In this document: one piece after another, positions 1-64,000 of the stretch
Numbering within the stretch: the first letter of the stretch is position 1
How the letters are laid out: the number at the start of each line of letters is the position of its first letter
From: Acidimicrobiaceae bacterium
Lineage (GTDB): Bacteria > Actinomycetota > Acidimicrobiia > Acidimicrobiales > RAAP-2
Direction of reading: 5' to 3'
Assembly: GCA_003133685.1 (NCBI GenBank)
Contig: PKYQ01000020.1
Coordinates: 1 to 64,000 of the forward strand
DNA length: 64,000 bases
Translations under genes and position numbers: made by a program
Notes under the pieces: model-generated
Seen by the model: only the letters and a program-made list of their open reading frames with translations
Told to the model about the DNA's origin: nothing
The model's database searches: none

Positions 1-7
1 GTATTGA

Positions 8-95
8 GGAGGAGTGCGAGAGCGGCCGAATCGGCACGATTGGAAATCGTGTGAAGGGAAACCTTCCGTGGGTTCAAATCCCACCTCCTCCGCCA
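8..95 (+). tRNA. tRNA-Ser(GGA)
   Basis: The 7-bp acceptor stem GGAGGAG (8-14) pairs with CTCCTCC (85-91), followed by discriminator G and an encoded CCA (93-95). The anticodon loop TTGGAAA gives anticodon GGA. A long variable arm, typical of class II serine tRNAs, precedes the T arm (GGGTTCAAATCCC). It would be charged by the SerRS encoded at 45196-46503. Confidence 0.97.
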
Positions 96-396
96 CGGGG
101 TCTTCACGAAACCAGACCCCATCTGTTGACGAAAGTCCCGAGAGTCCCGTCCCAAGGTCGCTTAGTAGGTTCATTTCAACTCGTGCACTCCATACGAGGT
201 CACATCGAAGACGCCACGTTCGACCTACCGGTGCGCACGCCACGACTGCACGCCACGATTGCTTGTGCTGTGGTGCAGTCGGAAAGTCAGACTTGATTCG
301 AGCCTTCCTCGAAACTCAGGAGAACCACAGGAATTCCTTAGCGTGGAATTAGTCGGTTGCTACCAACGACTTAAGGGACCCGGCACAGAATCGGGT
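96..396. other. Intergenic leader, no gene seen
   Basis: About 300 bases between the tRNA and the flavin operon. No reading frame looks coding and no clear terminator or riboswitch fold is visible. The operon promoter presumably lies in its right half; no confident -35/-10 pair was recognised. Confidence 0.4.
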
Positions 397-687
397 ATGA
401 AAAGAAAGAACCTCGCCTCCTGGATATTCACCATGCTGATCTCGCTGGGCACGTTTGCCGGTGTCCTCACCGCCATGGGTACGCTCGACGCGCCGATGGC
501 GAGCACGGTGGCCGCCCCCGCCCAATCGACGGTCGCACCCGTCACATCAATCGCGTCTCCTTCGTCGCCTGCGTCGAATACTCCGGTTTCGCTCGCATCT
601 CCACCGGCCGGGGGTGGTGACGACTCGTCGTTCGCGGCGGGCCCGTCCTCCTCTCCCTCGTCCTTCGTCTCCGGTCCGGACAACTGA
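397..687 (+). CDS. Small Ser/Pro-rich membrane-anchored protein, first gene of flavin operon
   Basis: A 96-residue protein of unrecognised family. It has a basic N-terminus (MKRKN), one hydrophobic segment at about residues 7-28 that could be a signal anchor, and then a low-complexity Ala/Ser/Pro/Thr tail predicted to lie outside the membrane. The ATG at 397 was chosen because the frame upstream of it does not look coding. The stop is two bases before the ferric-reductase-like gene, so the two are almost certainly cotranscribed. It may be a small membrane partner or spacer for the electron-transfer chain; that is inference from position only. Confidence 0.6.
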   Translation: MKRKNLASWIFTMLISLGTFAGVLTAMGTLDAPMASTVAAPAQSTVAPVTSIASPSSPASNTPVSLASPPAGGGDDSSFAAGPSSSPSSFVSGPDN

Positions 688-689
688 CC

Positions 690-2093
690 ATGCCCACTTC
701 GACGAAGCCCGCGAAGCGACCGCCGCTCGCGGGTCGCGCGACGGCGCTGCCCGCGGGGCCGCGTCGCGGTTCGGGACCGGCGCCGATGCCGCGCGTCGCC
801 GACTGGTTCGCCTGGTTGGGCGGCCTCGGCCTCGGGGCCAGCGCCGCGTTCGCGCTCTCGCAAGATTCCTTGCACTCGGTGACGTCGATGGCGGGCTTCC
901 TCGACGCCCTCGGACGACTGAGCGGCATGGTGGGCACCTACTTGCTGCTCGCGATGCTGTTGTTGATGGCGCGCATCCCCTGGCTCGAGCGCACAATCGG
1001 TCAGGACCGGCTCACTCGTTGGCACCGACGCATCGGTACGTGGCCGGTCGTGCTCATCACGTTGCACGTGGTAACACTGCTGTTCGGCTACGCCGCCGCG
1101 GCCAAGACGAACGTCGTGAATCAGGCTGTCACGTTCATTCAGCACTACCCCGACATGCTGATGGCCTTCGTCGGCTTCGGGTTGTTGCTCCTCGCAACGG
1201 CGTTCTCCATTCCGCAGATCCGACGCCGGCTGCGCTACGAGACGTGGTGGACCATCCACCTCGCGTTCTACTTCGCGGTCGCGCTCAGTTTCGCCCACCA
1301 GGTCCGTACCGGCGTCATCTTTCTGGGCCACCCGATGAACGTCGCGGTGTGGACGAGGATCTTCGCGGCTGTGGCGAGCGTGTTGGTACTCTCACGCATC
1401 GTGCGCCCGATCATGGCGAATCTGCGCTTCCGCTTGCGCGTGACCTCGGTCGAAGAGGTCTCGCCGGGTGTGTTCGCGATCGTGATGCGCGGCCGTCACC
1501 TCGAGCGCCTCAACGTCTCGGGGGGCCAGTACTTCCAGTGGCGCTTTCTGGCCCCGGGGCTGCTGGTCCACAGTCACCCCTACTCGCTCTCGGCACTGCC
1601 CAGCCCGCCGTATCTTCGCATGACGGTGAAGTCCTTAGGCGACCAGTCCTCCGCGCTCGCGCACCTGCGCCCCGGCACGCGCGTCTTCATCGAAGGTCCC
1701 TACGGCGTTTTCACCCGTCACCAGATCACAGCGCCGAGCGTCACGCTTATCGGCGCCGGCGTGGGGGTGACACCACTGCGCGCCCTGCTTGAGGATCTTC
1801 CGGACGACATCGCGGTGACGGTGCTGCTGCGTGCGTCGACCATTGAGGATTTGGTGCACGCCGACGAGGTCCGTGCGCTCGTCGAGCAACGCCAGGGAAC
1901 CTTCCACACCATCCTCGGGCCACGTCAACGAGCGCCGCTCGATCGCACCACTTTGAACAAACTGGCCCCGCGCGTTCGCGACAGTGACGTCTACGTCTGT
2001 GGGCCCGCGGGTTTCACCGATGACGTCGCCAAAGCCGCCGCCAGTTTGGGAGTACCCACCACACGAATCCACCTAGAGGAGTTCTCATTCTGA
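690..2093 (+). CDS. Ferric-reductase-like flavocytochrome (FRE/NOX type), membrane electron carrier
   Basis: A 467-residue protein with an N-terminal multi-span domain of the ferric-reductase-like type (about residues 30-250) and a C-terminal cytosolic FAD/NAD(P) reductase domain. Candidate heme-ligand histidines lie in helices containing LITLHVV and in the segment WWTIHLAFYF...FAHQ. The FAD-binding motif HPYSLS is near residue 295, the nucleotide-binding GAGVGVTPLRAL near 354 and the VCGPAGF motif near 435; the protein ends in EEFSF, as in this reductase family. It should move electrons from NAD(P)H through FAD and heme across the membrane. Its TGA overlaps the ATG of the FMN-binding gene, and ApbE follows, so the likely acceptor is that flavoprotein. 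Confidence 0.88.
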   Translation: MPTSTKPAKRPPLAGRATALPAGPRRGSGPAPMPRVADWFAWLGGLGLGASAAFALSQDSLHSVTSMAGFLDALGRLSGMVGTYLLLAMLLLMARIPWLERTIGQDRLTRWHRRIGTWPVVLITLHVVTLLFGYAAAAKTNVVNQAVTFIQHYPDMLMAFVGFGLLLLATAFSIPQIRRRLRYETWWTIHLAFYFAVALSFAHQVRTGVIFLGHPMNVAVWTRIFAAVASVLVLSRIVRPIMANLRFRLRVTSVEEVSPGVFAIVMRGRHLERLNVSGGQYFQWRFLAPGLLVHSHPYSLSALPSPPYLRMTVKSLGDQSSALAHLRPGTRVFIEGPYGVFTRHQITAPSVTLIGAGVGVTPLRALLEDLPDDIAVTVLLRASTIEDLVHADEVRALVEQRQGTFHTILGPRQRAPLDRTTLNKLAPRVRDSDVYVCGPAGFTDDVAKAAASLGVPTTRIHLEEFSF

Positions 2094-2557
2094 TGACTAC
2101 ACGTCGCACCCCCATGGTCGTCCTCGGCACCCTCGTTGGCCTCGTCGCGATCGGTAGCTTCCGCGCAAGCCCGGCGGCACTCTCCATGACGACGACCGCT
2201 CCAGCCCCGACGTCGGTCACCGCGACGTCGCGCACCACGCCTACGTCCACCAATCATTCGACGACGACCCCGTCGGCGGTGCGTAGCCAGACCGGCTCGA
2301 CCGTCAACTACAACTACGGCACGCTCGCGGTCTCGGTCACCGTCCAGGGCAAGACCATCACCAACATCTCGGTGCCTTCACTCAACGACGGTGGCAATTC
2401 GTACTCCCAGAGCCTCGACTCGATGTCGATCCCCATCCTCACGAAGGAGGCCATGGCCGCCCAGAGTGCGAGTATTCAGAGCGTCTCGGGTGCGAGCTAC
2501 ACGAGTGCCGGCTTCATCCAGTCATTACAGAGTGCGTTGACGGCGTTAGGGATTTGA
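2093..2557 (+). CDS. Extracytoplasmic FMN-binding domain protein (covalent flavinylation target)
   Basis: A 154-residue protein. It has an N-terminal signal anchor, then a Thr/Ser-rich linker (about residues 30-70), then an FMN-binding domain of the NqrC/RnfG kind. The C-terminal SGASYT fits the [D/S]GA[S/T]xT flavinylation motif, with Ser135 as the predicted attachment residue for FMN. The start overlaps the stop of the flavocytochrome gene by one base (TGATG), and apbE begins two bases after its stop, so donor, carrier and modifying enzyme are encoded together. Expected role: one-electron flavin carrier on the outer face of the membrane, fed by the flavocytochrome. The terminal acceptor is not evident. 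Confidence 0.85.
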   Translation: MTTRRTPMVVLGTLVGLVAIGSFRASPAALSMTTTAPAPTSVTATSRTTPTSTNHSTTTPSAVRSQTGSTVNYNYGTLAVSVTVQGKTITNISVPSLNDGGNSYSQSLDSMSIPILTKEAMAAQSASIQSVSGASYTSAGFIQSLQSALTALGI

Positions 2558-2558
2558 G

Positions 2559-3374
2559 ATGACCACCTCGATCCTCGACCCAACCACCTGGACGATGCGT
2601 CGCGAAGAAGAGGTCATGGGCACCGTTGTCGTGCTCGACGTCTACGCCGACGCCTCGGTGACGTGCGACGAACTGTCGCCCTCGCTGCGCGCGGCGATCC
2701 ACGAACTGCACGAAGCCGATCGGATCTTTTCCACCTACGATCCAGCGAGCGCGCTGAGTCGTGTACGCGCCGGGACCCTGGACCTGGCTAACGCGCCGCG
2801 TGTCATCAGCGATGTGCTCGAACTCTGTCGTGACGCACGAGAACTCAGTGACGGGTGGTTCAATCCGTGGGGACTGGCCGAGGGCGTCGACCCGACGGGC
2901 TATGTGAAGGGCTGGGCCGCCCAGCGTGCATTGGAGCAGCTGCGCGCAGGACCGGCGCGCGCGGCGATGGTGAACGCGGCCGGCGACCTCGTCTGCTACG
3001 GCGTGCCGATCCCGGGCGAACTCTTTCGCGTGGGTATCGTCGATCCCTTTCGACCCGACTCATTCGTGGCGTTGGCGGACCTCCGCGCGGCCCTCGCGAC
3101 GTCGGGCACCTACGAGCGCGGCGCACATCTCATTGATCCCTTCACCGGTCGAGCGGACGCCCGGCTCGCCTCGGCGAGCGTGAGCGGACCGGACCTCGGA
3201 ATGTGTGACGCGTTGGCCACGGCGCTGTGCGTGGCCGGCGAGGAAATGCTCGCCACCATTCATTCACTAGCCGGCTATGAAGCCTTCGTCGTAGGTCTCG
3301 ACGGGACGCGTCGGTGGACGACTGGTTTCGCGCTGGCTGGGGTAACCGACTACGACCTCACGGCCGCCGGGTAA
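2559..3374 (+). CDS. apbE: FAD:protein FMN transferase (ApbE family)
   Basis: A 271-residue protein. ApbE enzymes transfer FMN from FAD onto a Ser/Thr of a target flavoprotein; the target is encoded directly upstream. Recognisable family features are EVMGT near the start, GYVKGWAA at about residue 110, NAAGD at about 145, the SGTYER-HLIDPFTG block at about 185-200, and a C-terminal MCDALATAL with the conserved Asp-Ala-Leu-Ala-Thr-Ala core. No signal peptide or lipobox is visible, so this copy appears cytosolic, unlike many exported ApbE proteins. It is the last gene of the four-gene operon. Confidence 0.9.
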   Translation: MTTSILDPTTWTMRREEEVMGTVVVLDVYADASVTCDELSPSLRAAIHELHEADRIFSTYDPASALSRVRAGTLDLANAPRVISDVLELCRDARELSDGWFNPWGLAEGVDPTGYVKGWAAQRALEQLRAGPARAAMVNAAGDLVCYGVPIPGELFRVGIVDPFRPDSFVALADLRAALATSGTYERGAHLIDPFTGRADARLASASVSGPDLGMCDALATALCVAGEEMLATIHSLAGYEAFVVGLDGTRRWTTGFALAGVTDYDLTAAG

Positions 3375-3547
3375 AAGAGTGTGGTCAATGTGCTCAAAAT
3401 CGTGTGGGGTGCTCAGATTCACAAATTCAAGCAACCCGCTGCACCAGGGCGATTGGAGTTTCGTAAACACCGCGCCACGAGGCGAACGCCGTGGTGGTGA
3501 CCATGTGGCGCGGTGTCCCGGCGGCAGTGGTGTGCGACAATGACCCC

Positions 3548-4132
3548 ATGAACGGCGAACAACCGCGAAGTGACGGCACGCGGAACCGCCGAGAAAGGCT
3601 TCTCGGACTCCGCCTTCACCTTTCACTGTCGCGCCGCGCTCAGTTTGTCTCCCTGTTCTTCCTCGTCGGTGCCGTGGTCATTGTTCCGTGGACCGTCTTT
3701 CTCGGCCTCACGCTTCCCCCGAAGTATGACGCGGGTCACTGGCGTCTTCTCTGGACCGGATTCGACGCGGCGTTGATCGCCGTGCTCCTCCTCGCGGCAT
3801 GGGCGACGTGGTACCGACGCCAGATACTCGCGGCCATCGCCATGGTGGCCGGGACCCTGCTCTTCTGCGACGCGTGGTTCGACATGGTCACGTCCTTCGG
3901 CCACCGTGACCAGTGGCTGACCCTGCTCACCGGATTCGGGGTCGAATTGCCCCTCGGCGTCTTCTTCTTTTGGCTCTACCGCCGCATCGCCCTGACCACC
4001 ATGTCGGTGCTACATCACGACACAGGAGTTCCTCGTCCGAGGCGACTTCGCGATTTCCAGATCGTCCAGTTGGAGCGTGAAGTGCTCGGCCTCGAGAGCG
4101 ACGAGCGCAACGATCCTTCGACGGAGCGTTGA
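3548..4132 (+). CDS. Conserved four-helix membrane protein, unknown function
   Basis: A 194-residue protein starting at ATG 3548; an earlier in-frame ATG at 3491 would add a non-coding-looking extension. Four hydrophobic helices lie at roughly residues 30-55, 65-88, 95-117 and 125-145. A helical segment carries LLFCDAWFDM, a pattern I associate with a small actinobacterial family of uncharacterised membrane proteins. The C-terminal 50 residues are charged and cytoplasmic. It is convergent with the drug exporter at 4224. No catalytic motif is seen. Confidence 0.75.
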   Translation: MNGEQPRSDGTRNRRERLLGLRLHLSLSRRAQFVSLFFLVGAVVIVPWTVFLGLTLPPKYDAGHWRLLWTGFDAALIAVLLLAAWATWYRRQILAAIAMVAGTLLFCDAWFDMVTSFGHRDQWLTLLTGFGVELPLGVFFFWLYRRIALTTMSVLHHDTGVPRPRRLRDFQIVQLEREVLGLESDERNDPSTER

Positions 4133-4223
4133 AAGGACATCGAGCCGACGGGAGCTGGATTCGTACGTGGGTCGTCTTTCACGCGACCTAACCCGTGGTC
4201 GATTCGATCGGCGAGGGCCAAAT

Positions 4224-5798
4224 TCAGGAATCGAATGGGGAGTGGCCCGAGTCCGCTCGCCGTGTTCCGAGCGTGACGGCGGCGATCAGCGCGGCGGCGA
4301 ACATGCCGACGCCCGCAATGACCAGTGACTGCTCCAATCCAGTGCGAAAGGCGCCGTAGGCCGCCTCGACGACGTGATTCTCGATCGCGCTGCCGGTGCC
4401 GTGACCGGGACCGACGCCACGAGGGACCGTCCCCGATTCGACCGCGTTGATGATGATGGAGATGAAATTGTGAGGGATCTTCAGAACCCGCAGTCGCTGT
4501 GTCAAGTCGCCGTTGAGGTGCGCGTTCACCAACGCGCCGAGCACGGCGACACCGAACACGGCGCCGAGTTCTCGACTCGTATTGGTCGCCGACGCCGCCA
4601 TACCCGAATGTTCGGGGGGCACCTCGCTGAGTACCACCGTGGTCATCGGCACGACACTCGATCCGAAGCCGTAACCGGCCAGGGCCAGCGTCGCCATCAA
4701 CCACAGCGACGGGTGGCTCGAGAGCAACAACAGGGCGGACAGCAGCACGCCGGCACCCGCGAGGACGCACCCCTCGGCCATGATGTCGCGGGGGCCCTGT
4801 TGGGCCACACGCCGTCCAGCCATGACGGCAGCGGCGATCATGGCGAGCGCCATGGGCACGAATTCGAGTGCGATTCGTGCGGGCGCGTAGCCAATCACCG
4901 CCGTGAGATAGAGCGCGGTGAAGAAGAAGATCGAGAAGATCGAGAAGTACAAGACGAAGGCCACGACCATCGCACCGCTGAATCGAGGCGAACGGAAGTA
5001 CTCGAGGTTCAACAGCGGCGACGCACTCACCCGTTCTATTCGCACAAAGCCGGCGAGGGCGATCACGCCGACGAGGAAGAGCCCGATGACCAACGAGTTG
5101 CGGTACCCGTCGGTCTCGCCCAGGATCACCGCGAACGTCATCGCTCCGAGCCCCGCGGCCCCCACGAGAAATCCGGGGATGTCGAGGCGAGATGACTGGG
5201 GACTTGACGATTCGGGGACGGTCTTCAGGGCGAGCAGCATGATGAGCAGCGCCGCGCCCACGTTGAACCAGAACACGCCGCGCCAATCGCCGAGCGCCAC
5301 GAGGATGCCGCCGATCACCGGTCCGAAGGCGAGGGCTAGAGCCGAGACGGCCGCCCAAGTGCCGATGGCCCGAGCCCGCATGGCGCGGTCCGGGTACATG
5401 TGACGAATGATGGAGAGTGTGCCGGGCTCCGAGGCGGCGGCACCAATGCCCATGATGACGCGCGCGCCGATCAGGACGTCAGGATCCGGCGCGAGCGCTC
5501 CCAGGAGAGAGCCCGCTGCGAAGAGCAGCAGTCCGCCGAGCATGACCTTCTTTCGGCCCAATCGGTCGCCCAGGGTGCCGCCCATCAGCATGAAGGTGGC
5601 GAAGGTCAAGCCGTATCCATTGACGACCCACTGAAGTTGGGTGACCCCCGCGTGGAGATTTGATTGCACACTGCCGAGCGCCACGCTGACGATCGTCATG
5701 TCCATGAACGTGAGAAACATGACGAGACAGATGGCGGTCATCGCGACACGACGAGTGACGCGTGAACCGACGCCCCCGCGTTCTTGGTCCTTGGTCAT
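4224..5798 (-). CDS. MFS drug exporter, DHA2 (EmrB/QacA) family, 14 helices
   Basis: A 524-residue protein of the length and helix density expected for 14-helix DHA2 drug:H+ antiporters. After the first helix (with MDMTIVSVAL) come motif A (GTLGDRLGRKKV), RVIMGIGAA, and the antiporter motif C region (GPVIGGILVALGDWRG) on helix 5. The start is ATG 5798, preceded by a GAGGTAAG ribosome site. No regulator gene adjoins it, which is unusual for this class. The substrate cannot be told from sequence; multidrug export is the family norm. Confidence 0.9.
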   Translation of the reverse strand: MTKDQERGGVGSRVTRRVAMTAICLVMFLTFMDMTIVSVALGSVQSNLHAGVTQLQWVVNGYGLTFATFMLMGGTLGDRLGRKKVMLGGLLLFAAGSLLGALAPDPDVLIGARVIMGIGAAASEPGTLSIIRHMYPDRAMRARAIGTWAAVSALALAFGPVIGGILVALGDWRGVFWFNVGAALLIMLLALKTVPESSSPQSSRLDIPGFLVGAAGLGAMTFAVILGETDGYRNSLVIGLFLVGVIALAGFVRIERVSASPLLNLEYFRSPRFSGAMVVAFVLYFSIFSIFFFTALYLTAVIGYAPARIALEFVPMALAMIAAAVMAGRRVAQQGPRDIMAEGCVLAGAGVLLSALLLLSSHPSLWLMATLALAGYGFGSSVVPMTTVVLSEVPPEHSGMAASATNTSRELGAVFGVAVLGALVNAHLNGDLTQRLRVLKIPHNFISIIINAVESGTVPRGVGPGHGTGSAIENHVVEAAYGAFRTGLEQSLVIAGVGMFAAALIAAVTLGTRRADSGHSPFDS

Positions 5799-5996
5799 CG
5801 ACTTACCTCGTTGTCGTGGCCGCGACGCGAATCTGATTGAGCACGTGGGCGAACAACCACTTCACCGGTAGAACTTTCGCGTAAGGACCATGGCGAAAGA
5901 AACGTCAGCATCGGAATTCTTCGTCTCGAAAAAAACGCGATCGCACCGTGCTCCCATTCTTGGTTCTGCGCACGTTCACCCCATCTCGCGAACTCT

Positions 5997-6302
5997 TCAG
6001 TCGGACTCAGGCTTTTGCGTGGACCTCGTCGCTCGCACGAGACATCGAATGCTTTGCTCGATAACGAACGCGGAGGCCGTCATCACGGCGATTCCGACCA
6101 AACCTAGCCAGAGTGACCCGGTGAAGCAGACGACCAGGATGATCGCGCCCGCCGCGAATCCCGCCACGCCCCTCCAAGCTCGCCGCTTCCACCACGAGAC
6201 ACTGTCGCCTCGACTCATGACGTCGACCAATCGTGGGTCCTGCTCCGAGAGTGACTGTTCCAGTTCGGCGAGGACCTTCAGCTCGTAATCCGAATGTGAC
6301 AT
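5997..6302 (-). CDS. DUF3040 small membrane protein
   Basis: A 101-residue protein starting at ATG 6302, with GGGAGG just upstream; a longer frame begins at 6329 without a ribosome site. The N-terminal helix (LAELEQSLSEQDPRLVDVM) is the DUF3040 hallmark, followed by a basic WWKRRAWRG turn and two hydrophobic helices (about 41-60 and 62-80). DUF3040 proteins are small actinobacterial membrane proteins without known function. It is monocistronic here. Confidence 0.8.
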   Translation of the reverse strand: MSHSDYELKVLAELEQSLSEQDPRLVDVMSRGDSVSWWKRRAWRGVAGFAAGAIILVVCFTGSLWLGLVGIAVMTASAFVIEQSIRCLVRATRSTQKPESD

Positions 6303-6695
6303 CGTGCCTCCCGTCCCACCTCGTCGCAATGGTTATTGGACTCTTCGTCCGCCGGTTCTCTTCTTGCTGTCACCGTAGCGAACGTCCGAGCCAAGACTAG
6401 GGGCCAAAAGTCATTTGTTCTCCCCGTGAATCTAAAAAAAGCGAGACCGGACTGCGGCTCTACGAGATGAGGTTCGACGTGACCAACGATGCCGAGCCGC
6501 GGCCCATGAGCGTCGTGCATAGATGACGTCGTCGACGTCCCGTACGAGAAAAGGACTTTGGGCACTGTGACGAGCGACGGTCAATCGATACATTTGAAAG
6601 TGGTGTGCGCCAGCGCAACTATTTGCGGCGACGGCGTGCGTGAGATTTCGCGAATTCCTTGTGAGGTAACGCGAAGTGAGGAAAGGAGAGACGTC
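6303..6695. other. Intergenic, no gene seen
   Basis: About 390 bases between two divergent small genes. No frame has coding character. A strong GAAAGGAGAG ribosome site at 6681-6690 belongs to the CsbD-like gene; promoters for both neighbours should lie in here but were not identified with confidence. Confidence 0.4.
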
Positions 6696-6911
6696 ATGAC
6701 AACTCGAAGCGACGCCAAGAACAAGAAGCTCGAACTGAAGGGCAAGGCCGAGGTCCTCGTCGGGCAGGTCGTGGGAAAAGCCATCAAGGCCAAGGGAGTC
6801 GCCGATCAGGTCGAATCAGACCTCAAGAACGCCGGCGCGGACCTGAAGAACGCTGGCAAGGACTTGAAGAAGGCGGCCCAGCGTGTCAAGAAGGCTACGA
6901 AGAAGAATTAG
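6696..6911 (+). CDS. CsbD-like small hydrophilic stress protein
   Basis: A 71-residue, Lys/Ala/Asp-rich, helical protein. It begins TTRSDAKNKKLELKGKAE and carries the repeated heptad-like DLKNAG...DLKNAG...DLKKA, resembling the CsbD/YjbJ family (general stress proteins of unknown mechanism). The ATG at 6696 follows a near-perfect ribosome site (GAAAGGAGAG). The C-terminus is strongly basic (KKATKKN). The longer upstream frame is not coding-like. Assignment to CsbD is by composition and length rather than a diagnostic motif. Confidence 0.7.
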   Translation: MTTRSDAKNKKLELKGKAEVLVGQVVGKAIKAKGVADQVESDLKNAGADLKNAGKDLKKAAQRVKKATKKN

Positions 6912-7204
6912 CCGTGCCGATCCGAAATTACTGCTCGATGGTGGTGGATTCCGGTCAGTTGACTACTCGGCGTCACGTTGAAACCAACTGACGATCGCTG
7001 TCGCTCATCGCGACGCGGAGATCACGGCGAGGAACACGCGGCAGCGATCAGCCAAGAGAAGTGACTTAGTGCCCTTGATCCATTTCGCCGTCACTCCCTA
7101 TGGTCGTGAACGGTGGAGAGGAGTGCCTTGGGTTGGGACGCCACTCCTTCCACCACCTTTCGTCGACGAAGTTCTCGTCGTGCCGATCATTGGCGACGTG
7201 GCCC

Positions 7205-8419
7205 TCATCGCCACACGGCGTCAATCAAACGAATCCGCACCGCCCTCCACGCGGGCACCAGTGCCCCCAACAACGCGACCACGAGCAAGATGACGGCGTC
7301 GCTACGCAATTCATTCGACGAGACACTGAGCGTCACCGGGCCAATAGGAAACTGGAAGGGATGATGGCGCACCAGGGGAATCGCAGCGCCGAAGAAGAGT
7401 CCCGCGCCGCAGAGCACGCCAAAGAACGTGAAGACCACGGCCTTTAGGAGATAGTTCAAGGTGATCGCCCAGCCACTGATCCCGATGGCCCGCTCAATGC
7501 CGATGGTTCGACGCTTGTTCACGAGATCCACGTACGTCACGATGAACACCGCGATTGCGGCGACGATCAGTGAAACCGCATTCAGGACCGATTTGATGGT
7601 GTCGAACGAGCCGGTGATCTCCTTGACGCTCGATGACAGGGTCTCCCACGACCGGTACACGACATGACGACCATCACCGCGCAGTCCGCGAATGACAGCC
7701 TTTTCGTCGCCAATCTGCTTGGTTCGCACGTAGATCGCCGACGCACGGCCTCGGAGCGCGGGTACCCAGGTGTCCGCGGTCGCGGTTGAAATGAATGCAT
7801 TGGTATTTGCTTCTGTGAGGTCGGTTTCGTAGATGCCCTTCACCGTGAAGACGTGGGTTCGCCCCCCGGAAAGCGTCACGATCACTCGATCGCCGACGTG
7901 CACGTTTTGCAGTGACGATTCGTACGTTGAGGCGTGCGTCATCCCAGCCCCGGCGATTCCGATTCCGAGCACGATCTCGTCGTTCACGCCCGGGTCGAGG
8001 AACGTCCCTTCGAACATCGACTTGGGCGTCGTGAACGTCCTCGCGTAGGACGCGGGGTCGACCGCGAGGACTGGCCACGAGTTGGTGTGGTTACCAAAGC
8101 TGACCTCGCTTCCCACGATTGACGTGGCCGTCGCAGCGGCCACGCCGCGAGTAGTTCGAACCCGATGGAGCAGACCGGCCGCGTTGGGAATTGTTGGATC
8201 GGAGTGGGAGGGCGTGATCGCGATGCTGGCGGTCACGTACTCGCGAAGTTCCTGTTGAATCTCGTTGGTCGCGCCTTGGATAAGGGACGGGACGAACATC
8301 AGTTCGGCGTAGATAATCGCCATCATCGCGATGGTGAGGACAATGATTCCGCGATTACCACGAGTGATGGCGCGTCGACTCAGAAATGCCGCCACGCGCA
8401 GCGACCGAAGTGCCGTCAT
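7205..8419 (-). CDS. ABC transporter permease, MacB/FtsX type
   Basis: A 404-residue protein. An N-terminal helix (about residues 22-42) is followed by a roughly 220-residue extracytoplasmic MacB-type core domain, and then three C-terminal helices (about 280-300, 325-350, 375-395) of the FtsX fold, with the sequence NKRRTIGIERAIGISGW typical of FtsX-domain permeases. Its ATG overlaps the stop of the ATPase gene by four bases, so the two form a translationally coupled pair. Such mechanotransmission transporters act on lipoproteins, peptides or antibiotics on the outer face; the substrate is unknown. Confidence 0.87.
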   Translation of the reverse strand: MTALRSLRVAAFLSRRAITRGNRGIIVLTIAMMAIIYAELMFVPSLIQGATNEIQQELREYVTASIAITPSHSDPTIPNAAGLLHRVRTTRGVAAATATSIVGSEVSFGNHTNSWPVLAVDPASYARTFTTPKSMFEGTFLDPGVNDEIVLGIGIAGAGMTHASTYESSLQNVHVGDRVIVTLSGGRTHVFTVKGIYETDLTEANTNAFISTATADTWVPALRGRASAIYVRTKQIGDEKAVIRGLRGDGRHVVYRSWETLSSSVKEITGSFDTIKSVLNAVSLIVAAIAVFIVTYVDLVNKRRTIGIERAIGISGWAITLNYLLKAVVFTFFGVLCGAGLFFGAAIPLVRHHPFQFPIGPVTLSVSSNELRSDAVILLVVALLGALVPAWRAVRIRLIDAVWR

Positions 8420-9171
8420 TGGTTCACGTCGCCCACGACCTCACCATCGCGCAAGACGATGAGATTCTTCGCAAAACGCTGATCATCGGAATCGTGCGAA
8501 ACGAAGAGTACCGTCACGCCCAGTTCATCGTTCAATCGCGTGAGTGCCATCATCACCATTTCGCTCGATTCCGTATCGAGGTTGCCCGTCGGTTCATCGG
8601 CGAAGAGCACCGATGGTTGATTGATCAACGCGCGGGCAATCGCAACACGCTGTTGTTGTCCGCCCGAGAGTTCCGACGGACGATGGCGGACGCGATTCTC
8701 GAGATCAAGCATCACGAGCAGTTCCCGGGCTTGCAATCGAGCCTGTCGCAAGGGAGTACCGGACATCAGCGAAGGCAGGTAGACGTTCTCTTCGGCCGTG
8801 AGTTCCGGAAGGAGCGCGTATTCCTGGAACACGTATCCCAGATGCTCGAGTCGTAGGACGCGACGGTGACTCTCTCGAAGTCGAGTGACGTCGACGCCGT
8901 CGAGAAACACTTGGCCCGAGGTCGGCGCGTCGAGTAGCCCAAGTTGGCGAAGCAGGGTCGACTTGCCCGAACCACTCTTCCCCATGATGCACACCATGTC
9001 GCCCGGCGCAACGTGAAATGAAACACTGCGAAGGGCCCGCACGACGATGTCCCCGGTTCCGTAGGTGCGCGAAAGATCACGAACCTCTAAGGCCGGCAAT
9101 CGCGAAGACCCGCTCGCCGGGATCGGGTCGTTCCTCCTCGCCGAACTCGCGCGCCACGTCAAGGCAGGCAC
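8416..9171 (-). CDS. ABC transporter ATP-binding protein, LolD/MacB type
   Basis: A 251-residue ATPase with Walker A GKSGSGKST at about residue 65, Q-loop in YVFQEYALLPELT, signature LSGGQQQRVAIARAL, Walker B LFADEPTGNLD and H-loop FVSHDS. The GNLD after Walker B is typical of the LolD/MacB group. The frame opens with GTG at 9171; the first 27 residues are not conserved-looking and an AGGAGG lies inside them, so the true start may be later (for example TTG before LPALEVRDLS). It forms a transporter with the permease downstream. Confidence 0.88.
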   Translation of the reverse strand: MPALTWRASSARRNDPIPASGSSRLPALEVRDLSRTYGTGDIVVRALRSVSFHVAPGDMVCIMGKSGSGKSTLLRQLGLLDAPTSGQVFLDGVDVTRLRESHRRVLRLEHLGYVFQEYALLPELTAEENVYLPSLMSGTPLRQARLQARELLVMLDLENRVRHRPSELSGGQQQRVAIARALINQPSVLFADEPTGNLDTESSEMVMMALTRLNDELGVTVLFVSHDSDDQRFAKNLIVLRDGEVVGDVNQ

Positions 9172-9694
9172 GCGGGCCAGAGAACGAATAGCCGAACCTG
9201 AGTCACGACGGCGCCCACGCCCCGAACGTCCTCGTCGTTAGAGCGCTGGTGCTGCGGTCGGAACCTCGCGAATGCAGCGCCAACGACCTCTGTCATTCGT
9301 ACACCTTGGCACATCGAGCAACGATCTTCGACCGCGCTCATGGCGCCTCGCGTTACCTCCAAACGCTTCCCACCGACCACGCACTTCGCATTACGAAAGC
9401 ATTCATCTCGCCGAATGGTATCGACACGGCGATGACCACAATCGCCAGTTCGCTCATTCATCAAGTCCTCCGGATACGTCGAGGGGAGGTACTGATCAAC
9501 AAGGTCCCACCTGATCGAAACGGGATTTCGGTGAAATTGCGACCTCACGGTGTACCGAGACACCCAGTATTGTGACCGAGTTGTGTGAGTTACGGAGATG
9601 TCTCCTTACGCTGGGTTCAGGCACTACTTAACGAGGCTTGTCGTTTTTTGTCACTCCCAATGATGAAGCATGGCGATCTTTGAGAAGGACATAT
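9172..9694. other. Intergenic, no confident gene
   Basis: About 520 bases between the divergent ABC pair and the surface protein gene. Several short frames exist on both strands, none with coding character. A 34-codon minus-strand frame near 9350-9460 encodes a hydrophobic peptide (MSELAIVVIAVSIPFGE...) but has no clear ribosome site and is not called. The GAGAAGGA at about 9682-9689 is the ribosome site of the next gene. Confidence 0.4.
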
Positions 9695-10906
9695 ATGTCC
9701 ACCTCCGCACGACCTTCGAATCGCTCCGCCGCAACCCCGACGCTGAGTTCGGGCCATCACGTTCTCGGTCGCCACACAGTTGCGCGAACTCTGCGTCTCT
9801 CCTTCGGCACCTCGTTGGTCGCCGGAATTGCCTTCATCACGCTGGCGGCATTCGGGACCCAGTCCGCGATGGCCGCCACGGCGACGGTCAACCTCGGAAC
9901 CGCGTCGTCCTTCGCCGTATTGGCTGGCAGCGAGATCACCAACACAGGTCCGACCACGATCAGCGGCGATATCGGACTCTCTCCGGGCACGGCGATCTCC
10001 GGTTTCCCGCCGGGCTCACAAACCTCGGGTGCCACGTACGTGGCAAACGGCGTGGCTCTGACCGCCGAGAACGACCTCATCACGGCCTCTAACAGCGCCG
10101 CGAGCCGATCGCCCTACGTAACCGTTTCGGGAGACCTGGGCGGATCAACACTGGTCTCCGGCGTCTATCGCTCCACCTCTTCCATGGGACTCACCGGCAC
10201 CGTCACCCTGAATGGCGCCGGAAACCCGGACGCAGTCTTCATCTTTGAAGCGGGATCAACATTGACGACCGCGACGACCAGCACCGTTGTGCTCGAAAAT
10301 GGAGCTCAGGCGTGCAACGTGTTCTGGCAGGTCGGCAGCTCCGCCACACTGGGGACCACCACTAACTTTGCCGGATCGATTCTTGCTTCGACATCGATCA
10401 CACTGAACACCGGTGCGACCGTGAATGGCCGGGTCCTGGCGCTCGGCGGTGCCGTCACGATGGACGACAACACGATCACGGTGCCGACCTGTCTCCTGGC
10501 ATCGTCCACCACCACGACCGCGGTATCGGCAACCTCGACGACCGCGGTATCAACAACCTCGACGACCCCGGTGTCGACAACCTCGACGACCGCGGTATCG
10601 GCAACCTCGACGACCGCGGTGTCGACAACCTCGACGACCGCGGTATCGGCAACCTCGACGACCGCGGTATCAACGACGTCAACCACCCTCAAAGCCGGTA
10701 CGTCGGGTGGCACGCCGGTCACGCGCCTCACCTCGTCAGTCACCACAACAACAACGCCTCTACCGCTTGGTGCGCCGGAAACGGGCGCGGGGGGGGCGGC
10801 GCGATCTGTTTCATCGCTCCTCCTGCCCATCGGTCTTGTCGCACTGGGCTTGGCTGGCGTTTCGGGACCGCTGATTGTTCGCGCACGCCGTGCCAGGAAG
10901 AGCTAA
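9695..10906 (+). CDS. Surface-anchored ice-binding-like protein (DUF3494 domain)
   Basis: A 403-residue protein. A long signal peptide with basic N-region ends near AMAATA; a DUF3494 ice-binding-type beta-solenoid domain (about residues 75-265) follows, starting NLGTASSFAVLAGSEITNTG and containing ISGDIGLSPGTAI; then a Thr/Ser linker built of eight-residue TSTTAVS(A/T) repeats, and a C-terminal tail with APETG, a hydrophobic helix and a basic end (RARRARKS), which looks like a cell-wall sorting signal of LPXTG type. The start at 9695 is preferred over 9638 because of GAGAAGGA upstream. DUF3494 proteins bind ice or act as adhesins; the real ligand here is unknown. No sortase gene lies in the window. 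Confidence 0.82.
   Translation: MSTSARPSNRSAATPTLSSGHHVLGRHTVARTLRLSFGTSLVAGIAFITLAAFGTQSAMAATATVNLGTASSFAVLAGSEITNTGPTTISGDIGLSPGTAISGFPPGSQTSGATYVANGVALTAENDLITASNSAASRSPYVTVSGDLGGSTLVSGVYRSTSSMGLTGTVTLNGAGNPDAVFIFEAGSTLTTATTSTVVLENGAQACNVFWQVGSSATLGTTTNFAGSILASTSITLNTGATVNGRVLALGGAVTMDDNTITVPTCLLASSTTTTAVSATSTTAVSTTSTTPVSTTSTTAVSATSTTAVSTTSTTAVSATSTTAVSTTSTTLKAGTSGGTPVTRLTSSVTTTTTPLPLGAPETGAGGAARSVSSLLLPIGLVALGLAGVSGPLIVRARRARKS
10508..10675 (+). repeat. Seven 24-bp tandem repeats encoding TSTTAVS(A/T) linker
   Basis: Seven in-frame 24-base units, of the form ACCTCGACGACCGCGGTATC plus four variable bases, run from 10508 to 10675 inside the surface protein gene. The variation is mostly at codon third positions and alternates GGCA/AACA/GACA endings. 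The repeat encodes a flexible, probably glycosylatable stalk. Copy number is likely to vary between strains. Confidence 0.92.
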
Positions 10907-10934
10907 AAAGAGTTACCCAACGTCACTCGTCCGG

Positions 10935-11129
10935 CGTGCGACGACCTCGCACCTGGGCATCAAGGTACGCTCGTTCAGCCTCGTGGCGCGCCAGTTCGAG
11001 GGCCCGATTACTTTTCACAAGTGCTTCGTCCGCGCGACCGAGGCGATGGGTGGCCCGTTGCTATTCGACAGCACACCGGGCAATGGCTCGATTTTCACCG
11101 TACCGCTGCCGATTTTCAAAGGTTCCTAG
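10935..11129 (+). pseudogene. Fragment of a histidine kinase C-terminus
   Basis: The frame ending at TAG 11127-11129 encodes ATEAMGGPLLFDSTPGNGS followed by IFTVPLP, which matches the end of a HATPase_c domain (VEAMGG...STPGxGSxFTVxLP). The preceding LGIKVRSFSLVARQFE could be the degraded GLGL box region. There is no start, dimerisation domain or N-box, so this is a remnant of a deleted sensor kinase lying between two unrelated genes. Confidence 0.6.
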
Positions 11130-11216
11130 CTGGTCCGGTGGCGTGACGGGAATGTGACGCGTCCGTCGGCGTCCAACACTTCCTCGCTCACCGACGTGTA
11201 ACTGACCCCTTCTACG

Positions 11217-11786
11217 ATGAACCACGTGAGCGATCCCACCACCGTCGACGAACTGTTCGACCTCTACGATTCGCTCGGCGATCAGTCCTACGGCGAGTCG
11301 ATCACGCAGAATGAACACGCGCTGCAGTGTGGCGCGTTAGCGCGCGACGCGGGTGCCAGCAGCGCGATGATTGTTGCGGCGCTGTTCCACGATGTCGGCC
11401 ATCTCACCGTCGACGTTCAAGGAGACCCCGGCTTCGACCTCGCCAGTGACGACGACGATCACGAAGCCCGCGGCGCGCGCATACTCGCTCCTCTCTTCGG
11501 CCCCCGGGTCGCCCAACCGGTGGCCTTGCACGTCACCGCCAAGCGTTGGCGTTGCACGAGGGAGCCGGAGTATCACGACCAGCTCTCGAGCGCGTCACAG
11601 GCAACGTTGATCGCTCAGGGTGGACTATTAAGTTATGAAGAGTGTCAACGCTTCGAACAACACCCTGGCTTCGACGACGCGTTAGCCCTCCGGACCTGGG
11701 ACGACACCGGCAAAGTAGAGGGCCTCCAGGTTGGCGCGCTGCGCGACTGGGAAGAGTTGATTAGGTCGCTGGCCGCGACGCCGTGA
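11217..11786 (+). CDS. PhnZ-like HD-domain phosphonate oxygenase
   Basis: A 189-residue HD-domain protein of the 'phosphonate degradation operon' type. PhnZ cleaves (R)-2-amino-1-hydroxyethylphosphonate to glycine and phosphate using a mixed-valence di-iron site. The expected ligands are all present: His34, His58-Asp59 (in FHDVGH), His82, His105 and Asp162, with a YGE motif at residues 25-27 where PhnZ has its lid residues. The start ATG 11217 has an alternative GTG at 11226. The 3' end overlaps the transporter ATPase gene on the other strand by 26 bases. The neighbouring uptake and HAD/FAD genes support a phosphonate role. No PhnY-type 2-oxoglutarate dioxygenase is in the window. Confidence 0.82.
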   Translation: MNHVSDPTTVDELFDLYDSLGDQSYGESITQNEHALQCGALARDAGASSAMIVAALFHDVGHLTVDVQGDPGFDLASDDDDHEARGARILAPLFGPRVAQPVALHVTAKRWRCTREPEYHDQLSSASQATLIAQGGLLSYEECQRFEQHPGFDDALALRTWDDTGKVEGLQVGALRDWEELIRSLAATP

Positions 11787-12864
11787 CCAGCACGTCGCGA
11801 GCGTTCGCGACGAGGTCCACGCGAGTGCCAAGTTCAAAGACGTCGGCGGTGCTGCTCAGCACGTCGGCCTTCACGGCCGCTCCGCCAATGCCGATGGCAA
11901 GCCGCGTTGTCGCGCCGAGGAAACTCTTGTGCGTGATGATGCCGAGGCCCGTCGACGCGACGACGACGTCGACGTCCTCCGGGCGCAGCAACGCGTCGAG
12001 GGACTCCACGCCCTCCGGCGCCTGGCCACGGATCTTCAAGTCGCGCCCGAACAACGCCACCGAGTCACCCGTGCGTACGACGGCGACTCGACTCGAGATG
12101 CCGACGAACTGCGCGACAAATTCGCTCGACGGCCTGGAATAGAGCTCGGCCGGCGTCGCGATTTGTTCCGCGCAACCGCGCGACATCACGCAAACGCGGT
12201 CGGCCATCGAGAGCGCTTCTTCTTGGTCGTGGGTCACGAAGACCGTCGTGATCATCAGACGCTGCTGCAGTGCGCGAATCTGATCGCGTAGTTCGGCGCG
12301 CACCTTGGCGTCGAGAGCGGAAAGTGGCTCATCCAACAACAGAACGCGCGGCTCAATGGCGAGCGCTCGGGCCAGCGCGACGCGCTGCTGTTGACCACCG
12401 GAAAGTTGGTGCGGGTACTTCGTCGTGTGCTCGGCCAACCCGACGAGTTCCAAGAGCTCTTCGGCTCGGGCTCGACGTGGCGTGCTGCGCTGGTGACGAA
12501 GTTGCAGACCAAAGGCCACGTTGTCGCGGGCGCTCATGTTGGGAAAGAGCGAATAGCTCTGAAAGACCATCCCCATGTCGCGCTTCTGAGCCGGCACGTG
12601 CACCACGTCGCGGCCGTCGACCAAGACCTTGCCGATATCGGGCCGTTCGAATCCAGCGAGTACGCGAAGCGCCGTTGTCTTACCGCAACCCGAAGGACCG
12701 AGCAGCGCGACGAACTCACCGGGCTCGATGTGGAGCGTGAAACCGTCCAGGGCTTTGGTGGTGCCGAAGCGCCGCGTGAGGTTCTCGAACACGACCGGCG
12801 CTCCGGTCTTCGGTGGTGACACGTCGGTCATCGTAGATGGCGGGGTTTGGGTATCCATAGACAT
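11761..12864 (-). CDS. ABC transporter ATPase, 2-aminoethylphosphonate/Fe3+-type (PhnT-like)
   Basis: A 367-residue ATPase with Walker A GPSGCGKTT, signature LSGGQQQRVALARAL, Walker B LLLDEPLSALD, H-loop VTHDQEEAL, and a C-terminal TOBE-like regulatory region (about residues 260-360). This is the architecture of importer ATPases for polyamines, Fe3+ and 2-aminoethylphosphonate. The ATG at 12864 follows CAGGAGGAAC and overlaps the stop of the permease gene (TGATG); the frame upstream is not used. It is the last gene of the SBP-permease-permease-ATPase operon. Confidence 0.87.
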   Translation of the reverse strand: MSMDTQTPPSTMTDVSPPKTGAPVVFENLTRRFGTTKALDGFTLHIEPGEFVALLGPSGCGKTTALRVLAGFERPDIGKVLVDGRDVVHVPAQKRDMGMVFQSYSLFPNMSARDNVAFGLQLRHQRSTPRRARAEELLELVGLAEHTTKYPHQLSGGQQQRVALARALAIEPRVLLLDEPLSALDAKVRAELRDQIRALQQRLMITTVFVTHDQEEALSMADRVCVMSRGCAEQIATPAELYSRPSSEFVAQFVGISSRVAVVRTGDSVALFGRDLKIRGQAPEGVESLDALLRPEDVDVVVASTGLGIITHKSFLGATTRLAIGIGGAAVKADVLSSTADVFELGTRVDLVANARDVLVTASRPAT

Positions 12865-13709
12865 CAGTTCCTCCTGGAGTGCGACTTGCGGTCGAACGAA
12901 ACGATCAACATGAGAACCACACACGTGGCGAGCAACGCCATCATCGCCACCAGAGTGTTGATGCGCGCATTATTGGTCGGGGCGAGATAGATCCACACCG
13001 GGATCGTCGTCCACCCGTCCAAGCTGGCGATGGTGAACTCACCGAAGACCAAAGCGAGCGTGAGGACCGACGCCGACAACAGGGCGCTGCGCAGGTTGGG
13101 AACGAGGACGCGCCAGATGATCGAGACCCACCCGGAACCGAGGGAGCGCGCCGCCTCGACCAGCGTCTTCAGATCGAGCGCGCCGAGGCCCGCGTCCAGT
13201 GAGCGGTACACGTAGGGCATCGCGAGCACCACGTAGATCAACGCGAGCAGGTACTGCGAGGACTTCAGCCACAACGGCGTCACGCCGTCGACGCCCACGA
13301 TCAGCACGATCGGCGGGATGACGATCGGCAAGATGGTGATGACCTCCATCACCCGACGAAATCGCGGCATGCGAAGGTGCACGTAGATCATCGTGGGGAC
13401 CATGAGGATCAAGACAATGGCCATGGTCGCGATGGCCAACTGCGTCGAGAGCCACAACGCCGATAAGAAGAGCGGCGCCTGCGCGATCTGGGTGAGCGGC
13501 TGCAACGAGAAATGCCCGTACTTGTTCTGCAGGGAGAACTGCATCGCGGCATAAAAGGGAATGATGAAGTACGCGGCCGCGAGAAAGAGCGCGGTGCCAC
13601 GACCCCAACGCACTCGACGAAACCAGAGTTTCGACGAGTTGCTCCTCGAGAACGTTTCCATCACCTCGTCATCGCCCTCGAGCACGTAGCCGAGCTCTAG
13701 CGAAGCCAT
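12864..13709 (-). CDS. ABC importer inner-membrane permease (PhnV-like)
   Basis: A 281-residue permease with six predicted helices and the EAARSLGSGWVSIIWRVLVP cytoplasmic coupling (EAA) loop at about residues 185-205. The start ATG 13709 overlaps the end of the first permease by 13 bases. The long open frame continuing upstream to 14255 is the opposite-phase shadow of that permease. It pairs with the permease upstream as a heterodimer. Confidence 0.87.
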   Translation of the reverse strand: MASLELGYVLEGDDEVMETFSRSNSSKLWFRRVRWGRGTALFLAAAYFIIPFYAAMQFSLQNKYGHFSLQPLTQIAQAPLFLSALWLSTQLAIATMAIVLILMVPTMIYVHLRMPRFRRVMEVITILPIVIPPIVLIVGVDGVTPLWLKSSQYLLALIYVVLAMPYVYRSLDAGLGALDLKTLVEAARSLGSGWVSIIWRVLVPNLRSALLSASVLTLALVFGEFTIASLDGWTTIPVWIYLAPTNNARINTLVAMMALLATCVVLMLIVSFDRKSHSRRN

Positions 13710-14650
13710 CGCGACGTCCTTCGTCGTAACAGCGCGTAGCCAATGACCGATATCAACAAGATGACGATCATCGCGAAGCCGAGGGCGTAGGCGAGGTTGG
13801 CCTCTCCGGAAAGCACGTTGCCCTGGAGGATGGCGCCGATCTGGATCGGCGTGATCGCGATCGTGCCGGTCGTGAGGGCTTCGGCCGTGGCGTAGGCCGA
13901 AAAACCGCTGCCGAACAGCAAGAACATTCCGCCCAGCACCGCCGGTGACAGTACCGGCAGCCCCACGTGTCGCCAGTAGCGCCACGACGACGCGCCGAGG
14001 TTCTCGGCCGCCTCGCGCCAGGACTCCTTGAGCCCGGCGAACGCGGGCGTGATGATGAGCACCATCAGTGGAATCTGGAAGTACATGTAAACGAAGGCCA
14101 CGCCCCAGAACTTGTAGAGGTCGAAGCCGTGGTCCCAGGGATTGAATCCAACGTCGGCGAGCCAGTGGGTCGCCACGCCCGACAGCGCGCCGAAGCTGGC
14201 GATGAACATGAAGGCCAGGTTGACGCCACCGAACTGCGCGAGCACACCCGAGCACGCGGCGGTCAGGCGTTTGAAGAGCTCGTGTTTCGACGTCGCGATG
14301 GCGTAGGCGATGAGCGTGCCGAGGATTCCGGGGACGATCGACGTGACGAGCGCCAACTTCAAGCTGTTCTCGAAACCGACGCGGTACTGACTACACGTTG
14401 TGCTGTTCGAAACGCAGAGAATCACCTTGAGGTTGTTGAAGGTCAGCTTGCCGGCGTTCGAACGGAAGGCCAAGTTGATGATGGCGACTGTCGGCAACAA
14501 CAAACCGAGCGTGACGTAGACCAAGAACGGCAGAACGGGTGCACCGGTTCGGAGAGTCCGAAACAGTGCACCCGGCATTGACTTCTTAGCGCTGAGTGCA
14601 TCACTGACACCAGAAGGGGCAGGACTGGTGTCAGTGATGAACTCAGACAT
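13697..14650 (-). CDS. ABC importer inner-membrane permease (PhnU-like)
   Basis: A 317-residue permease with about six helices. The EAA loop EAAENLGASSWRYWRHVGLP lies at about residues 220-240, the periplasmic segment between helices 1 and 2 is long (about residues 60-95, with two Cys), and the C-terminus is basic (RRRTSRWLR). It starts at ATG 14650, 19 bases after the substrate-binding protein stop. It works with the second permease and the ATPase as a binding-protein-dependent importer. Confidence 0.87.
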   Translation of the reverse strand: MSEFITDTSPAPSGVSDALSAKKSMPGALFRTLRTGAPVLPFLVYVTLGLLLPTVAIINLAFRSNAGKLTFNNLKVILCVSNSTTCSQYRVGFENSLKLALVTSIVPGILGTLIAYAIATSKHELFKRLTAACSGVLAQFGGVNLAFMFIASFGALSGVATHWLADVGFNPWDHGFDLYKFWGVAFVYMYFQIPLMVLIITPAFAGLKESWREAAENLGASSWRYWRHVGLPVLSPAVLGGMFLLFGSGFSAYATAEALTTGTIAITPIQIGAILQGNVLSGEANLAYALGFAMIVILLISVIGYALLRRRTSRWLR

Positions 14651-14669
14651 CGTTGCGAATTACAACTGC

Positions 14670-15803
14670 TCAGCTACCGCTGATTGCCGAGGCCCAGTTC
14701 GAAGCGATGGTGGCCTTCGCGGTGTTGACCTGGGTCATGGAGGGGAAGGTGACCGCGCCCTTGGGAGCCGCGGGCAGCTTCGCCAAGAAGCCTTGGTTCA
14801 CGCTGTGATTGGCGATCATCCCGGGCAACTCGATCGGACGGGCGTAGCCCTGAAGGAACAGGTTCTGCCCGATCGACGAGTACAGGTACTCCTCCCAGAG
14901 GCGAGCGGCCGCCGGGTCCGGGGAGTCCTTGGTGATCGCCTGGGTGTAGTACGCCGCAATCGTTCCGTCCGACGGGATCACTGACTTCCAGCCCGGCACG
15001 CTCGAGGCGACACCGTTCTGCAAGTAGTCCCACCAGATGAGGATCGGCGTGGCGCCCGACGCGGCGGTCGCGGCCGTGCCACCGGGCACGAAGTTACCGA
15101 TCTTGTTCAGGTTCGCGAAGAACGTGATGCCCGGCTGGATGTTGCTGTACGAGCCGCCGTTCGCGATCGACGCCGCCCACACCGCGTAGAACGCGGCCGA
15201 CGCTGACGTCGGGTCGTTGTTGATGGCGACCTCGTTCTTGTAGACCGGGTTCGTCAGATCCGCGAACGACGTCGGGCAGGTCGTCACGACCTTCGTGTCG
15301 CAACCGATCGCGACGTAGCCGCCGTAGTCGTCGAACCAATGACCGTTCGGGTCCTTCGAGGCCGACGGAATCAAGCTCCAGGTCGCGACCTCGTAGGGAG
15401 CCCACAGGCCCATGTTCTCGGTCGCGTAGCTCGTACCGACGTCGACGACGTCCGGTGCGTTCGCGCGTCCCTTGTCCTGTTGGATCGCCGTGATCTCTTG
15501 CGCACTCGATCCATTCGGGTTGGCGTCATTGATGTGGATGCCGTACTTCGCCGTGAAGTCCTTCATGATGAGGCCGTAGTTCGCCCAGCCCGCGAGCGGA
15601 ATCGTGATGACGTTGACGTGGCCTTCCTTCTTCGCGGCCTTGATCAACGCGGTCATTCCACCGCCCGTCTTGGCCGACGTCACGGTCGCCCAATTCACCT
15701 TCTTGGTGGCTGCGTTCGCGCCACCGCTCACTAGCGAAACACCTGCCAGCATGGTGCTCACCAGTCCAGCGGCGACCGCCACCTTCATTTTCTTTGTCGA
15801 CAC
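14670..15803 (-). CDS. Periplasmic-type solute-binding protein (PhnS-like)
   Basis: A 377-residue secreted binding protein. The GTG at 15803, seven bases after an AGGAGG, gives a clean signal peptide (KKMKVAVAAGLVSTMLAGVS...) that should be cut near ANAATKK; an alternative ATG sits at 15830. The fold is of the iron/polyamine/2-aminoethylphosphonate family. No lipobox Cys is seen, so retention is unclear for a monoderm. It is the first gene of a four-gene importer operon. Assignment of phosphonate as the ligand rests on the flanking degradation genes. Confidence 0.82.
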   Translation of the reverse strand: MSTKKMKVAVAAGLVSTMLAGVSLVSGGANAATKKVNWATVTSAKTGGGMTALIKAAKKEGHVNVITIPLAGWANYGLIMKDFTAKYGIHINDANPNGSSAQEITAIQQDKGRANAPDVVDVGTSYATENMGLWAPYEVATWSLIPSASKDPNGHWFDDYGGYVAIGCDTKVVTTCPTSFADLTNPVYKNEVAINNDPTSASAAFYAVWAASIANGGSYSNIQPGITFFANLNKIGNFVPGGTAATAASGATPILIWWDYLQNGVASSVPGWKSVIPSDGTIAAYYTQAITKDSPDPAAARLWEEYLYSSIGQNLFLQGYARPIELPGMIANHSVNQGFLAKLPAAPKGAVTFPSMTQVNTAKATIASNWASAISGS

Positions 15804-15955
15804 TCGTCGTCCTCCTAAAGGTGAGTGCACCGCGTTGGTGACTCGCGACGAGAGTAAGTTGCGAGAGTTAGCCGAGTGTGACGCGTCGGAGCAACAAATG
15901 TGACGATTTCGCGGATTCTTCGCGAACGTTTCTACTCAATGGAGGATGATGCACT

Positions 15956-16162
15956 ATGAGTGATGCCGCAGGATTGAAGTGCGTGCGCTGCCAAGGCGAA
16001 CTGCAGCCACTCGGCCAAGAGTCGCTGGTGACCGGCGGAAGTGGTGCAACGGCCAAGTTCTTCCTGGGCCAACTGGCCGAGATGCAAGAGAAGAACTGGG
16101 TCGTCAGCGCCTACCGCTGTGCCAACTGTCACCACATCGAACTGTTCGACACCGGACAGTAA
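15956..16162 (+). CDS. Small two-CxxC zinc-ribbon protein
   Basis: A 68-residue protein with CVRC near residues 9-12 and CANC near 55-58, flanking a 40-residue linker. This is the pattern of a single zinc ribbon. The ATG at 15956 follows TGGAGG (15941-15946). It lies between the divergent binding-protein gene and the convergent HAD gene, on the opposite strand to both. The function is unknown; small zinc ribbons of this kind occur as conserved hypotheticals in actinobacteria. Confidence 0.7.
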   Translation: MSDAAGLKCVRCQGELQPLGQESLVTGGSGATAKFFLGQLAEMQEKNWVVSAYRCANCHHIELFDTGQ

Positions 16163-16186
16163 GTCAATGTCGAAGCGAGAACACCG

Positions 16187-16855
16187 CTAGTTGACGAGAA
16201 GATCGAAGCTCAGGAGGTCCACGACTGAGTTGATGACGTCATCGGCGCCGTTGGCGATGAGGCGCGCCTGATCGTCATTGCCCGAGAGAACCCCCACGCA
16301 GTACCCGGCACCAGCCCGTAGGCCGGCCACCATGTCCGAGGCGGTGTCGCCCACCACCATCAAAGAACTCGCCCCGGTGATCTGGGACTTCAGTGCGCAC
16401 CACCACAACATGTCCGGCGCGGGCCGACCTCGGCCGGCGTCGGCCGGTGAGACGCGAAGTTCAAACAGGTCGCCCCAACCGAGGACGTCGATTAAGGCCT
16501 CGCGAGTCGCCGGAGAGAAGCCGGTCGTCAGGGCCACCTGGAGTCCAACGTCGCGCAACGTCTCGACAGTCGAACGAGCGCCCGGAATCTCGCTCACGCC
16601 GAGTTCCTGGACCGATTCCACGAAGTTACGTTCAAACGCCTCGTTGGCGGTCGACGCGCGTTCGCCAAAGAGCGCGGCGAAGACGTCGATCTTCGACTGT
16701 CCCATTGTCTCGATGACGTACGCCTCGGCCGATTCGGCCTCTTCGGGGCTGACCTCCAGGTCTTCAATCGTGCGACGAAAGGCTTCCAGCACGAGGCCGT
16801 TGTCGAGAACGGTCGTACCGGCCATGTCAAAACAGATCAACTCGACGTCGTTCAT
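16187..16855 (-). CDS. PhnX-like HAD hydrolase (phosphonatase-like)
   Basis: A 222-residue HAD-superfamily enzyme. It starts with FDMAGTTV, the DxAGT variant that separates phosphonoacetaldehyde hydrolase (PhnX) and its close relatives from ordinary HADs (nucleophile Asp10). A cap-domain MGQSKID places Lys55 where PhnX has its Schiff-base lysine, though alignment is needed. TTGF is motif II, and GDTASDM carries the metal-binding acids. The 4-base ATGA overlap with the FAD oxidoreductase gene indicates coupled translation. Expected role: C-P cleavage of an aldehyde phosphonate produced by that oxidoreductase. Confidence 0.8.
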   Translation of the reverse strand: MNDVELICFDMAGTTVLDNGLVLEAFRRTIEDLEVSPEEAESAEAYVIETMGQSKIDVFAALFGERASTANEAFERNFVESVQELGVSEIPGARSTVETLRDVGLQVALTTGFSPATREALIDVLGWGDLFELRVSPADAGRGRPAPDMLWWCALKSQITGASSLMVVGDTASDMVAGLRAGAGYCVGVLSGNDDQARLIANGADDVINSVVDLLSFDLLVN

Positions 16856-17988
16856 TGAAAACTCTCCTCCGCAATGGCCGGGGCGAGGGTCATCCCTCGA
16901 CCTCCGGCACCGGTTATCGCGCTTACTCCGCCAGCGACTTGCTTTCGGAAATAGATCTCGTTTGGTGCGGGGTCAATCAACTGGTGATACACGCCACTCC
17001 AACGTCGTTCGATACGCGGCATTGCGGTCCCGATCACCAGCCGTGCGGCCGCCTCAATGATGTCCATCGGACGATCCAGCGTCTCGAAGAGTCCCGGCAC
17101 TTCGGGCTCGTGCGTGTCGCCAATGGTGAGACCGCCGTGAAGGCGCTGCTGGCACAGCAGCTGTATCGCGAAGTCCGCCGCGGGCGACGGCTGTTCTTCC
17201 AACACTTCGCGGGCAATTTCGGCGAAGCCCGGGTAGTAACGAAAGGAATCACCATTGGCGACCGACGTCGTCAACGTTTCACGAAGCGGCTCCGTCTCGG
17301 CCATGTAGAGCCGAACCTTGCGCAGTGGCTCGTCTTCGAACAACTCGGCCGCGAAGCCGCTCAACGTCGCGCCGAGACAGAGCACCACGTGGTCACCGCC
17401 GTAGTGCACGCCGCGGTGATCAATGGCCGCGTGTTCGGCGACGCCCGCGAGTTCGTGTCCCGGCAAAAACTCGTAGCGACGAGTGTTCTCCATGTAGGTT
17501 CGCAGTGCGCCGAGTGCCGCCCGCGACTCAACCGCTGCGTCTCGAGCGCAGTACAGCCCGGCCATGAATTCGCCTCGCAACACCGGGTTTTTTGAAGCGA
17601 CCTCTTGCGATGAGAGAAGTTCGAATCCACGCGCGTCGGCGTCGCTGCGCGCCATTGCGCGCTCGGCCACCTCCAGTTCTCGCTCGCTGTTGAGAAGCGT
17701 GAGCGAACCGTTCGCGCGAAAGCCGACGCCGGGAACGTCGCGCGCGACGTCTTCCCAGAGTTCTCGTGCCCGAAGAGCCAAGTTAAGTTCGCGACCGACT
17801 GCTCGGCCGCTCACCCAGACGAGTCCGAAGTTGCGCACCGTCGCGCCACTCGGCACCAGATCGCGCTCGAGATGCACCACGCTCGCTCCACGCGCTAACG
17901 CGAAGAGGGCGTGCATCGTTCCGAACACGCCACCACCAACGATCACGACGCGCTGACCCGGCAGCGTCGCTTCGATGTCGTTCAGCAC
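16852..17988 (-). CDS. FAD-dependent amine oxidoreductase of the phosphonate locus (TIGR03364-like)
   Basis: A 378-residue DAO-type flavoenzyme. It has VVIVGGGVFGTMHALFALARG at the N-terminus (GxGxxG FAD site), RNFGLVWVSG after it, and TGAGGRGMTLAPAIAE at the C-terminus. Enzymes of this clade sit next to PhnX-like HADs and are proposed to oxidise aminophosphonates such as 2-aminoethylphosphonate or its N-methyl form to phosphonoacetaldehyde. GTG 17988 is the best start: no other start codon lies close upstream. The frame continues open into tadA as a shadow. It overlaps the HAD gene by four bases. Confidence 0.8.
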   Translation of the reverse strand: MLNDIEATLPGQRVVIVGGGVFGTMHALFALARGASVVHLERDLVPSGATVRNFGLVWVSGRAVGRELNLALRARELWEDVARDVPGVGFRANGSLTLLNSERELEVAERAMARSDADARGFELLSSQEVASKNPVLRGEFMAGLYCARDAAVESRAALGALRTYMENTRRYEFLPGHELAGVAEHAAIDHRGVHYGGDHVVLCLGATLSGFAAELFEDEPLRKVRLYMAETEPLRETLTTSVANGDSFRYYPGFAEIAREVLEEQPSPAADFAIQLLCQQRLHGGLTIGDTHEPEVPGLFETLDRPMDIIEAAARLVIGTAMPRIERRWSGVYHQLIDPAPNEIYFRKQVAGGVSAITGAGGRGMTLAPAIAEESFQ

Positions 17989-18061
17989 GGTCGCGAAATT
18001 AGGTCGGGGACGTTTCGTAACTGTGACGAGTGCGTGTCGTCGACACAACTCTTTGCAACCA

Positions 18062-18526
18062 CTAGTCCGAACGACGCTCTTGGAAGAACGCGCGCAGCAA
18101 CTCGGCCGACTCTTCGCTGAGAATGTCGTACGTGAGCGACGCCTCGTGCAAAAGTCGCGGATCACTTAATACGTTGTAGCGAGAGCCGACCGCGCCGGCC
18201 TTCTCGTCGAGCGCGCCGATGACCACGCGACGCACGCGTGCGTTCAAGAGCGCCCCCGCGCACATGACGCACGGCTCCAACGTGACGTAGGCCGTCACCT
18301 CGTCCATGCGCCACGACGGCCGTGAGAACGCGGCATCCCGAAGCGCCACGATCTCGGCGTGGGCCGTGGGGTCTTGATCCAGTTCGCGCCGATTCTCCCC
18401 CACGCCGATCACCACGTCGTTCTCCACCAAGACGCACCCGATGGGCACGTCATCGTGTCCGGCGGCGACAATCGCCAGGTCGAGTGCCGCGCGCATAAAG
18501 AGCTCGTCATTCGCAGTGTCATCCAC
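18062..18526 (-). CDS. tadA: tRNA adenosine(34) deaminase TadA
   Basis: About 154 residues. TadA deaminates A34 to inosine in tRNA-Arg(ACG); that substrate tRNA is encoded at 36234-36310. The zinc/catalytic motifs are HAE (catalytic Glu) and PCVMCAGA. GTG 18526 gives the typical TadA N-terminus (DELFMRAALDLA) and length; the frame is open to a TTG at 18571 that lacks a ribosome site. It lies divergently from tRNA-Ser(CGA), a common arrangement in actinobacteria, and 73 bases upstream of the FAD oxidoreductase gene. Confidence 0.92.
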   Translation of the reverse strand: MDDTANDELFMRAALDLAIVAAGHDDVPIGCVLVENDVVIGVGENRRELDQDPTAHAEIVALRDAAFSRPSWRMDEVTAYVTLEPCVMCAGALLNARVRRVVIGALDEKAGAVGSRYNVLSDPRLLHEASLTYDILSEESAELLRAFFQERRSD

Positions 18527-18607
18527 GACAACGAACTTACGAGAGTTGCGCACACGGCGTCGACGTGCCAAAAAGTGGCGATGAACACGCGTTGTAGACT
18601 TCTCGAC

Positions 18608-18695
18608 GGAGGGGTGCGAGAGCGGCCGAATCGGGCAGTCTCGAAAACTGCTGTGTCTCCGGGCACCGTGGGTTCAAATCCCACCTCCTCCGCCA
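18608..18695 (+). tRNA. tRNA-Ser(CGA)
   Basis: Acceptor GGAGGGG (18608-18614) pairs with CTCCTCC (one G-T pair), followed by discriminator G and encoded CCA. The anticodon loop CTCGAAA gives CGA. The long variable arm is typical of tRNA-Ser. The first 20 bases and the T arm are nearly identical to tRNA-Ser(GGA) at the left end of the window. Confidence 0.97.
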
Positions 18696-18702
18696 GCGGA
18701 CA

Positions 18703-18728
18703 ACGGGTGACTTTGGTCACCCGTTTTC
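18703..18728 (+). terminator. Rho-independent terminator of tRNA-Ser(CGA)
   Basis: A perfect 9-bp stem ACGGGTGAC / GTCACCCGT with a TTTG loop runs directly into TTTTCT. It lies eight bases after the CCA end of the tRNA. Confidence 0.85.
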
Positions 18729-18805
18729 TGCTCTGGAAACTGTTCGCGTCGCTCCAAGTACGCTGGATTCGTGCGGCGTGAGCCGACGAATCTCAGGAGA
18801 ATGCC

Positions 18806-20143
18806 ATGGTCTCGTCAGTCGATACATCAGTAGGAACCGAGCGCAAGGTCGTCACCGAATTGCCCGGTCCCAAGTCGCGCGCCCTGCACGAGCGCCGTCA
18901 CGCCGTCGTCAGCGCCGGACTGACCCAGGGATTCCCCATCTACATCGACCGCGCCGAGGGCGCCATCCTCGTGGACGTCGACGGCAACCAGATCCTGGAC
19001 CTCGGCTCGGGCATCGCCGTCACGAGCATCGGCCACGCCGTGCCCAAATTGGTCGACGCCGTGAGCGCGCAAGTCGCTGCCTTTACGCACACCTGTTTCA
19101 TGGTGAATCCGTACGAGAGCTACGTCGAGGTCTGTGAAGAGCTCGCCGCGTTGACGCCCGGTTCGCACGCCAAGACGTCGGCGCTCTTCAACTCGGGCGC
19201 CGAGGCGATTGAGAACGCCGTCAAGATCGCTCGCCTCGCCACTGGTCGCCAGGCGATCATCGTCTTTGATCACGCCTACCACGGCCGCACCAACTTGACC
19301 ATGGCGCTCACGGCGAAGAACATGCCGTACAAGGACCGCTTCGGTCCCTTCGCGCCGGAGATCTACCGCGTGCCGATGAGTTACCCCTTCCGCGACGGAT
19401 TAAGCGGCGCCGAGGCGGCCGCGCGCGCGATCAAGATGATCGAGACCGAGGTCGGCGCCAAGAACGTCGCCGGTCTTCTCATTGAGCCCATTCAGGGTGA
19501 GGGTGGCTTCGTCGTACCGGCCGACGGATTCTTGCCAGCACTGTCGGAGTGGACCACGGCCAACGGCGTGGTCTTCATCGCCGACGAGATCCAGAGCGGA
19601 TTTTGTCGCACGGGCGACTGGTTCGCCGTCAACCACGAAGGCGTCATCCCGGACATCGTCGCGACCGCCAAGGGTCTGGCCGGCGGCATGCCGTTGGCCG
19701 GAGTGACCGGACGAACGGAGTTGATGAACGCGGTCCACGAAGGCGGTCTCGGCGGAACCTACGGTGGCAACCCGGTTGCGTGCGTGGCGGCTCTCGCCAC
19801 GATCAAGACCTTGCGCGACCGAAACCTGGTGGCGCGGGCGCGCGAGATCGGTGACATCCTCTTCGCCAACCTACGATCGCTCGCCCAGGATGTCGCGATC
19901 ATCGGCGACGTGCGCGGACGAGGCGCGATGGTCGCCATGGAGTTCGTGCAGCCCGGCACCAAGGAACCGAATGCGGCGGCCGTCAAGGCGATCGTCGACT
20001 ACTGCAACCAGAACGGCGTCATCGCCATCTCGTGTGGTACCTACGGCAACGTCGTACGACTGCTGCCGCCACTCGTGATCACCGACGCGCAACTGGCCGA
20101 CGGACTCGACGTCCTGGGCGCCGCGGTGCGCTCGGCGAGCTAG
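18806..20143 (+). CDS. gabT: 4-aminobutyrate aminotransferase (class III PLP enzyme)
   Basis: A 445-residue class-III aminotransferase. It shows the NSGAEAIENAVKIAR motif for phosphate binding, HAYHGRT, the EPIQGEGG and ADEIQSGFCRTG blocks, the PLP lysine in ATAKGLAGGMPL, and GTYGGNPVAC. The full length matches GabT, which converts 4-aminobutyrate plus 2-oxoglutarate to succinate semialdehyde plus glutamate. Given the pyrimidine-degradation operon in the window, beta-alanine is another possible substrate. ATG 18806 follows CAGGAG. Its stop overlaps the stop of the convergent protease gene by four bases. Confidence 0.9.
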   Translation: MVSSVDTSVGTERKVVTELPGPKSRALHERRHAVVSAGLTQGFPIYIDRAEGAILVDVDGNQILDLGSGIAVTSIGHAVPKLVDAVSAQVAAFTHTCFMVNPYESYVEVCEELAALTPGSHAKTSALFNSGAEAIENAVKIARLATGRQAIIVFDHAYHGRTNLTMALTAKNMPYKDRFGPFAPEIYRVPMSYPFRDGLSGAEAAARAIKMIETEVGAKNVAGLLIEPIQGEGGFVVPADGFLPALSEWTTANGVVFIADEIQSGFCRTGDWFAVNHEGVIPDIVATAKGLAGGMPLAGVTGRTELMNAVHEGGLGGTYGGNPVACVAALATIKTLRDRNLVARAREIGDILFANLRSLAQDVAIIGDVRGRGAMVAMEFVQPGTKEPNAAAVKAIVDYCNQNGVIAISCGTYGNVVRLLPPLVITDAQLADGLDVLGAAVRSAS

Positions 20144-21303
20144 TTCAAACAGCTCTGCGTCGACTGCGTTCCGCGCGCCGGCGTCGTGGCGACGTCACGC
20201 TCGATGGTGGCGGCCGGGATCGCGTAGTCCGTCTCGCTCTGGCTGAGGGACTTCGAGAACACGACACCCGTCACGTCGCCACGAACCAAAACCGGGCTGC
20301 CGGAGTTGCCCAGCGCGATGTGCGAGTAGACGACGAGCACGGTGCGAGCGAACGTCTGCTTGTCGTAGATGTCCCTGGACTCCGCCGTGATCTCGCCGCT
20401 GATAATTGACGGACTTATCGTTCGCGTTCCGTTAAGCGGAAAACCGATCACCTGGGCGTGCGCGCCCGAAGTCGGAACCGACCGCGCGAAACTCATCGGC
20501 GACACGTTCGAACGCGTCGCCACGCGCAAAATCGCCAGGTCGTTCACCGGATCGAAGAGCGCAACTTGTGCGGACGCTCCCCCGACCGTGATGCTCGTCG
20601 AACCCGCCACCACGTGCGCGTTGGTCACGACAAGGTGCGGCGCGATGAAGAACGCGGTTCCCTGATGGGTGTCGGGGCAGCCCCTGGCGAGCACCTTGAG
20701 AATCTGACTCGGCGAACGCGGCGACAACGTGTTCGCTCCGAGCTTGGGCGCCGGTCCCGACGACGGAATCGTCGGCGAGACGATGCTCGTGAACACGCTG
20801 GGGAAGTCCGCGTTTCGAAGGAGGGTCTGGAGTTTTGCCTCCGCTGAAGGAACGGTCGGCAGCGCTTTATCGAGGTCGTTGATGATCCGCGATCCCTGAA
20901 TACCGCTTGCCGCGGCGGACCACGACGTCGCGACCAACAGCGCCGCCACGAGCCAGACGGTGACGAGCGCCCCCGCGACAGCGACGACCACGCCGGCGAC
21001 GGAGTCGACGAGACCGAGCTTCACCATCTTCACGGTCCGGCGAATGGACGCGCCGAGTATGTGGCCAAGGAAATGTCCGGCGTACGCGGCGACCACGACG
21101 ATGACCAGCGCTATCACCGGGCGCCACGACGAGTGCGAGATCCTCGTCGACAGCGACGGCGCGATCGCGATACCGACGTAGAAGCCCGCGATCAGGCCAA
21201 TCCAACCGAGGACCTGTCGAATGGCCCCCTGGAACCAGCCGCGGACCGCGGCCACGATGACGATCGCGACGATGAGTACATCGACCCAATTCACGAACTC
21301 CAA
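20140..21303 (-). CDS. MarP-like membrane serine protease (CvpA domain plus trypsin fold)
   Basis: A 387-residue protein. An N-terminal CvpA-type domain with four helices (about residues 5-125) is followed by a chymotrypsin-like protease domain. The triad can be read as His in TNAHVV (about 230), Asp in VNDLAIL (about 256) and Ser in GNSGSP (about 336). This is the architecture of mycobacterial MarP (Rv3671c), an acid- and oxidative-stress protease acting outside the membrane. Two Cys (in RGCPDT and the C-terminal QSCLN) could form the disulfide seen in MarP. It is convergent with gabT. Confidence 0.87.
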   Translation of the reverse strand: MEFVNWVDVLIVAIVIVAAVRGWFQGAIRQVLGWIGLIAGFYVGIAIAPSLSTRISHSSWRPVIALVIVVVAAYAGHFLGHILGASIRRTVKMVKLGLVDSVAGVVVAVAGALVTVWLVAALLVATSWSAAASGIQGSRIINDLDKALPTVPSAEAKLQTLLRNADFPSVFTSIVSPTIPSSGPAPKLGANTLSPRSPSQILKVLARGCPDTHQGTAFFIAPHLVVTNAHVVAGSTSITVGGASAQVALFDPVNDLAILRVATRSNVSPMSFARSVPTSGAHAQVIGFPLNGTRTISPSIISGEITAESRDIYDKQTFARTVLVVYSHIALGNSGSPVLVRGDVTGVVFSKSLSQSETDYAIPAATIERDVATTPARGTQSTQSCLN

Positions 21304-21397
21304 GTTAGACCCTCCCTCGTTGAGAACGATGAGGAGCGGTGGCCCCGATCAGTATCATTCACAGAGCGACAACGGTCGTCACGATCTCAAGGAAGCA

Positions 21398-22447
21398 ATG
21401 ATTCGAGTACCCGCCCACGTACGTTCACCGGTACGGATCGCGGCAATGTGCTCAGTCGCAGGCTTGGTGTTGGCCTCGTGCGCGACGGCGACGGTGACGG
21501 TGGCCCCGCACGTCTCCGGTCTTCCCGCCGTCAGCATCTCGGTGCCACTGTCGAGCGTCGCGTGCACGACCAACAACTCGTGTGTCGCGATTGGCACGTC
21601 CAACCTCGACGTGAGCCCAACTTCAGTCGGAGAGTACCGTTCGGCGAACGGTCGCTGGACGGCACTCACGGTTCCGAGCGCCGACACTTCGACGTACATT
21701 GCGTCCTCATCGTGCTGGAGTGATGGCTGTTTGTTCGTGGGATCGAAATCAAACGCAGACCTGGTGTGGCGCTATAACGCCTCTTCGAATTCAATCATCG
21801 TTGCGACGGCGCCGACCGGTGCGTCCGGCATCGAAGCGGTGAGCTGCTACCGAGTTCTGTCGTGTGCGATCCTCGATTCGACCCAGTCCAATCAGCGGTT
21901 CTTCGTCACTGATGATGGCGGCGCAACGTGGTCTCCAGTGGGCGACATCGGCGTCCCGCCACAAGATTCGGTGACGTCGCTCGCGTGCCCGTCGAACCTC
22001 GAGTGCATCGCGAGCTTCCTCAATGCCTCGAACGGGATCGTGGTCTACGTGACCACCGACGGCGGCACGACGTGGACAACGCGAACGGGCTTGTCTACGG
22101 TGACGTGGGCCGCACTCACGTCACTGAACTGTGTCGGATCGAAGTGTGTGGGGCTCGCGAAGCTCTCGACTGGTTGGCGAATCGTGCGTACCAACAACTT
22201 CGCCAAGACGTGGTCGAAGGTGGCGTCCCTGAGAACTTCGATTTTGACCCTCGCCTGCACTTCACTCAAGCGGTGTGTGGTTGGCGGCATGAAGGGTTCC
22301 TCTTCGCCATGGCTCGCCACCGTGACGTCCGGCTCGGTGACGTCAGTCAAGCTCAGGTACGTCCCAACGCAAATCGCCGACGTCGCGTGCGGATCGAAGA
22401 TTTGCGTCGCGATCGGCGTGACGACCGTAATGGCGCTGCGGCCGTAG
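21398..22447 (+). CDS. Secreted beta-propeller-like lipoprotein
   Basis: A 349-residue protein starting at ATG 21398 after CAAGGAAG. The lipobox LASC at about residues 26-29 predicts a lipoprotein. The mature part has repeated blocks of the form (S/A)C-x(4-6)-C-x-A-(I/V)-G and VTDDGGATW / VTTDGGTTW, the BNR/Ycf48-like signature of a six- or seven-blade beta-propeller. Paired Cys recur in each repeat (for example VACTTNNSCVAIG, LNCVGSKCVGLA), suggesting one disulfide per blade. No enzymatic residues are evident; a binding or sensing role is plausible. Confidence 0.75.
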   Translation: MIRVPAHVRSPVRIAAMCSVAGLVLASCATATVTVAPHVSGLPAVSISVPLSSVACTTNNSCVAIGTSNLDVSPTSVGEYRSANGRWTALTVPSADTSTYIASSSCWSDGCLFVGSKSNADLVWRYNASSNSIIVATAPTGASGIEAVSCYRVLSCAILDSTQSNQRFFVTDDGGATWSPVGDIGVPPQDSVTSLACPSNLECIASFLNASNGIVVYVTTDGGTTWTTRTGLSTVTWAALTSLNCVGSKCVGLAKLSTGWRIVRTNNFAKTWSKVASLRTSILTLACTSLKRCVVGGMKGSSSPWLATVTSGSVTSVKLRYVPTQIADVACGSKICVAIGVTTVMALRP

Positions 22448-22522
22448 CCCTTCAGCGACGACGCCACGTCTCCCGGCCGCTTCGCCCACGACGGCGCGCC
22501 TTCAAAGGCGAGCAGCTTTCGC

Positions 22523-22681
22523 ATGACGACACCGGCGCTTCGATTCGTGGCGAACCATGACAACGCGATCGAACTCGTCAACGGTGACGTAATCCTGGGA
22601 CCCGGAAGTTGGGGCGGCCGCCCCGCGCGTACGGCTCACCTCGGCCCTCCCCGCTGTTTGTATGCGAGGCTAGTCTCGTGA
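22523..22681 (+). CDS. Possible 52-residue protein upstream of DUF2510 gene
   Basis: An open frame from ATG 22523 encodes MTTPALRFVANHDNAIELV... and ends at TGA 22679-22681, overlapping the GTG start of the next gene by four bases (GTGA). That overlap is the pattern used by real coupled genes in this window. A weak AAAGG precedes the ATG. The C-terminal third is rich in Gly/Pro/Arg and not convincing. No family is recognised. Confidence 0.3.
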   Translation: MTTPALRFVANHDNAIELVNGDVILGPGSWGGRPARTAHLGPPRCLYARLVS

Positions 22682-23298
22682 GTTCGAGCAGCATCCCCCT
22701 CCCCTCCGGCTGGTATCCGGATCCTTCGGGCGCTCGCCAATGGCGAGTCTGGACCGGTACGCAGTGGTCAGAGTTGACGCGCCCATACGGCGACACCGCG
22801 CCCGCCGCGAGCATCGCGAACGACCTGTCGCTCATTCAAGCGCTCCACCGATTGGTGCGTTACGGCATCGCGGGTGACTTCGCGGGCATCAGCATTCTCG
22901 TCAGCGTGCTGGCCCACTGGCCCGGCACCGCGCACCCCGAATCGGAGTGGTTCGCGGTCGCGGCGTGCAACGTCGCGGTCGCGCTCCTCGTCATTGGCTC
23001 CGCCTGTTTCGCGTTCGCCGCCAGACAACTCGAGGGTCACTGGACTCCTTGGGCCTTCATCCCCGGGGTCAACATCTTCGTCGTCAACGTTGTCGTCACC
23101 CAACGACTCGGCGGTCAACCACTTCGACGCGTCGGCGCCGAAGCTGTCTTGATGCTGCTCTTCGTCGTCCAGTTCCACAATGAGTTGTGGCTGTGCGTGG
23201 CGCCCGTGATAGTTGCGGTCGGCCAATCGCAGTGGATCGCCACCTTGATCGAGCATCTGCTGATTTCGTCCTCGCCGTCAACGCCGGCCACGTCGTGA
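22678..23298 (+). CDS. DUF2510 membrane protein
   Basis: A 206-residue protein from GTG 22678. The N-terminal motif GWYPDPSG-x(3)-WRVWTGTQWSE is the DUF2510 tryptophan-rich module found at the N-terminus of many actinobacterial membrane proteins. Four or five hydrophobic helices follow (about residues 60-85, 95-115, 122-145, 160-190). The function is unknown. A longer frame to 22609 exists, but it overlaps non-coding-like sequence. Confidence 0.75.
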   Translation: MSSSSIPLPSGWYPDPSGARQWRVWTGTQWSELTRPYGDTAPAASIANDLSLIQALHRLVRYGIAGDFAGISILVSVLAHWPGTAHPESEWFAVAACNVAVALLVIGSACFAFAARQLEGHWTPWAFIPGVNIFVVNVVVTQRLGGQPLRRVGAEAVLMLLFVVQFHNELWLCVAPVIVAVGQSQWIATLIEHLLISSSPSTPATS

Positions 23299-23361
23299 TG
23301 TGACGCGGCGATGCACACGCGAAACGCCATGTTGATACTCGTCAGTCGAGGGAGATAGCCG

Positions 23362-24576
23362 ATGTACGAATGGACCGACGAACAACAGGCGATCATCGAC
23401 GTCGTTCGCCGATTCGTCGATGAGGAGATCCGCCCGCAACTGGATGATCTCGAACACAACGGAATGCCGCCGTACGCCATTCTTCGCAAGATGTACGACG
23501 TCTTTGGACTGAAGGAGATGGCCAAGGAGAGCTTCGCGCGCCAACTGGAACGCAAGATCTCGGGTGAGGAACCATCTCGAGAGAGTCGGGGGTCTGACCC
23601 GGCCGCGCAACTGATCTCGACGATCGAACTGTGTCGCGTGAGCCCGGGACTCCTCACGTCCCTCGGCGTGTCGAGCGGCTTGGCCGCCGGGACGATTAAC
23701 AAACTGGGTACCCCGGCACAGATGGAGCGCTGGGCCCTCGATCTGATGACCCTCGACAAGATCGGTGCCTGGGCGATCACGGAACCGGACTCCGGCTCGG
23801 ACGCCTTGGGCGGCATGCGCACGAGCGCTCGACGCGACGGCGAGGACTACATCCTTAACGGTCAGAAAACCTGGATCACGAACGGCCCCTACGCCGACAC
23901 GATCGTGATGTACGCCAAGCTCGACGACGGCAGCGGCGAAGAGATGCGAAATCGCAAGGTCCTGACGTTCGTGCTCGACAAGGGAATGGACGGACTGGTG
24001 CAGGCCGCGCCGATGCGCAAGATGGGTCAGCACGGATCGCCGACCGGCGAAGTGTTCTTGAGTGACGTGCGCGCCGGCAGGGATCGCCTCCTCGGGGAAA
24101 GCGAAAACCCGAAGGGTGGCGGCCGCCAAAGTGCGCGCGACAACTTCGTCGCCGAGCGCGCCGGCGTCGCCGCCATGTCCCTCGGCATCATCGAAGAGTG
24201 CCTCAAACTCTCGATCGACTACGCCAAGCATCGACGTCTCTGGGGAACGGCGATCGCCGACTATCAGCTCATCCAACTCAAACTCGCCCAGATGGAAGTC
24301 GCACGCGTGAACGTACGCAACATGGTGTTCGCCCACATCGAGCGCTCGTCGCACGGTGCAGTACCGACGTTCGCCGAAGCCTCCGCGATGAAGTTGTACT
24401 CGGCGCAGGCGGCCTGCCAGGTGGCCGACGACGCGATACAGATATTTGGCGGCAATGGCTATATCGCTGAGTACCGCGTCGAGCAACTCAGCCGCGACGC
24501 GCGCGTCCTACGGATTTACGCCGGCACCGACGAGATGCAGGTCATCGCCATCGCCAAGGACCTCGTTCGCGATTAA
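23362..24576 (+). CDS. Acyl-CoA dehydrogenase
   Basis: A 404-residue flavoenzyme of the acyl-CoA dehydrogenase family. AWAITEPDSGSDALGGMRTSA is the FAD/substrate signature, GQKTWITNG follows, and QIFGGNGYIAEYRVEQLSRDAR is the C-terminal signature. The usual catalytic Glu of the YEGT loop is replaced (YAGTDEMQ). Glu265 in the helix NFVAERAGVAAM lies where isovaleryl-CoA and long-chain enzymes carry their base. This suggests a branched or long-chain substrate. The last four bases overlap the convergent N-demethylase gene. Confidence 0.9.
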   Translation: MYEWTDEQQAIIDVVRRFVDEEIRPQLDDLEHNGMPPYAILRKMYDVFGLKEMAKESFARQLERKISGEEPSRESRGSDPAAQLISTIELCRVSPGLLTSLGVSSGLAAGTINKLGTPAQMERWALDLMTLDKIGAWAITEPDSGSDALGGMRTSARRDGEDYILNGQKTWITNGPYADTIVMYAKLDDGSGEEMRNRKVLTFVLDKGMDGLVQAAPMRKMGQHGSPTGEVFLSDVRAGRDRLLGESENPKGGGRQSARDNFVAERAGVAAMSLGIIEECLKLSIDYAKHRRLWGTAIADYQLIQLKLAQMEVARVNVRNMVFAHIERSSHGAVPTFAEASAMKLYSAQAACQVADDAIQIFGGNGYIAEYRVEQLSRDARVLRIYAGTDEMQVIAIAKDLVRD

Positions 24577-25397
24577 TTCGTGCTTGCGCCTCCGAGCGAG
24601 GCGCGTAGGCGATCGGCGACACCAATCCACCCTTTGTACGACTGCATCGCGTCGGGCGCGGTGTCGAGATTCAAGAGCAACGTCGTGCCGAACTCCTCGT
24701 GCGTGTCACAAAGCTCCTTGGCTGACGCCACGTAGTTTCGAATCGTGAAGACGATGGCGTCACTGTGCGCAAGTCGACGAAGTGTTTGGCGCTCCATCCG
24801 AAAGAACCAGTCGGCCAGGTCGCCGTGAGAACTGCGTCGGGCGCTCGTCGGCTGGTGCAACGCCGGTGAATCGATCAGCGTCCAGTTGAGTCGCCAGAAC
24901 GAGCGCTCGGGCTTCAGTCGCTCAAAGAAGGCGTTGGTCGGTCGACTGAGTTCGACGTCGTAGGACGGCACCGGCCGATGGATGTCGTCCAACGTCGTGC
25001 CCAGTTTGGACGCGAGATTCCAACGCGACGGAAAGCAGACGCAGGCCGCCTGCAGTCGCCACACGTCGGAGTGAACGAGCACGCAGAGGTCCTCTTGCAC
25101 GAGCCGTGCGGCGGCGACCAGGGGATGGTCGTCACCTCGCACGTCGACCGCGATATCCGGCTGATGGGCCTCGAGGAAACTCGTCACTTCGGCGAGCAGT
25201 TCGCGACTCCCCTCGTCACCTTCGGGAGTGGTCGCGACGACCACGTCGTAGGCGGTGTCGAGGAGCTGTCGCTTCTGTTCGAGTTCAATGTCACGACGTT
25301 CGTCCACTTCGAGCCAGTGGTCGAGGTCGAGGGGCCGAAGTCCCATAGCCATACGCCAGCCCTTGGTCTCGAGCGCAACGTACGGAAAGTCGCTCAC
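24573..25397 (-). CDS. Heme-dependent oxidative N-demethylase (DUF3445)
   Basis: A 274-residue protein of the DUF3445 family, whose studied members are heme enzymes that oxidatively demethylate secondary amines such as dimethylamine or related compounds. Recognisable segments are MGLRPLDLDHWLEVD near the N-terminus, QEDLCVLVHSDVWRLQAACVCFPSRW in the middle and WTLIDSPALHQP. GTG 25397 is chosen because it overlaps the stop of the tiny upstream gene by four bases (GTGA); the frame is open to 25436. No partner reductase subunits are encoded nearby. Confidence 0.82.
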   Translation of the reverse strand: MSDFPYVALETKGWRMAMGLRPLDLDHWLEVDERRDIELEQKRQLLDTAYDVVVATTPEGDEGSRELLAEVTSFLEAHQPDIAVDVRGDDHPLVAAARLVQEDLCVLVHSDVWRLQAACVCFPSRWNLASKLGTTLDDIHRPVPSYDVELSRPTNAFFERLKPERSFWRLNWTLIDSPALHQPTSARRSSHGDLADWFFRMERQTLRRLAHSDAIVFTIRNYVASAKELCDTHEEFGTTLLLNLDTAPDAMQSYKGWIGVADRLRASLGGASTN

Positions 25398-25555
25398 GGG
25401 CGGCCGCGCTTGCGCAGCACGAACCAATAGATGCAAAAGACCGTCACCGGGACCGCAATGACGATGACGCGTGCCTCGGGTAACACCACGCCTCGATGGA
25501 CGCTCACGATGGTCGTCGTGGTGGTGAAGGCCTCGATGATTCCACTCAACAGCAC
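25394..25555 (-). CDS. Single-helix small membrane protein coupled to DUF3445 gene
   Basis: A 53-residue protein from GTG 25555, preceded by AAGGAGA. Its sequence starts LLSGIIEAFTTTTTIVSV, followed by a single transmembrane helix (VIVIAVPVTVFCIYWFVL) and a basic end KRGRP. Its stop overlaps the GTG of the DUF3445 gene by four bases. Strong coupling plus a clean positive-inside helix argue that it is real. It may anchor or supply electrons to the N-demethylase; the function is unknown. Confidence 0.6.
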   Translation of the reverse strand: MLLSGIIEAFTTTTTIVSVHRGVVLPEARVIVIAVPVTVFCIYWFVLRKRGRP

Positions 25556-25606
25556 TGTCTCCTTACGCGTTGACGACTCGGCCGCCGAAGACGAGCCGAG
25601 AGGGAA

Positions 25607-25728
25607 TTACTGCGACTTCTTCTCCGGATGGGCCATCAACGTCTCGAGGCGCTCGAGGATGCTTGAGATCGCCAGGTCCTGGGCGAGCAGGTGCTTTGAA
25701 TCTCTTCGGACTCATAAATATTAGGCAT
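25607..25728 (-). pseudogene. Possible small helical protein interrupted by a -1 frameshift
   Basis: ATG 25728 opens MPNIYESEEIQ. A one-base backward shift at CAAAG then gives HLLAQDLAISSILERLETLMA and a stop TAA at 25607-25609. The second part has clear coding character (amphipathic helix) but no start of its own. Either one base has been lost (mutation or sequencing error) or this is chance. It sits 51 bases upstream of the small membrane gene, so it could have been the operon's first cistron. The rest of 25556-25977 shows nothing else convincing. Confidence 0.3.
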
Positions 25729-25977
25729 GTCGGAATTCTCACACGTTTCGCCCCGGCGATGAAACGCCGTTGGTTCCATCCAAGACCGCAATTGCACTGG
25801 GAATTCAACGCCGTAGGGTGACGCTGAACCATGTACCCACCAATCGCGAAGTGCACTTCGCGCTGCGACGATGGCGACAGGGACTTCTCACTGAAACAGA
25901 GCCGAGCAGTTCTTGCCCGGATACCGGATGCGCAGTGCCTATCGTCGACGCGCCCTACGTCGGTGGCGTTCGCGTCG

Positions 25978-26982
25978 TCAGATTCCGTCGAAATCGAGCC
26001 AGCCGGGACGGGCGCGCCAGTGGCCACCGCGCTCGAGCAGATCGAGGACCGCTCGCTGCAGTGACGTGTCCCGGGGTAATTCTTCAAGCGCGACCCCCGT
26101 CTTCTGAAAGATGAAGCCGATGGTCTCCTCGTCATTGTCGTACCAAGCGTCGAGCAAGTTGAAGCGACGTTGAAACTGCATGATGTTGCTCGTGGGATCG
26201 AGGAAGTCGGTCAGTTGCGCGTCGAGCAACCACGACTGGCAGGTCGCGAGGCGTCGCAGTTCGACCGGCCACATTGCTCCCAGTACCTCACGGGCCCGTG
26301 CGAACGTCACGTCAAGATCGTGAGGGGCGAGCGCGGCGGCGTAGGGAATGTGGATACCGACTGAAGGATCTCCTCGCCGAAACCCAACACCCAAGGCGAG
26401 GCTCTCCTCATCTGAATACCACGGCTCGGGCGAGAGATTCCCAACGCCGAGGTTCACTCGGTGAAACTGCAGGCTCCCGATTTGCACCATCTCGCCACGC
26501 AGGATCGGCAGCAACCACCAGCCGGGCTCGAAGCCGACGCTCCCCCTCTTGCGTTCATGAACGAGCACGTGACGAGGCATAACCGTCATCGTCGAATCAA
26601 TGACGTCCGCCGGACAGCCACCTTCTCGAAGGAACTCGCACGCCGCGTCGAAACAGAGGACGAAGAGAAAGAAGTAAAAGAATCGACCACTCGCACCCGC
26701 GTCGTCAAGGTCGTCCCAGATCGGGATTGGCGCATCGATGTCACCGCGAGTTTCGTCGACCCACTCGACGAGTGACGCGAGGAGCGACACCCACTCGCCG
26801 TCGGTGCGGAACTCCTCCCACTGCGAGACGACCATTTTCAGGACGGCGTCAGGTACGCGCACCTCGCGAAGCGTGCGCTCGATTGTGGTCGCCTCCAAAT
26901 CGCGAACTTGCTCCGTTGCGTTCTTCGACGGCATTGGCAAGAACTCTCGCATCTCGGCAATGGTGGATTCGACGTGGCGCAT
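25978..26982 (-). CDS. Acyltransferase-domain protein (NAT_N/GNAT_C type)
   Basis: A 334-residue protein with the two-part layout of the actinobacterial NAT_N plus GNAT_C family. The N-terminal helical half has FFYFFLFVLCFDAACEFLREGGCPADV, and the LHFRG-like motif appears here as WWLLPILRGEMVQIGSLQF (about residues 165-185). The C-terminal half has GIHIP (about 220) and LATCQSWLLDAQLTDFL...SNIMQFQRRF (about 258-285), which is the GNAT_C core. The acceptor is unknown. Its ATG overlaps the stop of a decayed GH20 gene (TGATG), so it was once the downstream partner of a hexosaminidase. Confidence 0.75.
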   Translation of the reverse strand: MRHVESTIAEMREFLPMPSKNATEQVRDLEATTIERTLREVRVPDAVLKMVVSQWEEFRTDGEWVSLLASLVEWVDETRGDIDAPIPIWDDLDDAGASGRFFYFFLFVLCFDAACEFLREGGCPADVIDSTMTVMPRHVLVHERKRGSVGFEPGWWLLPILRGEMVQIGSLQFHRVNLGVGNLSPEPWYSDEESLALGVGFRRGDPSVGIHIPYAAALAPHDLDVTFARAREVLGAMWPVELRRLATCQSWLLDAQLTDFLDPTSNIMQFQRRFNLLDAWYDNDEETIGFIFQKTGVALEELPRDTSLQRAVLDLLERGGHWRARPGWLDFDGI

Positions 26983-27189
26983 CAGAGTTCGTCAAGTGGT
27001 CGAAAGTGAAGACCCATTGCCTTCAATCGTTCCATGTGACGAGTGAAGCAGACGAAACGAATCCAGGGACTCCTGGGTACCCCACACGACCTCGGCGAAG
27101 GCGACCGTGCGAGGAAAGGTTCTGTAGTCCAATTGCTCACGAAGAATGTCGCCCGGAGAGCGAATCTCCTCTTCGAAAATTGTCGTCAT
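26982..27189 (-). pseudogene. C-terminal remnant of a GH20 beta-N-acetylhexosaminidase, frameshifted
   Basis: ATG 27189 opens a frame whose EEEIRSP and LDYRTFPRTVAFAEVVWG match the end of GH20 enzymes (WTE...RxxPRxxALAEVxW). After ESLDSF the frame slips. The downstream frame reads RHMERLKAMGLHFRPLDEL and stops at TGA 26982-26984; RL..LG...RP is the usual GH20 ending. The catalytic barrel is missing. The stop overlaps the ATG of the acyltransferase gene, preserving the old operon junction. Confidence 0.65.
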
Positions 27190-27227
27190 CGGCTAGTCCC
27201 TTCGAACGCGCAGGCACTCGATGACGC

Positions 27228-28421
27228 TCAGCTGACCAAGTCGGGCGAGGTCTCCATACCTTGATTCCACACGGAGCGAGCGATGATCTTCGTCGTATCG
27301 GCGCGGTAGCTGTACTTATTGGCGATGTCGCGAATTTCCTCGAGGAGGCCTTCGTTCAACGTCGTGGAATCCAGTCCGAGCGCGATGAAGCGATCGCGGT
27401 TGACGTTGAGTTCGTTCTCTACCGCCTCTTTGCGAGGGTTCGGCAAGTTCGCGATCTTGACGCCGGTCTCCTTGGCGATCAGTTCGGCGAGTTCGATCAC
27501 GCGATAGGTCTCGGTTACTTGGTTGAAGACGCTGACCTGCTCACCGCGACTCGGCGGGTTCTCCAACGCGATCTGAATGCACCGGACCGTGTCACGGATG
27601 TGGATGAAGGCGCGGGTCTGTCCGCCCGTACCGTGCACCGTCAATGGGTGACCAATGGCCGCCTGCATCAAGAAGCGATTCAAGACCGTGCCGTAGTCGC
27701 CGTCGTAGTCGAAGCGATTGATCAGGCGTTCGTCGAGAATCGTCTGCGGTGTTTGGGTACCCCACACGATGCCCTGGTGAAGATCGGTGATGCGCAACCG
27801 GTCGTTCTTCGCGTAGAACGCGAAGAGCAGTTGGTCGAGCGTCTTGGTCATGTGATACACGGATCCGGGATTGGCCGGGTGCAGGATCTCGCGCTCGATC
27901 TCGCCGTCGGGGGTGGGTACCTTCACGGTGAGGTAGCCCTCAGGAATCGGTGCCGAACCGGACCAGCCGTAGCCGTAGACCCCCATGGTGCCGAGGTGCA
28001 CGAGTGCAATGTCGAGTCCGCTCTCGACGATCGCGACGAGCACGTTGTGCGTGCCGCGCACGTTGTTGTCCACCGTGTAGCGCTTGGTGGTCGCGTTGCG
28101 CATGGAGTACGGCGCCGCGCGTTGCTCACCGAAGTGCACGATCGCGTCGGGGCGTTCATTGCGCAACAGTTCGAGAAAACGCTCGTAATCTTCGGCGAGG
28201 TCGAGGTTGACGAAGCCGATGTCCTTGCCCGTCAACTCCTTCCAGGTACGAATCCGCTCGCCCATCGGACGAATCGGGGTGAGCGACTCGACCTCGAGCT
28301 CTAGGTCGATCTCGCGGCGACTGAGGTTGTCCACGACGATGACGTCGTGGCCCTTGTCGGAGAGGTGCAGTGTTGTGGGCCAGCCACAGAATCCGTCACC
28401 GCCCAGTACCAATACCTTCAT
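27228..28421 (-). CDS. sqdB: UDP-sulfoquinovose synthase
   Basis: A 397-residue extended-SDR enzyme that converts UDP-glucose and sulfite to UDP-sulfoquinovose, the head-group donor of sulfolipid. The N-terminus VLVLGGDGFCGWPTTLHL is the NAD site with the GDGFCGW signature of SQD1/SqdB; LSRREIDLELEVESLTPI is a family motif; the catalytic set is the Thr of GTMGVYGY and YHMTK. It starts at ATG 28421 after a GAGGAG site. No SqdX-type glycosyltransferase is in the window. The inverted repeat at 28437-28456 sits directly upstream of the ribosome site. Confidence 0.92.
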   Translation of the reverse strand: MKVLVLGGDGFCGWPTTLHLSDKGHDVIVVDNLSRREIDLELEVESLTPIRPMGERIRTWKELTGKDIGFVNLDLAEDYERFLELLRNERPDAIVHFGEQRAAPYSMRNATTKRYTVDNNVRGTHNVLVAIVESGLDIALVHLGTMGVYGYGWSGSAPIPEGYLTVKVPTPDGEIEREILHPANPGSVYHMTKTLDQLLFAFYAKNDRLRITDLHQGIVWGTQTPQTILDERLINRFDYDGDYGTVLNRFLMQAAIGHPLTVHGTGGQTRAFIHIRDTVRCIQIALENPPSRGEQVSVFNQVTETYRVIELAELIAKETGVKIANLPNPRKEAVENELNVNRDRFIALGLDSTTLNEGLLEEIRDIANKYSYRADTTKIIARSVWNQGMETSPDLVS

Positions 28422-28436
28422 ACAATCTCCTCATTC

Positions 28437-28456
28437 GAAGCCGACACGACGGCTTC
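28437..28456 (-). promoter_or_regulatory. Inverted repeat in sqdB leader
   Basis: Perfect 7-bp arms GAAGCCG and CGGCTTC separated by six bases, just upstream of the ribosome site of sqdB. No T-run follows, so it is not a terminator. It could be an operator or an mRNA hairpin in the leader. Confidence 0.4.
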
Positions 28457-28576
28457 AACCAAGTATCGAAGCCCCGATCGAGGGGAATCTTTACCCTGTG
28501 ACCTTACCAGCGACTCAAATCTCGCTCAGTTCCCGAGAGCCCAACACGGTCCTACTCGCGTGCGACGAACCCGTGG

Positions 28577-29596
28577 TTACGACGTCGCGGTCGACGCCAC
28601 GATGGCCGGGATGATCGTTGCGCCGTAGGCCTCGAGCGTCTCGGAGTTCGCGTCGTGCTGCAAATACAGAGCGAACTGGTCGACGCCGAGCGCGCGCAAC
28701 TCTTCGAGACGTTCGATGTGGCGCTCGACTGGACCCAACAGACAGAATCGATCGATGACTTCGTCCGGCACAAATTCAGTATGCGTGTTGCCCGCACGTC
28801 CGTGTTCTGAGTAGTCGTAGCCTTGGCGGCCCTTGATGTAGTCGGTCAGCGCGACCGGGATCGATGAACCGGCGTCGTTGCCGTATCGCTCGACGATGTC
28901 GGCGACGTGATTACCAACCATTCCTCCGAACCAGCGGCACTGGTCACGCTGGTGCGCAATGTCATCACCGACGTAGGCCGGCGCCGCAACACAGAACGTC
29001 AACGCGTCCGGATCGCGTCCGGCGCTCTCGGCCGCTTCACGCACGGCGGTGATCATCCATCGCGCGATATCGGGATCGGCCAATTGCAAGATGAAGCCAT
29101 CGCCGACCTCGCCGGCGAGCGCCAGCGCCTTCGGCCCGTAGGCCGCCACCCAGACCTCGAGTTCGCTCGCCTCGACCCACGGAAAATGAAGCACCGAACC
29201 GTGGTACTCAACCGAACGGCCATTGGCGAGCTCTCGAATCACTTCGATCGCATCGCGCAAGGTCGCGAGCGTCGTCGGCTTGCCGTTCGTCACGCGAACC
29301 GCGGAGTCGCCGCGGCCGATGCCGCAGACCGTGCGATTGCCGTACATCTCATTCAACGTCGCGAAGAGACTCGCGGTCACGGTCCAATCGCGTGTCGCGG
29401 GATTGGTGACCATCGGACCGACCTTGATCGTGCGCGTCGAGGCCAGTATCTGGCTGTAGATCACGAACGGCTCTTCCCACAGAATGTGCGAGTCGAAGGT
29501 CCACGCGTAGTTGAACCCGAGTTGTTCGGCGCGCGTGGCCAGTTCCACGACGTGAGAGGCCGGCGGATTCGTCTGCAGTACAACACCGAACTCCAT
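28577..29596 (-). CDS. LLM-class F420-dependent oxidoreductase (TIGR03842-like)
   Basis: A 339-residue luciferase-like (LLM) TIM-barrel protein. It begins MEFGVVLQTNPP and contains AWTFDSHILWEEPF and GNRTVCGIGRGDSAVRV, as in the F420-type CPS_4043 clade, which is often found beside dihydropyrimidinases. ATG 29596 follows AAGGAAG; a GTG lies six bases earlier. It is the third gene after beta-ureidopropionase and dihydropyrimidinase, where a dihydropyrimidine dehydrogenase is expected. Reduction of uracil/thymine with F420H2 or FMN is therefore plausible but unproven. Confidence 0.8.
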   Translation of the reverse strand: MEFGVVLQTNPPASHVVELATRAEQLGFNYAWTFDSHILWEEPFVIYSQILASTRTIKVGPMVTNPATRDWTVTASLFATLNEMYGNRTVCGIGRGDSAVRVTNGKPTTLATLRDAIEVIRELANGRSVEYHGSVLHFPWVEASELEVWVAAYGPKALALAGEVGDGFILQLADPDIARWMITAVREAAESAGRDPDALTFCVAAPAYVGDDIAHQRDQCRWFGGMVGNHVADIVERYGNDAGSSIPVALTDYIKGRQGYDYSEHGRAGNTHTEFVPDEVIDRFCLLGPVERHIERLEELRALGVDQFALYLQHDANSETLEAYGATIIPAIVASTATS

Positions 29597-29647
29597 GATC
29601 ACTTCCTTTGCTTGATCGTCACTTTGAATGCCGGGGCGTGACGACTT

Positions 29648-31063
29648 CTAGATCAGATATTGACTGAGGCCCCGTCGCAAGAACTTCCCGTGCCCCACCG
29701 CGCCGGTGAACGTATCGTTCTCGACCACGACACGACCGCGCGACAGCACGGTCGTGACGCGACCGTCGATGTGCGTCCCCTCGTAGGCCGAGTGGTCCAT
29801 GTTCATGTGGTGCGTCCTCACGCTGATGTCGGTGGTGCCCTTGGGGTCGTAGATCACGATGTCGGCGTCAGAGCCCGGCGCGATCACTCCCTTACGCGGG
29901 TACAGCCCGAACATCCGTGCCGGTGTCGTGGAGGCCAACTCCACCCACCGCGACAGCGTTATCTCGCCGGTGACGACGCCCTGATACAGCAAGTCCATCC
30001 GGTGTTCGACCGAGCCAATGCCGTTCGGGATCTTGGAGAAGTTGCCCAGTCCAAGTTCCTTCTGGTCCTTCATGCAGAAGGGACAGTGGTCGGTGCTGAC
30101 CACTGACACGTCGTTGGTGCGAAGGGCGCGCCACAGTGAATCCTGGTGTCCTTCGGCGCGCGAACGTAGCGGCGTCGAGCAGACGTAGGCCGCTCCTTCG
30201 AAGCCGGGTTTCGAAAGATGTTCTTCGAGACTCAAGTAGAGATACTGCGGACAGGTCTCGGCAAAGACATTGGCGCCGAGGCCGCGCGCGTGAGCGATCG
30301 TCTCCACGGCGTCGCGCGAGCTCACGTGCACGATATAGAGCGGCGCCTTGGCGACCTTGGCCAGCATGATCGCTCGATGCGTCGCCTCCTCTTCCAACTC
30401 GACCGGTCTCGTGAGCGAGTGATAGCGAGGATCGGTCTCCCCTCGCTCGAGCGCTTGGGCGACGAGGACGTCAATGGCCGGGCCGTTCTCCGCGTGCATC
30501 ATGATCGTGGCGCCCAGGCCCGAGGCGGTCTGCATCGCGCGAAGGATCTGTCCGTCGTCGGAGTAAAAGACGCCGGAATAGGCCATGAACAGTTTGAAGC
30601 TCGTGACGCCTTCGTTGTTCGTGAGATCCGTCATGGCCTTCAGGGCCGCGTCGTCGACGCCACCGATTATCTGGTGGAAGCCGTAGTCGATCGCGCAATT
30701 GCCGTCGGCCTTCTCGTGCCACGCGGCCAACCCGTCGTGCACGTCCTCACCGGTTCGTTGCACGGCGAAGTCCACGATGGACGTCGTGCCGCCGAAGGCC
30801 GCGGCGATCGTGCCCGTTTCGAAGGTGTCCGACGCATTCGTACCGCCAAAGGGCAGCTCCAAATGGGTGTGGACGTCGACGCCGCCGGGGATGACGTATT
30901 TACCGGACGCGTCGATGACCCGGTCACAGGTGGGCTTCACGCTTTCGAAGTAGTCCGGCGTCCCGAGCGCGGCGACCTCGTCGCCGTCAATGAAGACGTC
31001 GTAATCCTGAGCTCCCGTCGCCGAGAGCACCCGGCCGCCAGTGATGAGTACGCGCGCCATCAT
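29648..31063 (-). CDS. Dihydropyrimidinase / D-hydantoinase
   Basis: A 471-residue cyclic amidohydrolase that hydrolyses dihydrouracil and dihydrothymine to N-carbamoyl-beta-amino acids. GGVDVHTHLELPFGG supplies the first two metal His; the carboxylated Lys lies in FKLFMAYSG (about residue 150); MMHAENG and YIVHVSS supply further His; VSTDHCPF carries the catalytic Asp. The ATGATG start directly follows the stop of the beta-ureidopropionase gene with no spacer. Length and motifs are complete, so the enzyme looks functional. Confidence 0.92.
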   Translation of the reverse strand: MMARVLITGGRVLSATGAQDYDVFIDGDEVAALGTPDYFESVKPTCDRVIDASGKYVIPGGVDVHTHLELPFGGTNASDTFETGTIAAAFGGTTSIVDFAVQRTGEDVHDGLAAWHEKADGNCAIDYGFHQIIGGVDDAALKAMTDLTNNEGVTSFKLFMAYSGVFYSDDGQILRAMQTASGLGATIMMHAENGPAIDVLVAQALERGETDPRYHSLTRPVELEEEATHRAIMLAKVAKAPLYIVHVSSRDAVETIAHARGLGANVFAETCPQYLYLSLEEHLSKPGFEGAAYVCSTPLRSRAEGHQDSLWRALRTNDVSVVSTDHCPFCMKDQKELGLGNFSKIPNGIGSVEHRMDLLYQGVVTGEITLSRWVELASTTPARMFGLYPRKGVIAPGSDADIVIYDPKGTTDISVRTHHMNMDHSAYEGTHIDGRVTTVLSRGRVVVENDTFTGAVGHGKFLRRGLSQYLI

Positions 31064-31906
31064 CTACCAGTCGGTCAGGGGTTCGTACATGTCGGGACGG
31101 CGATCGCGGTAGAAGGCCCACTGTTCGCGGACCTCCTTCAAGAGGTCCATGTCAAGGTCGCGTACGATCAGTTCATCATCGGTGGTGCTGGCCACTTCCC
31201 CCACGAACTGCCCGCGCGGGTTCACGAAGTAAGTCTGGCCGTAGAAGTCGTTCGTGCCAAGTTCTTCGATCCCGACGCGGTTGATCGCCCCGACGAAGTA
31301 TTCGTTCGCGACGGCCGACGCCGGCTGCTCGAGTTGCCACAGGTACGCCGAGAGACCTCGACTCGTCGCCGAGGGATTGAAGACGATCTTCGCGCCAGCC
31401 AGACCCAGGGCGCGCCACCCTTCAGGGAAGTGTCGGTCGTAACAGATGTAAACGCCGATTCGCCCGACGGCCGTGTCGAAGATCGGATAGCCGAGGTTGC
31501 CCGGGCGGAAGTAGAACTTCTCCCAGAATCCGCTCACTTGCGGGATGTGCGTCTTTCGGTACTTGCCGAGGTACGTGCCGTCGGCGTCGATCACGGCGGC
31601 CGTGTTGTAGAGCACGCCCTCTTGTTCCATTTCATACACCGGCAAGATCATGACCATGTTGAGTTCGGCCGCGAGCGCCACGAAGCGCTGCGTCGTCGGT
31701 CCCTCCGGCACGGCTTCGGCGTAGTCGTAGTACGTCGCGTCCTGGACTTGGCAGAAGTACGGACCGTAGAAGAGCTCCTGAAAGCAGATCACTTGGGCCC
31801 CCTGTGAGGCGGCCGCGCGAGCGTGATGCTCGTGAAGGTCGATCATCGAAGCCTTGTCGCCGGTCCACGCCGTCTGCACCAGCGCTGCTCTCACCACGTC
31901 GGACAT
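31064..31906 (-). CDS. Beta-ureidopropionase / N-carbamoyl amidohydrolase (nitrilase superfamily)
   Basis: A 280-residue nitrilase-superfamily amidase that should hydrolyse N-carbamoyl-beta-alanine to beta-alanine, CO2 and ammonia. The catalytic triad is visible as Glu in CFQELFYGP, Lys in GKYRKTHIP and Cys in YICYDRHFPE. ATG 31906 is preceded by GAAAGGAGG; the frame extends to 31969 without support. It is the promoter-proximal gene of the pyrimidine-degradation operon. Confidence 0.92.
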   Translation of the reverse strand: MSDVVRAALVQTAWTGDKASMIDLHEHHARAAASQGAQVICFQELFYGPYFCQVQDATYYDYAEAVPEGPTTQRFVALAAELNMVMILPVYEMEQEGVLYNTAAVIDADGTYLGKYRKTHIPQVSGFWEKFYFRPGNLGYPIFDTAVGRIGVYICYDRHFPEGWRALGLAGAKIVFNPSATSRGLSAYLWQLEQPASAVANEYFVGAINRVGIEELGTNDFYGQTYFVNPRGQFVGEVASTTDDELIVRDLDMDLLKEVREQWAFYRDRRPDMYEPLTDW

Positions 31907-31923
31907 GGTGCCTCCTTTCGAAC

Positions 31924-31969
31924 GGACAGTTGTCCTCGAATAGAAAGAACCATAGACAAAGTTCGTCAA
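31924..31969 (-). promoter_or_regulatory. Candidate promoter and palindromic operator of the pyrimidine operon
   Basis: Reading the minus strand, TTGACG (31964-31969) is a fair -35, and a TA-rich stretch (TTTCTATT) about 17-19 bases downstream can serve as -10. Right after it lies the palindrome GGACAACTGTCC (31924-31935), 18 bases before the start codon. That is a typical place for a repressor operator. No regulator gene adjoins the operon. Confidence 0.4.
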
Positions 31970-32200
31970 TGCCGTTAGCGGCCGCGCGAACTTCCGCGTG
32001 ATGATGAGCGCGTTGTTAGGCGCGAGTGACGATCGGCTTTGACGACGGTCCGAAGAGCATCCCGGGCGGCGGCGCGCAGTACCTCGTCAGCCTGCCCGCC
32101 AACGCGTTGACGAAGGTCAACTGCCTCTTCGACGGGACGACAATTGTGACCGGCGCGCCGTAACCGGTCACGGTCTCGGTCGCGTGCACGATGGCTCACG

Positions 32201-32276
<76 letters not shown>

Positions 32277-32431
32277 TTTGATTCCTCTTACTGACATTGA
32301 TGCAACGAACTGTGTCGTCCACAATCCGAAGGGCCATCGTAGTACCGGTACGTGTGACGTGACCCACAACGTCGGCAGTCTGACGTCGGCACTCGAGATT
32401 CTTTTTGAACGGCCCCAGTCGATTACTGAAT

Positions 32432-32477
32432 TGGTGCGCCTGGCGGGATTCGAACTCCCGACCCTCGATTCCGTAGG
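32432..32477 (-). pseudogene. Displaced 3' half of a tRNA-Arg gene
   Basis: Reading the minus strand from 32477, the 3' side of an anticodon loop and stem, a full T arm (CGGGAGTTCGAATCCCG), an acceptor strand CAGGCGC, discriminator and CCA are intact, but the 5' half is absent. It differs from the same part of tRNA-Arg(ACG) at 36234 by five positions in 46, several of them compensatory within stems. It is therefore a piece of a different but related tRNA-Arg. Homology to the intact gene stops at the anticodon loop, the usual crossover point of tyrosine integrases. Confidence 0.8.
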
Positions 32478-32851
32478 AACTTTCCACAGACTGCAACTAG
32501 GGGATTACCCGGGAAATATGCCACAACTCATTGAGCAAATGCCCACCCGCATCCAGGGGAGCTGACTTCCGTAAGTACAACGATAAGTACAGTTCGACAA
32601 TTGTGACTCGTTACCCAAACGAATCTCATAAATGCAGTTTTCAAAGTGATGTAAGCCGTGTCACTCAGTCTTTCGTACATGATGCAACGTATTGAATGAG
32701 AAGTATTAGTAGTGAGTTTTATTATCGAACGTTGATGATTTATTCCGTTGTGGGTGCCTACGATTGAGTTTCGACACCATGACAAGACAGAATCGACTCA
32801 AGGCCGCACATACAACGCTCCTCGTAGTCTGAGGGGCATTAGGAGAGCATC
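32478..32851. other. AT-rich non-coding left end of the island
   Basis: About 370 bases with visibly lower GC than the flanks. No frame is coding-like. There are short imperfect repeats (AAGTACAACGAT/AAGTACA near 32575-32595). The promoter of the secreted orphan gene should lie near the right end; its ribosome site TTAGGAGAG is at about 32839-32847. Confidence 0.45.
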
Positions 32852-33406
32852 ATGAAGCGTTTCAATATTGGATCAACAATAATTCTGTCGAGCCTGCTCA
32901 GTTTGGTCTTGACCGCGATTCCGGCGACGGCTGCGGTGACAACGTCAACGGGGTCAAGGGATGCCACCTCAAATGGCGCCCTTGTGACTGCACACTTGTC
33001 AACCCCGATCGGCGGATTAAATTGTGCCGACCTTCTGGCTATGGGCAATCCATATATAACGACTTCAGCTTTAGTAAGCGGCGTTAAAGCGCAGGCACTC
33101 AGTACAAGTGTTTTCGATGACGTTGCGGCTGGCTACATAAACGAAGGTGGTCTCTATGCCACCACCGAAGCTGGGATTGCTTGCGGGAATATCTTGGAAG
33201 AAGGACGAGAACCCAAGTCAGCTCAAGTCACAAAGGCGATGGAATTTCTTTACGGCACGTTGGAAGATGTGTGGGCGTTTGCAGTTGTAGACCCAACAAC
33301 GAAGAGTTTCTTTGCCGGCCAGGCAACCGTCCAGGCAGCTATTTTTCAGTCTTATGGGAACGAAATCCTTGAAATTCGTGCGATAGCAGGCAATTATTCC
33401 AGTTGA
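32852..33406 (+). CDS. Secreted protein of unknown family, island orphan
   Basis: A 184-residue protein. The signal peptide (MKRFNIGSTIILSSLLSLVL...) is likely cut after ATAA; the mature protein is about 155 residues with two Cys (in LNCADLL and IACGNIL) that could form a disulfide. No known domain is recognised. The codon choice is more AT-rich than in neighbouring genes outside the island (for example TTA, ATA and AGT codons), consistent with transfer. ATG 32852 has a good AGGAGAG site. Confidence 0.7.
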   Translation: MKRFNIGSTIILSSLLSLVLTAIPATAAVTTSTGSRDATSNGALVTAHLSTPIGGLNCADLLAMGNPYITTSALVSGVKAQALSTSVFDDVAAGYINEGGLYATTEAGIACGNILEEGREPKSAQVTKAMEFLYGTLEDVWAFAVVDPTTKSFFAGQATVQAAIFQSYGNEILEIRAIAGNYSS

Positions 33407-33790
33407 CAGAGCGGTAGGCGAAGTCAGCTGTCCGGGAAACGCCGTTCAACTCATGAAGTGGGGATAGGTGATAGGGACACCCGACGGCATAGCCAGCAGA
33501 AGGGGCTGACGCCAAGATAGCGAATCTTGCCTGGTCACGGCGAGTCAGCCTGACTCTACGTTGCTGCTGACGATATGGGTCTCAGGTTGACTTAAACCTT
33601 CAGCAGCCTCGTTGATTGCCGCAACTCGTGGAAATCATCAACGTTACCTATCTCTTCGACTCATGCAATGTGTTCACTTCAATCGACATCAATAAATCAA
33701 GGACATAGGCAAAAAATCCAATGGCGGCCGATGACCGAGGCCACCGACCGCCATATTTGACAGCCATTGATTAGGTTCTGACGTGACTCC
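33407..33790. other. Non-coding block with nested inverted repeats
   Basis: No reading frame is coding-like. At 33504-33550 GGCTGAC-GCC pairs with GGC-GA-GTCAGCC around an internal AAGAT/ATCTT hairpin. At 33563-33607 GCTGCTGA pairs with TCAGCAGC around an AGGTT/AACCT hairpin. A third, weaker GTTGAT/ATCAAC pair follows near 33612-33643. Three consecutive stems in about 140 bases suggest a structured RNA or a recombination/origin-like site. See the finding for this region. Confidence 0.4.
33711..33754 (-). terminator. Rho-independent terminator of the 33791-34519 gene
   Basis: Reading the minus strand, ATGGCGGTCG pairs with CGGCCGCCAT (10 bp, one T-G wobble), followed after four bases by TTTTTT. 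It lies 37 bases downstream of the stop codon. Confidence 0.75.
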
Positions 33791-34519
33791 TTACGAACCG
33801 GTGTATCCGCCGGTAGCGAGACCGATGATGCTCGCGTCATACGCGGCGTACGCCAGGGCAATGTTCGCGTCGAGAATTCGCTGATTCTGGGCGACGAAGA
33901 TCTTCGTGTTCCCTGGGTAGCCTTGAGGTGTCTGGGCGAGCACGGCGCCTTCCACGCTCACAATTCTTGTTGACCAGTTTGAAAGACGCGCGACGTAATT
34001 GTTGTAGTGGCTAAGAGCGTTTTTGTAGCCCGGTAGACCTACGATTGACGCAGTTTCTGATTGGAGCGTCGATTCGTTACCCTGCATCGTCGTAACCTGA
34101 CTCGCCACAACCGAGGCTTCGATCATCTCGAACACTTGTGGCGACATCACCGCGTAAACGCGGTTGTCCTTCAACATCGCGGCGCGGTCTGCGTTGAGTT
34201 CTGCTTTGGTGGTGTCTGTCGGAACCTTCGCAATCAAGGAATTAATACTCGACTCCTCTGTCAAAAGGCGTGCTTGGAGTGTCGACGAAGCACTCGCGCT
34301 CAGCGACGTCGCTGCCGTCACGTCTGCGACAAGGTGCCCAAGTTGCGTTGCACGGTTTGCCAACTGGACCTCCAGCGCCTTTTGCGCCGTAATGAAACTG
34401 GCACTCGGAGCAGCGGTCGTAGTCGTGGTCGACGAGGCGTAAGCAATGGATGGAATGCCGATACCCATGGCGGCGACTAGCGCAAGTACCACAAAGGATC
34501 GGGTAGTTAGGTTCTTCAT
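33791..34519 (-). CDS. Secreted helical protein of unknown function
   Basis: A 242-residue protein from ATG 34519, preceded by AAAGGAGAAC. The signal peptide MKNLTTRSFVVLALVAAMG... is cut near AYASS. A Thr stretch follows, and then a long helical, Ala/Ser/Leu-rich region without Cys (QKALEVQLANRATQLGHLV and similar), resembling periplasmic four-helix-bundle proteins in composition only. It ends GGYTGS. It has its own terminator, so it is monocistronic. No family is recognised. Confidence 0.7.
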   Translation of the reverse strand: MKNLTTRSFVVLALVAAMGIGIPSIAYASSTTTTTAAPSASFITAQKALEVQLANRATQLGHLVADVTAATSLSASASSTLQARLLTEESSINSLIAKVPTDTTKAELNADRAAMLKDNRVYAVMSPQVFEMIEASVVASQVTTMQGNESTLQSETASIVGLPGYKNALSHYNNYVARLSNWSTRIVSVEGAVLAQTPQGYPGNTKIFVAQNQRILDANIALAYAAYDASIIGLATGGYTGS

Positions 34520-34658
34520 CAGTTCTCCTTTCAAAGGAACAATCCTCAGAGTAAGAAACGCATTTGTGAGAGTCGTGTGAAGGTGCTGTCAGATGGCTGA
34601 GAGATAGTTCCGAAAATTGTGTGAAGTGACGTCACACTCCCGTCGTTCGCAGGAGAAC

Positions 34659-34787
34659 ATGGAAGGTCACCCACATGACAGTGAGACCGACGTCAAAGCC
34701 GCCCATGTCTTCCTGCGGGTGTGGGTCAAACGCGTGAGACGTGAAATGGCGCGAACACAGGTCTGGACCGAGACGCGTTGGTCTTAA
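34659..34787 (+). CDS. Possible 42-residue basic protein
   Basis: ATG 34659 has AGGAGA immediately upstream (spacing three bases) and opens MEGHPHDSETDVKAAH..., a charged peptide with an amphipathic basic middle (VWVKRVRREMART) ending at TAA 34785-34787. It is the only coding-like frame in the 34520-34874 gap. Length and lack of homology leave it doubtful. Confidence 0.25.
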   Translation: MEGHPHDSETDVKAAHVFLRVWVKRVRREMARTQVWTETRWS

Positions 34788-34874
34788 TTAGATGCGGACG
34801 CCTGACGAGTCAGGTTCTCTTGAATGCATACATCGCGCCACTGGCGTAACTGGGCGCCCGTCCCCAGTTCCAAA

Positions 34875-35432
34875 CTAGAACTGTCGAAGGGGTCGCCCGT
34901 TGGGATCATCCGCTGGCGGTTGCGGATATCGAGCGTCGAAGTCTTCGAGATGCGTAACCGCGAGCGCTTGCGATTCTCTGTTGAAGGTAATTGTGAAGCG
35001 ATCGAAAAATCCAATTTGTCCGAGAACCATGCTCCAAGGCGGGTTATTCCACTCCAAGAAAAACCCGACCTGCGTGTACCATTCGAACACACTTCCGGGA
35101 TCGTATCCACCCTCGGAGACGCTGAATTCCGGTGGAAGAAGTTGAATTGCTACGTCTGCAAATCGGACTTTCCGATGAGCACCACCAATTTGTACCATCA
35201 ATTCTCGGGAGGCATCTGGCGTAACGCCAATGTCCTGGGCAATCCAGGGTGCCGCGAGTACATGATCGGCACCCGAGTCAACGAGAGCTTGGACATTCTG
35301 GCTACCTAAGTGGGTTCCGAGGGCTCGAACGACTACGACCGGACGCAAAAGAGGTTTGCGTAGGAATTCGGTGCCTTGGGTTCTGCCCTCGTCTTCGTAA
35401 CGAAAGATCCAAGGAAAGGGACTTGAGGCCAA
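34875..35432 (-). CDS. Retropepsin-like aspartic protease
   Basis: A 185-residue protein. ALVDSGADHVLA with Asp52 is the D-S/T-G active-site motif of single-domain (dimeric) retropepsin-like proteases. The second hallmark, a hydrophobic-Gly flap partner, appears as MVLGQIGFFDRFTITFN near residue 140. The N-terminal PWIFRYED and central IGGAHRKVRFADVAIQLLPPEF are consistent with the fold. It has no signal peptide, so it acts in the cytoplasm. It starts eight bases after the DUF5678 stop and is therefore cotranscribed with it. The target is unknown. Confidence 0.78.
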   Translation of the reverse strand: MASSPFPWIFRYEDEGRTQGTEFLRKPLLRPVVVVRALGTHLGSQNVQALVDSGADHVLAAPWIAQDIGVTPDASRELMVQIGGAHRKVRFADVAIQLLPPEFSVSEGGYDPGSVFEWYTQVGFFLEWNNPPWSMVLGQIGFFDRFTITFNRESQALAVTHLEDFDARYPQPPADDPNGRPLRQF

Positions 35433-35440
35433 ACTGATCT

Positions 35441-35686
35441 CTAACCCAGACCTACCAACTCGGGTTCGCTTTCGCCTGGAATTCGAATGATGGTCGTATC
35501 CACAATATTTCGATCATGTAGGGCGGCCACCAATTCGTATGGCGTCCTACTTGCCTCCACGACACCGCCGTTCTTCAACGCGACCCAGGATCCCGCGAAC
35601 TGCTGGCGAATTTGGATCATGTCCAACTTGACCGGTTCCTGATTAGCCACTGGACGCTCCAATAATCTTCGTATCCACGACTTCAT
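35441..35686 (-). CDS. DUF5678-like small protein, partner of the protease
   Basis: An 81-residue protein. The core FAGSWVALKNGGVVEASRT followed by LVAALHDRN and TTIIRIPGE matches the DUF5678 pattern (short beta-rich domain: WVAxxxGxVVAxG...VxxxP). DUF5678 genes are seen beside retropepsin-like genes in other prokaryotes, as here. It may be the protease's substrate, inhibitor or adaptor. It is the first gene of the two-gene unit and is divergent from a winged-helix regulator. Confidence 0.65.
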   Translation of the reverse strand: MKSWIRRLLERPVANQEPVKLDMIQIRQQFAGSWVALKNGGVVEASRTPYELVAALHDRNIVDTTIIRIPGESEPELVGLG

Positions 35687-35769
35687 AATGGCACCACCGT
35701 TCTAAGAAGTTCAGTGAATTCATGATTCGCGACTCGCTAATCATACTATCAGTGCGGCAGAATGAAGGA

Positions 35770-36126
35770 ATGACTCCGGATTCGGTCAGAAAGATGTCAA
35801 AAGCACTCTTTGGGAACTCCCACCGAGTCGAAATTGCGGCTGCAGTCGGCCAAGCGACGACCGAGCTAGTGACTGCCCACGACCTTGCACTGGAACTCGA
35901 CATTTCAGACAATCTTGTGGGAATTCAACTGAAGAGTTTTGTTCTATCGGGCGTAATGGATGATTTTCCAGGAATTGAAGGACAGCGTTCACGCTACTTC
36001 CGGCGTCTTGAGGATCCATACTGGGGCGTTGCTCAACGAATGATCGATCACTGGCGTATTCAGGCCGCGGCGAATGAACAATCACCTCGATTTGTCGAAG
36101 GGCTGACTCCCGAAAATCGTTCGTGA
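35770..36126 (+). CDS. Winged-helix (ArsR-like) DNA-binding protein
   Basis: 118 residues from ATG 35770; an in-frame ATG at 35722 would add 16 residues and leave only 35 bases to the divergent gene. The sequence ALFGNSHRVEIAAAVGQA, then VTAHDLALELDISDNLVGIQLKSFVLSG, has the helix-turn-helix and wing spacing of ArsR-type regulators. The C-terminus (YFRRLEDPYWGVAQRMIDHW) could mediate dimerisation. It probably controls the divergent DUF5678-retropepsin pair. No metal-binding Cys are present. Confidence 0.65.
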   Translation: MTPDSVRKMSKALFGNSHRVEIAAAVGQATTELVTAHDLALELDISDNLVGIQLKSFVLSGVMDDFPGIEGQRSRYFRRLEDPYWGVAQRMIDHWRIQAAANEQSPRFVEGLTPENRS

Positions 36127-36233
36127 ATGGAGAAAGTCACTGGCTGGCTCAGACGACGCTTTCAAATTCCGCCCGGGACGAAAAAGCATTCAACGGATCC
36201 CTCTACTTTCGAGGCCCGAGTTGATGATCTGAA

Positions 36234-36310
36234 TGGTGCGGCTGGAGGGATTCGAACCCCCGACCCTCGGTTCCGTAGACCGATGCTCTAATCCGCTGAG
36301 CTACAGCCGC
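36234..36310 (-). tRNA. tRNA-Arg(ACG)
   Basis: Reading the minus strand, acceptor GCGGCTG pairs with CAGCCGC, followed by discriminator A and encoded CCA. The loop CTACGGA in stem TCGGT/ACCGA gives anticodon ACG, the inosine-modified tRNA acted on by TadA (encoded in this window). The 3' end faces the accessory island. 77 bases, complete. Confidence 0.96.
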
Positions 36311-36381
36311 GTTGTTGCTGACCTTCCATCGTAGTCGAACGACCTTCGGCCGGAACTCGGTCGCCTAGATACCATGCCTCT

Positions 36382-37569
36382 ATGACCAGCACATTTTCCG
36401 ACGATCTCCCCCGGCTTCTCGACGACGTCAACGAGTCAATGGTGGAGTTGCGACACGACCTTCACGCCCACCCCGAACTCGCGTTTCAAGAGCACCGCAC
36501 GACCAACGTCGTGCGAGACCGTCTCGTCGAATTGGGCTGGGAACTCGCAACGTGCCCGACAGCGACCGGCGCCGTGGCAGTCCTTCGAGGCGCCAAGCCC
36601 GGACGACGGATCATGATCCGTGCGGACATCGACGCGCTGCCCGTGACCGAGGAAAACCAGATCTCCTACGCATCAGTGAACGACGGTGTGATGCACGCGT
36701 GCGGCCACGACGTGCACACCGCCGGTCTTCTCGGCATCGCCGACCTCCTGTCGCGCCGTCGAGAAGAGCTTGCCGGAGAGTTCACGCTGTTATTCCAGCC
36801 CGCCGAAGAGGCGTTGGGCGGTGCCGTTGCGATGATCGAAGGCGGTGTTCTGATCAACAATCCAGTCGATGTGGTCATCGGGGCCCACGTGTCGTCACTG
36901 GCCCCGCTCGGTTTCGTGGGGACGAAGCCCGGCGTCATGATGAGTGAAGCCGCGTCGCTCTCGATTCACATCAAGGGCAACGGCGGCCACGGAGCGATGG
37001 CGAGCGTCGAGGGCAACGTCATCCTCGCCGTCAGTCACCTGGCGCCACGACTTGGCGAAGTCGTTGACGGGCTCTCCTTCGAAGGGACCAACTGCGCGTG
37101 TTCCGCCGGCGTCATAAGCGCCGGTACTGCGATGAACGTCGTTCCGCGTCGCGCCGTGCTGCGTGGAACGCTGCGAACCTTTACGCCAGAACAACACGTC
37201 GAAGCGGTTGAACGACTGCGTTCGTTGCTGGCCGAGTTGGAGGCGATGTTCGTCGTCGAATGCTCGCTCGAATTAACCGACCTCGCGCCGGCGGTCGTGA
37301 ATAACGCCGACGTGTACGAGCAGGTCATGAAATCAGCCACCAAAGTGGTGGGCGCGAGTGGCGTTATGACTATCCCACCGTTCACGCCGAGCGACGACGT
37401 CTCGGAGTTCTTGAACCGCGTCCCCGGCTGCTACATGTTCATAGGCGGCGCCAATGATGATGGGTCAAGCGGCATGCACCACAGTCCGGACTTTCAGGTG
37501 CAAGACGGCGCCTGTCGAGTACTCGCTGGCGTCCTCGCGCAAAGCGCGGTCGACCTCGCTCAGCTGTAG
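36382..37569 (+). CDS. M20-family amidohydrolase (N-acyl amino acid hydrolase type)
   Basis: A 395-residue metallopeptidase-fold amidohydrolase. Metal-binding residues are visible in HACGHDVHTAGLLG (about 109-121), FQPAEEALGGA (about 138), the His of VIGAHVSSL, and the C-terminal GMHHSPDF. The dimerisation domain includes HIKGNGGHGAMA. Relatives cleave N-acyl or indole-acetyl amino acids, hippurate or related conjugates; the substrate cannot be assigned. ATG 36382. The last ten bases overlap the convergent ppgK gene. Confidence 0.88.
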   Translation: MTSTFSDDLPRLLDDVNESMVELRHDLHAHPELAFQEHRTTNVVRDRLVELGWELATCPTATGAVAVLRGAKPGRRIMIRADIDALPVTEENQISYASVNDGVMHACGHDVHTAGLLGIADLLSRRREELAGEFTLLFQPAEEALGGAVAMIEGGVLINNPVDVVIGAHVSSLAPLGFVGTKPGVMMSEAASLSIHIKGNGGHGAMASVEGNVILAVSHLAPRLGEVVDGLSFEGTNCACSAGVISAGTAMNVVPRRAVLRGTLRTFTPEQHVEAVERLRSLLAELEAMFVVECSLELTDLAPAVVNNADVYEQVMKSATKVVGASGVMTIPPFTPSDDVSEFLNRVPGCYMFIGGANDDGSSGMHHSPDFQVQDGACRVLAGVLAQSAVDLAQL

Positions 37570-38321
37570 AAGAGCTTGGCGGCGCCGCGAATGGAAGCCT
37601 GGTTGCCGTTGATCACGACGCGGTAGGGAGCCTCGTCGAACAGTGCCGGTGTCACCCGTCGCGCATTACCTCCGGCCAAGTGAACGGTCGTCGCGCCGAA
37701 CTCTCGAACGAATCCGTCGGCGGCCATGACCAGCAGTTCGCCCCAGTGCTCTTCGTCCAACGACCTCGAGTGCTCACCAATCGTCTGGTCGTAGGTCTTG
37801 CCGCGCACGAACATCTCGGCGCCGACGTCGCGGATCTTGCGCAACGTGCCGTCGATGGCGAGCGCGATCCCGAGACCGGTACCCAAGGTGAGGACCAATT
37901 CAACGCCCTGGCCGTCGATCGAACCGAGCGCCGCCAACGTCGCGTCGTTCACGACCCGCACGTCTCGGCCGGTCGCCCTGCACAGCTCGTCTTGGAGCGC
38001 GAAGCCCTGCCACTGCGCTTCGAGATCGGGATCGACCTCCGTGGTCACTCCCCCGGGCCTCGAGAGGTTGCCCGGACGCACGACGTGACCGTCAATGAAT
38101 TCTCCGGGAAAGCCGATACCGACGCGCGGACACTCGCTCCCTTCGATCCTCTCGTCCAGTGCTTCGATGAGGCGTTCGGGTGAACACGGGTACGGCGTCG
38201 GGCGTCGGCGTACTCCTTCGAGCAGTTCGCCGTGGATGTCGACGTGACAGAACTTGACGTTCGTGGCGCCAATATCGACCGCCAAAATCTGATCTTGCAC
38301 GGGGGTTCGGGGTGGCGCCAT
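37560..38321 (-). CDS. ppgK: Polyphosphate glucokinase (ROK family)
   Basis: A 253-residue ROK kinase. AVDIGATNVKF is the phosphate-binding motif, VGIGFPGEFIDG follows, VNDATLAALG contains the catalytic Asp, and LGTGLGIAL is the second phosphate motif. Overall length and sequence match PpgK, which phosphorylates glucose with polyphosphate or ATP. The start is ATG 38321, 13 bases after the stop of the VirD4-like gene, so it appears to be read from the same transcript as the T4SS-like operon, an odd pairing. The canonical ROK zinc-binding Cys motif is absent, as is usual in PpgK. Confidence 0.88.
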   Translation of the reverse strand: MAPPRTPVQDQILAVDIGATNVKFCHVDIHGELLEGVRRRPTPYPCSPERLIEALDERIEGSECPRVGIGFPGEFIDGHVVRPGNLSRPGGVTTEVDPDLEAQWQGFALQDELCRATGRDVRVVNDATLAALGSIDGQGVELVLTLGTGLGIALAIDGTLRKIRDVGAEMFVRGKTYDQTIGEHSRSLDEEHWGELLVMAADGFVREFGATTVHLAGGNARRVTPALFDEAPYRVVINGNQASIRGAAKLFYS

Positions 38322-38334
38322 CAAGAAATGCTAG

Positions 38335-39492
38335 TTAAGGCTCGCGCACCCCTCTGACGCGAAGTCGCCGATCGTTCCACCATGGTTGCAAGCGAACCGG
38401 ATACGCGGGTCGGTGACCGGCAATCACGGTGCCGGTTCCGGGCGGCCGTTGGCGAAGCGGTACCGACGGCGGAGCGTCCTTGCGCGTCTCGAAGAGTTCT
38501 GGAAGAAACTGCGACGCCGTGGGATCGGCCAGACCGCCCAAGACCAAACGAGTCGTGTGGTTATTCACGATCGTCGAGGCTCGCGGGCCCCATCGGGCCT
38601 TCAGTTGAGAGAAGTCTTGCAGCACGGTCACCAGCGTGACGTCGAGGCCGCTCACTGTCGCGGCCATCTGGTCGAGCTCATCGAGTGAGGCGACGGTCGC
38701 CGCTTCGTCGAGCACAAGGAGCAGTCGTCGCTGCGTTCGAAGTTCGACCAGGCGCTGCTGCTCTTCCAACACCATTCGAAGAGCGCCGCGAAACAGTGGT
38801 TCGTAGTGCCGCTGTTCACCGCGGGGACTGCAGAGATACAGCGTGTTGGGACCTTCAACCACCGAACGCACGTTCGCGAGCGGCTGACGAAATCGCCACG
38901 GCATCAACATCGTCTCGGCCGTCGTGAGTACGCCGTCGATGGTCTTGTGGTCGTGCGTCAGGAATGCCTCGAGGACATCGGCGGCCTCGCTATGTCCGAC
39001 GTCGAGCCACTGATCGAAATCGCGCTTCTCAATCGTGCACGCGACGTCAAAAACGTCGCGTGATCGTTGGAACGCCAGCATGAGCAAGGACCCCACCACC
39101 TTCGTGGCGAGCGAATTCCAGAATTCGGTCTCGCCGCGATCGGCCGGCGCGCCCGTCAAGTCGCGTGCGACACGAAGCGCGTGGCGAAGCGTCCGAACCC
39201 CCTCGAGCGGGTTCCACGTCAACCCGCCATCGCGTCCTGGCTCGAGGACTTGCACTTCACCCACACGTGCGCGCCAATCTTTCGTGGTTGCGATGACGTC
39301 ATTCTTCACGCTCGTGACGACGAGCGCGTCGCTCCAGCGCAACAGCGCGGGAATCACGAGCGAGGACGTCTTGCCCACTTGCGTCGGACCAACGATCAAC
39401 AGCGAACTGCGAGGCGCGAGGCGCACCCGTGGTCCGAAGCTAATGCCGCTGTACGTGCGACGTCCGAGCGACGGACGATCATTCATCGGCAC
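38335..39492 (-). CDS. VirD4/TraG-like coupling ATPase of a T4SS-like operon
   Basis: A 385-residue P-loop ATPase. Walker A GPTQVGKTSS lies at about residue 34 and Walker B LLLVLDEAAT at about 260; TLVTVLQDFSQLKARWGPRAS and NNHTTRLVLGGL are typical of TraG/VirD4 C-terminal motifs. It lacks the N-terminal membrane helices of full coupling proteins, so it must be recruited by partners. GTG 39492 follows GAGGA and overlaps the VirB4-like gene by 14 bases. It is the last T4SS-type gene before ppgK. Confidence 0.82.
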   Translation of the reverse strand: MPMNDRPSLGRRTYSGISFGPRVRLAPRSSLLIVGPTQVGKTSSLVIPALLRWSDALVVTSVKNDVIATTKDWRARVGEVQVLEPGRDGGLTWNPLEGVRTLRHALRVARDLTGAPADRGETEFWNSLATKVVGSLLMLAFQRSRDVFDVACTIEKRDFDQWLDVGHSEAADVLEAFLTHDHKTIDGVLTTAETMLMPWRFRQPLANVRSVVEGPNTLYLCSPRGEQRHYEPLFRGALRMVLEEQQRLVELRTQRRLLLVLDEAATVASLDELDQMAATVSGLDVTLVTVLQDFSQLKARWGPRASTIVNNHTTRLVLGGLADPTASQFLPELFETRKDAPPSVPLRQRPPGTGTVIAGHRPAYPVRLQPWWNDRRLRVRGVREP

Positions 39493-40663
39493 TGGCGATC
39501 CTCATCGCGTGGTCCGTGTCGATGAAGGCGCGGTCTCGTTGGTCGGGGCACACCCGCACCACCGAACGATGCGGTCCGTAACGCACGAGCGCCGCGCCCT
39601 TCGGCAAAGCCGACAGGTACCGCTCCTCACGTCGATGCAACCCGAGCGCGACGGCCATCTCTCGAGCTTCATCAGGTGGCTGACGAAAGAGCCAGGCCGT
39701 CTCACACTCGCGCAGCAGTCCCTGCGCTCGTTCGCGATGCACCGAGCCCGCGTCACCGACGGCGGCGACGTCACTCCAGCGGTGCAAGACCAGCACGTGG
39801 CTAATGCCCTTCGCGCGCGCCAACTTCCAAGAGCCCTGCAACCAACGCAGGGCGTGCGGGTCAGTCAGTACCGACCACGCCTCGTCGAGCACGAGATATC
39901 CGAGTTCGTCTTCCACGGCGACCACTTGTTGCGCCGCGGCAATCGCGCTCAGCGCGGCTACGGGAAACGAATTCGACGACCACTGGGCCGAGAGGTCGAG
40001 GACAATGAGCTGACCGACGAAGACCATCGGTTCGTCCTCACCGTCGAACAACCCGGCGAGATCGCCGTGGATGAATCGGTACAGCGTCAGCGCCAAGTTT
40101 CGCTCCGGGGACGTCGTCGAGGACTCCAAATGCGAATGCAGCAACTCGAAGAGAGCTCGCAACACTCGTAGCGGTCGCGGAGTGTCCAACTGTTGCCACA
40201 CTTCATCGATCACGTAGTGCTGATCGCTTTTCAGGGCGGTACCTTGGGCGCTGGCGACGAGGGCCCGTAGTAAGTCTCGACTCTCTCGATCGTTCGACGG
40301 GAAGGGGCTGCACCATCCGTCGCGACCGAGCGCGACGACATTGACGCCGTAGGACCGCGCCAACTGCGCGTACTCGCCCTTGGGGTCGAGGATGACGGCT
40401 CGGCGACCACGTTCGAGTGCGCGATCGAGCATCATCTTCACCACCGTGCTCTTGCCGGCACCGATCGAACCGGCCACGATGACGTTCGGATTGGACAAGA
40501 GGCCCGTCGCGTACGCGTCAAAGGGATCCAGGACGAATGATCCACCACGCTGCGTCTCGCCGAGACTGCGCCCCCGTAGTCCGGTTCCTGCATCGTGCGC
40601 CGGCACCATCAGGCTGGCGAGGTCGCGCGACGTTGCCCAGTGGGTCCAGGAACGACTCACCAT
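39479..40663 (-). CDS. VirB4-like ATPase domain protein (SCO6880/TraC type)
   Basis: A 394-residue ATPase. GGSFVLDPFDAYATGLLSNP precedes Walker A GSIGAGKSTVVKMML (about residue 58); ILDPKGEYAQLARSYG follows; Walker B is LGYLVLDEAWSVL (about 240); and LRECETAWLFRQ is a VirB4/TraC family block. ATG 40663 overlaps the stop of the upstream gene (ATGGTGA). In related single-chain SCO6880-type proteins the region encoded upstream is fused to this one, so the two genes together make a split VirB4. Confidence 0.82.
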   Translation of the reverse strand: MVSRSWTHWATSRDLASLMVPAHDAGTGLRGRSLGETQRGGSFVLDPFDAYATGLLSNPNVIVAGSIGAGKSTVVKMMLDRALERGRRAVILDPKGEYAQLARSYGVNVVALGRDGWCSPFPSNDRESRDLLRALVASAQGTALKSDQHYVIDEVWQQLDTPRPLRVLRALFELLHSHLESSTTSPERNLALTLYRFIHGDLAGLFDGEDEPMVFVGQLIVLDLSAQWSSNSFPVAALSAIAAAQQVVAVEDELGYLVLDEAWSVLTDPHALRWLQGSWKLARAKGISHVLVLHRWSDVAAVGDAGSVHRERAQGLLRECETAWLFRQPPDEAREMAVALGLHRREERYLSALPKGAALVRYGPHRSVVRVCPDQRDRAFIDTDHAMRIASADE

Positions 40664-41724
40664 CCCGGAGCGCCCGGAAGTTGTGCGCGGTACCACGGGG
40701 CCTGTCGCCCAAATCCCGGTTCACAGCGGAGTCCCGACTCGAACGCCGAGCGGGTGACAGCCTTCACGTCTCGTCGGAGCATCTGCGGGGACGCCGCTCG
40801 AACGACGACGAAGACCGCGATCCGCAGTAATGCGGTCCCCTCGACCACCATCGACTCACGCTGACGAAGCCGTTCGAGAGTCCGCGTCGACTGCGCCGTG
40901 CGTCGAAAACCGGCGGCCCGGGACGTCACGTCATCACTCCCCACACGATGAACGGCTCGCGCGGCGAGTCGATGCGCACGGACGCCTCCGACAACGTCAA
41001 CGTGTACCACGACGTCCAACGTCGGCGACGCGAATTGCAGTCGTTCGAGGAGCGCACGACCGTCGGGCACGGCACTGAAGTCGCGCACCCGCAATACGCG
41101 TGTCACTCCGCGCGCGTCGCGCACGTACGTCCAACGCTCCAACAACCACGCCACGCCCGCACCCCCACCGGCGGTCGCCGCATCAAGCGCCAGAGCGCCG
41201 TTTTCTCTCCAGCCCAACGGCGCGCTCACGTCCACCGGCACGGCCAACAGTGTCGCCACGTCATTCGGAGACGTTCGCACGTGCAGCGAGAAGTGTCGCG
41301 TGTCATCCGATGTCGCGAGAGCGTCGGCGAACTCCGTGAGGGCTTGCGAATTTTGCTGGTCACGTCCGGAGAGGTCGAGTCGGCCACGGTGTTCCAGTTC
41401 AAAGCCGCGCACTATCGCCGCGCCGTGGGCGACGATCGTCACGACTTCGCCGCTCTTCGTCGCTTGAATCGAGGTCCACCGTGATCGAACCACGAAGTCG
41501 ACACCGACGCGCACTCGCTCACCGACGGTGAGGCCGTCGCGAGTCGGTGTCGCGCACGAGAGCAGGGCCACGCCCACCACGAGTTCGATGAGGGCGCCGT
41601 GAACTTGCGTGAGCCATTCGCCGACCAGTCCGGCACCGGCGATCACGAGGCCCGCCTGGTGGCGTCGAACGCCGATCCAACGGCTCTCGCCATCGGCGAC
41701 GCCGAGGCCCAGCAGATCACTCAT
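40657..41724 (-). CDS. N-terminal half of a split VirB4/SCO6880-like protein
   Basis: A 355-residue protein. One or two hydrophobic segments near residues 25-60 are followed by a domain that resembles the N-terminal part of SCO6880-like conjugation ATPases (GFRRTAQSTRTLERLRQRESMVVEG near residue 270 is the last recognisable block before the ATPase). There is no P-loop. It starts at ATG 41724, overlapping the VirB6-like gene stop by eight bases, and ends within the ATPase start. A single-base frameshift in an ancestral fused gene cannot be excluded, but the clean ATGGTGA junction favours two real genes. Confidence 0.65.
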   Translation of the reverse strand: MSDLLGLGVADGESRWIGVRRHQAGLVIAGAGLVGEWLTQVHGALIELVVGVALLSCATPTRDGLTVGERVRVGVDFVVRSRWTSIQATKSGEVVTIVAHGAAIVRGFELEHRGRLDLSGRDQQNSQALTEFADALATSDDTRHFSLHVRTSPNDVATLLAVPVDVSAPLGWRENGALALDAATAGGGAGVAWLLERWTYVRDARGVTRVLRVRDFSAVPDGRALLERLQFASPTLDVVVHVDVVGGVRAHRLAARAVHRVGSDDVTSRAAGFRRTAQSTRTLERLRQRESMVVEGTALLRIAVFVVVRAASPQMLRRDVKAVTRSAFESGLRCEPGFGRQAPWYRAQLPGAPGW

Positions 41725-42829
41725 CGAAGTGCCATCCCACCACCGGACCCATCTCGTCCGTGCGGTACGCCACGTGACCTCCTCGCGGCGTTGGCGTGCC
41801 CACGGGCGGCGGCAACTTCACGCCGGTGGCAACGGGCATCGGCGCCTCGGGGCCCCCCTCCCACATGCCGAGCCCCAAATCCTCGGGTCGCTCCTCGGGC
41901 CCGGGGATGGGTGCTTCGGGCACCAGCGCGCGTGCCGCTTGGGCGAGTGGCGATGACGGAATGTTCGTCGCGGTCTTGGTCAGACGCGATCGAACGCCCT
42001 CGAGATTGTGCAGCGCGGCGGTTTCAACAAAAGGGATGACCTTCAACAGAAGGAACGGGGAGAAGCTCGCGAGAATCAACGTGAGGGCGCCGGTGATCAC
42101 TTGGGTCGCTGAGTCGCCGAGTAGTTCATCGAATCCCAATGTCAGCGTGATCACGATGAGGAACTTGCTCACCGCCACGGCGAGGAACGTCTCGGCCAAT
42201 CGCCAACCCAATCGCCGTCCGGCGGGGAACGTCGCGAGCGGGACGATGACCGGAACGAGCACCAACAACAACGTCAGAATCACGGCGCGAACGATCAACT
42301 CACACCACAACAGCCACGACCCGATCACGACCGCGATGGCGAGAACGAAGAGCGCGAAAGCCGGAGCCGCCGTCGCCACACTGGACAACGCACTCGAGAG
42401 CTCCGCTTGACGATCGAGCACCGCGCTCGACGCACTCGACGAAAGTTGATTCACCGTCTCGAGGATGAGCGTCGCGAACGGCCGTGCGAGAAATATCCCC
42501 AGTACGCACGCCGGGGCCACCCCGAGATACACCCGCCACAGTGAAGCGGCGTCACCGTGACGAACCGCCTGCAGCGTCGCCACTAAGAGCCCCACCATCA
42601 ACAGTCCGGGCGAGAGATTGACCAGGACATTGAACTCCGTCGTCGCCGAACGAATGACGGTGCTCGGTTCGGTCGCCGAGTTCAGCACGGTGCCCGCTGA
42701 AGTAAGGAACCATCCAACGCTGTTGAGAATCCAGTTCGTCAGGGTGTTGAAGAAACCACTGACGACCGTGGTGGCCGCGGCGTGCGTCACACAGCTCAGC
42801 GGATGAAGGATGCACCCAAGGTGACCCAT
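41717..42829 (-). CDS. VirB6/TrbL-like polytopic membrane protein
   Basis: A 370-residue protein. An N-terminal periplasmic-side segment with two Cys (GCILHPLSC) is followed by about six to seven hydrophobic helices (about residues 35-270) and then a Pro/Gly-rich cytoplasmic tail. This is the layout of TrbL/VirB6 proteins that form the inner-membrane platform of T4SS-like machines. ATG 42829 overlaps the pilin-like gene stop by one base (TAATG); the frame extending to 43024 is a shadow. Confidence 0.75.
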   Translation of the reverse strand: MGHLGCILHPLSCVTHAAATTVVSGFFNTLTNWILNSVGWFLTSAGTVLNSATEPSTVIRSATTEFNVLVNLSPGLLMVGLLVATLQAVRHGDAASLWRVYLGVAPACVLGIFLARPFATLILETVNQLSSSASSAVLDRQAELSSALSSVATAAPAFALFVLAIAVVIGSWLLWCELIVRAVILTLLLVLVPVIVPLATFPAGRRLGWRLAETFLAVAVSKFLIVITLTLGFDELLGDSATQVITGALTLILASFSPFLLLKVIPFVETAALHNLEGVRSRLTKTATNIPSSPLAQAARALVPEAPIPGPEERPEDLGLGMWEGGPEAPMPVATGVKLPPPVGTPTPRGGHVAYRTDEMGPVVGWHFDE

Positions 42830-43113
42830 TAGCGGACGCTGAGACCCGTATTGAAGAAGAAGTTGATCAACGTCGGAGCGGCGCCGATGAGGATCGCCGC
42901 GGCGAGCGAGGTCAGCACCGCTCGGCGACCCTGTGACGATTGATGCATGTTCTGCGTGTGACTGCCGACGGCCCAAAGTGCGGCTCCCAGCAGTAGTGCG
43001 ACCAACGCGCCGATCAGGGCCCACGCGGCGATTCCATTTGCAATCTGCTGCAGCGCCGCGCTGCCGGGGAGGGCGGTCGTTGACGGGGTGAGACTCACAT
43101 TGGCGAACATCAT
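42829..43113 (-). CDS. VirB2-like small pilin/membrane protein
   Basis: A 94-residue protein from ATGATG 43113/43110 after a GAGAAC site. Two hydrophobic helices (about residues 23-45 and 65-85) are separated by a short basic loop (HTQNMHQSSQGRRA), the size and topology of VirB2/TrbC-type pilin precursors in actinobacterial T4SS clusters. It is the first gene of the operon; its start lies 78 bases from the divergent senX3 start, so the two operons share a promoter region. Confidence 0.65.
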   Translation of the reverse strand: MMFANVSLTPSTTALPGSAALQQIANGIAAWALIGALVALLLGAALWAVGSHTQNMHQSSQGRRAVLTSLAAAILIGAAPTLINFFFNTGLSVR

Positions 43114-43191
43114 GTTGTTCTCGCTTTCAAACGGTGAGCGCCCAACGGTCGCTGGCGCGACCGCCGCGGCATTGTCTGCGAGAATGGTCTC

Positions 43192-44487
43192 GTGCTCGTC
43201 GCGCTCACCCACAACGTGATTTCGAAATGGCCCCCCGCCCTCCTCTACGGAGCCGGCGCTGGGGTCCTACTCGTCGGACTCCTCCTCGGCGTCCTGATCA
43301 ACCGGCAACGCGGACATCGCGCCATCGCCCAACGACTCATGGCGCTGGCCTCTCGACTCGGCGTCGAGCCCCACGACGACAACGGTAAGGTCGAAACGGC
43401 GCTCAGCTTCCTGGAAGAGGCCACGGGCGTGGCCAGCACGGCGGTCTCGGAGTCCCGCGCCGACGCGTCGCGGTTGCGTCAATCCATGGACTCACTCCCC
43501 CTCGGACTCGTGCTCTGCGACGAGAGTGGCGGCGTCATCTTTCGCAATTCGCAGGCCGAGGCACTGATGACGAGCCGCTACGGCGACGCCATCGCCGCGC
43601 AGGCCGTCACCGACGTCCTGGCCGAAGGTTGGTCCAACGGCGTCGCTGAGCGCACCGTCGACATCTACGGTCCGCCGCGTCGGACCCTCACGATTCGCGC
43701 CACCGTCATCGACGACGGGCGTCGACCGTTGGGTGTACTCGCCATCATCGAGGACGTCTCGGAACGCCGTCGTCTCGAAGACATTCGTCGTGACTTCATC
43801 GCCAACGTGTCCCACGAATTGAAGACCCCAATGGGTGCGATCGGACTGCTCGCTGAGACGCTGTTGTTCGAGACCGACCCCGCGGTCGCCCATCGATTGG
43901 CCGAGCGCATCAACAACGAGGCGTTCCGCGTCAATCGAATCATCGAAGACCTTCTCGACCTCTCGCGCATCGAAGGTGAGGGGTCCCCAACACGCGAGCC
44001 AATTCCCGTCGTCCTGATCGTCGCCGACTCGATCGAGCGGATTCGCACCGCCGCCGAGCAACACGACGTCAAGGTTGACTTCGTGGAACCAGAAGCCAAC
44101 CTCGTCGTGGTCGGCGATCGTCGTCAATTGATCTCGGCCATTCACGCGCTCCTCGAAAACGCGGTCGTGTACTCACCGAGGGGCGGACTCGTGAGCATCA
44201 GCATCGATCGCGTCGAGGCCACGGTCGGCGACGATGGCGAGAGCGTCGGTCCGGTCGCGTTGATCGCGATCAAGGACCAGGGAGTGGGCATCCCCGCGAA
44301 GGACCTCGAACGAATCTTCGAACGCTTCTATCGCGTCGATCCCGGTCGGGCCCGCGAAACCGGCGGCACCGGACTCGGACTGAGCATCGTGCGCCACGTC
44401 GCACAAAATCATGGTGGCAACGTCCTCGTGGAGTCTCGTGAGGGCGAAGGTTCGACGTTCACCCTCGAGCTTCCGATGACGCACTGA
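43192..44487 (+). CDS. senX3: Phosphate-responsive sensor histidine kinase, SenX3/PhoR type
   Basis: A 431-residue kinase from GTG 43192. One clear helix (about residues 15-36) with almost no extracytoplasmic part is followed by a PAS-like domain (SLPLGLVLCDESGGVIFRNS, about 100-120), the HisKA phosphoacceptor NVSHELKTPMGAI (about 205), N-box LLENAVVYSP, G1 KDQGVGIP, F-box FERFYRVDPGR and G2 TGLGLSI. Such minimal kinases read phosphate status through PstSCAB-PhoU. The stop overlaps the regX3 ATG (TGATG). The phosphonate locus at 11-18 kb is a logical regulon member (inference). Confidence 0.88.
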   Translation: MLVALTHNVISKWPPALLYGAGAGVLLVGLLLGVLINRQRGHRAIAQRLMALASRLGVEPHDDNGKVETALSFLEEATGVASTAVSESRADASRLRQSMDSLPLGLVLCDESGGVIFRNSQAEALMTSRYGDAIAAQAVTDVLAEGWSNGVAERTVDIYGPPRRTLTIRATVIDDGRRPLGVLAIIEDVSERRRLEDIRRDFIANVSHELKTPMGAIGLLAETLLFETDPAVAHRLAERINNEAFRVNRIIEDLLDLSRIEGEGSPTREPIPVVLIVADSIERIRTAAEQHDVKVDFVEPEANLVVVGDRRQLISAIHALLENAVVYSPRGGLVSISIDRVEATVGDDGESVGPVALIAIKDQGVGIPAKDLERIFERFYRVDPGRARETGGTGLGLSIVRHVAQNHGGNVLVESREGEGSTFTLELPMTH

Positions 44488-45215
44488 TGCCCAAGAAACA
44501 TTCCAACGACAAGCGCGTCAACATCTTGCTCGTCGAGGACGAGGAATCGTTCGTCGACGCGTTGACCATCGGACTCGACCGTGAAGGCTTCGACGTGGCC
44601 GTCGCACGTGACGGCCAACAGGCGGTCGCGCTCTTCGCGAAAGAGACCTTTGACATCGTGCTGCTCGATCTCATGCTGCCCAAGATGTCGGGGCTTGACG
44701 TCTGTCGTCAAATTCGCGCGAGCAGCGAGGTGCCGATCATCATCGTGAGTGCCAAGGGCGAAGAGGTCGACATGGTACTGATGCTCGAAATCGGTGCCGA
44801 CGACTACGTCACGAAGCCCTATCGACTCAGAGAACTCGTCGCTCGAATTCGCGCAGTGTTGCGCCGCCGAGAGGCCCACGAGAACGTCGTCACGTCAGAC
44901 GACGAAATCACGTTGGGACCGATTCGCATGGACATCGACGCGCGCCGGTGCTACGTCGACGGCGAGGAGATCAAGTTGCGAAAGAAGGAGTTCGCGCTGC
45001 TGCGACTCCTGCTCGAGAACCCCGGTCGCGTGTTGACTCGTGAAGTCCTGATCGATCGGATCTGGGGCAGCGATTACGTGGGCGACACCAAGACCCTCGA
45101 CGTGCACATCAAGCGACTTCGCACCTTGATCGAAGACAATCCGAAGAACCCCGAACACATCACGACGGTGCGCGGCGTCGGCTACCGCTACGAAGCTACA
45201 AAATCTTCGGCCTGA
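44487..45215 (+). CDS. regX3: OmpR/PhoB-family response regulator, RegX3 type
   Basis: A 242-residue regulator with an 11-residue lead. The receiver domain (LLVEDEESFVDAL; phospho-acceptor Asp in DIVLLDLMLPKMSG, about residue 63; Lys in DYVTKPY) is followed by an OmpR-type winged helix (about 145-235: LRKKEFALLRLLLENPGRVLTRE...DVHIKRLRTLIE...TVRGVGYRYE). It is expressed with senX3 by a one-base overlap. Its 3' end overlaps the convergent serS by 20 bases. Confidence 0.9.
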   Translation: MPKKHSNDKRVNILLVEDEESFVDALTIGLDREGFDVAVARDGQQAVALFAKETFDIVLLDLMLPKMSGLDVCRQIRASSEVPIIIVSAKGEEVDMVLMLEIGADDYVTKPYRLRELVARIRAVLRRREAHENVVTSDDEITLGPIRMDIDARRCYVDGEEIKLRKKEFALLRLLLENPGRVLTREVLIDRIWGSDYVGDTKTLDVHIKRLRTLIEDNPKNPEHITTVRGVGYRYEATKSSA

Positions 45216-46503
45216 TCGTTCGCAGTTCGCCCATGTAGGGAGCAAGTACTTCCGGCAGCACCACAGAGCCGTCGCTCTGGCGATACGTTTCGATCAACGC
45301 GGCCCAAATCCGGGCCCATCCGAGAGCCGAGCCGTTCACCGTATGCACCAGCGCGGTCGTACCGTCGGCCGTTCGGTACCGCACGTGCGCTCGACGAGCC
45401 TGGTAGTCGCGGAACCAACTGACCGACGAGACCTCGAGCCAACGATCCACGCCCGGGCTGAAGACTTCGAGGTCGATCGTGCGCGCCGACGACGTGCCGA
45501 GGTCGCCCGTGCACAGATTCAGGAGTCGATAGGTGAGACCAAGTTCTTGCAAGAGGCTCTCGGCGCGCGCCAGGATGTCGTCGAAGGCGGCCGGGCCCTG
45601 CTCCGGCGTGCAGTAGGCAAACAGTTCGACTTTGTCGAATTCGTGCACGCGCAGCACGCCACGCGTATCGCGCCCAGCCGCTCCGGCCTCACGACGGAAG
45701 CACGCCGTCTCCGCGCACAGTCGAATCGGCAGGCTCGCCTCGTCCAGGATCTCACCGGCGTGCATTGAGGTGAGCGGCACCTCGGCCGTGGGAATCGCCC
45801 AGAGCCCGTCACGCTCGATGCCGTACATCTCATCCGCGGACTTCGGCAGGTGACCGGTCGACATCATCGTCGCCGTCAGCGCGAACGTCGGCGGATGAAT
45901 CTCCTCGTAAGCACCGGCGTTGCGGTCGAGCGACAGTGCACTCAGGGAGCGAATCAGACGCGACCCGGCTCCGCGAAAGAGAGGGAACATCGATCCGGCA
46001 ATTCGCGCGCCCGCTTCGAGATCGAGAATCCCGAGCTCGAGCGCCGCGTCCCAGTGTGGGACCTTCTGGTGATCGGCGAACTCGGGAAAGGGACGGCCCT
46101 CATCCATGCCGGGCCACCAGCGGCGCAACTCGACGTTGTCGTTCTCGTCGACGCCGTCGGGGACGCTGGGGTCCGGAAGGTTCGGAATCATCAGGAGTTC
46201 GTCGCGCAACTTGTTGCCGACCCGCTCCGTGTTCTCGGTCGCCGCGCGCTCATCCTCGCCCAGCGCCCGGCTCTTCTCGGTCAATGAAACGGCCGTCTCA
46301 GTGTCCTTGTCGCGACGGGCTTCGCCGACTAATCGGGAGAGAGATTTCACCTCGGCGCGCAGCCGTTCGGCCTCTTGGAGCAGCTCGCGGTGTTCAACGT
46401 CGAGGGCGATGATTTCGTCCATTGCTGCCGACGAGACGCCGCGACGGGCCAACGCGGCCTTGGCGATGTCTGGTTCACGACGTAGTTGGACGAGGTCAAT
46501 CAT
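45196..46503 (-). CDS. serS: Seryl-tRNA synthetase
   Basis: A 435-residue class II aminoacyl-tRNA synthetase from ATG 46503. The N-terminal coiled-coil arm (about 30-105) contacts the long variable arm of tRNA-Ser. Class II motifs 2 (CFRREAGAAGRDTRGVLRVHEFDKVE) and 3 (TALVHTVNGSALGWARIW, family GSGLAVGR-type region) are visible, and LPKSADEMYGIERDGLWAIPTAEVPLT is the usual SerRS segment. Length is normal and the gene looks essential and intact. Two cognate tRNA genes lie in this window. Confidence 0.95.
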   Translation of the reverse strand: MIDLVQLRREPDIAKAALARRGVSSAAMDEIIALDVEHRELLQEAERLRAEVKSLSRLVGEARRDKDTETAVSLTEKSRALGEDERAATENTERVGNKLRDELLMIPNLPDPSVPDGVDENDNVELRRWWPGMDEGRPFPEFADHQKVPHWDAALELGILDLEAGARIAGSMFPLFRGAGSRLIRSLSALSLDRNAGAYEEIHPPTFALTATMMSTGHLPKSADEMYGIERDGLWAIPTAEVPLTSMHAGEILDEASLPIRLCAETACFRREAGAAGRDTRGVLRVHEFDKVELFAYCTPEQGPAAFDDILARAESLLQELGLTYRLLNLCTGDLGTSSARTIDLEVFSPGVDRWLEVSSVSWFRDYQARRAHVRYRTADGTTALVHTVNGSALGWARIWAALIETYRQSDGSVVLPEVLAPYMGELRTIRPKIL

Positions 46504-46563
46504 GACCTTAAGCCTACCGAGCACGCGAAAGCGGACTCGAAGAAGCGTCTATGTTCAGAGGTC

Positions 46564-47475
46564 GTGAGCAACGCGGTCGAGGTCAACGATCTAACGGTCA
46601 ACTTCGGTGCATTGACGGCCGTCGACGACGTGTCGCTCCACGTCGCCTACGGCGAAGTCGTGACGCTGCTCGGACCTAACGGCGCCGGCAAGACCACCCT
46701 CGTCGAGACGCTGCTCGGATTTCGCGCACCGACTTCGGGGACCGTTCGCCTGCACGGGCTCAATCCCGTGCGCGACCACCGCGAAGTCGTCGTGCGCACC
46801 GGCGCACTGCTGCAGCGCGGCGGCGTGTGGTTCCCGATGACGCCGCGCCAGGTGCTCGATCTCACCGCGTCGTACTACGACGCGCCCAGAGACTCCGAAG
46901 AACTGCTCACCCTGCTCGACCTGGGACGATGCGCGCGCACGCCGTGGCGACGCCTCAGCGGCGGTGAACAGCAGCGAACCCTTTTGGCGCTGGCGTTGCT
47001 CGGACGACCGCGAGTCCTCGTACTGGACGAACCGACTACGGCGGTCGATCCCGAAGGCCGTCAGGTGATTCGCGACCTCATCGCCTCGGAACGTGACCGC
47101 GGATGCGCGTTGTTGGTGACGACGCACGAGTTGACCGAGGCCGAGCGAACGTCCAACCGAGTGGTGATAATGAACCGCGGACACGTCGTCATCCACGGCA
47201 CCCTCGACGAGCTCGCGGGTGCCCCCGAGATGATTGTTGAGCTGTCGGGACCGGTCGACGCGGCACTCCTCGCGACCAAACTCGGGTGCGTCGTCACCGC
47301 CGACGGCGCGAATCGAGTTCGCTGCGAGACTGAATCGACGCCCGAGCGAATCGCGATGTTGAACACCTTCCTGTCGAGCGTCGGCGTGACGCTGCTCTCA
47401 CTTCGAACTCGAGCGTCACTCGAAGAGCGCTATTTAGAGCTGATCGAGCAAGAACGTCGCGAGGTCCGGCCGTGA
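46564..47475 (+). CDS. ABC-2 exporter ATP-binding protein
   Basis: A 303-residue ATPase from GTG 46564. Walker A GPNGAGKTTLVE lies at about residue 37, signature RLSGGEQQRTLLAL, Walker B LVLDEPTTAVD and H-loop VTTHELTEAE. A C-terminal extension (about 215-303) is typical of DrrA-type ATPases. The last four bases overlap the permease gene (GTGA). Together they form a two-gene drug/lipid-type exporter. Confidence 0.87.
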   Translation: MSNAVEVNDLTVNFGALTAVDDVSLHVAYGEVVTLLGPNGAGKTTLVETLLGFRAPTSGTVRLHGLNPVRDHREVVVRTGALLQRGGVWFPMTPRQVLDLTASYYDAPRDSEELLTLLDLGRCARTPWRRLSGGEQQRTLLALALLGRPRVLVLDEPTTAVDPEGRQVIRDLIASERDRGCALLVTTHELTEAERTSNRVVIMNRGHVVIHGTLDELAGAPEMIVELSGPVDAALLATKLGCVVTADGANRVRCETESTPERIAMLNTFLSSVGVTLLSLRTRASLEERYLELIEQERREVRP

Positions 47476-48203
47476 ACGCCTGGTGGGCGCAGAGTCGCGC
47501 CGAGGTTCGCATGACGTTGCGACGGGGCGAGACGTTGCTCCTGACCGTCGGAATCCCGATCCTGCTGCTCGTATTCTTCTCACTGACCAAGGTCGTGTCG
47601 ACGCCGACGAAGAGTCGCGTTGATTTCATCGCGCCCGGAGTGTTGGCGCTCTGCGTGCTTTCGACGTCGCTGGTGGCGTTGTCGATCGCGACGGGATTCG
47701 AGCGCAGCTACGGCGTGCTGCGACGCCTTCACGTGACCCCGATCGGCACGCGTCGACTCATTGGCGCCAAGATCGCCGGCGTACTGGTGACCGAGGCCTT
47801 GCAGGTCATCATCCTCACCCTCGTCGCGTTGACGTTGACCTGGCGCCCCCGCGGTGGCGTAAGTGGTGGGCTCGAAGTCGCGGCGCTTTTGGTCCTCGGT
47901 TCGGCCGGTTGCGCTGGCATTGGTCTCGCCCTCGCGGGGCGCCTACGCGCGGAGGTCAATCTGGCCGCCAGCAACGGGCTCTATCTCGTGTTGTTGTTGC
48001 TCTCGGGCATCGTCGTGCCGCTGTCGTCACTCCCGGCATCCATCCGTCGCGTCGCCGTCGCGTTGCCACCCGGGGCGATGGCCGAAGGTCTTCACCGGGT
48101 GCTGGGACAGGGTCTCACGCCGACCGGCACCGACTGGCTCGTACTCGGGATCTGGGCGATTCTCGCACCGCTCGTCGCGGCGCGAACGTTTCGATTCGAC
48201 TAA
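47472..48203 (+). CDS. ABC-2 type permease
   Basis: A 243-residue protein with six helices and the ABC-2 family pattern (ATGFERSYGVLRRLHVTPI, the conserved coupling loop, at about residues 75-95; LSGIVVPLSSLP at about 178-190). GTG 47472 overlaps the ATPase gene. It is convergent with, and overlaps by four bases, the TlpA gene. Confidence 0.85.
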   Translation: MNAWWAQSRAEVRMTLRRGETLLLTVGIPILLLVFFSLTKVVSTPTKSRVDFIAPGVLALCVLSTSLVALSIATGFERSYGVLRRLHVTPIGTRRLIGAKIAGVLVTEALQVIILTLVALTLTWRPRGGVSGGLEVAALLVLGSAGCAGIGLALAGRLRAEVNLAASNGLYLVLLLLSGIVVPLSSLPASIRRVAVALPPGAMAEGLHRVLGQGLTPTGTDWLVLGIWAILAPLVAARTFRFD

Positions 48204-48769
48204 ACGCGAAGCGCCGCGATTCCCTTCACCAGCACGTTTTTCGGGATCGCCCCATAGTAAACCTGCTTAAGAATTCCTTCGGCGCTCACGAATACCGTCT
48301 CGGGGACATACGCGAACTGGAATATTCCGGTAGTCACGGTTCCGTTGGGATCGAAAGCGATTGGAAACGTGACGCCGCTGTTCTTTACAAAAGTCTCGGC
48401 CGGGCCTCGCGAGTCAAGTGCGTCTACGCCGATGACACGAATCGAGCCCTCGTTGTGATGACGCAAGTACTTCGCCACCTTGGGCATCTCGCTTTTGCAC
48501 GGCCCACAGTAACTCGCGAAGAAGATCAGCACCGCGGCGTGGTGACTCTTCCAAGGAGCTTCCACAGTGCCGCTCTTGAGTCCGCTGAGCGTAAACGTCG
48601 CGACGGACGTACCCACCAGCGCGTTCGTGGGCTCATTGCCGTTGGTCACGTGGCCGCCGGTGAAGATTGACACCACGACGATGGCGATCACCGCAATCAC
48701 TATGCCGATGGCAATCGACAGTCGCTTCTTCCGCGACGAAGGCCGTTCCGGACTAGTGGTGTCGGACAA
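48200..48769 (-). CDS. Membrane-anchored TlpA/ResA-like thioredoxin
   Basis: A 189-residue protein. The N-terminal signal anchor (about residues 17-40) is followed by an AhpC/TSA-Redoxin type thioredoxin fold. The active site CGPC lies in FFASYCGPCKSEMP (about residue 90) and the cis-Pro in YVPETVF (about 158). Such proteins reduce cytochrome c or CuA-site cysteines outside the membrane. Its location directly after ctaB, with overlap, fits a role in cytochrome oxidase assembly. Confidence 0.87.
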   Translation of the reverse strand: MSDTTSPERPSSRKKRLSIAIGIVIAVIAIVVVSIFTGGHVTNGNEPTNALVGTSVATFTLSGLKSGTVEAPWKSHHAAVLIFFASYCGPCKSEMPKVAKYLRHHNEGSIRVIGVDALDSRGPAETFVKNSGVTFPIAFDPNGTVTTGIFQFAYVPETVFVSAEGILKQVYYGAIPKNVLVKGIAALRV

Positions 48770-49667
48770 GGACGTCGACCGCCATCAAGACGAAGAGTGC
48801 CGTCAAGTACGTGATGGAAAAATGGAACAGACGCATCGCCTCACCGACATCGGCCGTGTCGGCCAAGGCGTGTCGGTGGAGTCTCGCGGCGTAGAACGTG
48901 AACAGGCCGCCCAGCACCGTCGCCGACACGGCGTAGACGACGCCGAGGTGCGCGGTCGGGCCGATCAACACGGTCAGCGCCCACATAACGACGGAATAAA
49001 TGAGAATCTCCAACGTCGTGTGACGAAGCGACGTCACGACGGGCATCATCGGCACGTTGGCCGCCTTGTAGTCGTCGCGATAGCGCACCGCAAGGGCCCA
49101 GAAGTGCGGTGGGGTCCAGATGAAGATCACTAGGAACAACAGGACCGGCGTCCACGTGAGTGAGTTCGTGACCGCGGACCAGCCAATCAACACGGGCACG
49201 GCACCGGCGGCACCGCCGATCACGATGTTCTGTTTGCTGCGACGCTTCAACCAGATCGTGTAAATGAAGACGTAAAAGGCCGTCGCCGACATGGCGAGCC
49301 ACGCCGAGAGTTGATTCACCCACAGCGCGAGGACGACGAAGGCGACCACTTCGAGCGCGACCGCGAACATCGTGGCGTCGCGCGCCGACATGACGCCGGT
49401 GACCAGTGGGCGTCGCTTCGTGCGTTCCATGATCGCGTCGATGTCGCGGTCGATCACCATGTTGAACGTGTTGGCGCCGCCCGCCGCGAGCGTGCCGCCG
49501 CAGAGTGTCGCCACCATCAACCAGAGACCCGGGATGCCGTTCGCCGCGACCACCATGGTGGGGACCGTCGTCACGAGCAAGAGTTCGATGATTCGCGGCT
49601 TGGTGAGCGCGAGGTAGCCCCGTAGAACTTCACCCAATGAGTGGCGCGCCGGGGCCGTGATCGTCAT
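48753..49667 (-). CDS. ctaB: Heme o synthase (protoheme IX farnesyltransferase)
   Basis: A 304-residue UbiA-family prenyltransferase with about nine helices. The first Asp-rich motif is in NTFNMVIDRDIDAIMERTKRRPL (about residues 65-87), and the second polyprenyl-binding region is near YRDDYKAANVPMMPVV (about 193-208). It converts heme b to heme o for cytochrome oxidase. It is divergent from ctaA by 41 bases and overlaps the TlpA gene by 17. Confidence 0.93.
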   Translation of the reverse strand: MTITAPARHSLGEVLRGYLALTKPRIIELLLVTTVPTMVVAANGIPGLWLMVATLCGGTLAAGGANTFNMVIDRDIDAIMERTKRRPLVTGVMSARDATMFAVALEVVAFVVLALWVNQLSAWLAMSATAFYVFIYTIWLKRRSKQNIVIGGAAGAVPVLIGWSAVTNSLTWTPVLLFLVIFIWTPPHFWALAVRYRDDYKAANVPMMPVVTSLRHTTLEILIYSVVMWALTVLIGPTAHLGVVYAVSATVLGGLFTFYAARLHRHALADTADVGEAMRLFHFSITYLTALFVLMAVDVLVRHH

Positions 49668-49708
49668 GGAGGGATTCTACGGGAGACCCAATTACCTATC
49701 CTGATGGG

Positions 49709-50698
49709 GTGACCGCTCCTCCCCGCCGCGTCGTGCCCGGCCCAACGTTTCGTTGGTTCGCTCTGGCGTCGTTCATTTCGATGATCGTCATCGTGCTCAG
49801 TGGGGCCGCCGTTCGCCTCACCGGCTCTGGTTTGGGGTGCCCGGACTGGCCCACGTGCTTCAAAGGGCGAATCACCGGCTCGTGGGGTATCCATCACTTC
49901 ATCGAATACGGAAACCGTGTCGTCACGCTGCTACTGATTTGCGTCACGATCGCGACGCTGGTGGCGGCGATCCTGCGCGAGGTTCGCCGCCAAGACCTGA
50001 TAATCCTCTCAGGAATGTTGATCGCGGGCGTCGTCGCCGACGCGATTCTCGGCGCCTTCGTCGTCTACAGCAAGCTCAACCCTTGGCTGGTCTCACTGCA
50101 CATGCTGTTGTCACTCTCGATGGTCGTTATCAGCGCGGTGCTCTATCACCGATCCAAATACGTCTACGGACCCGCCGCGCGTCGCGACGTCCGCGACCGG
50201 CACTTCCTCTTGATCGCTCGCCTGCTCTGGATTCCCTTCGTCGTGTTGTTGATCACGGGGACTCTGACGACCGGCTCGGGGCCGCACGCGGGAGCGTCAC
50301 AGGGACAACTGGTGGCGCGACGACTGCCGTTCGCGTTCTCGTCAGCGGCGTGGGTGCACTCGCTCGCCGCGGTTCTGTTCATCGGCCTCGTCACGGGACT
50401 GCTGTTCGCCATCTGGACGAAGGGCGCGCCGAGCGCGCTGCGATTCGGGGTCCGTCGGCTCGTCATCATTTCGCTGGTGCAAGCGGCAATCGGTGTGACG
50501 CAGTACCTGGCGCACGTGCCGCCTCTCCTGGTCGAACTGCACGTCGTGGGGGCGGTGTCACTCACGATCGGCGTCACCCAGTTCCATTTGAAGCAGTCTG
50601 CCCACGACCGTGAGCCGGGTACTCGGCGTGTGGAACGCACCGCAGCACCCATTAACGCGGTTCAGAAGGTCAATTCCATCGGACCGAAGCAAACGTAA
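49709..50698 (+). CDS. ctaA: Heme a synthase
   Basis: A 329-residue COX15/CtaA protein with eight helices. It begins SGAAVRLTGSGLGCPDWPTC (the conserved paired-Cys loop is partially present), with heme-ligand His in HHFIEYGNRVV, LHMLLSLS, WVHSLAAV and VELHVVGAVSL. It oxidises heme o to heme a. GTG 49709 overlaps no other gene. The C-terminal 35 residues are non-conserved. Confidence 0.92.
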   Translation: MTAPPRRVVPGPTFRWFALASFISMIVIVLSGAAVRLTGSGLGCPDWPTCFKGRITGSWGIHHFIEYGNRVVTLLLICVTIATLVAAILREVRRQDLIILSGMLIAGVVADAILGAFVVYSKLNPWLVSLHMLLSLSMVVISAVLYHRSKYVYGPAARRDVRDRHFLLIARLLWIPFVVLLITGTLTTGSGPHAGASQGQLVARRLPFAFSSAAWVHSLAAVLFIGLVTGLLFAIWTKGAPSALRFGVRRLVIISLVQAAIGVTQYLAHVPPLLVELHVVGAVSLTIGVTQFHLKQSAHDREPGTRRVERTAAPINAVQKVNSIGPKQT

Positions 50699-50705
50699 AA
50701 CCAAT

Positions 50706-51272
50706 TCACGTCGTCGCGGTGACGACCCTCAACTGTTCGAGCGAGTCGCGTAGTACCTCGGCCAAGTCACTCGGCTCCGATGATGAAACCCAACGTTCGA
50801 ACGAGATCTTGAATAGTGCGATGGCGACCTCGCCGGTAAGTCCCGCGGTCGGATCGGCAACACCGCGCTGGCGCAACGCGTTGGCGAGTGCCGCGGCGAG
50901 CGAGGAAAGTTTGATGAGTTCGCGCTCCTGAAGCTCCGCACTTCCCTCGATGATGCGCTGACGTTGGACCGAGAAGTCGCGGCGTGCGTTGAAAAGGTTC
51001 CCCGCGGCTTCTAACGAAAGTGATACCGCTTCGAGCGGAGCCGCGGAATCGGGGGCATTCACGACCGCGTTGACTAAGAGTTCCTGGAGCGCGTGCGCCC
51101 CGGAAAAGAGGACCTCGCGCTTGTCAGAGAAGTGGCGAAAGAAAGTACGTTCGGTGAGTCCCGCCCGTTGCGCAATATCGGCGACGGTGGTCTGATCGAA
51201 TCCTCGCTCGCCGTAGAGCTCCATGGCCGCCTGAGCGAGCCTCCCGCGACTGTCCGGTTCCCAACGCACCAT
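50706..51272 (-). CDS. TetR-family repressor
   Basis: A 188-residue regulator. The N-terminal HTH is GFDQTTVADIAQRAGLTERTFFRHFSDKREVLF (about residues 20-52); the ligand-binding C-terminal domain is divergent. It starts at ATG 51272, divergent from an SDR-type gene at 51389. The two operator-like repeats at 51293-51338 lie in the shared region, so it very likely represses that gene and itself. Confidence 0.9.
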   Translation of the reverse strand: MVRWEPDSRGRLAQAAMELYGERGFDQTTVADIAQRAGLTERTFFRHFSDKREVLFSGAHALQELLVNAVVNAPDSAAPLEAVSLSLEAAGNLFNARRDFSVQRQRIIEGSAELQERELIKLSSLAAALANALRQRGVADPTAGLTGEVAIALFKISFERWVSSSEPSDLAEVLRDSLEQLRVVTATT

Positions 51273-51291
51273 GAGGTAATTCTATTCGATG

Positions 51292-51338
51292 TTGACAGTC
51301 GCTGACATCATGGCTATAGTGATGACAGTAACTGACAT
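51292..51338 (+). promoter_or_regulatory. Promoter with two overlapping TetR operator repeats
   Basis: TTGACA (51292-51297), 17 bases, then TATAGT (51315-51320) is a near-consensus sigma-70 type promoter. The 16-base element TGACAGTNNCTGACAT occurs twice, at 51293-51308 and 51323-51338, exactly 30 bases apart (about three helical turns): one copy on the -35 side, one just after the -10. A bound TetR dimer at each would block RNA polymerase. Each element contains the dyad CAG-N3-CTG. Confidence 0.75.
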
Positions 51339-51388
51339 GAAAGAACGCCCTCGCGCGTGAATATCAACAAAACAAAGGAGCATCAAAG

Positions 51389-52288
51389 ATGCGAGTATTC
51401 GTGACTGGAGCCTCAGGCTGGATTGGCTCGGCGGTAGTGCCGGAACTTATGGGTGCGGGCCACGAAGTCATCGGGCTGGCACGATCGGACGCGGCCGCCT
51501 CGGCAATCATCGCTGCCGGAGCTGAGGTCTTCCGAGGGTCACTCGATGACCCCGCGAGTATTCGCGACGGTGCCGCGCTCTGTGACGGCGTCGTACACCT
51601 CGGCTACAACCATGACTTCTCACAGATGGACGAGGCGGCCAAGACCGACCACAACGTCATCGAGTCCATCGGATTGATGCTGAAGGGCAGCGACCGGCCC
51701 TTCGTCGTCGCTGGCGGAGTGCTCGGACTCGCCCCCGGAAGGATCGCGACCGAGAACGACGTGCCGGATCCCGCGGTCCATCCGAGAACGACGAACGTCG
51801 CTTTGGCGCTCTCGCTGGCGCAGAACGGTGTGCGATCGTCGTGCGTACGATTCGCCCCGACGGTCCACGGCGACGGTGACCACGGCTTCATCGCGACGCT
51901 CGTCGCGATTGCGCGCGCCAAGGGGAACTCGAGCTACATCGGCGACGGTGCCAACTGCTGGCCGGCCGTGCATCGCTTCGACGCCGCGCGACTCGTACGC
52001 CTGACGCTCGAAGGTGCCCCGGCCGGATCCTCGGTCCACGCCGTTGCGGAGCCGGGTATCGCGACCAAAGCCATCGCCGAGGCCATAGGCAAGGGACTCG
52101 GTCTTCCCGTCATCTCGATACCGGGCAACGAGGCGAGTGACCACTTCGGGTGGATGGGCCGTTTCTTCGGCGCGGACGCGTCGGCATCCAACACCATTAC
52201 GCGAGAGCTGCTCAACTGGGAACCGACGCATCAAGGTCTGTTAGAAGATTTGGGTGAAGGTCACTATTTTCGAGAATCACTGGATTGA
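51389..52288 (+). CDS. NAD(P)-dependent extended-SDR oxidoreductase
   Basis: A 299-residue protein. FVTGASGWIGSAVVPEL is the Rossmann GxxGxxG motif, GLARSDAAASAI follows, and the sequence resembles actinobacterial 'NAD-dependent epimerase/dehydratase' family members with RFAPTVHGDGDHGF. The YxxxK catalytic pair of classical SDRs is not obvious, so the reaction is uncertain. ATG 51389 has AAAGGAG upstream. It is under a strong TetR-controlled promoter, suggesting an inducible detoxification role. Confidence 0.82.
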   Translation: MRVFVTGASGWIGSAVVPELMGAGHEVIGLARSDAAASAIIAAGAEVFRGSLDDPASIRDGAALCDGVVHLGYNHDFSQMDEAAKTDHNVIESIGLMLKGSDRPFVVAGGVLGLAPGRIATENDVPDPAVHPRTTNVALALSLAQNGVRSSCVRFAPTVHGDGDHGFIATLVAIARAKGNSSYIGDGANCWPAVHRFDAARLVRLTLEGAPAGSSVHAVAEPGIATKAIAEAIGKGLGLPVISIPGNEASDHFGWMGRFFGADASASNTITRELLNWEPTHQGLLEDLGEGHYFRESLD

Positions 52289-52413
52289 CGGCTCTTCGGA
52301 TTTCAGCGGGGTGCTGCGCTCGCGATAAGCACCCAACGCTAGGTAGGTCGAAATCTGCCCCACTGAGACGGTGGTCTGGGATACCAGCGGTATAGCCCAA
52401 CCGACTTACGGGA

Positions 52414-52950
52414 CTATCCCTGAAGGATCGCCATCAACGCTCTGGTAAAGGGCGCCGGGTCCAAGTCGCCCCGGACAGCGAGTTGCTGGCTGTAACCGCT
52501 ACAGATGGTCACGAAAGCCTCGGTGATCTGTTCGACGTCGTTCGGGCAGCGGTCTGGAATCAACTCAGCGACCGCTGCGCGCATCGCGGCGAGCTGCTGC
52601 GCAACGATTGCCGCCAGCGTCGGGGACAGCGCCGCTTCGGCGTAGATCTGGGCTACCAGCCGAGCATGGCCTTTGTCACGGGCCAAAGCCCGGACATGCT
52701 CCAGAAAATCGTTCACGGCCTCGACGGTGAGCGCCGTCGGGAACGCCTCGGTTCCCTCCTCACAGACCGCGATGACGATTTCATCCTTGCTCGTGAAATA
52801 CCGGTAGATCGACCCGGTGGAGAGACCGGACTCGGTGACGATGTCGGCCATTGAGGTCCCGGCGAAGCCGTGGCTGGTGAATCGGGTGCGGGCGGCGTCC
52901 ACGATCTGCTTGCGGCGGGCGTCGAGGTAAGCCTGACCTACCTTCGGCAT
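52414..52950 (-). CDS. TetR-family repressor of the aldo/keto reductase gene
   Basis: A 178-residue regulator. The HTH is GFAGTSMADIVTESGLSTGSIYRYFTSKDEIV (about residues 29-61), a textbook TetR N-terminus; a C-terminal ligand domain follows. It starts at ATG 52950, divergent from the reductase at 53029 with 78 bases between. That spacer holds a weak GGTA...TACC dyad (52977-52998) that might be its operator. Confidence 0.9.
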   Translation of the reverse strand: MPKVGQAYLDARRKQIVDAARTRFTSHGFAGTSMADIVTESGLSTGSIYRYFTSKDEIVIAVCEEGTEAFPTALTVEAVNDFLEHVRALARDKGHARLVAQIYAEAALSPTLAAIVAQQLAAMRAAVAELIPDRCPNDVEQITEAFVTICSGYSQQLAVRGDLDPAPFTRALMAILQG

Positions 52951-53028
52951 AACATGAATGACCCTTCACTTTTTTTGGTATGGTGCGAGCAGTGTACCCC
53001 ACACCACCGCCACCATCGAGGAGTCGCC

Positions 53029-54075
53029 ATGCGTTACAAAACCTTCGGACGGAAGACTGGACTGCGTGTGTCGGAGTATGCGCTCGGCACCGCCAACTTC
53101 AGCACGTCCGATACGGGCGCCGGTCCGGAGGCGTCACGTTCGATCTTCGAAGCCTTCGTCGCTGCGGGCGGTACCACGTTCGACACGTCCAACCTCTATC
53201 AAGACGGACAGGCGGAAACCGTCCTCGGCGAACTGCTCGGCCAAGACCGAGGCGATTACGTGGTGATCACCAAGTACACCGGTACGAGAGAGGTCCGACC
53301 GAGCCCCGGGACGACCGGTAACAGCCGCAAGACCATGATCCGCTCCCTGGAGGCGAGCCTGCGGCGTCTCAACACGGACTACGTGGACGTGTTCATGCCG
53401 CATTTCCCTGACGGAACGACGCCGATAGAAGAGATCCTGACGGGACTCGATGACCTGACCCGCTCGGGAAAGGTCCTTTATGGCGGCCTTTCCAACTTCC
53501 CAGCATGGCGGGTAGCTGGCGCGGCAGTTCGGACCGACCTTCGAAACCTGACTCCGGTGGCCGGTATCGAGACCGAATACAACCTGGCCGAACGTTCCGC
53601 CGAGCGGGAACTGCTACCGATGGCCGAGGCCCATGGCTTGGGCGTCGTGTTGTACTCCCCGCTCGCCGGCGGCCTGCTCACTGGCAAGTACCGACAGGGC
53701 GAGAAGGGCAGGCTGAGTGCTCGCGGCGACGCAGTGGAGGGCTCTGCGCAGCGGACAGCCGTGGTCGACGCGGTGCTAGCGATCGCCGATGAGATCAGCA
53801 GTAGCGCGGCGCAGGTCTCTCTGGCCTGGTTGCGTCGCCGGGCCGCGCTGGCCCCGACGGCCCTAATCCCAATCGCCGGTCCTCGCTCACTTACCCAGCT
53901 GGAGGAATACCTTCAGTCTCTCGAACTCGAACTCGACGACAAGCACTACCGACATTTGGATGAGGTCAGTGCGGTCGAGCTGGGCACCCCACATCAGGAC
54001 GTTATTGCGGCTCTGAACCACGGCTTCGACGGGGACCGCACCCTCCTCGACACCTCCCCCGTGCCCGTGATCTGA
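53029..54075 (+). CDS. Aldo/keto reductase
   Basis: A 348-residue TIM-barrel oxidoreductase. Asp and Tyr of the catalytic tetrad lie in TTFDTSNLYQDG, Lys in VVITKYTG and His in VFMPHFPD; the NADPH-binding end includes IPIAGPRSLTQLEEYL. It resembles the AKR11/YajO group of potassium-channel-beta-like reductases. The ATG at 53029 has GAGGAG upstream; the frame extending to 52870 runs over the promoter region. A divergent TetR gene probably regulates it. Confidence 0.88.
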   Translation: MRYKTFGRKTGLRVSEYALGTANFSTSDTGAGPEASRSIFEAFVAAGGTTFDTSNLYQDGQAETVLGELLGQDRGDYVVITKYTGTREVRPSPGTTGNSRKTMIRSLEASLRRLNTDYVDVFMPHFPDGTTPIEEILTGLDDLTRSGKVLYGGLSNFPAWRVAGAAVRTDLRNLTPVAGIETEYNLAERSAERELLPMAEAHGLGVVLYSPLAGGLLTGKYRQGEKGRLSARGDAVEGSAQRTAVVDAVLAIADEISSSAAQVSLAWLRRRAALAPTALIPIAGPRSLTQLEEYLQSLELELDDKHYRHLDEVSAVELGTPHQDVIAALNHGFDGDRTLLDTSPVPVI

Positions 54076-54217
54076 GTACCGCTCATCTCGTCCGCACGTG
54101 TGGCTGAAGTGCCGTTCCGGGCGAGGTAACTATCGCGAGCACGGACGTGATCAGGCCACCAGACCCCGCTGATATCCGAAGACCCGGATTGACAACCGGC
54201 ACGGTTGTCGCATGAAG

Positions 54218-54290
54218 TGGAGACGATGGGGATCGAACCCACGACCTCAGGCTTGCAAAGCCCGCGCTCTACCAACTGAGCTACGTCCCC
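54218..54290 (-). tRNA. tRNA-Ala(TGC)
   Basis: Reading the minus strand, acceptor GGGGACG pairs with CGTCTCC (one G-T), followed by discriminator A. The loop TTTGCAA gives anticodon TGC. The T arm is GTGGGTTCGATCCCCAT. CCA is not encoded, unlike the other tRNAs in this window. Confidence 0.95.
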
Positions 54291-54494
54291 GGGGACTTCA
54301 TCCTACCAAGAGTCACTATTCAGATTGATGGTGCCGAATGGCTCGCTCGCGCTGTCGGTTGACTCGCAGTAGCTGTCGCTCGACGTCGGCCCAGTGCTAG
54401 GGAGTCTCCCTCATCGTGAAAGAAGATTGTGATGGCGACCGACCCATCGGCAGTAGAACTTCTGCAATGCGCCAATGGAAAGACAACAGCGAGA

Positions 54495-55886
54495 TCACGT
54501 CGCCAACGGAATCCGACCTTCTTTCGCCGCGCTCTGGAGTGCTTTGAAATCGCTCAACGTTCGGTCTCGGTACGCCATGGCGAAGGCAGCGAACGCTTCG
54601 TCGGCGACGTCAGATTTGCCGAGATAGCCCGCGATCTCTGCGCCCCGACCCCCTCGAGCGTGGGCCCTCGCAAGCGTCCACGCGCAGATTCGTCCGTAGG
54701 TCACCAGTAGTGACTCGTCGAGCCGGTCAAGAGCGATGGCGGCCTTGTTGTCGTAGAGCTGACGTACGTAATAGTGCCGCGCTGACGCGCCCTTCTTCAC
54801 AGAGTGCCAACCCAAGAACACGTCGGGGGTCGCCTGCATCAATCGCTGGCCCTGCACGACCCGCTCCCCCGCCGGCATCGCGGACTCGCGGCCGGTCGCA
54901 GTTGCGATCACCGACGCGCCGGCCTGCTTCACCTGCAAGAAGAACGGGTCGAATTCGTCTCGCCCGAAGAGCAGCAGTATGTAGCATTCCGTGCCGACCG
55001 AACCGACGCCAACGACCTTGCGCGCGGCGTCGACGGCGGTGAACTGCGAGAGGAGCTCTTGGCGGTCACTGCTCAACGTCTTGGCGTAGCCCGCGATGAG
55101 ATGTTCAAGGTCGGCCGTTGTCAGATATCCACTCTCCTTGAGTTGCGAAAGAGGAACGAGTAGTGGAGGTTTCGCGACGATGCGCGGACCGTCCTTGCCG
55201 TCGACGATCATCTTCGCGTACGCCTTTCGCGTGTCACGGCCACTGGAATAGGCGACGACGTGATCGATCTTGTGGATGGCGTTCACGTTGAAGAATCCAC
55301 CGAGGTCCGCCATGACCGCGTCAATGTCGAGCGTCGCGTACCACGTGGCGAGCCGGTCTTCATTGGCGAATCGTCGAATTGAACCTCGGTACTCCTGGGC
55401 GGCGGCCAAGGCGATGCGCTCTTGCTGCGCATCAGTGTGACCGAGTTGCAACGAGGCGATAGTGAGGGAGGCGACGAGACGCTTGAGATCCCATTCGAAC
55501 GGGCCCTGGTCGGTCTCGTCAAAATCATTGACGTCGAATACCAGGTGACGCTCGGGCGACGAGAACAGGTTGAAGTTCGACAGATGCGCGTCACCGCAGA
55601 TCTGGACCTCGAGTGACGTGCTGGTTCCTCTCGCCAAGTCCTCGGCCATCAAGAGCGCGTTCCCGCGATAGAACGACAACGGGCCGCTGAGCATGCGCGA
55701 ATAGCGCAGCGCCAATAAATCGGGGCGGCGAGTCTCACCCTGCCACATCAGGCGAGCGACCGGGTCGTAGTCGGCCGGTCGATCGCTCACTTTGGCCATC
55801 GCGCCGCGCGGCATTAATTCGCGCTGCGATCGTCCGTGGGTCTTTCGCGCTTCGGGAGTCAGTGGTGCAATCGTTGACATAGTCAC
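54495..55886 (-). CDS. DUF2252 protein
   Basis: A 463-residue member of the DUF2252 family, a kinase-like fold of unknown substrate. Diagnostic segments: FYRGNALLMAEDL, QICGDAHLSNFNLFSSPERHLVFDVNDFDET (about residues 93-125, with a Brenner-like HxxN-D pattern) and GPFEWDLKRLVASL. GTG 55886 overlaps the upstream stop (GTGA); ATG 55880 is an alternative. It forms an operon with the membrane protein upstream. Confidence 0.88.
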   Translation of the reverse strand: MTMSTIAPLTPEARKTHGRSQRELMPRGAMAKVSDRPADYDPVARLMWQGETRRPDLLALRYSRMLSGPLSFYRGNALLMAEDLARGTSTSLEVQICGDAHLSNFNLFSSPERHLVFDVNDFDETDQGPFEWDLKRLVASLTIASLQLGHTDAQQERIALAAAQEYRGSIRRFANEDRLATWYATLDIDAVMADLGGFFNVNAIHKIDHVVAYSSGRDTRKAYAKMIVDGKDGPRIVAKPPLLVPLSQLKESGYLTTADLEHLIAGYAKTLSSDRQELLSQFTAVDAARKVVGVGSVGTECYILLLFGRDEFDPFFLQVKQAGASVIATATGRESAMPAGERVVQGQRLMQATPDVFLGWHSVKKGASARHYYVRQLYDNKAAIALDRLDESLLVTYGRICAWTLARAHARGGRGAEIAGYLGKSDVADEAFAAFAMAYRDRTLSDFKALQSAAKEGRIPLAT

Positions 55887-56500
55887 GCCATTTTCGGATT
55901 CGTCACGCCGTAGTTTTCGCCGCGCACTCGCGGCCCGACATTGCTCACGATGAGCAGGCCCACAATTAGGTCCGTCACCAAGATACAGCCGGGAAAGAGT
56001 ACCCCGGCCGCGGTCAACTTCGTGAGCGTCAGCAACGTGATGGCGCAGTTCGCCGATCCCAAGAAGAAGAGTCTCGGCGACTCAGTGCTCGGCATGCGCC
56101 ACGACTTTCGAATCGTAGGGAGTGCCGCCATTTGATCGGCGACGACGAATGAGACCAGCGCGACGGTCGGCTCATTGATGAACGCCCAGAAGATCAGACC
56201 ACCAAGCGACACCGCTCCACACACGGCGTCAAAGGCGCCGAGCTTCCACACACCATGAGGATTGCGAAACGACGCGACGACCACCGCGCACGGCACGAGT
56301 CCCAGCATCAGCGTCATCAACGCCGCGAGTCCCACGTGTTGTTGAATCTCGACAGAGAAGGCGAGAACGCCTTCGACACCCCAGAGTGACCACGTCACTC
56401 GATTCGGTGACGTAGTGCCTCGACGTGTGTCGCGAATGTAACCGTAGGCACCGACGACAGAGAGCGCCACGGCGAGGTAGACAAATCGCGGATCGATCAC
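55883..56500 (-). CDS. Membrane protein of unknown function upstream of DUF2252 gene
   Basis: A 205-residue protein with about six or seven helices. It starts MIDPRFVYLAVALSVVGAYG with TSPNRVTWSLWGVEGVLAF next; this RVTWxLWxxxxxxAF pattern is found in a poorly studied actinobacterial membrane family. No catalytic residues are seen. Coupling to DUF2252 by a four-base overlap suggests a shared process. Confidence 0.72.
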   Translation of the reverse strand: MIDPRFVYLAVALSVVGAYGYIRDTRRGTTSPNRVTWSLWGVEGVLAFSVEIQQHVGLAALMTLMLGLVPCAVVVASFRNPHGVWKLGAFDAVCGAVSLGGLIFWAFINEPTVALVSFVVADQMAALPTIRKSWRMPSTESPRLFFLGSANCAITLLTLTKLTAAGVLFPGCILVTDLIVGLLIVSNVGPRVRGENYGVTNPKMA

Positions 56501-56583
56501 CGAACAAGTCTGCCCGTTCGCATTCCTCGTCGGGATTTCTGTTCACTCGGGCGGCGTGCGACGCTGCGTTAACCTCGGCGTTC

Positions 56584-57387
56584 GTGGACGCACGGACATT
56601 TCTTGGCATGGAACGAACCGGTGATCAGACGTGGACCTTCGAAGTCACCGAACGGGTCATCACGCCCGGCAACTTTCTCTTCGGCGGATGCGGGCTGGCC
56701 TCCGCACTCGTCGCGCTCGAAGAGGCGAGCGCGCGACCGACGATCTGGGCGACCGCCCAGTACCTCTCGTACGCTCCTCTTGGCGCAGCGGTCACCGTGA
56801 AGACCGACCTCGCCGTCATCGGCGGACACGTGACCCAAGCTCGTGCGACGACGTACGCCGAAGGTCGAGAGATACTGACCGTCAACGGCGCCTTCGGCAC
56901 AGGAGAACTCTCCGCCGAGACTCCGTGGGTCACAATGCCCGAGGTCAAACCTCCGGAAGAGTGTCCGGAGCGCGTCATGCCCGAGCGTTTTAATCGCTCG
57001 ATCTTCAATCACCTCGATACCCGCATTGCGCTGGGCCGACCATTCGAACAGATCGACGGGACTCCCGGTTCGCCCGTCTCGGCGCTGTGGTCGCGCGTTC
57101 CTGGCCACTTCGATCTCTCCGCGGCGACGCTCGCCATCTTCGGGGACTACGTCGCGGGCGGACTTTCTCAGCCCCTTGGTTTCTCGACAATGGGCCGCAG
57201 CCTCGACAACACGATTCGTCTCGTGACGCTCGAGCCGACGGAGTGGGTGCTCACCGAGATTCACATGCACGCGCTCGTCGGTGGCTTCGCACAAGGCACG
57301 GCCTTCATGTGGAGTGAATCGGGAACACTGCTCGCCACGGCCAGTCAGTCGATTGCCGCTCGACCGTGGGACACGTCAGCCCTCTAG
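56584..57387 (+). CDS. Acyl-CoA thioesterase-like double hot-dog protein
   Basis: A 267-residue protein with the thioesterase-superfamily (TesB/4HBT_3-like) layout. The N-terminal hot-dog domain has GNFLFGGCGLASALVALEE (about residues 32-50) and ATAQYLSYAPLG (about 59-70); the C-terminal domain has FDLSAATLAIFGDYV (about 178-192) and SLDNTIRLVTLEPTEWVL. GTG 56584 is preferred, with ATG 56608 as alternative. The substrate is unknown. It is divergent from the DUF2252 operon. Confidence 0.8.
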   Translation: MDARTFLGMERTGDQTWTFEVTERVITPGNFLFGGCGLASALVALEEASARPTIWATAQYLSYAPLGAAVTVKTDLAVIGGHVTQARATTYAEGREILTVNGAFGTGELSAETPWVTMPEVKPPEECPERVMPERFNRSIFNHLDTRIALGRPFEQIDGTPGSPVSALWSRVPGHFDLSAATLAIFGDYVAGGLSQPLGFSTMGRSLDNTIRLVTLEPTEWVLTEIHMHALVGGFAQGTAFMWSESGTLLATASQSIAARPWDTSAL

Positions 57388-57423
57388 GTTCGAATCATTG
57401 GTCGGCTAGATTGGTACCCCTTA

Positions 57424-57500
57424 GGGGCTATAGCTCAGTCGGTTAGAGCGCGTCACTGATAATGACGAGGTCGTAAGTTCGATTCTTACTAGCCCCACCA
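57424..57500 (+). tRNA. tRNA-Ile(GAT)
   Basis: Acceptor GGGGCTA (57424-57430) pairs with TAGCCCC, followed by discriminator A and encoded CCA (57498-57500). The loop CTGATAA gives anticodon GAT. It stands alone rather than in an rRNA operon. Confidence 0.96.
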
Positions 57501-57633
57501 CGAGAAGATGACAGAAATCGAAATGAAAAATCGGCTCGTCCAGAACCATTGCTCAATAAGGTTCCCGGAGTTTTGTACTTGTCTTTCCAAGGTTTACTGA
57601 CACCAACTGCGACCAACTGACGCACGGCGAGGA

Positions 57634-58440
57634 CTAACTACGTCGAGGCGACCACTTGAACTTGCGAATGGCAATGATTACCGAACCCGCTCCCCACAGC
57701 GCGATGATCAAGAGGTCGTGCCACGCCCACGGAGAGACTCCTGACTGAAATTCAAAGGGGGCGCTCACTGCCTTGATGAAGTGAAAAACGGGGAAATAGT
57801 TCGAGAATTTCGCGAGTCCCGAGTGGGCAGACGGCGGAAACCACAGTCCCGCCAAGAACAGCAGCACGAAGAAGATGATGCTGACAGCTGGCCCAGCGCT
57901 CTCCTGATTGGGAATCGCCGTGCTGATGGCAACGCCCATTGCAGCGAAGCTCACGACGCCGACGAACACTGCCAGAGCGAAAGCGAGCCATGACACCGGA
58001 AAGTGCACCTCATAAACGAATCGGCCGATGACCAGCAAGAGCGCCACCTGCACGAGTGACACAATCGCGGTACTCACGAAAATTGCCGCCACTAACACCC
58101 GCGAAGGAAGCGGGCTCAGGCGCAACCGCTTCAGCTGTCCGGTCTCTCGACGAATCACGAGGTTGATGGCGAGCGTCGAGAAACATGCTGACATGATGCC
58201 GTAGGCCACGAACCCTGGCACGTAGTAGGTGATCAGTTTGTCGTTGCCCAGAGAGCTCACGCGCGACTGGCCGGCACTGGCCCCCAACATAACGAGGAAG
58301 AGCACCGAGAATACGACGGTGAAAATCGCCCCGATTCGATTCAGCCAAAACGCCAACTGCTCGTAGTGAACCTGGTGACTGACAAGTCGAATGTCGCGTC
58401 GAACGAAAGATCCTCGAAGTGCGGTCGATGAGTCAGTCAT
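57634..58440 (-). CDS. ABC-2 type permease
   Basis: A 268-residue permease with six helices. NLVIRRETGQLKRLRLSPLP is the ABC-2 coupling loop (about residues 108-128); FLAGLWFPPSAH (about 191) follows. It overlaps the ATPase gene by eight bases and is the downstream partner of that two-gene exporter. Confidence 0.87.
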   Translation of the reverse strand: MTDSSTALRGSFVRRDIRLVSHQVHYEQLAFWLNRIGAIFTVVFSVLFLVMLGASAGQSRVSSLGNDKLITYYVPGFVAYGIMSACFSTLAINLVIRRETGQLKRLRLSPLPSRVLVAAIFVSTAIVSLVQVALLLVIGRFVYEVHFPVSWLAFALAVFVGVVSFAAMGVAISTAIPNQESAGPAVSIIFFVLLFLAGLWFPPSAHSGLAKFSNYFPVFHFIKAVSAPFEFQSGVSPWAWHDLLIIALWGAGSVIIAIRKFKWSPRRS

Positions 58441-59362
58441 GAGTGGCTCCTTCAGGTTCGTGTGATTCTTCGTGTGTCAAGGCGATGTATACGTCCTCGA
58501 GGGTCGTTCTCGTCACGTCGAGACCCATGAGGGCTTCCTTGCGCTGAAGCGCCCAGCCGGTGATTTGGTTCAGAACTGTGATCTCGTCAGTGGTGATGAT
58601 TTCTATCGAAGTTCCGTTCGATCGGGTCGGCGCCACGGGTAGGTCCGAGTGAGCAACGCCGGCCGGCAGCGTAAAGCGAATCGTCACCTGGCCGCGATCG
58701 CGCCCGCCGAGTGAAGCGGGTGGCCCGGAGGCGACGACGCTGCCGCGGCGCAGAACGGCGACGGACTTTGCGAGCGCCTCCACTTCATCCATGTAGTGAC
58801 TCGAGAGCAGCACCGTCGTGCCTTCTCCGGCGAGCGTGCGTATCAACTCCCACGTCGTGCGACGTGCGCCGGGATCCAGTCCAGTCGTTGGTTCGTCCAG
58901 GAAGAGCAGCTCGGGTCGTCCGATTATGCCAAGGCCGATATCGAGGCGACGTTGTTGGCCCCCTGAGAGTCTCTTGACCCTGGCGTCCGCCTTCTCTCCT
59001 AATCCGACGAGTTCGATGACTTCGTCAATGGGGCGAGGCGCGGGGTAGAAACCGGCGTTTCGCGCGAGAACTTGGCGGACAGTGAAGAATGACTCGACGG
59101 CCAGTTCTTGCAGGACGACGCCGATGCGCATGCGAAGCCACTGCTGATCCTGTCGGGATCCCGGGTCGACGCCCAAGACCTGAACCTCTCCGCTGTCGCG
59201 ACGCAGGAAGCCTTCGAGAATCTCAATACACGTGGTCTTCCCGGCACCATTTGGTCCAAGGAGTGCGAACACTTCGCCGCGTTCAACATCGAAACTGACG
59301 TCGTGAACCGCCTCGAGATTCTTAAAGGACTTCTGAAGATTCGCAACTCTAATTGCTGGCAT
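58433..59362 (-). CDS. ABC-2 exporter ATP-binding protein (DrrA-like)
   Basis: A 309-residue ATPase from ATG 59362 after AGGAAG. Walker A GPNGAGKTTCIEIL lies at about residue 38, signature RLSGGQQRRLDIGLG, Walker B LLFLDEPTTGLDP and H-loop LLSSHYMDEVE. The DrrA-type C-terminal domain (about 225-309) is present. It probably exports a lipid or drug; there is no nearby hint of the substrate. Confidence 0.88.
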   Translation of the reverse strand: MPAIRVANLQKSFKNLEAVHDVSFDVERGEVFALLGPNGAGKTTCIEILEGFLRRDSGEVQVLGVDPGSRQDQQWLRMRIGVVLQELAVESFFTVRQVLARNAGFYPAPRPIDEVIELVGLGEKADARVKRLSGGQQRRLDIGLGIIGRPELLFLDEPTTGLDPGARRTTWELIRTLAGEGTTVLLSSHYMDEVEALAKSVAVLRRGSVVASGPPASLGGRDRGQVTIRFTLPAGVAHSDLPVAPTRSNGTSIEIITTDEITVLNQITGWALQRKEALMGLDVTRTTLEDVYIALTHEESHEPEGATHD

Positions 59363-59393
59363 GGTCAGGCTCTTCCTGTTCGTCACGATGTCC

Positions 59394-60314
59394 TCAACTC
59401 TTTGATTTCGCCCTCGACTTCGTCGCAACGAGCGGTGCCATAAGGTCGCCGTACTTCTGAATTCGTTTCAGCACGTCCTTGGTTTCAAACCGCAGGGCCT
59501 CGGGCTTGCCGGTCTTCGCGCATTGGTCGACCTCCGGCCACGACACGGGTGTCGACACGGTCGGTTCCGGCCGGGCGCGCAGCGAGTACGCGGCCACCGT
59601 TGTCTTCGAGGAGCTGTTCTGACTCCAGTCGATGAACACCTTTCCGTCGCGGAGATTCTTTCGCATCGTCGAAACAACGTCGTCGGGATGATCTCGTTCA
59701 ATCGCTTTGGCGATCTCGTGCGCTCGCTCGCCCAGTTGATCCCACGTCGTTCGTTGAACGCGCGTATAGAGCTGAAGACCCTTGGACCCACTGGTCTTCG
59801 CGAAGAGCGACTCGCGATCGAGTCGTTCTGCCAACCACTGTGCGACTCGACAGCATTCGGCGATCGACGTCCCGGGACCGGGGTCGAGGTCGAAGACCAT
59901 GTAATCCGGCGGCGCGGGAATTGGTTTCCCCTTCGCGACGTGCCAGAGCGGTACGTGAAACTCGATCGCCGCAAGATTGGCGGCCCACAACATCGTTGGC
60001 CGGTCGCACACGGCGGTGTACTTGATTGGATCGTGTCCGCCTCTCTTCGAGGGCACCTCAATCGTGGTGATCCAGTCCGGTTGATGCTCGGGCGCGTGCT
60101 TTTCATAGAACGACATTCCCTCGACCCCGTCGGGATAACGACGAAACGTGGTCGGACGATTACGAATATGCGGCAGCATCACGTCGGCGATCCGTGCGTA
60201 GTAGTCGAGCACTTGACTCTTGGTGAAACCAGTTTCGGGGTACAGGACCTTGTCGAGGTTCGACAACGACAGCTCTCGCCCGTCGATTTCGGTGAGGACT
60301 CGTTCAGGACTCAC
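59394..60314 (-). CDS. NHEJ primase-polymerase (LigD POL domain), stand-alone
   Basis: A 306-residue archaeo-eukaryotic primase-type polymerase matching the POL domain of LigD. Metal Asp residues are in VFDLDPGPG (about 137-145) and VFIDWSQN (about 225-232); the nucleotide-binding motif reads SGSKGLQLY, with Gln where LigD polymerases usually have His. GTG 60314 overlaps the ligase gene by 11 bases. It should fill gaps and add ribonucleotides at DNA ends. In mycobacteria it is fused to the ligase; here it is a separate cistron. Confidence 0.87.
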   Translation of the reverse strand: MSPERVLTEIDGRELSLSNLDKVLYPETGFTKSQVLDYYARIADVMLPHIRNRPTTFRRYPDGVEGMSFYEKHAPEHQPDWITTIEVPSKRGGHDPIKYTAVCDRPTMLWAANLAAIEFHVPLWHVAKGKPIPAPPDYMVFDLDPGPGTSIAECCRVAQWLAERLDRESLFAKTSGSKGLQLYTRVQRTTWDQLGERAHEIAKAIERDHPDDVVSTMRKNLRDGKVFIDWSQNSSSKTTVAAYSLRARPEPTVSTPVSWPEVDQCAKTGKPEALRFETKDVLKRIQKYGDLMAPLVATKSRAKSKS

Positions 60315-61782
60315 GCACGACTTCTTTCGCGCTCTTGTCCGGTCGAAGTCCGCGCCAGGATGCTTGACGCAGGCTTCCGTCGCCCGTCCACTCCGCGAAA
60401 CGGACCTCACCCACGATCGTGGGACGAACGAAGTGCGCGAGCACCGTTTCGCTGCGACTGAGCGGCACCGAGAATGGTGTCGACTTGCGCGCGAGTGGCG
60501 CCAATCGAGCGAGCAAATCCTTGCGCGTCGCGGCAGTGAAACCAGTGCCGACCTTGCCGACGTACCCGAGTCCCTCGTCGGTGGGTATGCCCAGCAAGAG
60601 TGCGCCCAAACTGCCGTCTCGTTCGCCCCGGCCCTCGGTCCATCCGCCGATGACGACTTCTTGGGTGAGGAAGTTCTTCACCTTTATCCAATCGCCACTG
60701 CGCGAACCCGGAGAGTAACGAGAGCTCCGACGTTTTACGACGACTCCTTCAAGTCCGCGCGCTCGGGCAATATCGAGCATTTTGGATCCAGAGGTGTTCG
60801 TGATCGACGGAGGCGTCGCGAACGTCTCACCCTGTAACTTGAGTGATTCCAGCGCCGCACGACGCTCGTCGTAAGGAAGTTCCATGAGCGAGCGGCCCTC
60901 GAGATACAGCAGGTCGAACGCGAAGAAGCTGGCGGGCGTCGAGGACTTCAGCTTCTCAATCGCCGTCTTTGAGGTCACGTGCAGTCGCTTGGAGAGCGTT
61001 GAGAAACTCGGGCGATTGTTCTCGTCCAAGGCCACGATCTCTCCGTCCAGAATCGCCGAGCGTGAACCCAAGTGCAGTCCAATGTCTCGCAGTTCGGGAA
61101 AGGTCGTCGTGAGACTCTTGTCGTTTCGAGTGAATGCTCGTACGCGTCCGCCGTCCACGTACACGAGGGCGCGCACGCCGTCCCACTTGAACTCATACGC
61201 CCAACCGGCGTCCTCCTTCGGGAGTTCATCCGCCATCGCCAGCATCGGCTTTACGTGCTCGGGCATGGCTTCGAAGTTCTCCGGGGCGGGGTCCATGCGA
61301 TGGATCATCCAGTTTTTGTCACCGGTGGGAAAGAGGACGTATCGACCAGTTGCGCGGGTTCCGTGGAGCACCACCATGACCTCATCGGTCCGCCACTTCT
61401 CGATGTCGTAGGTGCCGTGATCCCAAATGGTGACCCGACCAGCGCCGTACTCACCCTTGGGAATGGTCCCCTCGAATTTTCCGTAGTCGAGGGGGTGATC
61501 TTCGACGTGTACGGCGAGGTGATTGGTGTCGGGGTCCATCGGCAGGCCCTTCGGGAGTGCCCAAGAAACCAGAACGCCATCTCGTTCGAGGCGAAAGTCC
61601 CAGTGCAACGCCCTGGCGTGGTGCTCTTGGATGACGAACGTCGGGAGTGGCGATTTCTTCTTAGCGGCGACTTTCGATGTCCGTCCCATGGGTTCGGGAG
61701 TCTTCTTCGGATTCCTCTTCGCCCGATACTCGGTGAGGTTCGAGGGTGAGTGCGTTGCCCGTGAGCCATCGGCGCGCGGCAT
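60304..61782 (-). CDS. ligD: LigD-type ATP-dependent DNA ligase with N-terminal phosphoesterase (PE-LIG)
   Basis: A 492-residue protein. The N-terminal PE domain (about residues 40-165) has HHARALHWDFRLE with the 3'-phosphoesterase His/Asp set. The ligase adenylation domain (about 180-375) carries the nucleotidyl-Lys motif FKWDGVR, LDGEIVALDE and GLEGVVVKRR; the OB domain (about 380-492) starts near WIKVKNFLTQEVVIGGW. The order PE-LIG with POL on a separate gene is unlike mycobacterial POL-PE-LIG. Ku ends eight bases upstream. Confidence 0.92.
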   Translation of the reverse strand: MPRADGSRATHSPSNLTEYRAKRNPKKTPEPMGRTSKVAAKKKSPLPTFVIQEHHARALHWDFRLERDGVLVSWALPKGLPMDPDTNHLAVHVEDHPLDYGKFEGTIPKGEYGAGRVTIWDHGTYDIEKWRTDEVMVVLHGTRATGRYVLFPTGDKNWMIHRMDPAPENFEAMPEHVKPMLAMADELPKEDAGWAYEFKWDGVRALVYVDGGRVRAFTRNDKSLTTTFPELRDIGLHLGSRSAILDGEIVALDENNRPSFSTLSKRLHVTSKTAIEKLKSSTPASFFAFDLLYLEGRSLMELPYDERRAALESLKLQGETFATPPSITNTSGSKMLDIARARGLEGVVVKRRSSRYSPGSRSGDWIKVKNFLTQEVVIGGWTEGRGERDGSLGALLLGIPTDEGLGYVGKVGTGFTAATRKDLLARLAPLARKSTPFSVPLSRSETVLAHFVRPTIVGEVRFAEWTGDGSLRQASWRGLRPDKSAKEVVRES

Positions 61783-61790
61783 GAAACTCG

Positions 61791-62789
61791 TCAGCCTGAT
61801 TTCTTCTTGGCGCTCTTGGCTTCACTCACCGCGCGAATCAATTCGGGCTTCGTCATCTTCGAATTGACGTCGATCTTGAGTCGCCTCGCACGATCGAGGA
61901 GATCGGCCTTCGTCATCGCGTCCAGTCCCTGGCGCTCGCGGTGCGCCGAGACCTTCATACTGGCGCTCTTTGAAGGTGCGGTCGCCCTGGCGGCGGCGCG
62001 AGAAGGTCGCTTCGCGGAGCGATCAATCGACGCCTGCAGGGCCGACATCAGGTCGATGACGTTCGACTTCGGTCGGTCCTCAGCGCCGTGGACCACGGCG
62101 TGACCAGCGCGCTTTAGTTCGACGAGCTCTTCGACTCGTTGGCGGTACGTGTTCTTATAGCGACTCGGATCCCACTCGTCAGTCAAGGATTCGACGAGCT
62201 TTTTCGCAATGAACAGTTCGCGAGCGTTCGCATTACCGACGGGTGGCAGGCTATCGAGCTCTTCTTCGGGGTCGCGAATCTCGTCCGCGAAGAACATCGT
62301 TTCGAGCATGAGCACTTTCTCCGCCGGACGAATCGCCACGAGGTGCTCCTTATCGCGCAACACGAGGGTCGCGATACCTACCTTCTTCGTTTCGAGCATG
62401 GCTTGCAGCAGCAACGCGTACGCGCGCTCGGCGCCTTTGCCGTTCGGCGCGAGATAGTAGGACTGTCGAAAGAAGATCGGGTCAATCTCTTCCAAGTCGA
62501 CGAAATCCTGTATCTCAATCAGCTCGGACTTACCGGGAGCGGCTTCGGCCATCTCTTCGCGCGTGACGACGACGTACTCACCCCCGCCCAGCGGGTAGCC
62601 GTTGACGATGTCCTCCGTTGAGAGTTCCTCACCCGTTTCTTCATCGACCTTCTTGTAGCGGACCCTATGAGACGTGTTCTTATGCAGTTGGTTGAAATGG
62701 ATTGTCTGGTCGGACGTGGCACTGAAGAGGCCGACGGGGACGCTCACCAGTCCGAAGCTCAGAAATCCTGACCACGTGGCACGTGCCAT
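61791..62789 (-). CDS. ku: Bacterial Ku end-binding protein
   Basis: A 332-residue Ku homodimer subunit. MARATWSGFLSFGLVSVPVGLF is the usual N-terminus, HKNTSHRVRYKKVDEETGEEL follows, and the beta-barrel core runs to about residue 230 (EEIDPIFFRQSYYLAPNGKGAERAYALL). The basic C-terminal tail ends with a SAP/Rho-N-like motif (MTKADLLDRARRLKIDVNSKMTKPELI, about 290-320). ATG 62789 follows GAGGAG. It is the first gene of the Ku-ligase-polymerase operon. Confidence 0.94.
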   Translation of the reverse strand: MARATWSGFLSFGLVSVPVGLFSATSDQTIHFNQLHKNTSHRVRYKKVDEETGEELSTEDIVNGYPLGGGEYVVVTREEMAEAAPGKSELIEIQDFVDLEEIDPIFFRQSYYLAPNGKGAERAYALLLQAMLETKKVGIATLVLRDKEHLVAIRPAEKVLMLETMFFADEIRDPEEELDSLPPVGNANARELFIAKKLVESLTDEWDPSRYKNTYRQRVEELVELKRAGHAVVHGAEDRPKSNVIDLMSALQASIDRSAKRPSRAAARATAPSKSASMKVSAHRERQGLDAMTKADLLDRARRLKIDVNSKMTKPELIRAVSEAKSAKKKSG

Positions 62790-62938
62790 GTTGTTTCTCC
62801 TCATCGAGTGATTCGAGAGACCGACAAATCAAAATTTACCATCGACGGCGAATAATTCACAAATAACTTGCGCGCACTGGTGTGCCGGTGATTCTTATAG
62901 GTCGGTCGTGAGTCACATCAAGGTTTTATGTTGGATTC

Positions 62939-63130
62939 ATGTCCCTCCCGATGCAAGATACATCACCCGTTGTTGGGCGCACGATGTGCGATGACAACCT
63001 TTTGCACTGCCACGGCACCGCGATTGTGATCGACGACGGCTCCCACGTGTGCTCCGACGATCCCAACTGCCCGCTCAGCATCAACGAACACTGGTTCATG
63101 TCCATCGAGGACGAAGACTCGCTGCGATAG
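62939..63130 (+). CDS. Small Cys/His-rich protein
   Basis: A 63-residue protein with MCDDNLLHCHGTAIVI and HVCSDDPNCPLSINEHWF: four Cys and several His that could bind zinc or iron-sulfur. ATG 62939 is weakly preceded by AAGG; ATG 62951 and ATG 62984 are alternatives. It is divergent from ku. No named family is recognised, although the DDGxHVCxxDPxCP string looks conserved-type. Confidence 0.55.
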   Translation: MSLPMQDTSPVVGRTMCDDNLLHCHGTAIVIDDGSHVCSDDPNCPLSINEHWFMSIEDEDSLR

Positions 63131-63261
63131 TCGAGCCGAATGACCCTGCGACGTCGTGCGAACACGCAACATTGGCCGCCTCGCTACTCGCGCGAAAAAA
63201 GCCACCGGCCGGCGGTGTAAATTTCGATTTCACGGGTAAACACCCAAGTCAAAGGATCCTC

Positions 63262-64000
63262 ATGTCCGAACAATCTTCCCAGTCGGCAATCTTCGCCCTC
63301 GCCGACGAAATCGTTGATCGACTCGCCGAGAGCGATCCCCTCTTCGCGACCGAGGCGGGTATTCCCGGCTACGACCATCTGTTGCCCGACTTCTCCACCG
63401 CGAAGCAACGTCGCGATCAGGCCCAGATCGTTCGAGATCTTCAGACCCTCGAGACCCTCGACGCGCACAGTGACGTCGATCGAATCGCCGCGGCCGTGAT
63501 CCGCGAGCGACTCACCGTGAAACTCGCACTCTACGAAGCCGACGAAGAGCGACGAACGTTTTCGGTCCTCAATTCGCCGGTTGCGGCGATCCGACAGGTG
63601 TTCGAACTTATGCCGCTCACTTCCGCGGAGAACGCAAAGAACGTGGCCCGGCGACTCTCAAATGTTCGCGCGTCGCTCGAAAGCTGGCGAGGGGCGCTGC
63701 TCATCACGGCGGCCGAACACGAGTTGCCGGCCGAGCGTCACATTCTTGGTGTCGCCGATCAGGCTGATACTTGTGCCGCGGGCGCCTTCACTGAGTTCGC
63801 CGAGCGCGCGGCCACCGCGACGGGTGCCGATTTTGAAACCTCGGGACTGCGTTCGGCCGCCCAGGATGCCGAAGCCGCGTACTCCGAATTCGCCGCGTGG
63901 ATGCGCTCGGATCTCGCGCCCAAGGCCTCTTCGAAAGAAGCCTGCGGCCAAGAGCGCTACCAACGGTGGTCCGCCTATTGGTCGGGGGCGACGCTCGACC
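63262..64000 (+). CDS. DUF885 family protein, 3' end outside the window
   Basis: ATG 63262 (AAAGGAT upstream) opens a frame that stays open to the window end, giving 246 residues. The N-terminal part reads LADEIVDRLAESDPLFATEAGIPGYD, the typical start of DUF885 proteins, which are zinc-metalloprotease-like (HEXXH) enzymes of about 550-600 residues. The catalytic motif would lie beyond the window. It is helical and has no signal peptide, so it is cytoplasmic. Function and substrate are unknown. Confidence 0.8.
   Translation, partial: MSEQSSQSAIFALADEIVDRLAESDPLFATEAGIPGYDHLLPDFSTAKQRRDQAQIVRDLQTLETLDAHSDVDRIAAAVIRERLTVKLALYEADEERRTFSVLNSPVAAIRQVFELMPLTSAENAKNVARRLSNVRASLESWRGALLITAAEHELPAERHILGVADQADTCAAGAFTEFAERAATATGADFETSGLRSAAQDAEAAYSEFAAWMRSDLAPKASSKEACGQERYQRWSAYWSGATLD

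Follow-up and report, generated by a model that had tools for sequence, protein, structure and literature searches.

On balance, the five overlapping genes at 38335-43113 of the window, the 64,000-nucleotide stretch of DNA analyzed here, appear to specify the mating-pair (channel) part of a conjugation system that is domesticated, chromosomal and vertically inherited and whose genes are divided between two core loci. The pilin, the VirB6-like protein and a two-part VirB4 would together form a minimal channel across the cell envelope and drive it. The second locus codes for a compact MOBF relaxase, its gene lying immediately downstream of pafBC; this enzyme would nick the chromosome and stay bound to the single strand, which a second VirD4-like ATPase (its gene tail to tail with that of the relaxase) would feed into the channel, as would the VirD4-like protein of the operon where present. 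The strand would pass to a neighboring cell, probably a sibling. We infer the cooperation of the two loci, as well as the movement of chromosomal DNA and its direction. A link between transfer and DNA damage is probable, since the relaxase gene closely follows pafBC on the same strand in the genus.

The operon comprises five minus-strand open reading frames with overlapping ends, flanked by senX3-regX3 on one side and a ppgK-like gene on the other:

37560-38324, minus strand: ppgK-like ROK kinase gene, starting 10 nt past the stop of the VirD4-like gene
38335-39492, minus strand: VirD4-like coupling ATPase, 385 residues (PF02534, E = 1e-23)
39479-40660, minus strand: VirB4 ATPase half, 393 residues (Pfam and NCBIfam profile matches)
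40657-41724, minus strand: VirB4 N-terminal half, 355 residues (AlphaFold/PDB comparison and fusions in relatives)
41717-42826, minus strand: VirB6/TrbL-like polytopic membrane protein, 369 residues, its start codon overlapping the pilin stop
42829-43113, minus strand: pilin-like gene (VirB2-like, DUF6112; Pfam), 94 residues, start ATG at 43113
43114-43191, no strand: divergent region of 78 bp (43-row alignment)
43192-44487, plus strand: senX3-like (PhoR/PnpS-type) sensor kinase gene, head to head with the operon
44487-45215, plus strand: regX3-like OmpR-family response regulator gene (profile matches)

All five genes described in the sequence-only reading (pilin-, VirB6- and VirD4-like, and two VirB4 parts) are thus present in tight overlap on the minus strand. 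The pilin, with two predicted hydrophobic segments, matches PF19607 (DUF6112, E = 2e-10), and its match to PF18895 (T4SS_pilin) falls below the cut-off. It is the best conserved of the five, with 69-96% identity to the window copy over 42 loci, compared with 32-89% for the VirB6-like gene, the product of which has five hydrophobic segments and matches PF04610 (TrbL, E = 3e-4) under the family cut-off.

The division of VirB4 into two genes, as first proposed, is upheld by profile matches for the 393-residue ATPase half and by a structural model and fused frames in relatives for the 355-residue half. In the ATPase half, the G-x2-G-x-GKS and DE residues, which we take to be the P-loop and Walker B, belong to the positions that never vary over the 16 rows of an alignment. 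The N-terminal half gave no Pfam match up to E = 1, and its AlphaFold model (mean pLDDT 82) superimposes on residues 15-380 of TrwK/VirB4 with a Z-score of 18.8 and an r.m.s. deviation of 3.5 over 257 aligned residues; fold matches to flavin oxidases were weak (Z about 7) and were treated as background. Its hydrophobic N-terminal helices may correspond to a VirB3/PrgI-like region. Both halves form a single open reading frame of 534-832 residues in seven related loci (L060, L062, L063, L065, L066, L069 and L073; two truncated by the locus end), counting only single frames that span both halves, with antisense matches removed, since the profiles for the two halves had taken in fused frames and those for the pilin and VirB6-like genes spurious antisense senX3 frames.

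No hydrophobic anchor was detected in the operon VirD4-like protein of the window species; L095, L097, L103 and L112 are examples of members elsewhere that have one. Three genus members (G275, G497 and G595) carry no VirD4-like gene at the locus and retain the VirB4 gene, the relaxase and the VirD4-like neighbor of the relaxase. The ppgK-like gene probably shares a transcript with the VirD4-like gene; its product scores 57 bits against the NCBIfam polyphosphate glucokinase family, far under the cut-off of 250. As in monoderm-type conjugative type IV secretion systems (T4SSs), the genome encodes a VirB4 ATPase and a VirD4-type coupling protein, the latter twice (in the operon and beside the relaxase). 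A VirB8-like protein (PF12642) was found in none of 41 genus genomes and in 1 of 14 controls, and no integrase was found in nine open reading frames picked between 29.6 and 38.3 kb.

The absence of a relaxase noted from the sequence is true locally and false genome-wide. Neither relaxase family occurs in the window, because PF08751 matches only contig C9 of this genome and PF03432 (MOBP) has no match in it; the search for a distant relaxase that had been proposed led to C9, where pafBC is followed by the compact MOBF relaxase (PF08751, E = 3e-25), facing the second VirD4-like gene. The PF08751 family is present in 41 of 41 genus genomes, compared with none for PF03432 (controls 1/14). The relaxase, of 358 residues and with no helicase domain matched, has profile matches to the TrwC and TraI structures (E = 5e-24) and scores 74 bits against NCBIfam MobF (cut-off 100), and the gene upstream matches the PafBC structure 6SJ9 (7e-16). 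All 43 genus relaxase loci examined contain a pafBC-like gene, the relaxase and a convergent VirD4-like gene in that order, and in all 43 the Tyr and the HUH histidines (H-x10-H-x-H) are kept. A relaxase with its predicted catalytic residues is therefore encoded in the same genome, unlinked to the channel genes. No oriT was identified upstream of the second VirD4-like gene, the region inspected; a stretch strikingly conserved there in 39 loci matched no Rfam family or tRNA (L080) and, judged by eye, is probably a short coding frame on the other strand before a Lys/Ala-rich gene; it was given no weight.

The channel locus is stably placed. Among 48 relatives from the genome collection, senX3 lies beside the pilin gene in all 42 loci reaching that far and ppgK lies downstream in all 44 that do so, and 35 genomes, a set largely overlapping the 48, have the same gene order wherever the flanks are present; the channel-locus genes were traced there with rebuilt profiles for genes other than the pilin. 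The survey of relatives originally called for extends to several other families, with the order senX3-pilin-VirB6-VirB4-VirD4 in 9 of 11 fetched loci showing that flank; it is also found in genome G032, on one contig of 2,158,157 bp. VirB4 is present in 37 of 41 genus genomes, was not found in the other four (85-93% complete), and occurs in just 117 of 298 genomes of the order. Over 11 pairs, dN/dS was 0.06-0.22 for the VirD4, VirB4 ATPase and VirB6 genes and 0.14-0.38 for the VirB4 N-terminal half. Over 32 loci (17 of 49 were dropped for incomplete genes), distances of the T4SS genes track those of the genes on either side (Mantel r 0.78-0.84); the respective trees disagree in four pairs of well-supported splits. 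The distribution is not that of a mobile (ICE-like) element, the site being the same in every locus that reaches the flanks and the trees largely congruent. Judged from these comparisons, the channel cluster is neither a mobile nor a decaying element, since its genes are under purifying selection and have evolved largely alongside their neighbors. The VirB2-, VirB6- and VirB4-like genes are chromosomal and vertically inherited, and the earlier description of the operon as domesticated and core chromosomal is well supported by the conserved synteny across the genus and other families and by the congruent distances.

Whether the two loci belong together was approached through co-occurrence and covariation. 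In the order, a relaxase is present in 112 of 117 genomes bearing VirB4 and in 35 of 181 without it, a count that ignores phylogeny and includes mobile elements; five VirB4-bearing genomes have no relaxase. Rate covariation, calculated on 22 genomes with a complete gene set (13 of the 35 were dropped), gave a partial r of 0.21 (p 0.08) for relaxase and VirB4, equal to that of serS and VirB4 (0.21). For the second VirD4 the partial r was 0.53, and for pafBC, which had been meant as the control, it was 0.83, a tighter correlation with the T4SS genes than that of the relaxase. Outside the family the arrangement is looser. Eight VirD4-paralog loci of other families were fetched without selection (L087-L094); the paralog has a relaxase and pafBC at its side in two of them (L090 and L094) and neither in L087, L088, L089, L091, L092 and L093. 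Loci L164-L171, in contrast, were chosen for a convergent VirD4-like/relaxase pair in a prior scan, which took VirD4-like genes among the matches listed, together with that on C9, and relaxase matches selected by hand, so that its pairs are examples and give no count. G032 carries both relaxase and channel, the relaxase not adjoining pafBC; in another relative (L108), channel genes and a relaxase are neighbors. Relaxase open frames in loci outside the genus span 403-1106 residues.

It is conceivable, if improbable, that the channel has been repurposed to secrete effectors or surface proteins, with the relaxase locus serving otherwise, e.g. in DNA processing during repair. This would fit the lack of linkage between relaxase and channel in the window genome, the view of Guglielmini et al. 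(PMC3158045) that many T4SSs encoded on chromosomes with no relaxase linked to them secrete proteins, and the interpretation of the Patescibacteria T4SS as co-opted for non-conjugative roles (PMC12102498). However, neither the retention of Tyr and HUH residues in 43/43 genus relaxase loci nor the co-occurrence of relaxase and VirB4 is expected of a secretion system, and clustering of the genes around the fetched clusters brought no further shared effector-looking family to notice.

Control of the operon by SenX3-RegX3, which would turn it on or off under phosphate starvation, is compatible with the split conjugation system and is itself rather unlikely. The head-to-head layout, the shared 78-bp region and the adjacency of senX3 and pilin in 42/42 loci are in its favor. 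However, conservation within that region is limited to core-promoter-like blocks and a stretch resembling a ribosome-binding site, namely TCTGCGAGAATGG at 43175-43187 (plus strand), just upstream of senX3, and GCGACCGTTGGG (43141-43152) and GAAAGCGAG (43120-43128), both on the minus strand upstream of the pilin, with a few rows of the 43-row alignment deviating (L048, L070 and L071). These stretches would fit a pair of divergent core promoters plus a site for ribosome binding, and no conserved RegX3/PHO-type box was seen by eye between senX3 and the pilin. The sensor/regulator pair also stays under every curated phosphate-family cut-off. Consequently, the phosphate link at first thought possible comes down to adjacency.

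ComB-type T4SS competence needs the ComEC inner-membrane channel, and ComEC (PF03772) was found in 0/41 genus genomes, compared with 10/14 controls, so the DNA-uptake machine that the sequence-only reading had entertained is unlikely, in the genus, to work through ComEC in the usual way. Type IV pilus ATPases (PF00437) exceed the cut-off in 31 of the 41 genomes and are not required for relaxase retention, as the relaxase is present in all 41. Import by the channel itself of DNA from other cells, as in archaeal Ced, is likewise rather unlikely; such DNA would serve repair or recombination or supply phosphate. The VirB2, VirB6 and VirB4 composition of the channel equals that of Ced/Ted (PMC9905601), and, since ComEC is absent from the genus sample, some other importer would be needed; the kept relaxase, however, points to a donor role, and the senX3-pilin region shows no conserved phosphate-type control box.

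Decay of an old conjugative element is highly improbable and largely refuted by dN/dS well below 1, conserved synteny and invariant Tyr and HUH residues, although the gene set is minimal, the VirD4-like protein lacks an anchor found in some others and its gene is missing in three genus members, the relaxase is short (358 versus 403-1106 residues outside the genus), and L108 does place a relaxase by channel genes, which had been proposed as the mark of a decayed element.

If the split conjugation system is taken further, it may amount to a chromosome-owned bacterial "sex" widespread in one order, in which damage sensed by PafBC brings up the relaxase to nick the chromosome, and the minimal T4SS passes the DNA to siblings, where it serves repair and recombination as a substitute for ComEC-type transformation; we put this reading forward, in all its parts together, as a tentative one.

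The HUH histidines and N-terminal Tyr, which are catalytic in TrwC, are shared by the relaxase with TrwC (R388) and TraI (F), from which it differs in its 358 residues, in having no helicase domain matched and in its chromosomal position downstream of pafBC. The VirB4 N-terminal half and the VirB6-like protein weakly match, below NCBIfam cut-offs, the actinobacterial SCO6880 and SCO6881 families, respectively, which play a role in actinobacterial mobile elements. Like the conserved chromosomal T4SS of Patescibacteria, which is related to MPF-FATA, the present system is of the monoderm kind; the former is mostly without a relaxase (PMC12102498), whereas here one is found in 41/41 genus genomes. 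Mycobacterial distributive conjugal transfer exchanges chromosomal DNA and, in the account of PMC9905601, involves type VII secretion and not a T4SS. No published report of the system at hand was found in the literature searched, mostly judged without full texts. A 2011 survey of ICEs in Actinobacteria (PMC3218068) looked for genes for a coupling protein, a VirB4-like protein and a TrwC relaxase and required one for an integrase as well, and because of this requirement a split, integrase-free system would probably have escaped it.

Among the systems nearest in design, within the T4SS superfamily, are the archaeal Ced and Ted of the Sulfolobales and Thermoproteales. These are chromosomal, domesticated T4SSs with a VirB2-like pilin, a VirB6-like channel and a VirB4-like ATPase; Ted components may sit at distant loci and Ced is induced by DNA damage (PMC9905601 and PMC11868833). 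The pafBC neighborhood suggests a similar damage induction here. Ced/Ted differ in that no archaeal relaxase is known (PMC9905601), whereas the bacterial genome studied here has kept a MOBF relaxase along with VirD4-like proteins, and NCBIfam CedD gave only a weak ATPase match. The outline thus resembles Ced/Ted, yet the system is not classed as a member because the relaxase is present in 41/41 genus genomes, and it is best read as a putative bacterial counterpart of the archaeal systems that has retained its relaxase. Conjugation nearly always belongs to plasmids and integrated elements; if this reading is correct, bacteria whose core genome includes the channel, the relaxase and the coupling protein, in a genus with ComEC in 0/41 genomes, would provide a bacterial case, which could explain how they recombine.

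The channel cluster of the window comprises five minus-strand genes, running from 43113 to 38335 with overlapping ends in the reading of the window's open frames, and its members and neighbors are as follows.
First of five, 43113 side, minus strand: two-helix pilin, DUF6112 (profile match and hydrophobic segments)
Second of five, minus strand: VirB6/TrbL-like protein (profile match and hydrophobic segments)
40660-41724, minus strand: VirB4 N-terminal half, 355 aa (structure model, no Pfam match)
Fourth of five, minus strand: VirB4 ATPase half (profile match)
Last of five, to 38335, minus strand: VirD4-like ATPase (profile match)
Directly after the operon, start 10 nt past the VirD4-like stop: ROK kinase resembling polyphosphate glucokinase (ppgK-like)
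Divergent neighbors: PhoR/PnpS-like kinase and OmpR-family regulator

The 355-aa protein was settled by structure comparison as the predicted N-terminal half of VirB4, its model (mean pLDDT 82.1) aligning with positions 15-380 of TrwK/VirB4 over 257 residues (Z 18.8, rmsd 3.5). The sequence-only reading, a minimal T4SS-like operon of five tightly overlapping genes with a split VirB4, is borne out: all five were recovered, and a single ORF spans both VirB4 halves in seven relatives. The same model, over its range 20-355, also aligned with chain 6umm_A of the mycobacterial ESX-3 complex (Z 14.7, 239 residues), a hint that components of type IV and type VII secretion share a fold.

The channel cluster is a core locus. 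Public genomes searched with the VirB4 ATPase half yielded 48 loci, whose titles almost all name metagenome assemblies of Acidimicrobiaceae, Acidimicrobiales or other actinobacteria. In this set senX3 adjoins the pilin gene in all 42 loci long enough to show it, and ppgK lies downstream in all 44 that reach it. Minimum identity to the window was 27% for the VirB4 N-half, 32% for the VirB6-like protein, 46% for the VirB4 ATPase, 51% for the VirD4-like protein and 69% for the pilin. In other families of the order the senX3-pilin arrangement was the same in 9 of the 11 fetched loci showing that flank (present in L100, L101, L103, L104, L105, L109, L110, L111 and L112; absent from L108 and L114), and the single-contig genome G032 (2,158,157 bp) has the order regX3-senX3-pilin-VirB6-VirB4N-VirB4C-VirD4. 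The proposed core chromosomal position, and the recurrence of the genes beside senX3 in relatives, are thus upheld. The system is not universal in the order: 117 of 298 genomes gave a match to the VirB4 profile, mobile-element copies included, and 58 of 395 genomes of the class a match to DUF6112. Most of the genomes are metagenome assemblies that are not complete; their sampling was automatic, and the two genus sets have loci in common. One locus titled Candidatus Saccharibacteria bacterium (L053, CAJCJA010000032.1) carries the same senX3-T4SS-ppgK cluster, with a VirB4 ATPase 71% identical to that of the window; the title is probably a binning or naming error.

A phosphate link for the operon, raised earlier, loses ground on two counts. 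Neither divergent neighbor reaches any curated phosphate-family cut-off, so that senX3-regX3 is only a convenient name. Most of the 43 aligned rows of the 78-bp region shared with senX3 carry a block beside the senX3 start, another 5' of the pilin gene and a ribosome-binding-like site; apart from these, no conserved repeat could be made out by eye. Control of the channel operon by SenX3-RegX3 is possible, though supported by no more than adjacency. The ppgK-like kinase scores below the curated polyphosphate glucokinase cut-off. A cytochrome P450 gene separates the VirD4-like gene from ppgK in two members, L071 (P450 at 9723-11048), which belongs to the 48-locus set, and L098 (P450 at 8691-9914), which falls outside it. 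Between two tRNA-Arg genes, the G+C content drops from about 0.62 to 0.51-0.55 over some 4 kb (window 32201-36310), possibly a small island; of the ORFs scanned there, four had no Pfam match and one (34878-35432) is aspartyl-protease-like.

The channel genes are under selection and not in decay. Among 11 close pairs, the VirD4-like, VirB4 ATPase and VirB6 genes had dN/dS values of 0.06-0.22, the VirB4 N-half 0.14-0.38, and the comparison genes senX3, regX3, serS and ppgK 0.03-0.19; the channel-gene values (0.06-0.38) counter the view of a decayed conjugative element. Across 32 loci, channel-gene distances tracked those of senX3/regX3/serS (Mantel r 0.78-0.84), the two trees had 22 and 20 well-supported splits, with 14 in common and 4 pairs in conflict, and the channel genes evolved 1.6 to 3.8 times faster than senX3/regX3/serS.

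With the VirD4-like protein as query, another match in the window's genome turned up on contig C9 (L080), where the VirD4-like gene faces a gene for a 358-aa MOBF relaxase (PF08751, E=3e-25; 74 bits to NCBIfam MobF, under the cut-off of 100) whose profile matches TrwC and TraI structures. A pafBC fusion gene, with PafBC 6SJ9 as best PDB match, precedes the relaxase gene in the same orientation. The search for a distant relaxase proposed in the sequence-only reading thereby succeeded, and its description of a system without relaxase holds for the surroundings of the operon but not for the genome. PF08751 was found in all 41 genus genomes sampled and PF03432 in none; 37 of these genomes also have the VirB4 ATPase. 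The order pafBC-like gene, relaxase and convergent VirD4-like gene is the same in all 43 genus loci (38 newly fetched and five fetched earlier), and in all 43 the relaxase retains an N-terminal Tyr and an H-x10-H-x-H triad, residues that are catalytic in TrwC. Measured from one profile match to the next, pafBC and the relaxase gene lie 19-46 nt apart in 34 of 35 genomes and 233 nt apart in the other. A Lys/Ala-rich (histone-H1-like) gene lies on the opposite strand, upstream of the second VirD4-like gene (L080:8980-9640); the stretch preceding it is conserved in 39 genus loci, gave no Rfam match in L080 and may encode a short peptide. Inspection of the region upstream of the second VirD4-like gene yielded no origin of transfer. 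Some genus members have further TrwC hits that score higher, at about 250 bits, in open frames 727-1200 aa long (G601:C40, G612:C7, G588:C54 and G584:C50; L115-L118); these probably belong to mobile elements and are separate from the core relaxase.

In other genera and families the arrangement at the second locus is less constant. The relaxase and pafBC adjoin the VirD4-like gene in two of eight unselected VirD4-paralog loci from other families (L090, L094), and neither stands beside it in the remaining six. Among seven further other-family loci, picked for a convergent VirD4-like/relaxase pair revealed by a scan, pafBC adjoins the relaxase in six (L165-L170), and in L171 none lies next to the relaxase within 12 kb; one genome with a selected pair (G260) had no VirB4 match. 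All three genes are present in L164, from another genus of the same family. The sole relaxase match of G032 (684 aa, TrwC E=7e-37) is not beside pafBC, its neighbors being aminotransferase, CtaG-like and BipA-like genes.

Several observations make a functional link between the two loci likely. The VirB4 ATPase was found in 117 of 298 order genomes and a relaxase in 147 (both 112, VirB4 only 5, relaxase only 35, neither 146), counts that are uncorrected for phylogeny and include some relaxases from mobile elements. Three genus members (G275, G497 and G595) lack the VirD4-like gene that elsewhere stands between VirB4 and ppgK, yet retain all three genes of the relaxase locus, so the channel may be served by the VirD4-like protein encoded beside the relaxase; in G275 this is the only VirD4-like protein among the matches listed. 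In a rate-covariation test across the two loci the relaxase-VirB4 pair did not stand out. Locus L108 (G234, family f16) shows the combination in one place, with a gene for an 887-aa TrwC relaxase (2144-4804) divergent beside the channel genes (4830-11207), where senX3 stands in other families. A relaxase near the channel genes, earlier named as a mark of decay, thus does occur in this one relative, but dN/dS and the conserved gene order speak against decay.

Relaxases of this family nick double-stranded DNA and hold the 5' end, VirD4-type ATPases dock the relaxase-DNA complex, and the strand then reaches a partner cell through a pilin-bearing channel that VirB4 powers. In the present system, the MOBF relaxase would probably nick DNA and keep hold of the 5' end, the VirD4-type ATPase would bring the complex to the channel, and the strand would move through the VirB4-driven channel, with its pilin, to a partner cell. 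No sign of a plasmid or integrative element was seen around either locus in the regions scanned, and therefore the DNA moved would be chromosomal. ComEC was found in none of the 41 genus genomes, which makes transformation by the usual route unlikely there. Type IV pilus ATPases (PilB/PilT-like; contig C10 of the window's genome, about 226-239 kb) are above cut-off in 31 of the 41, though ComEC is absent. The pafBC product is described as driving the mycobacterial DNA-damage response (PMC6789036; see also PMC11804915), and the pafBC neighborhood suggests, from gene order alone, that use of the DNA-transfer system would be damage-linked.

Chromosomal T4SSs without a linked relaxase are often interpreted as protein secretion systems, according to a section of PMC3158045. 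Those of Patescibacteria, conserved and chromosomal, are read as non-conjugative and mostly lack a relaxase in the part of PMC12102498 that treats them, whereas here the relaxase is kept. The nearest known kind is archaeal Ced and Ted, which are chromosomal and domesticated, with pilin, VirB6 and VirB4 homologues; they differ from the present system in having no recognized relaxase, as far as the relevant passages of PMC9905601 describe them. A link to DNA damage, reported for Ced in an excerpt of PMC11868833 and predicted here from gene order, would be a point of likeness. What sets the present system apart is a second locus where relaxase and coupling proteins are kept as part of the core genome, and the whole, known here from its genes, reads as a variant of the domesticated T4SS.
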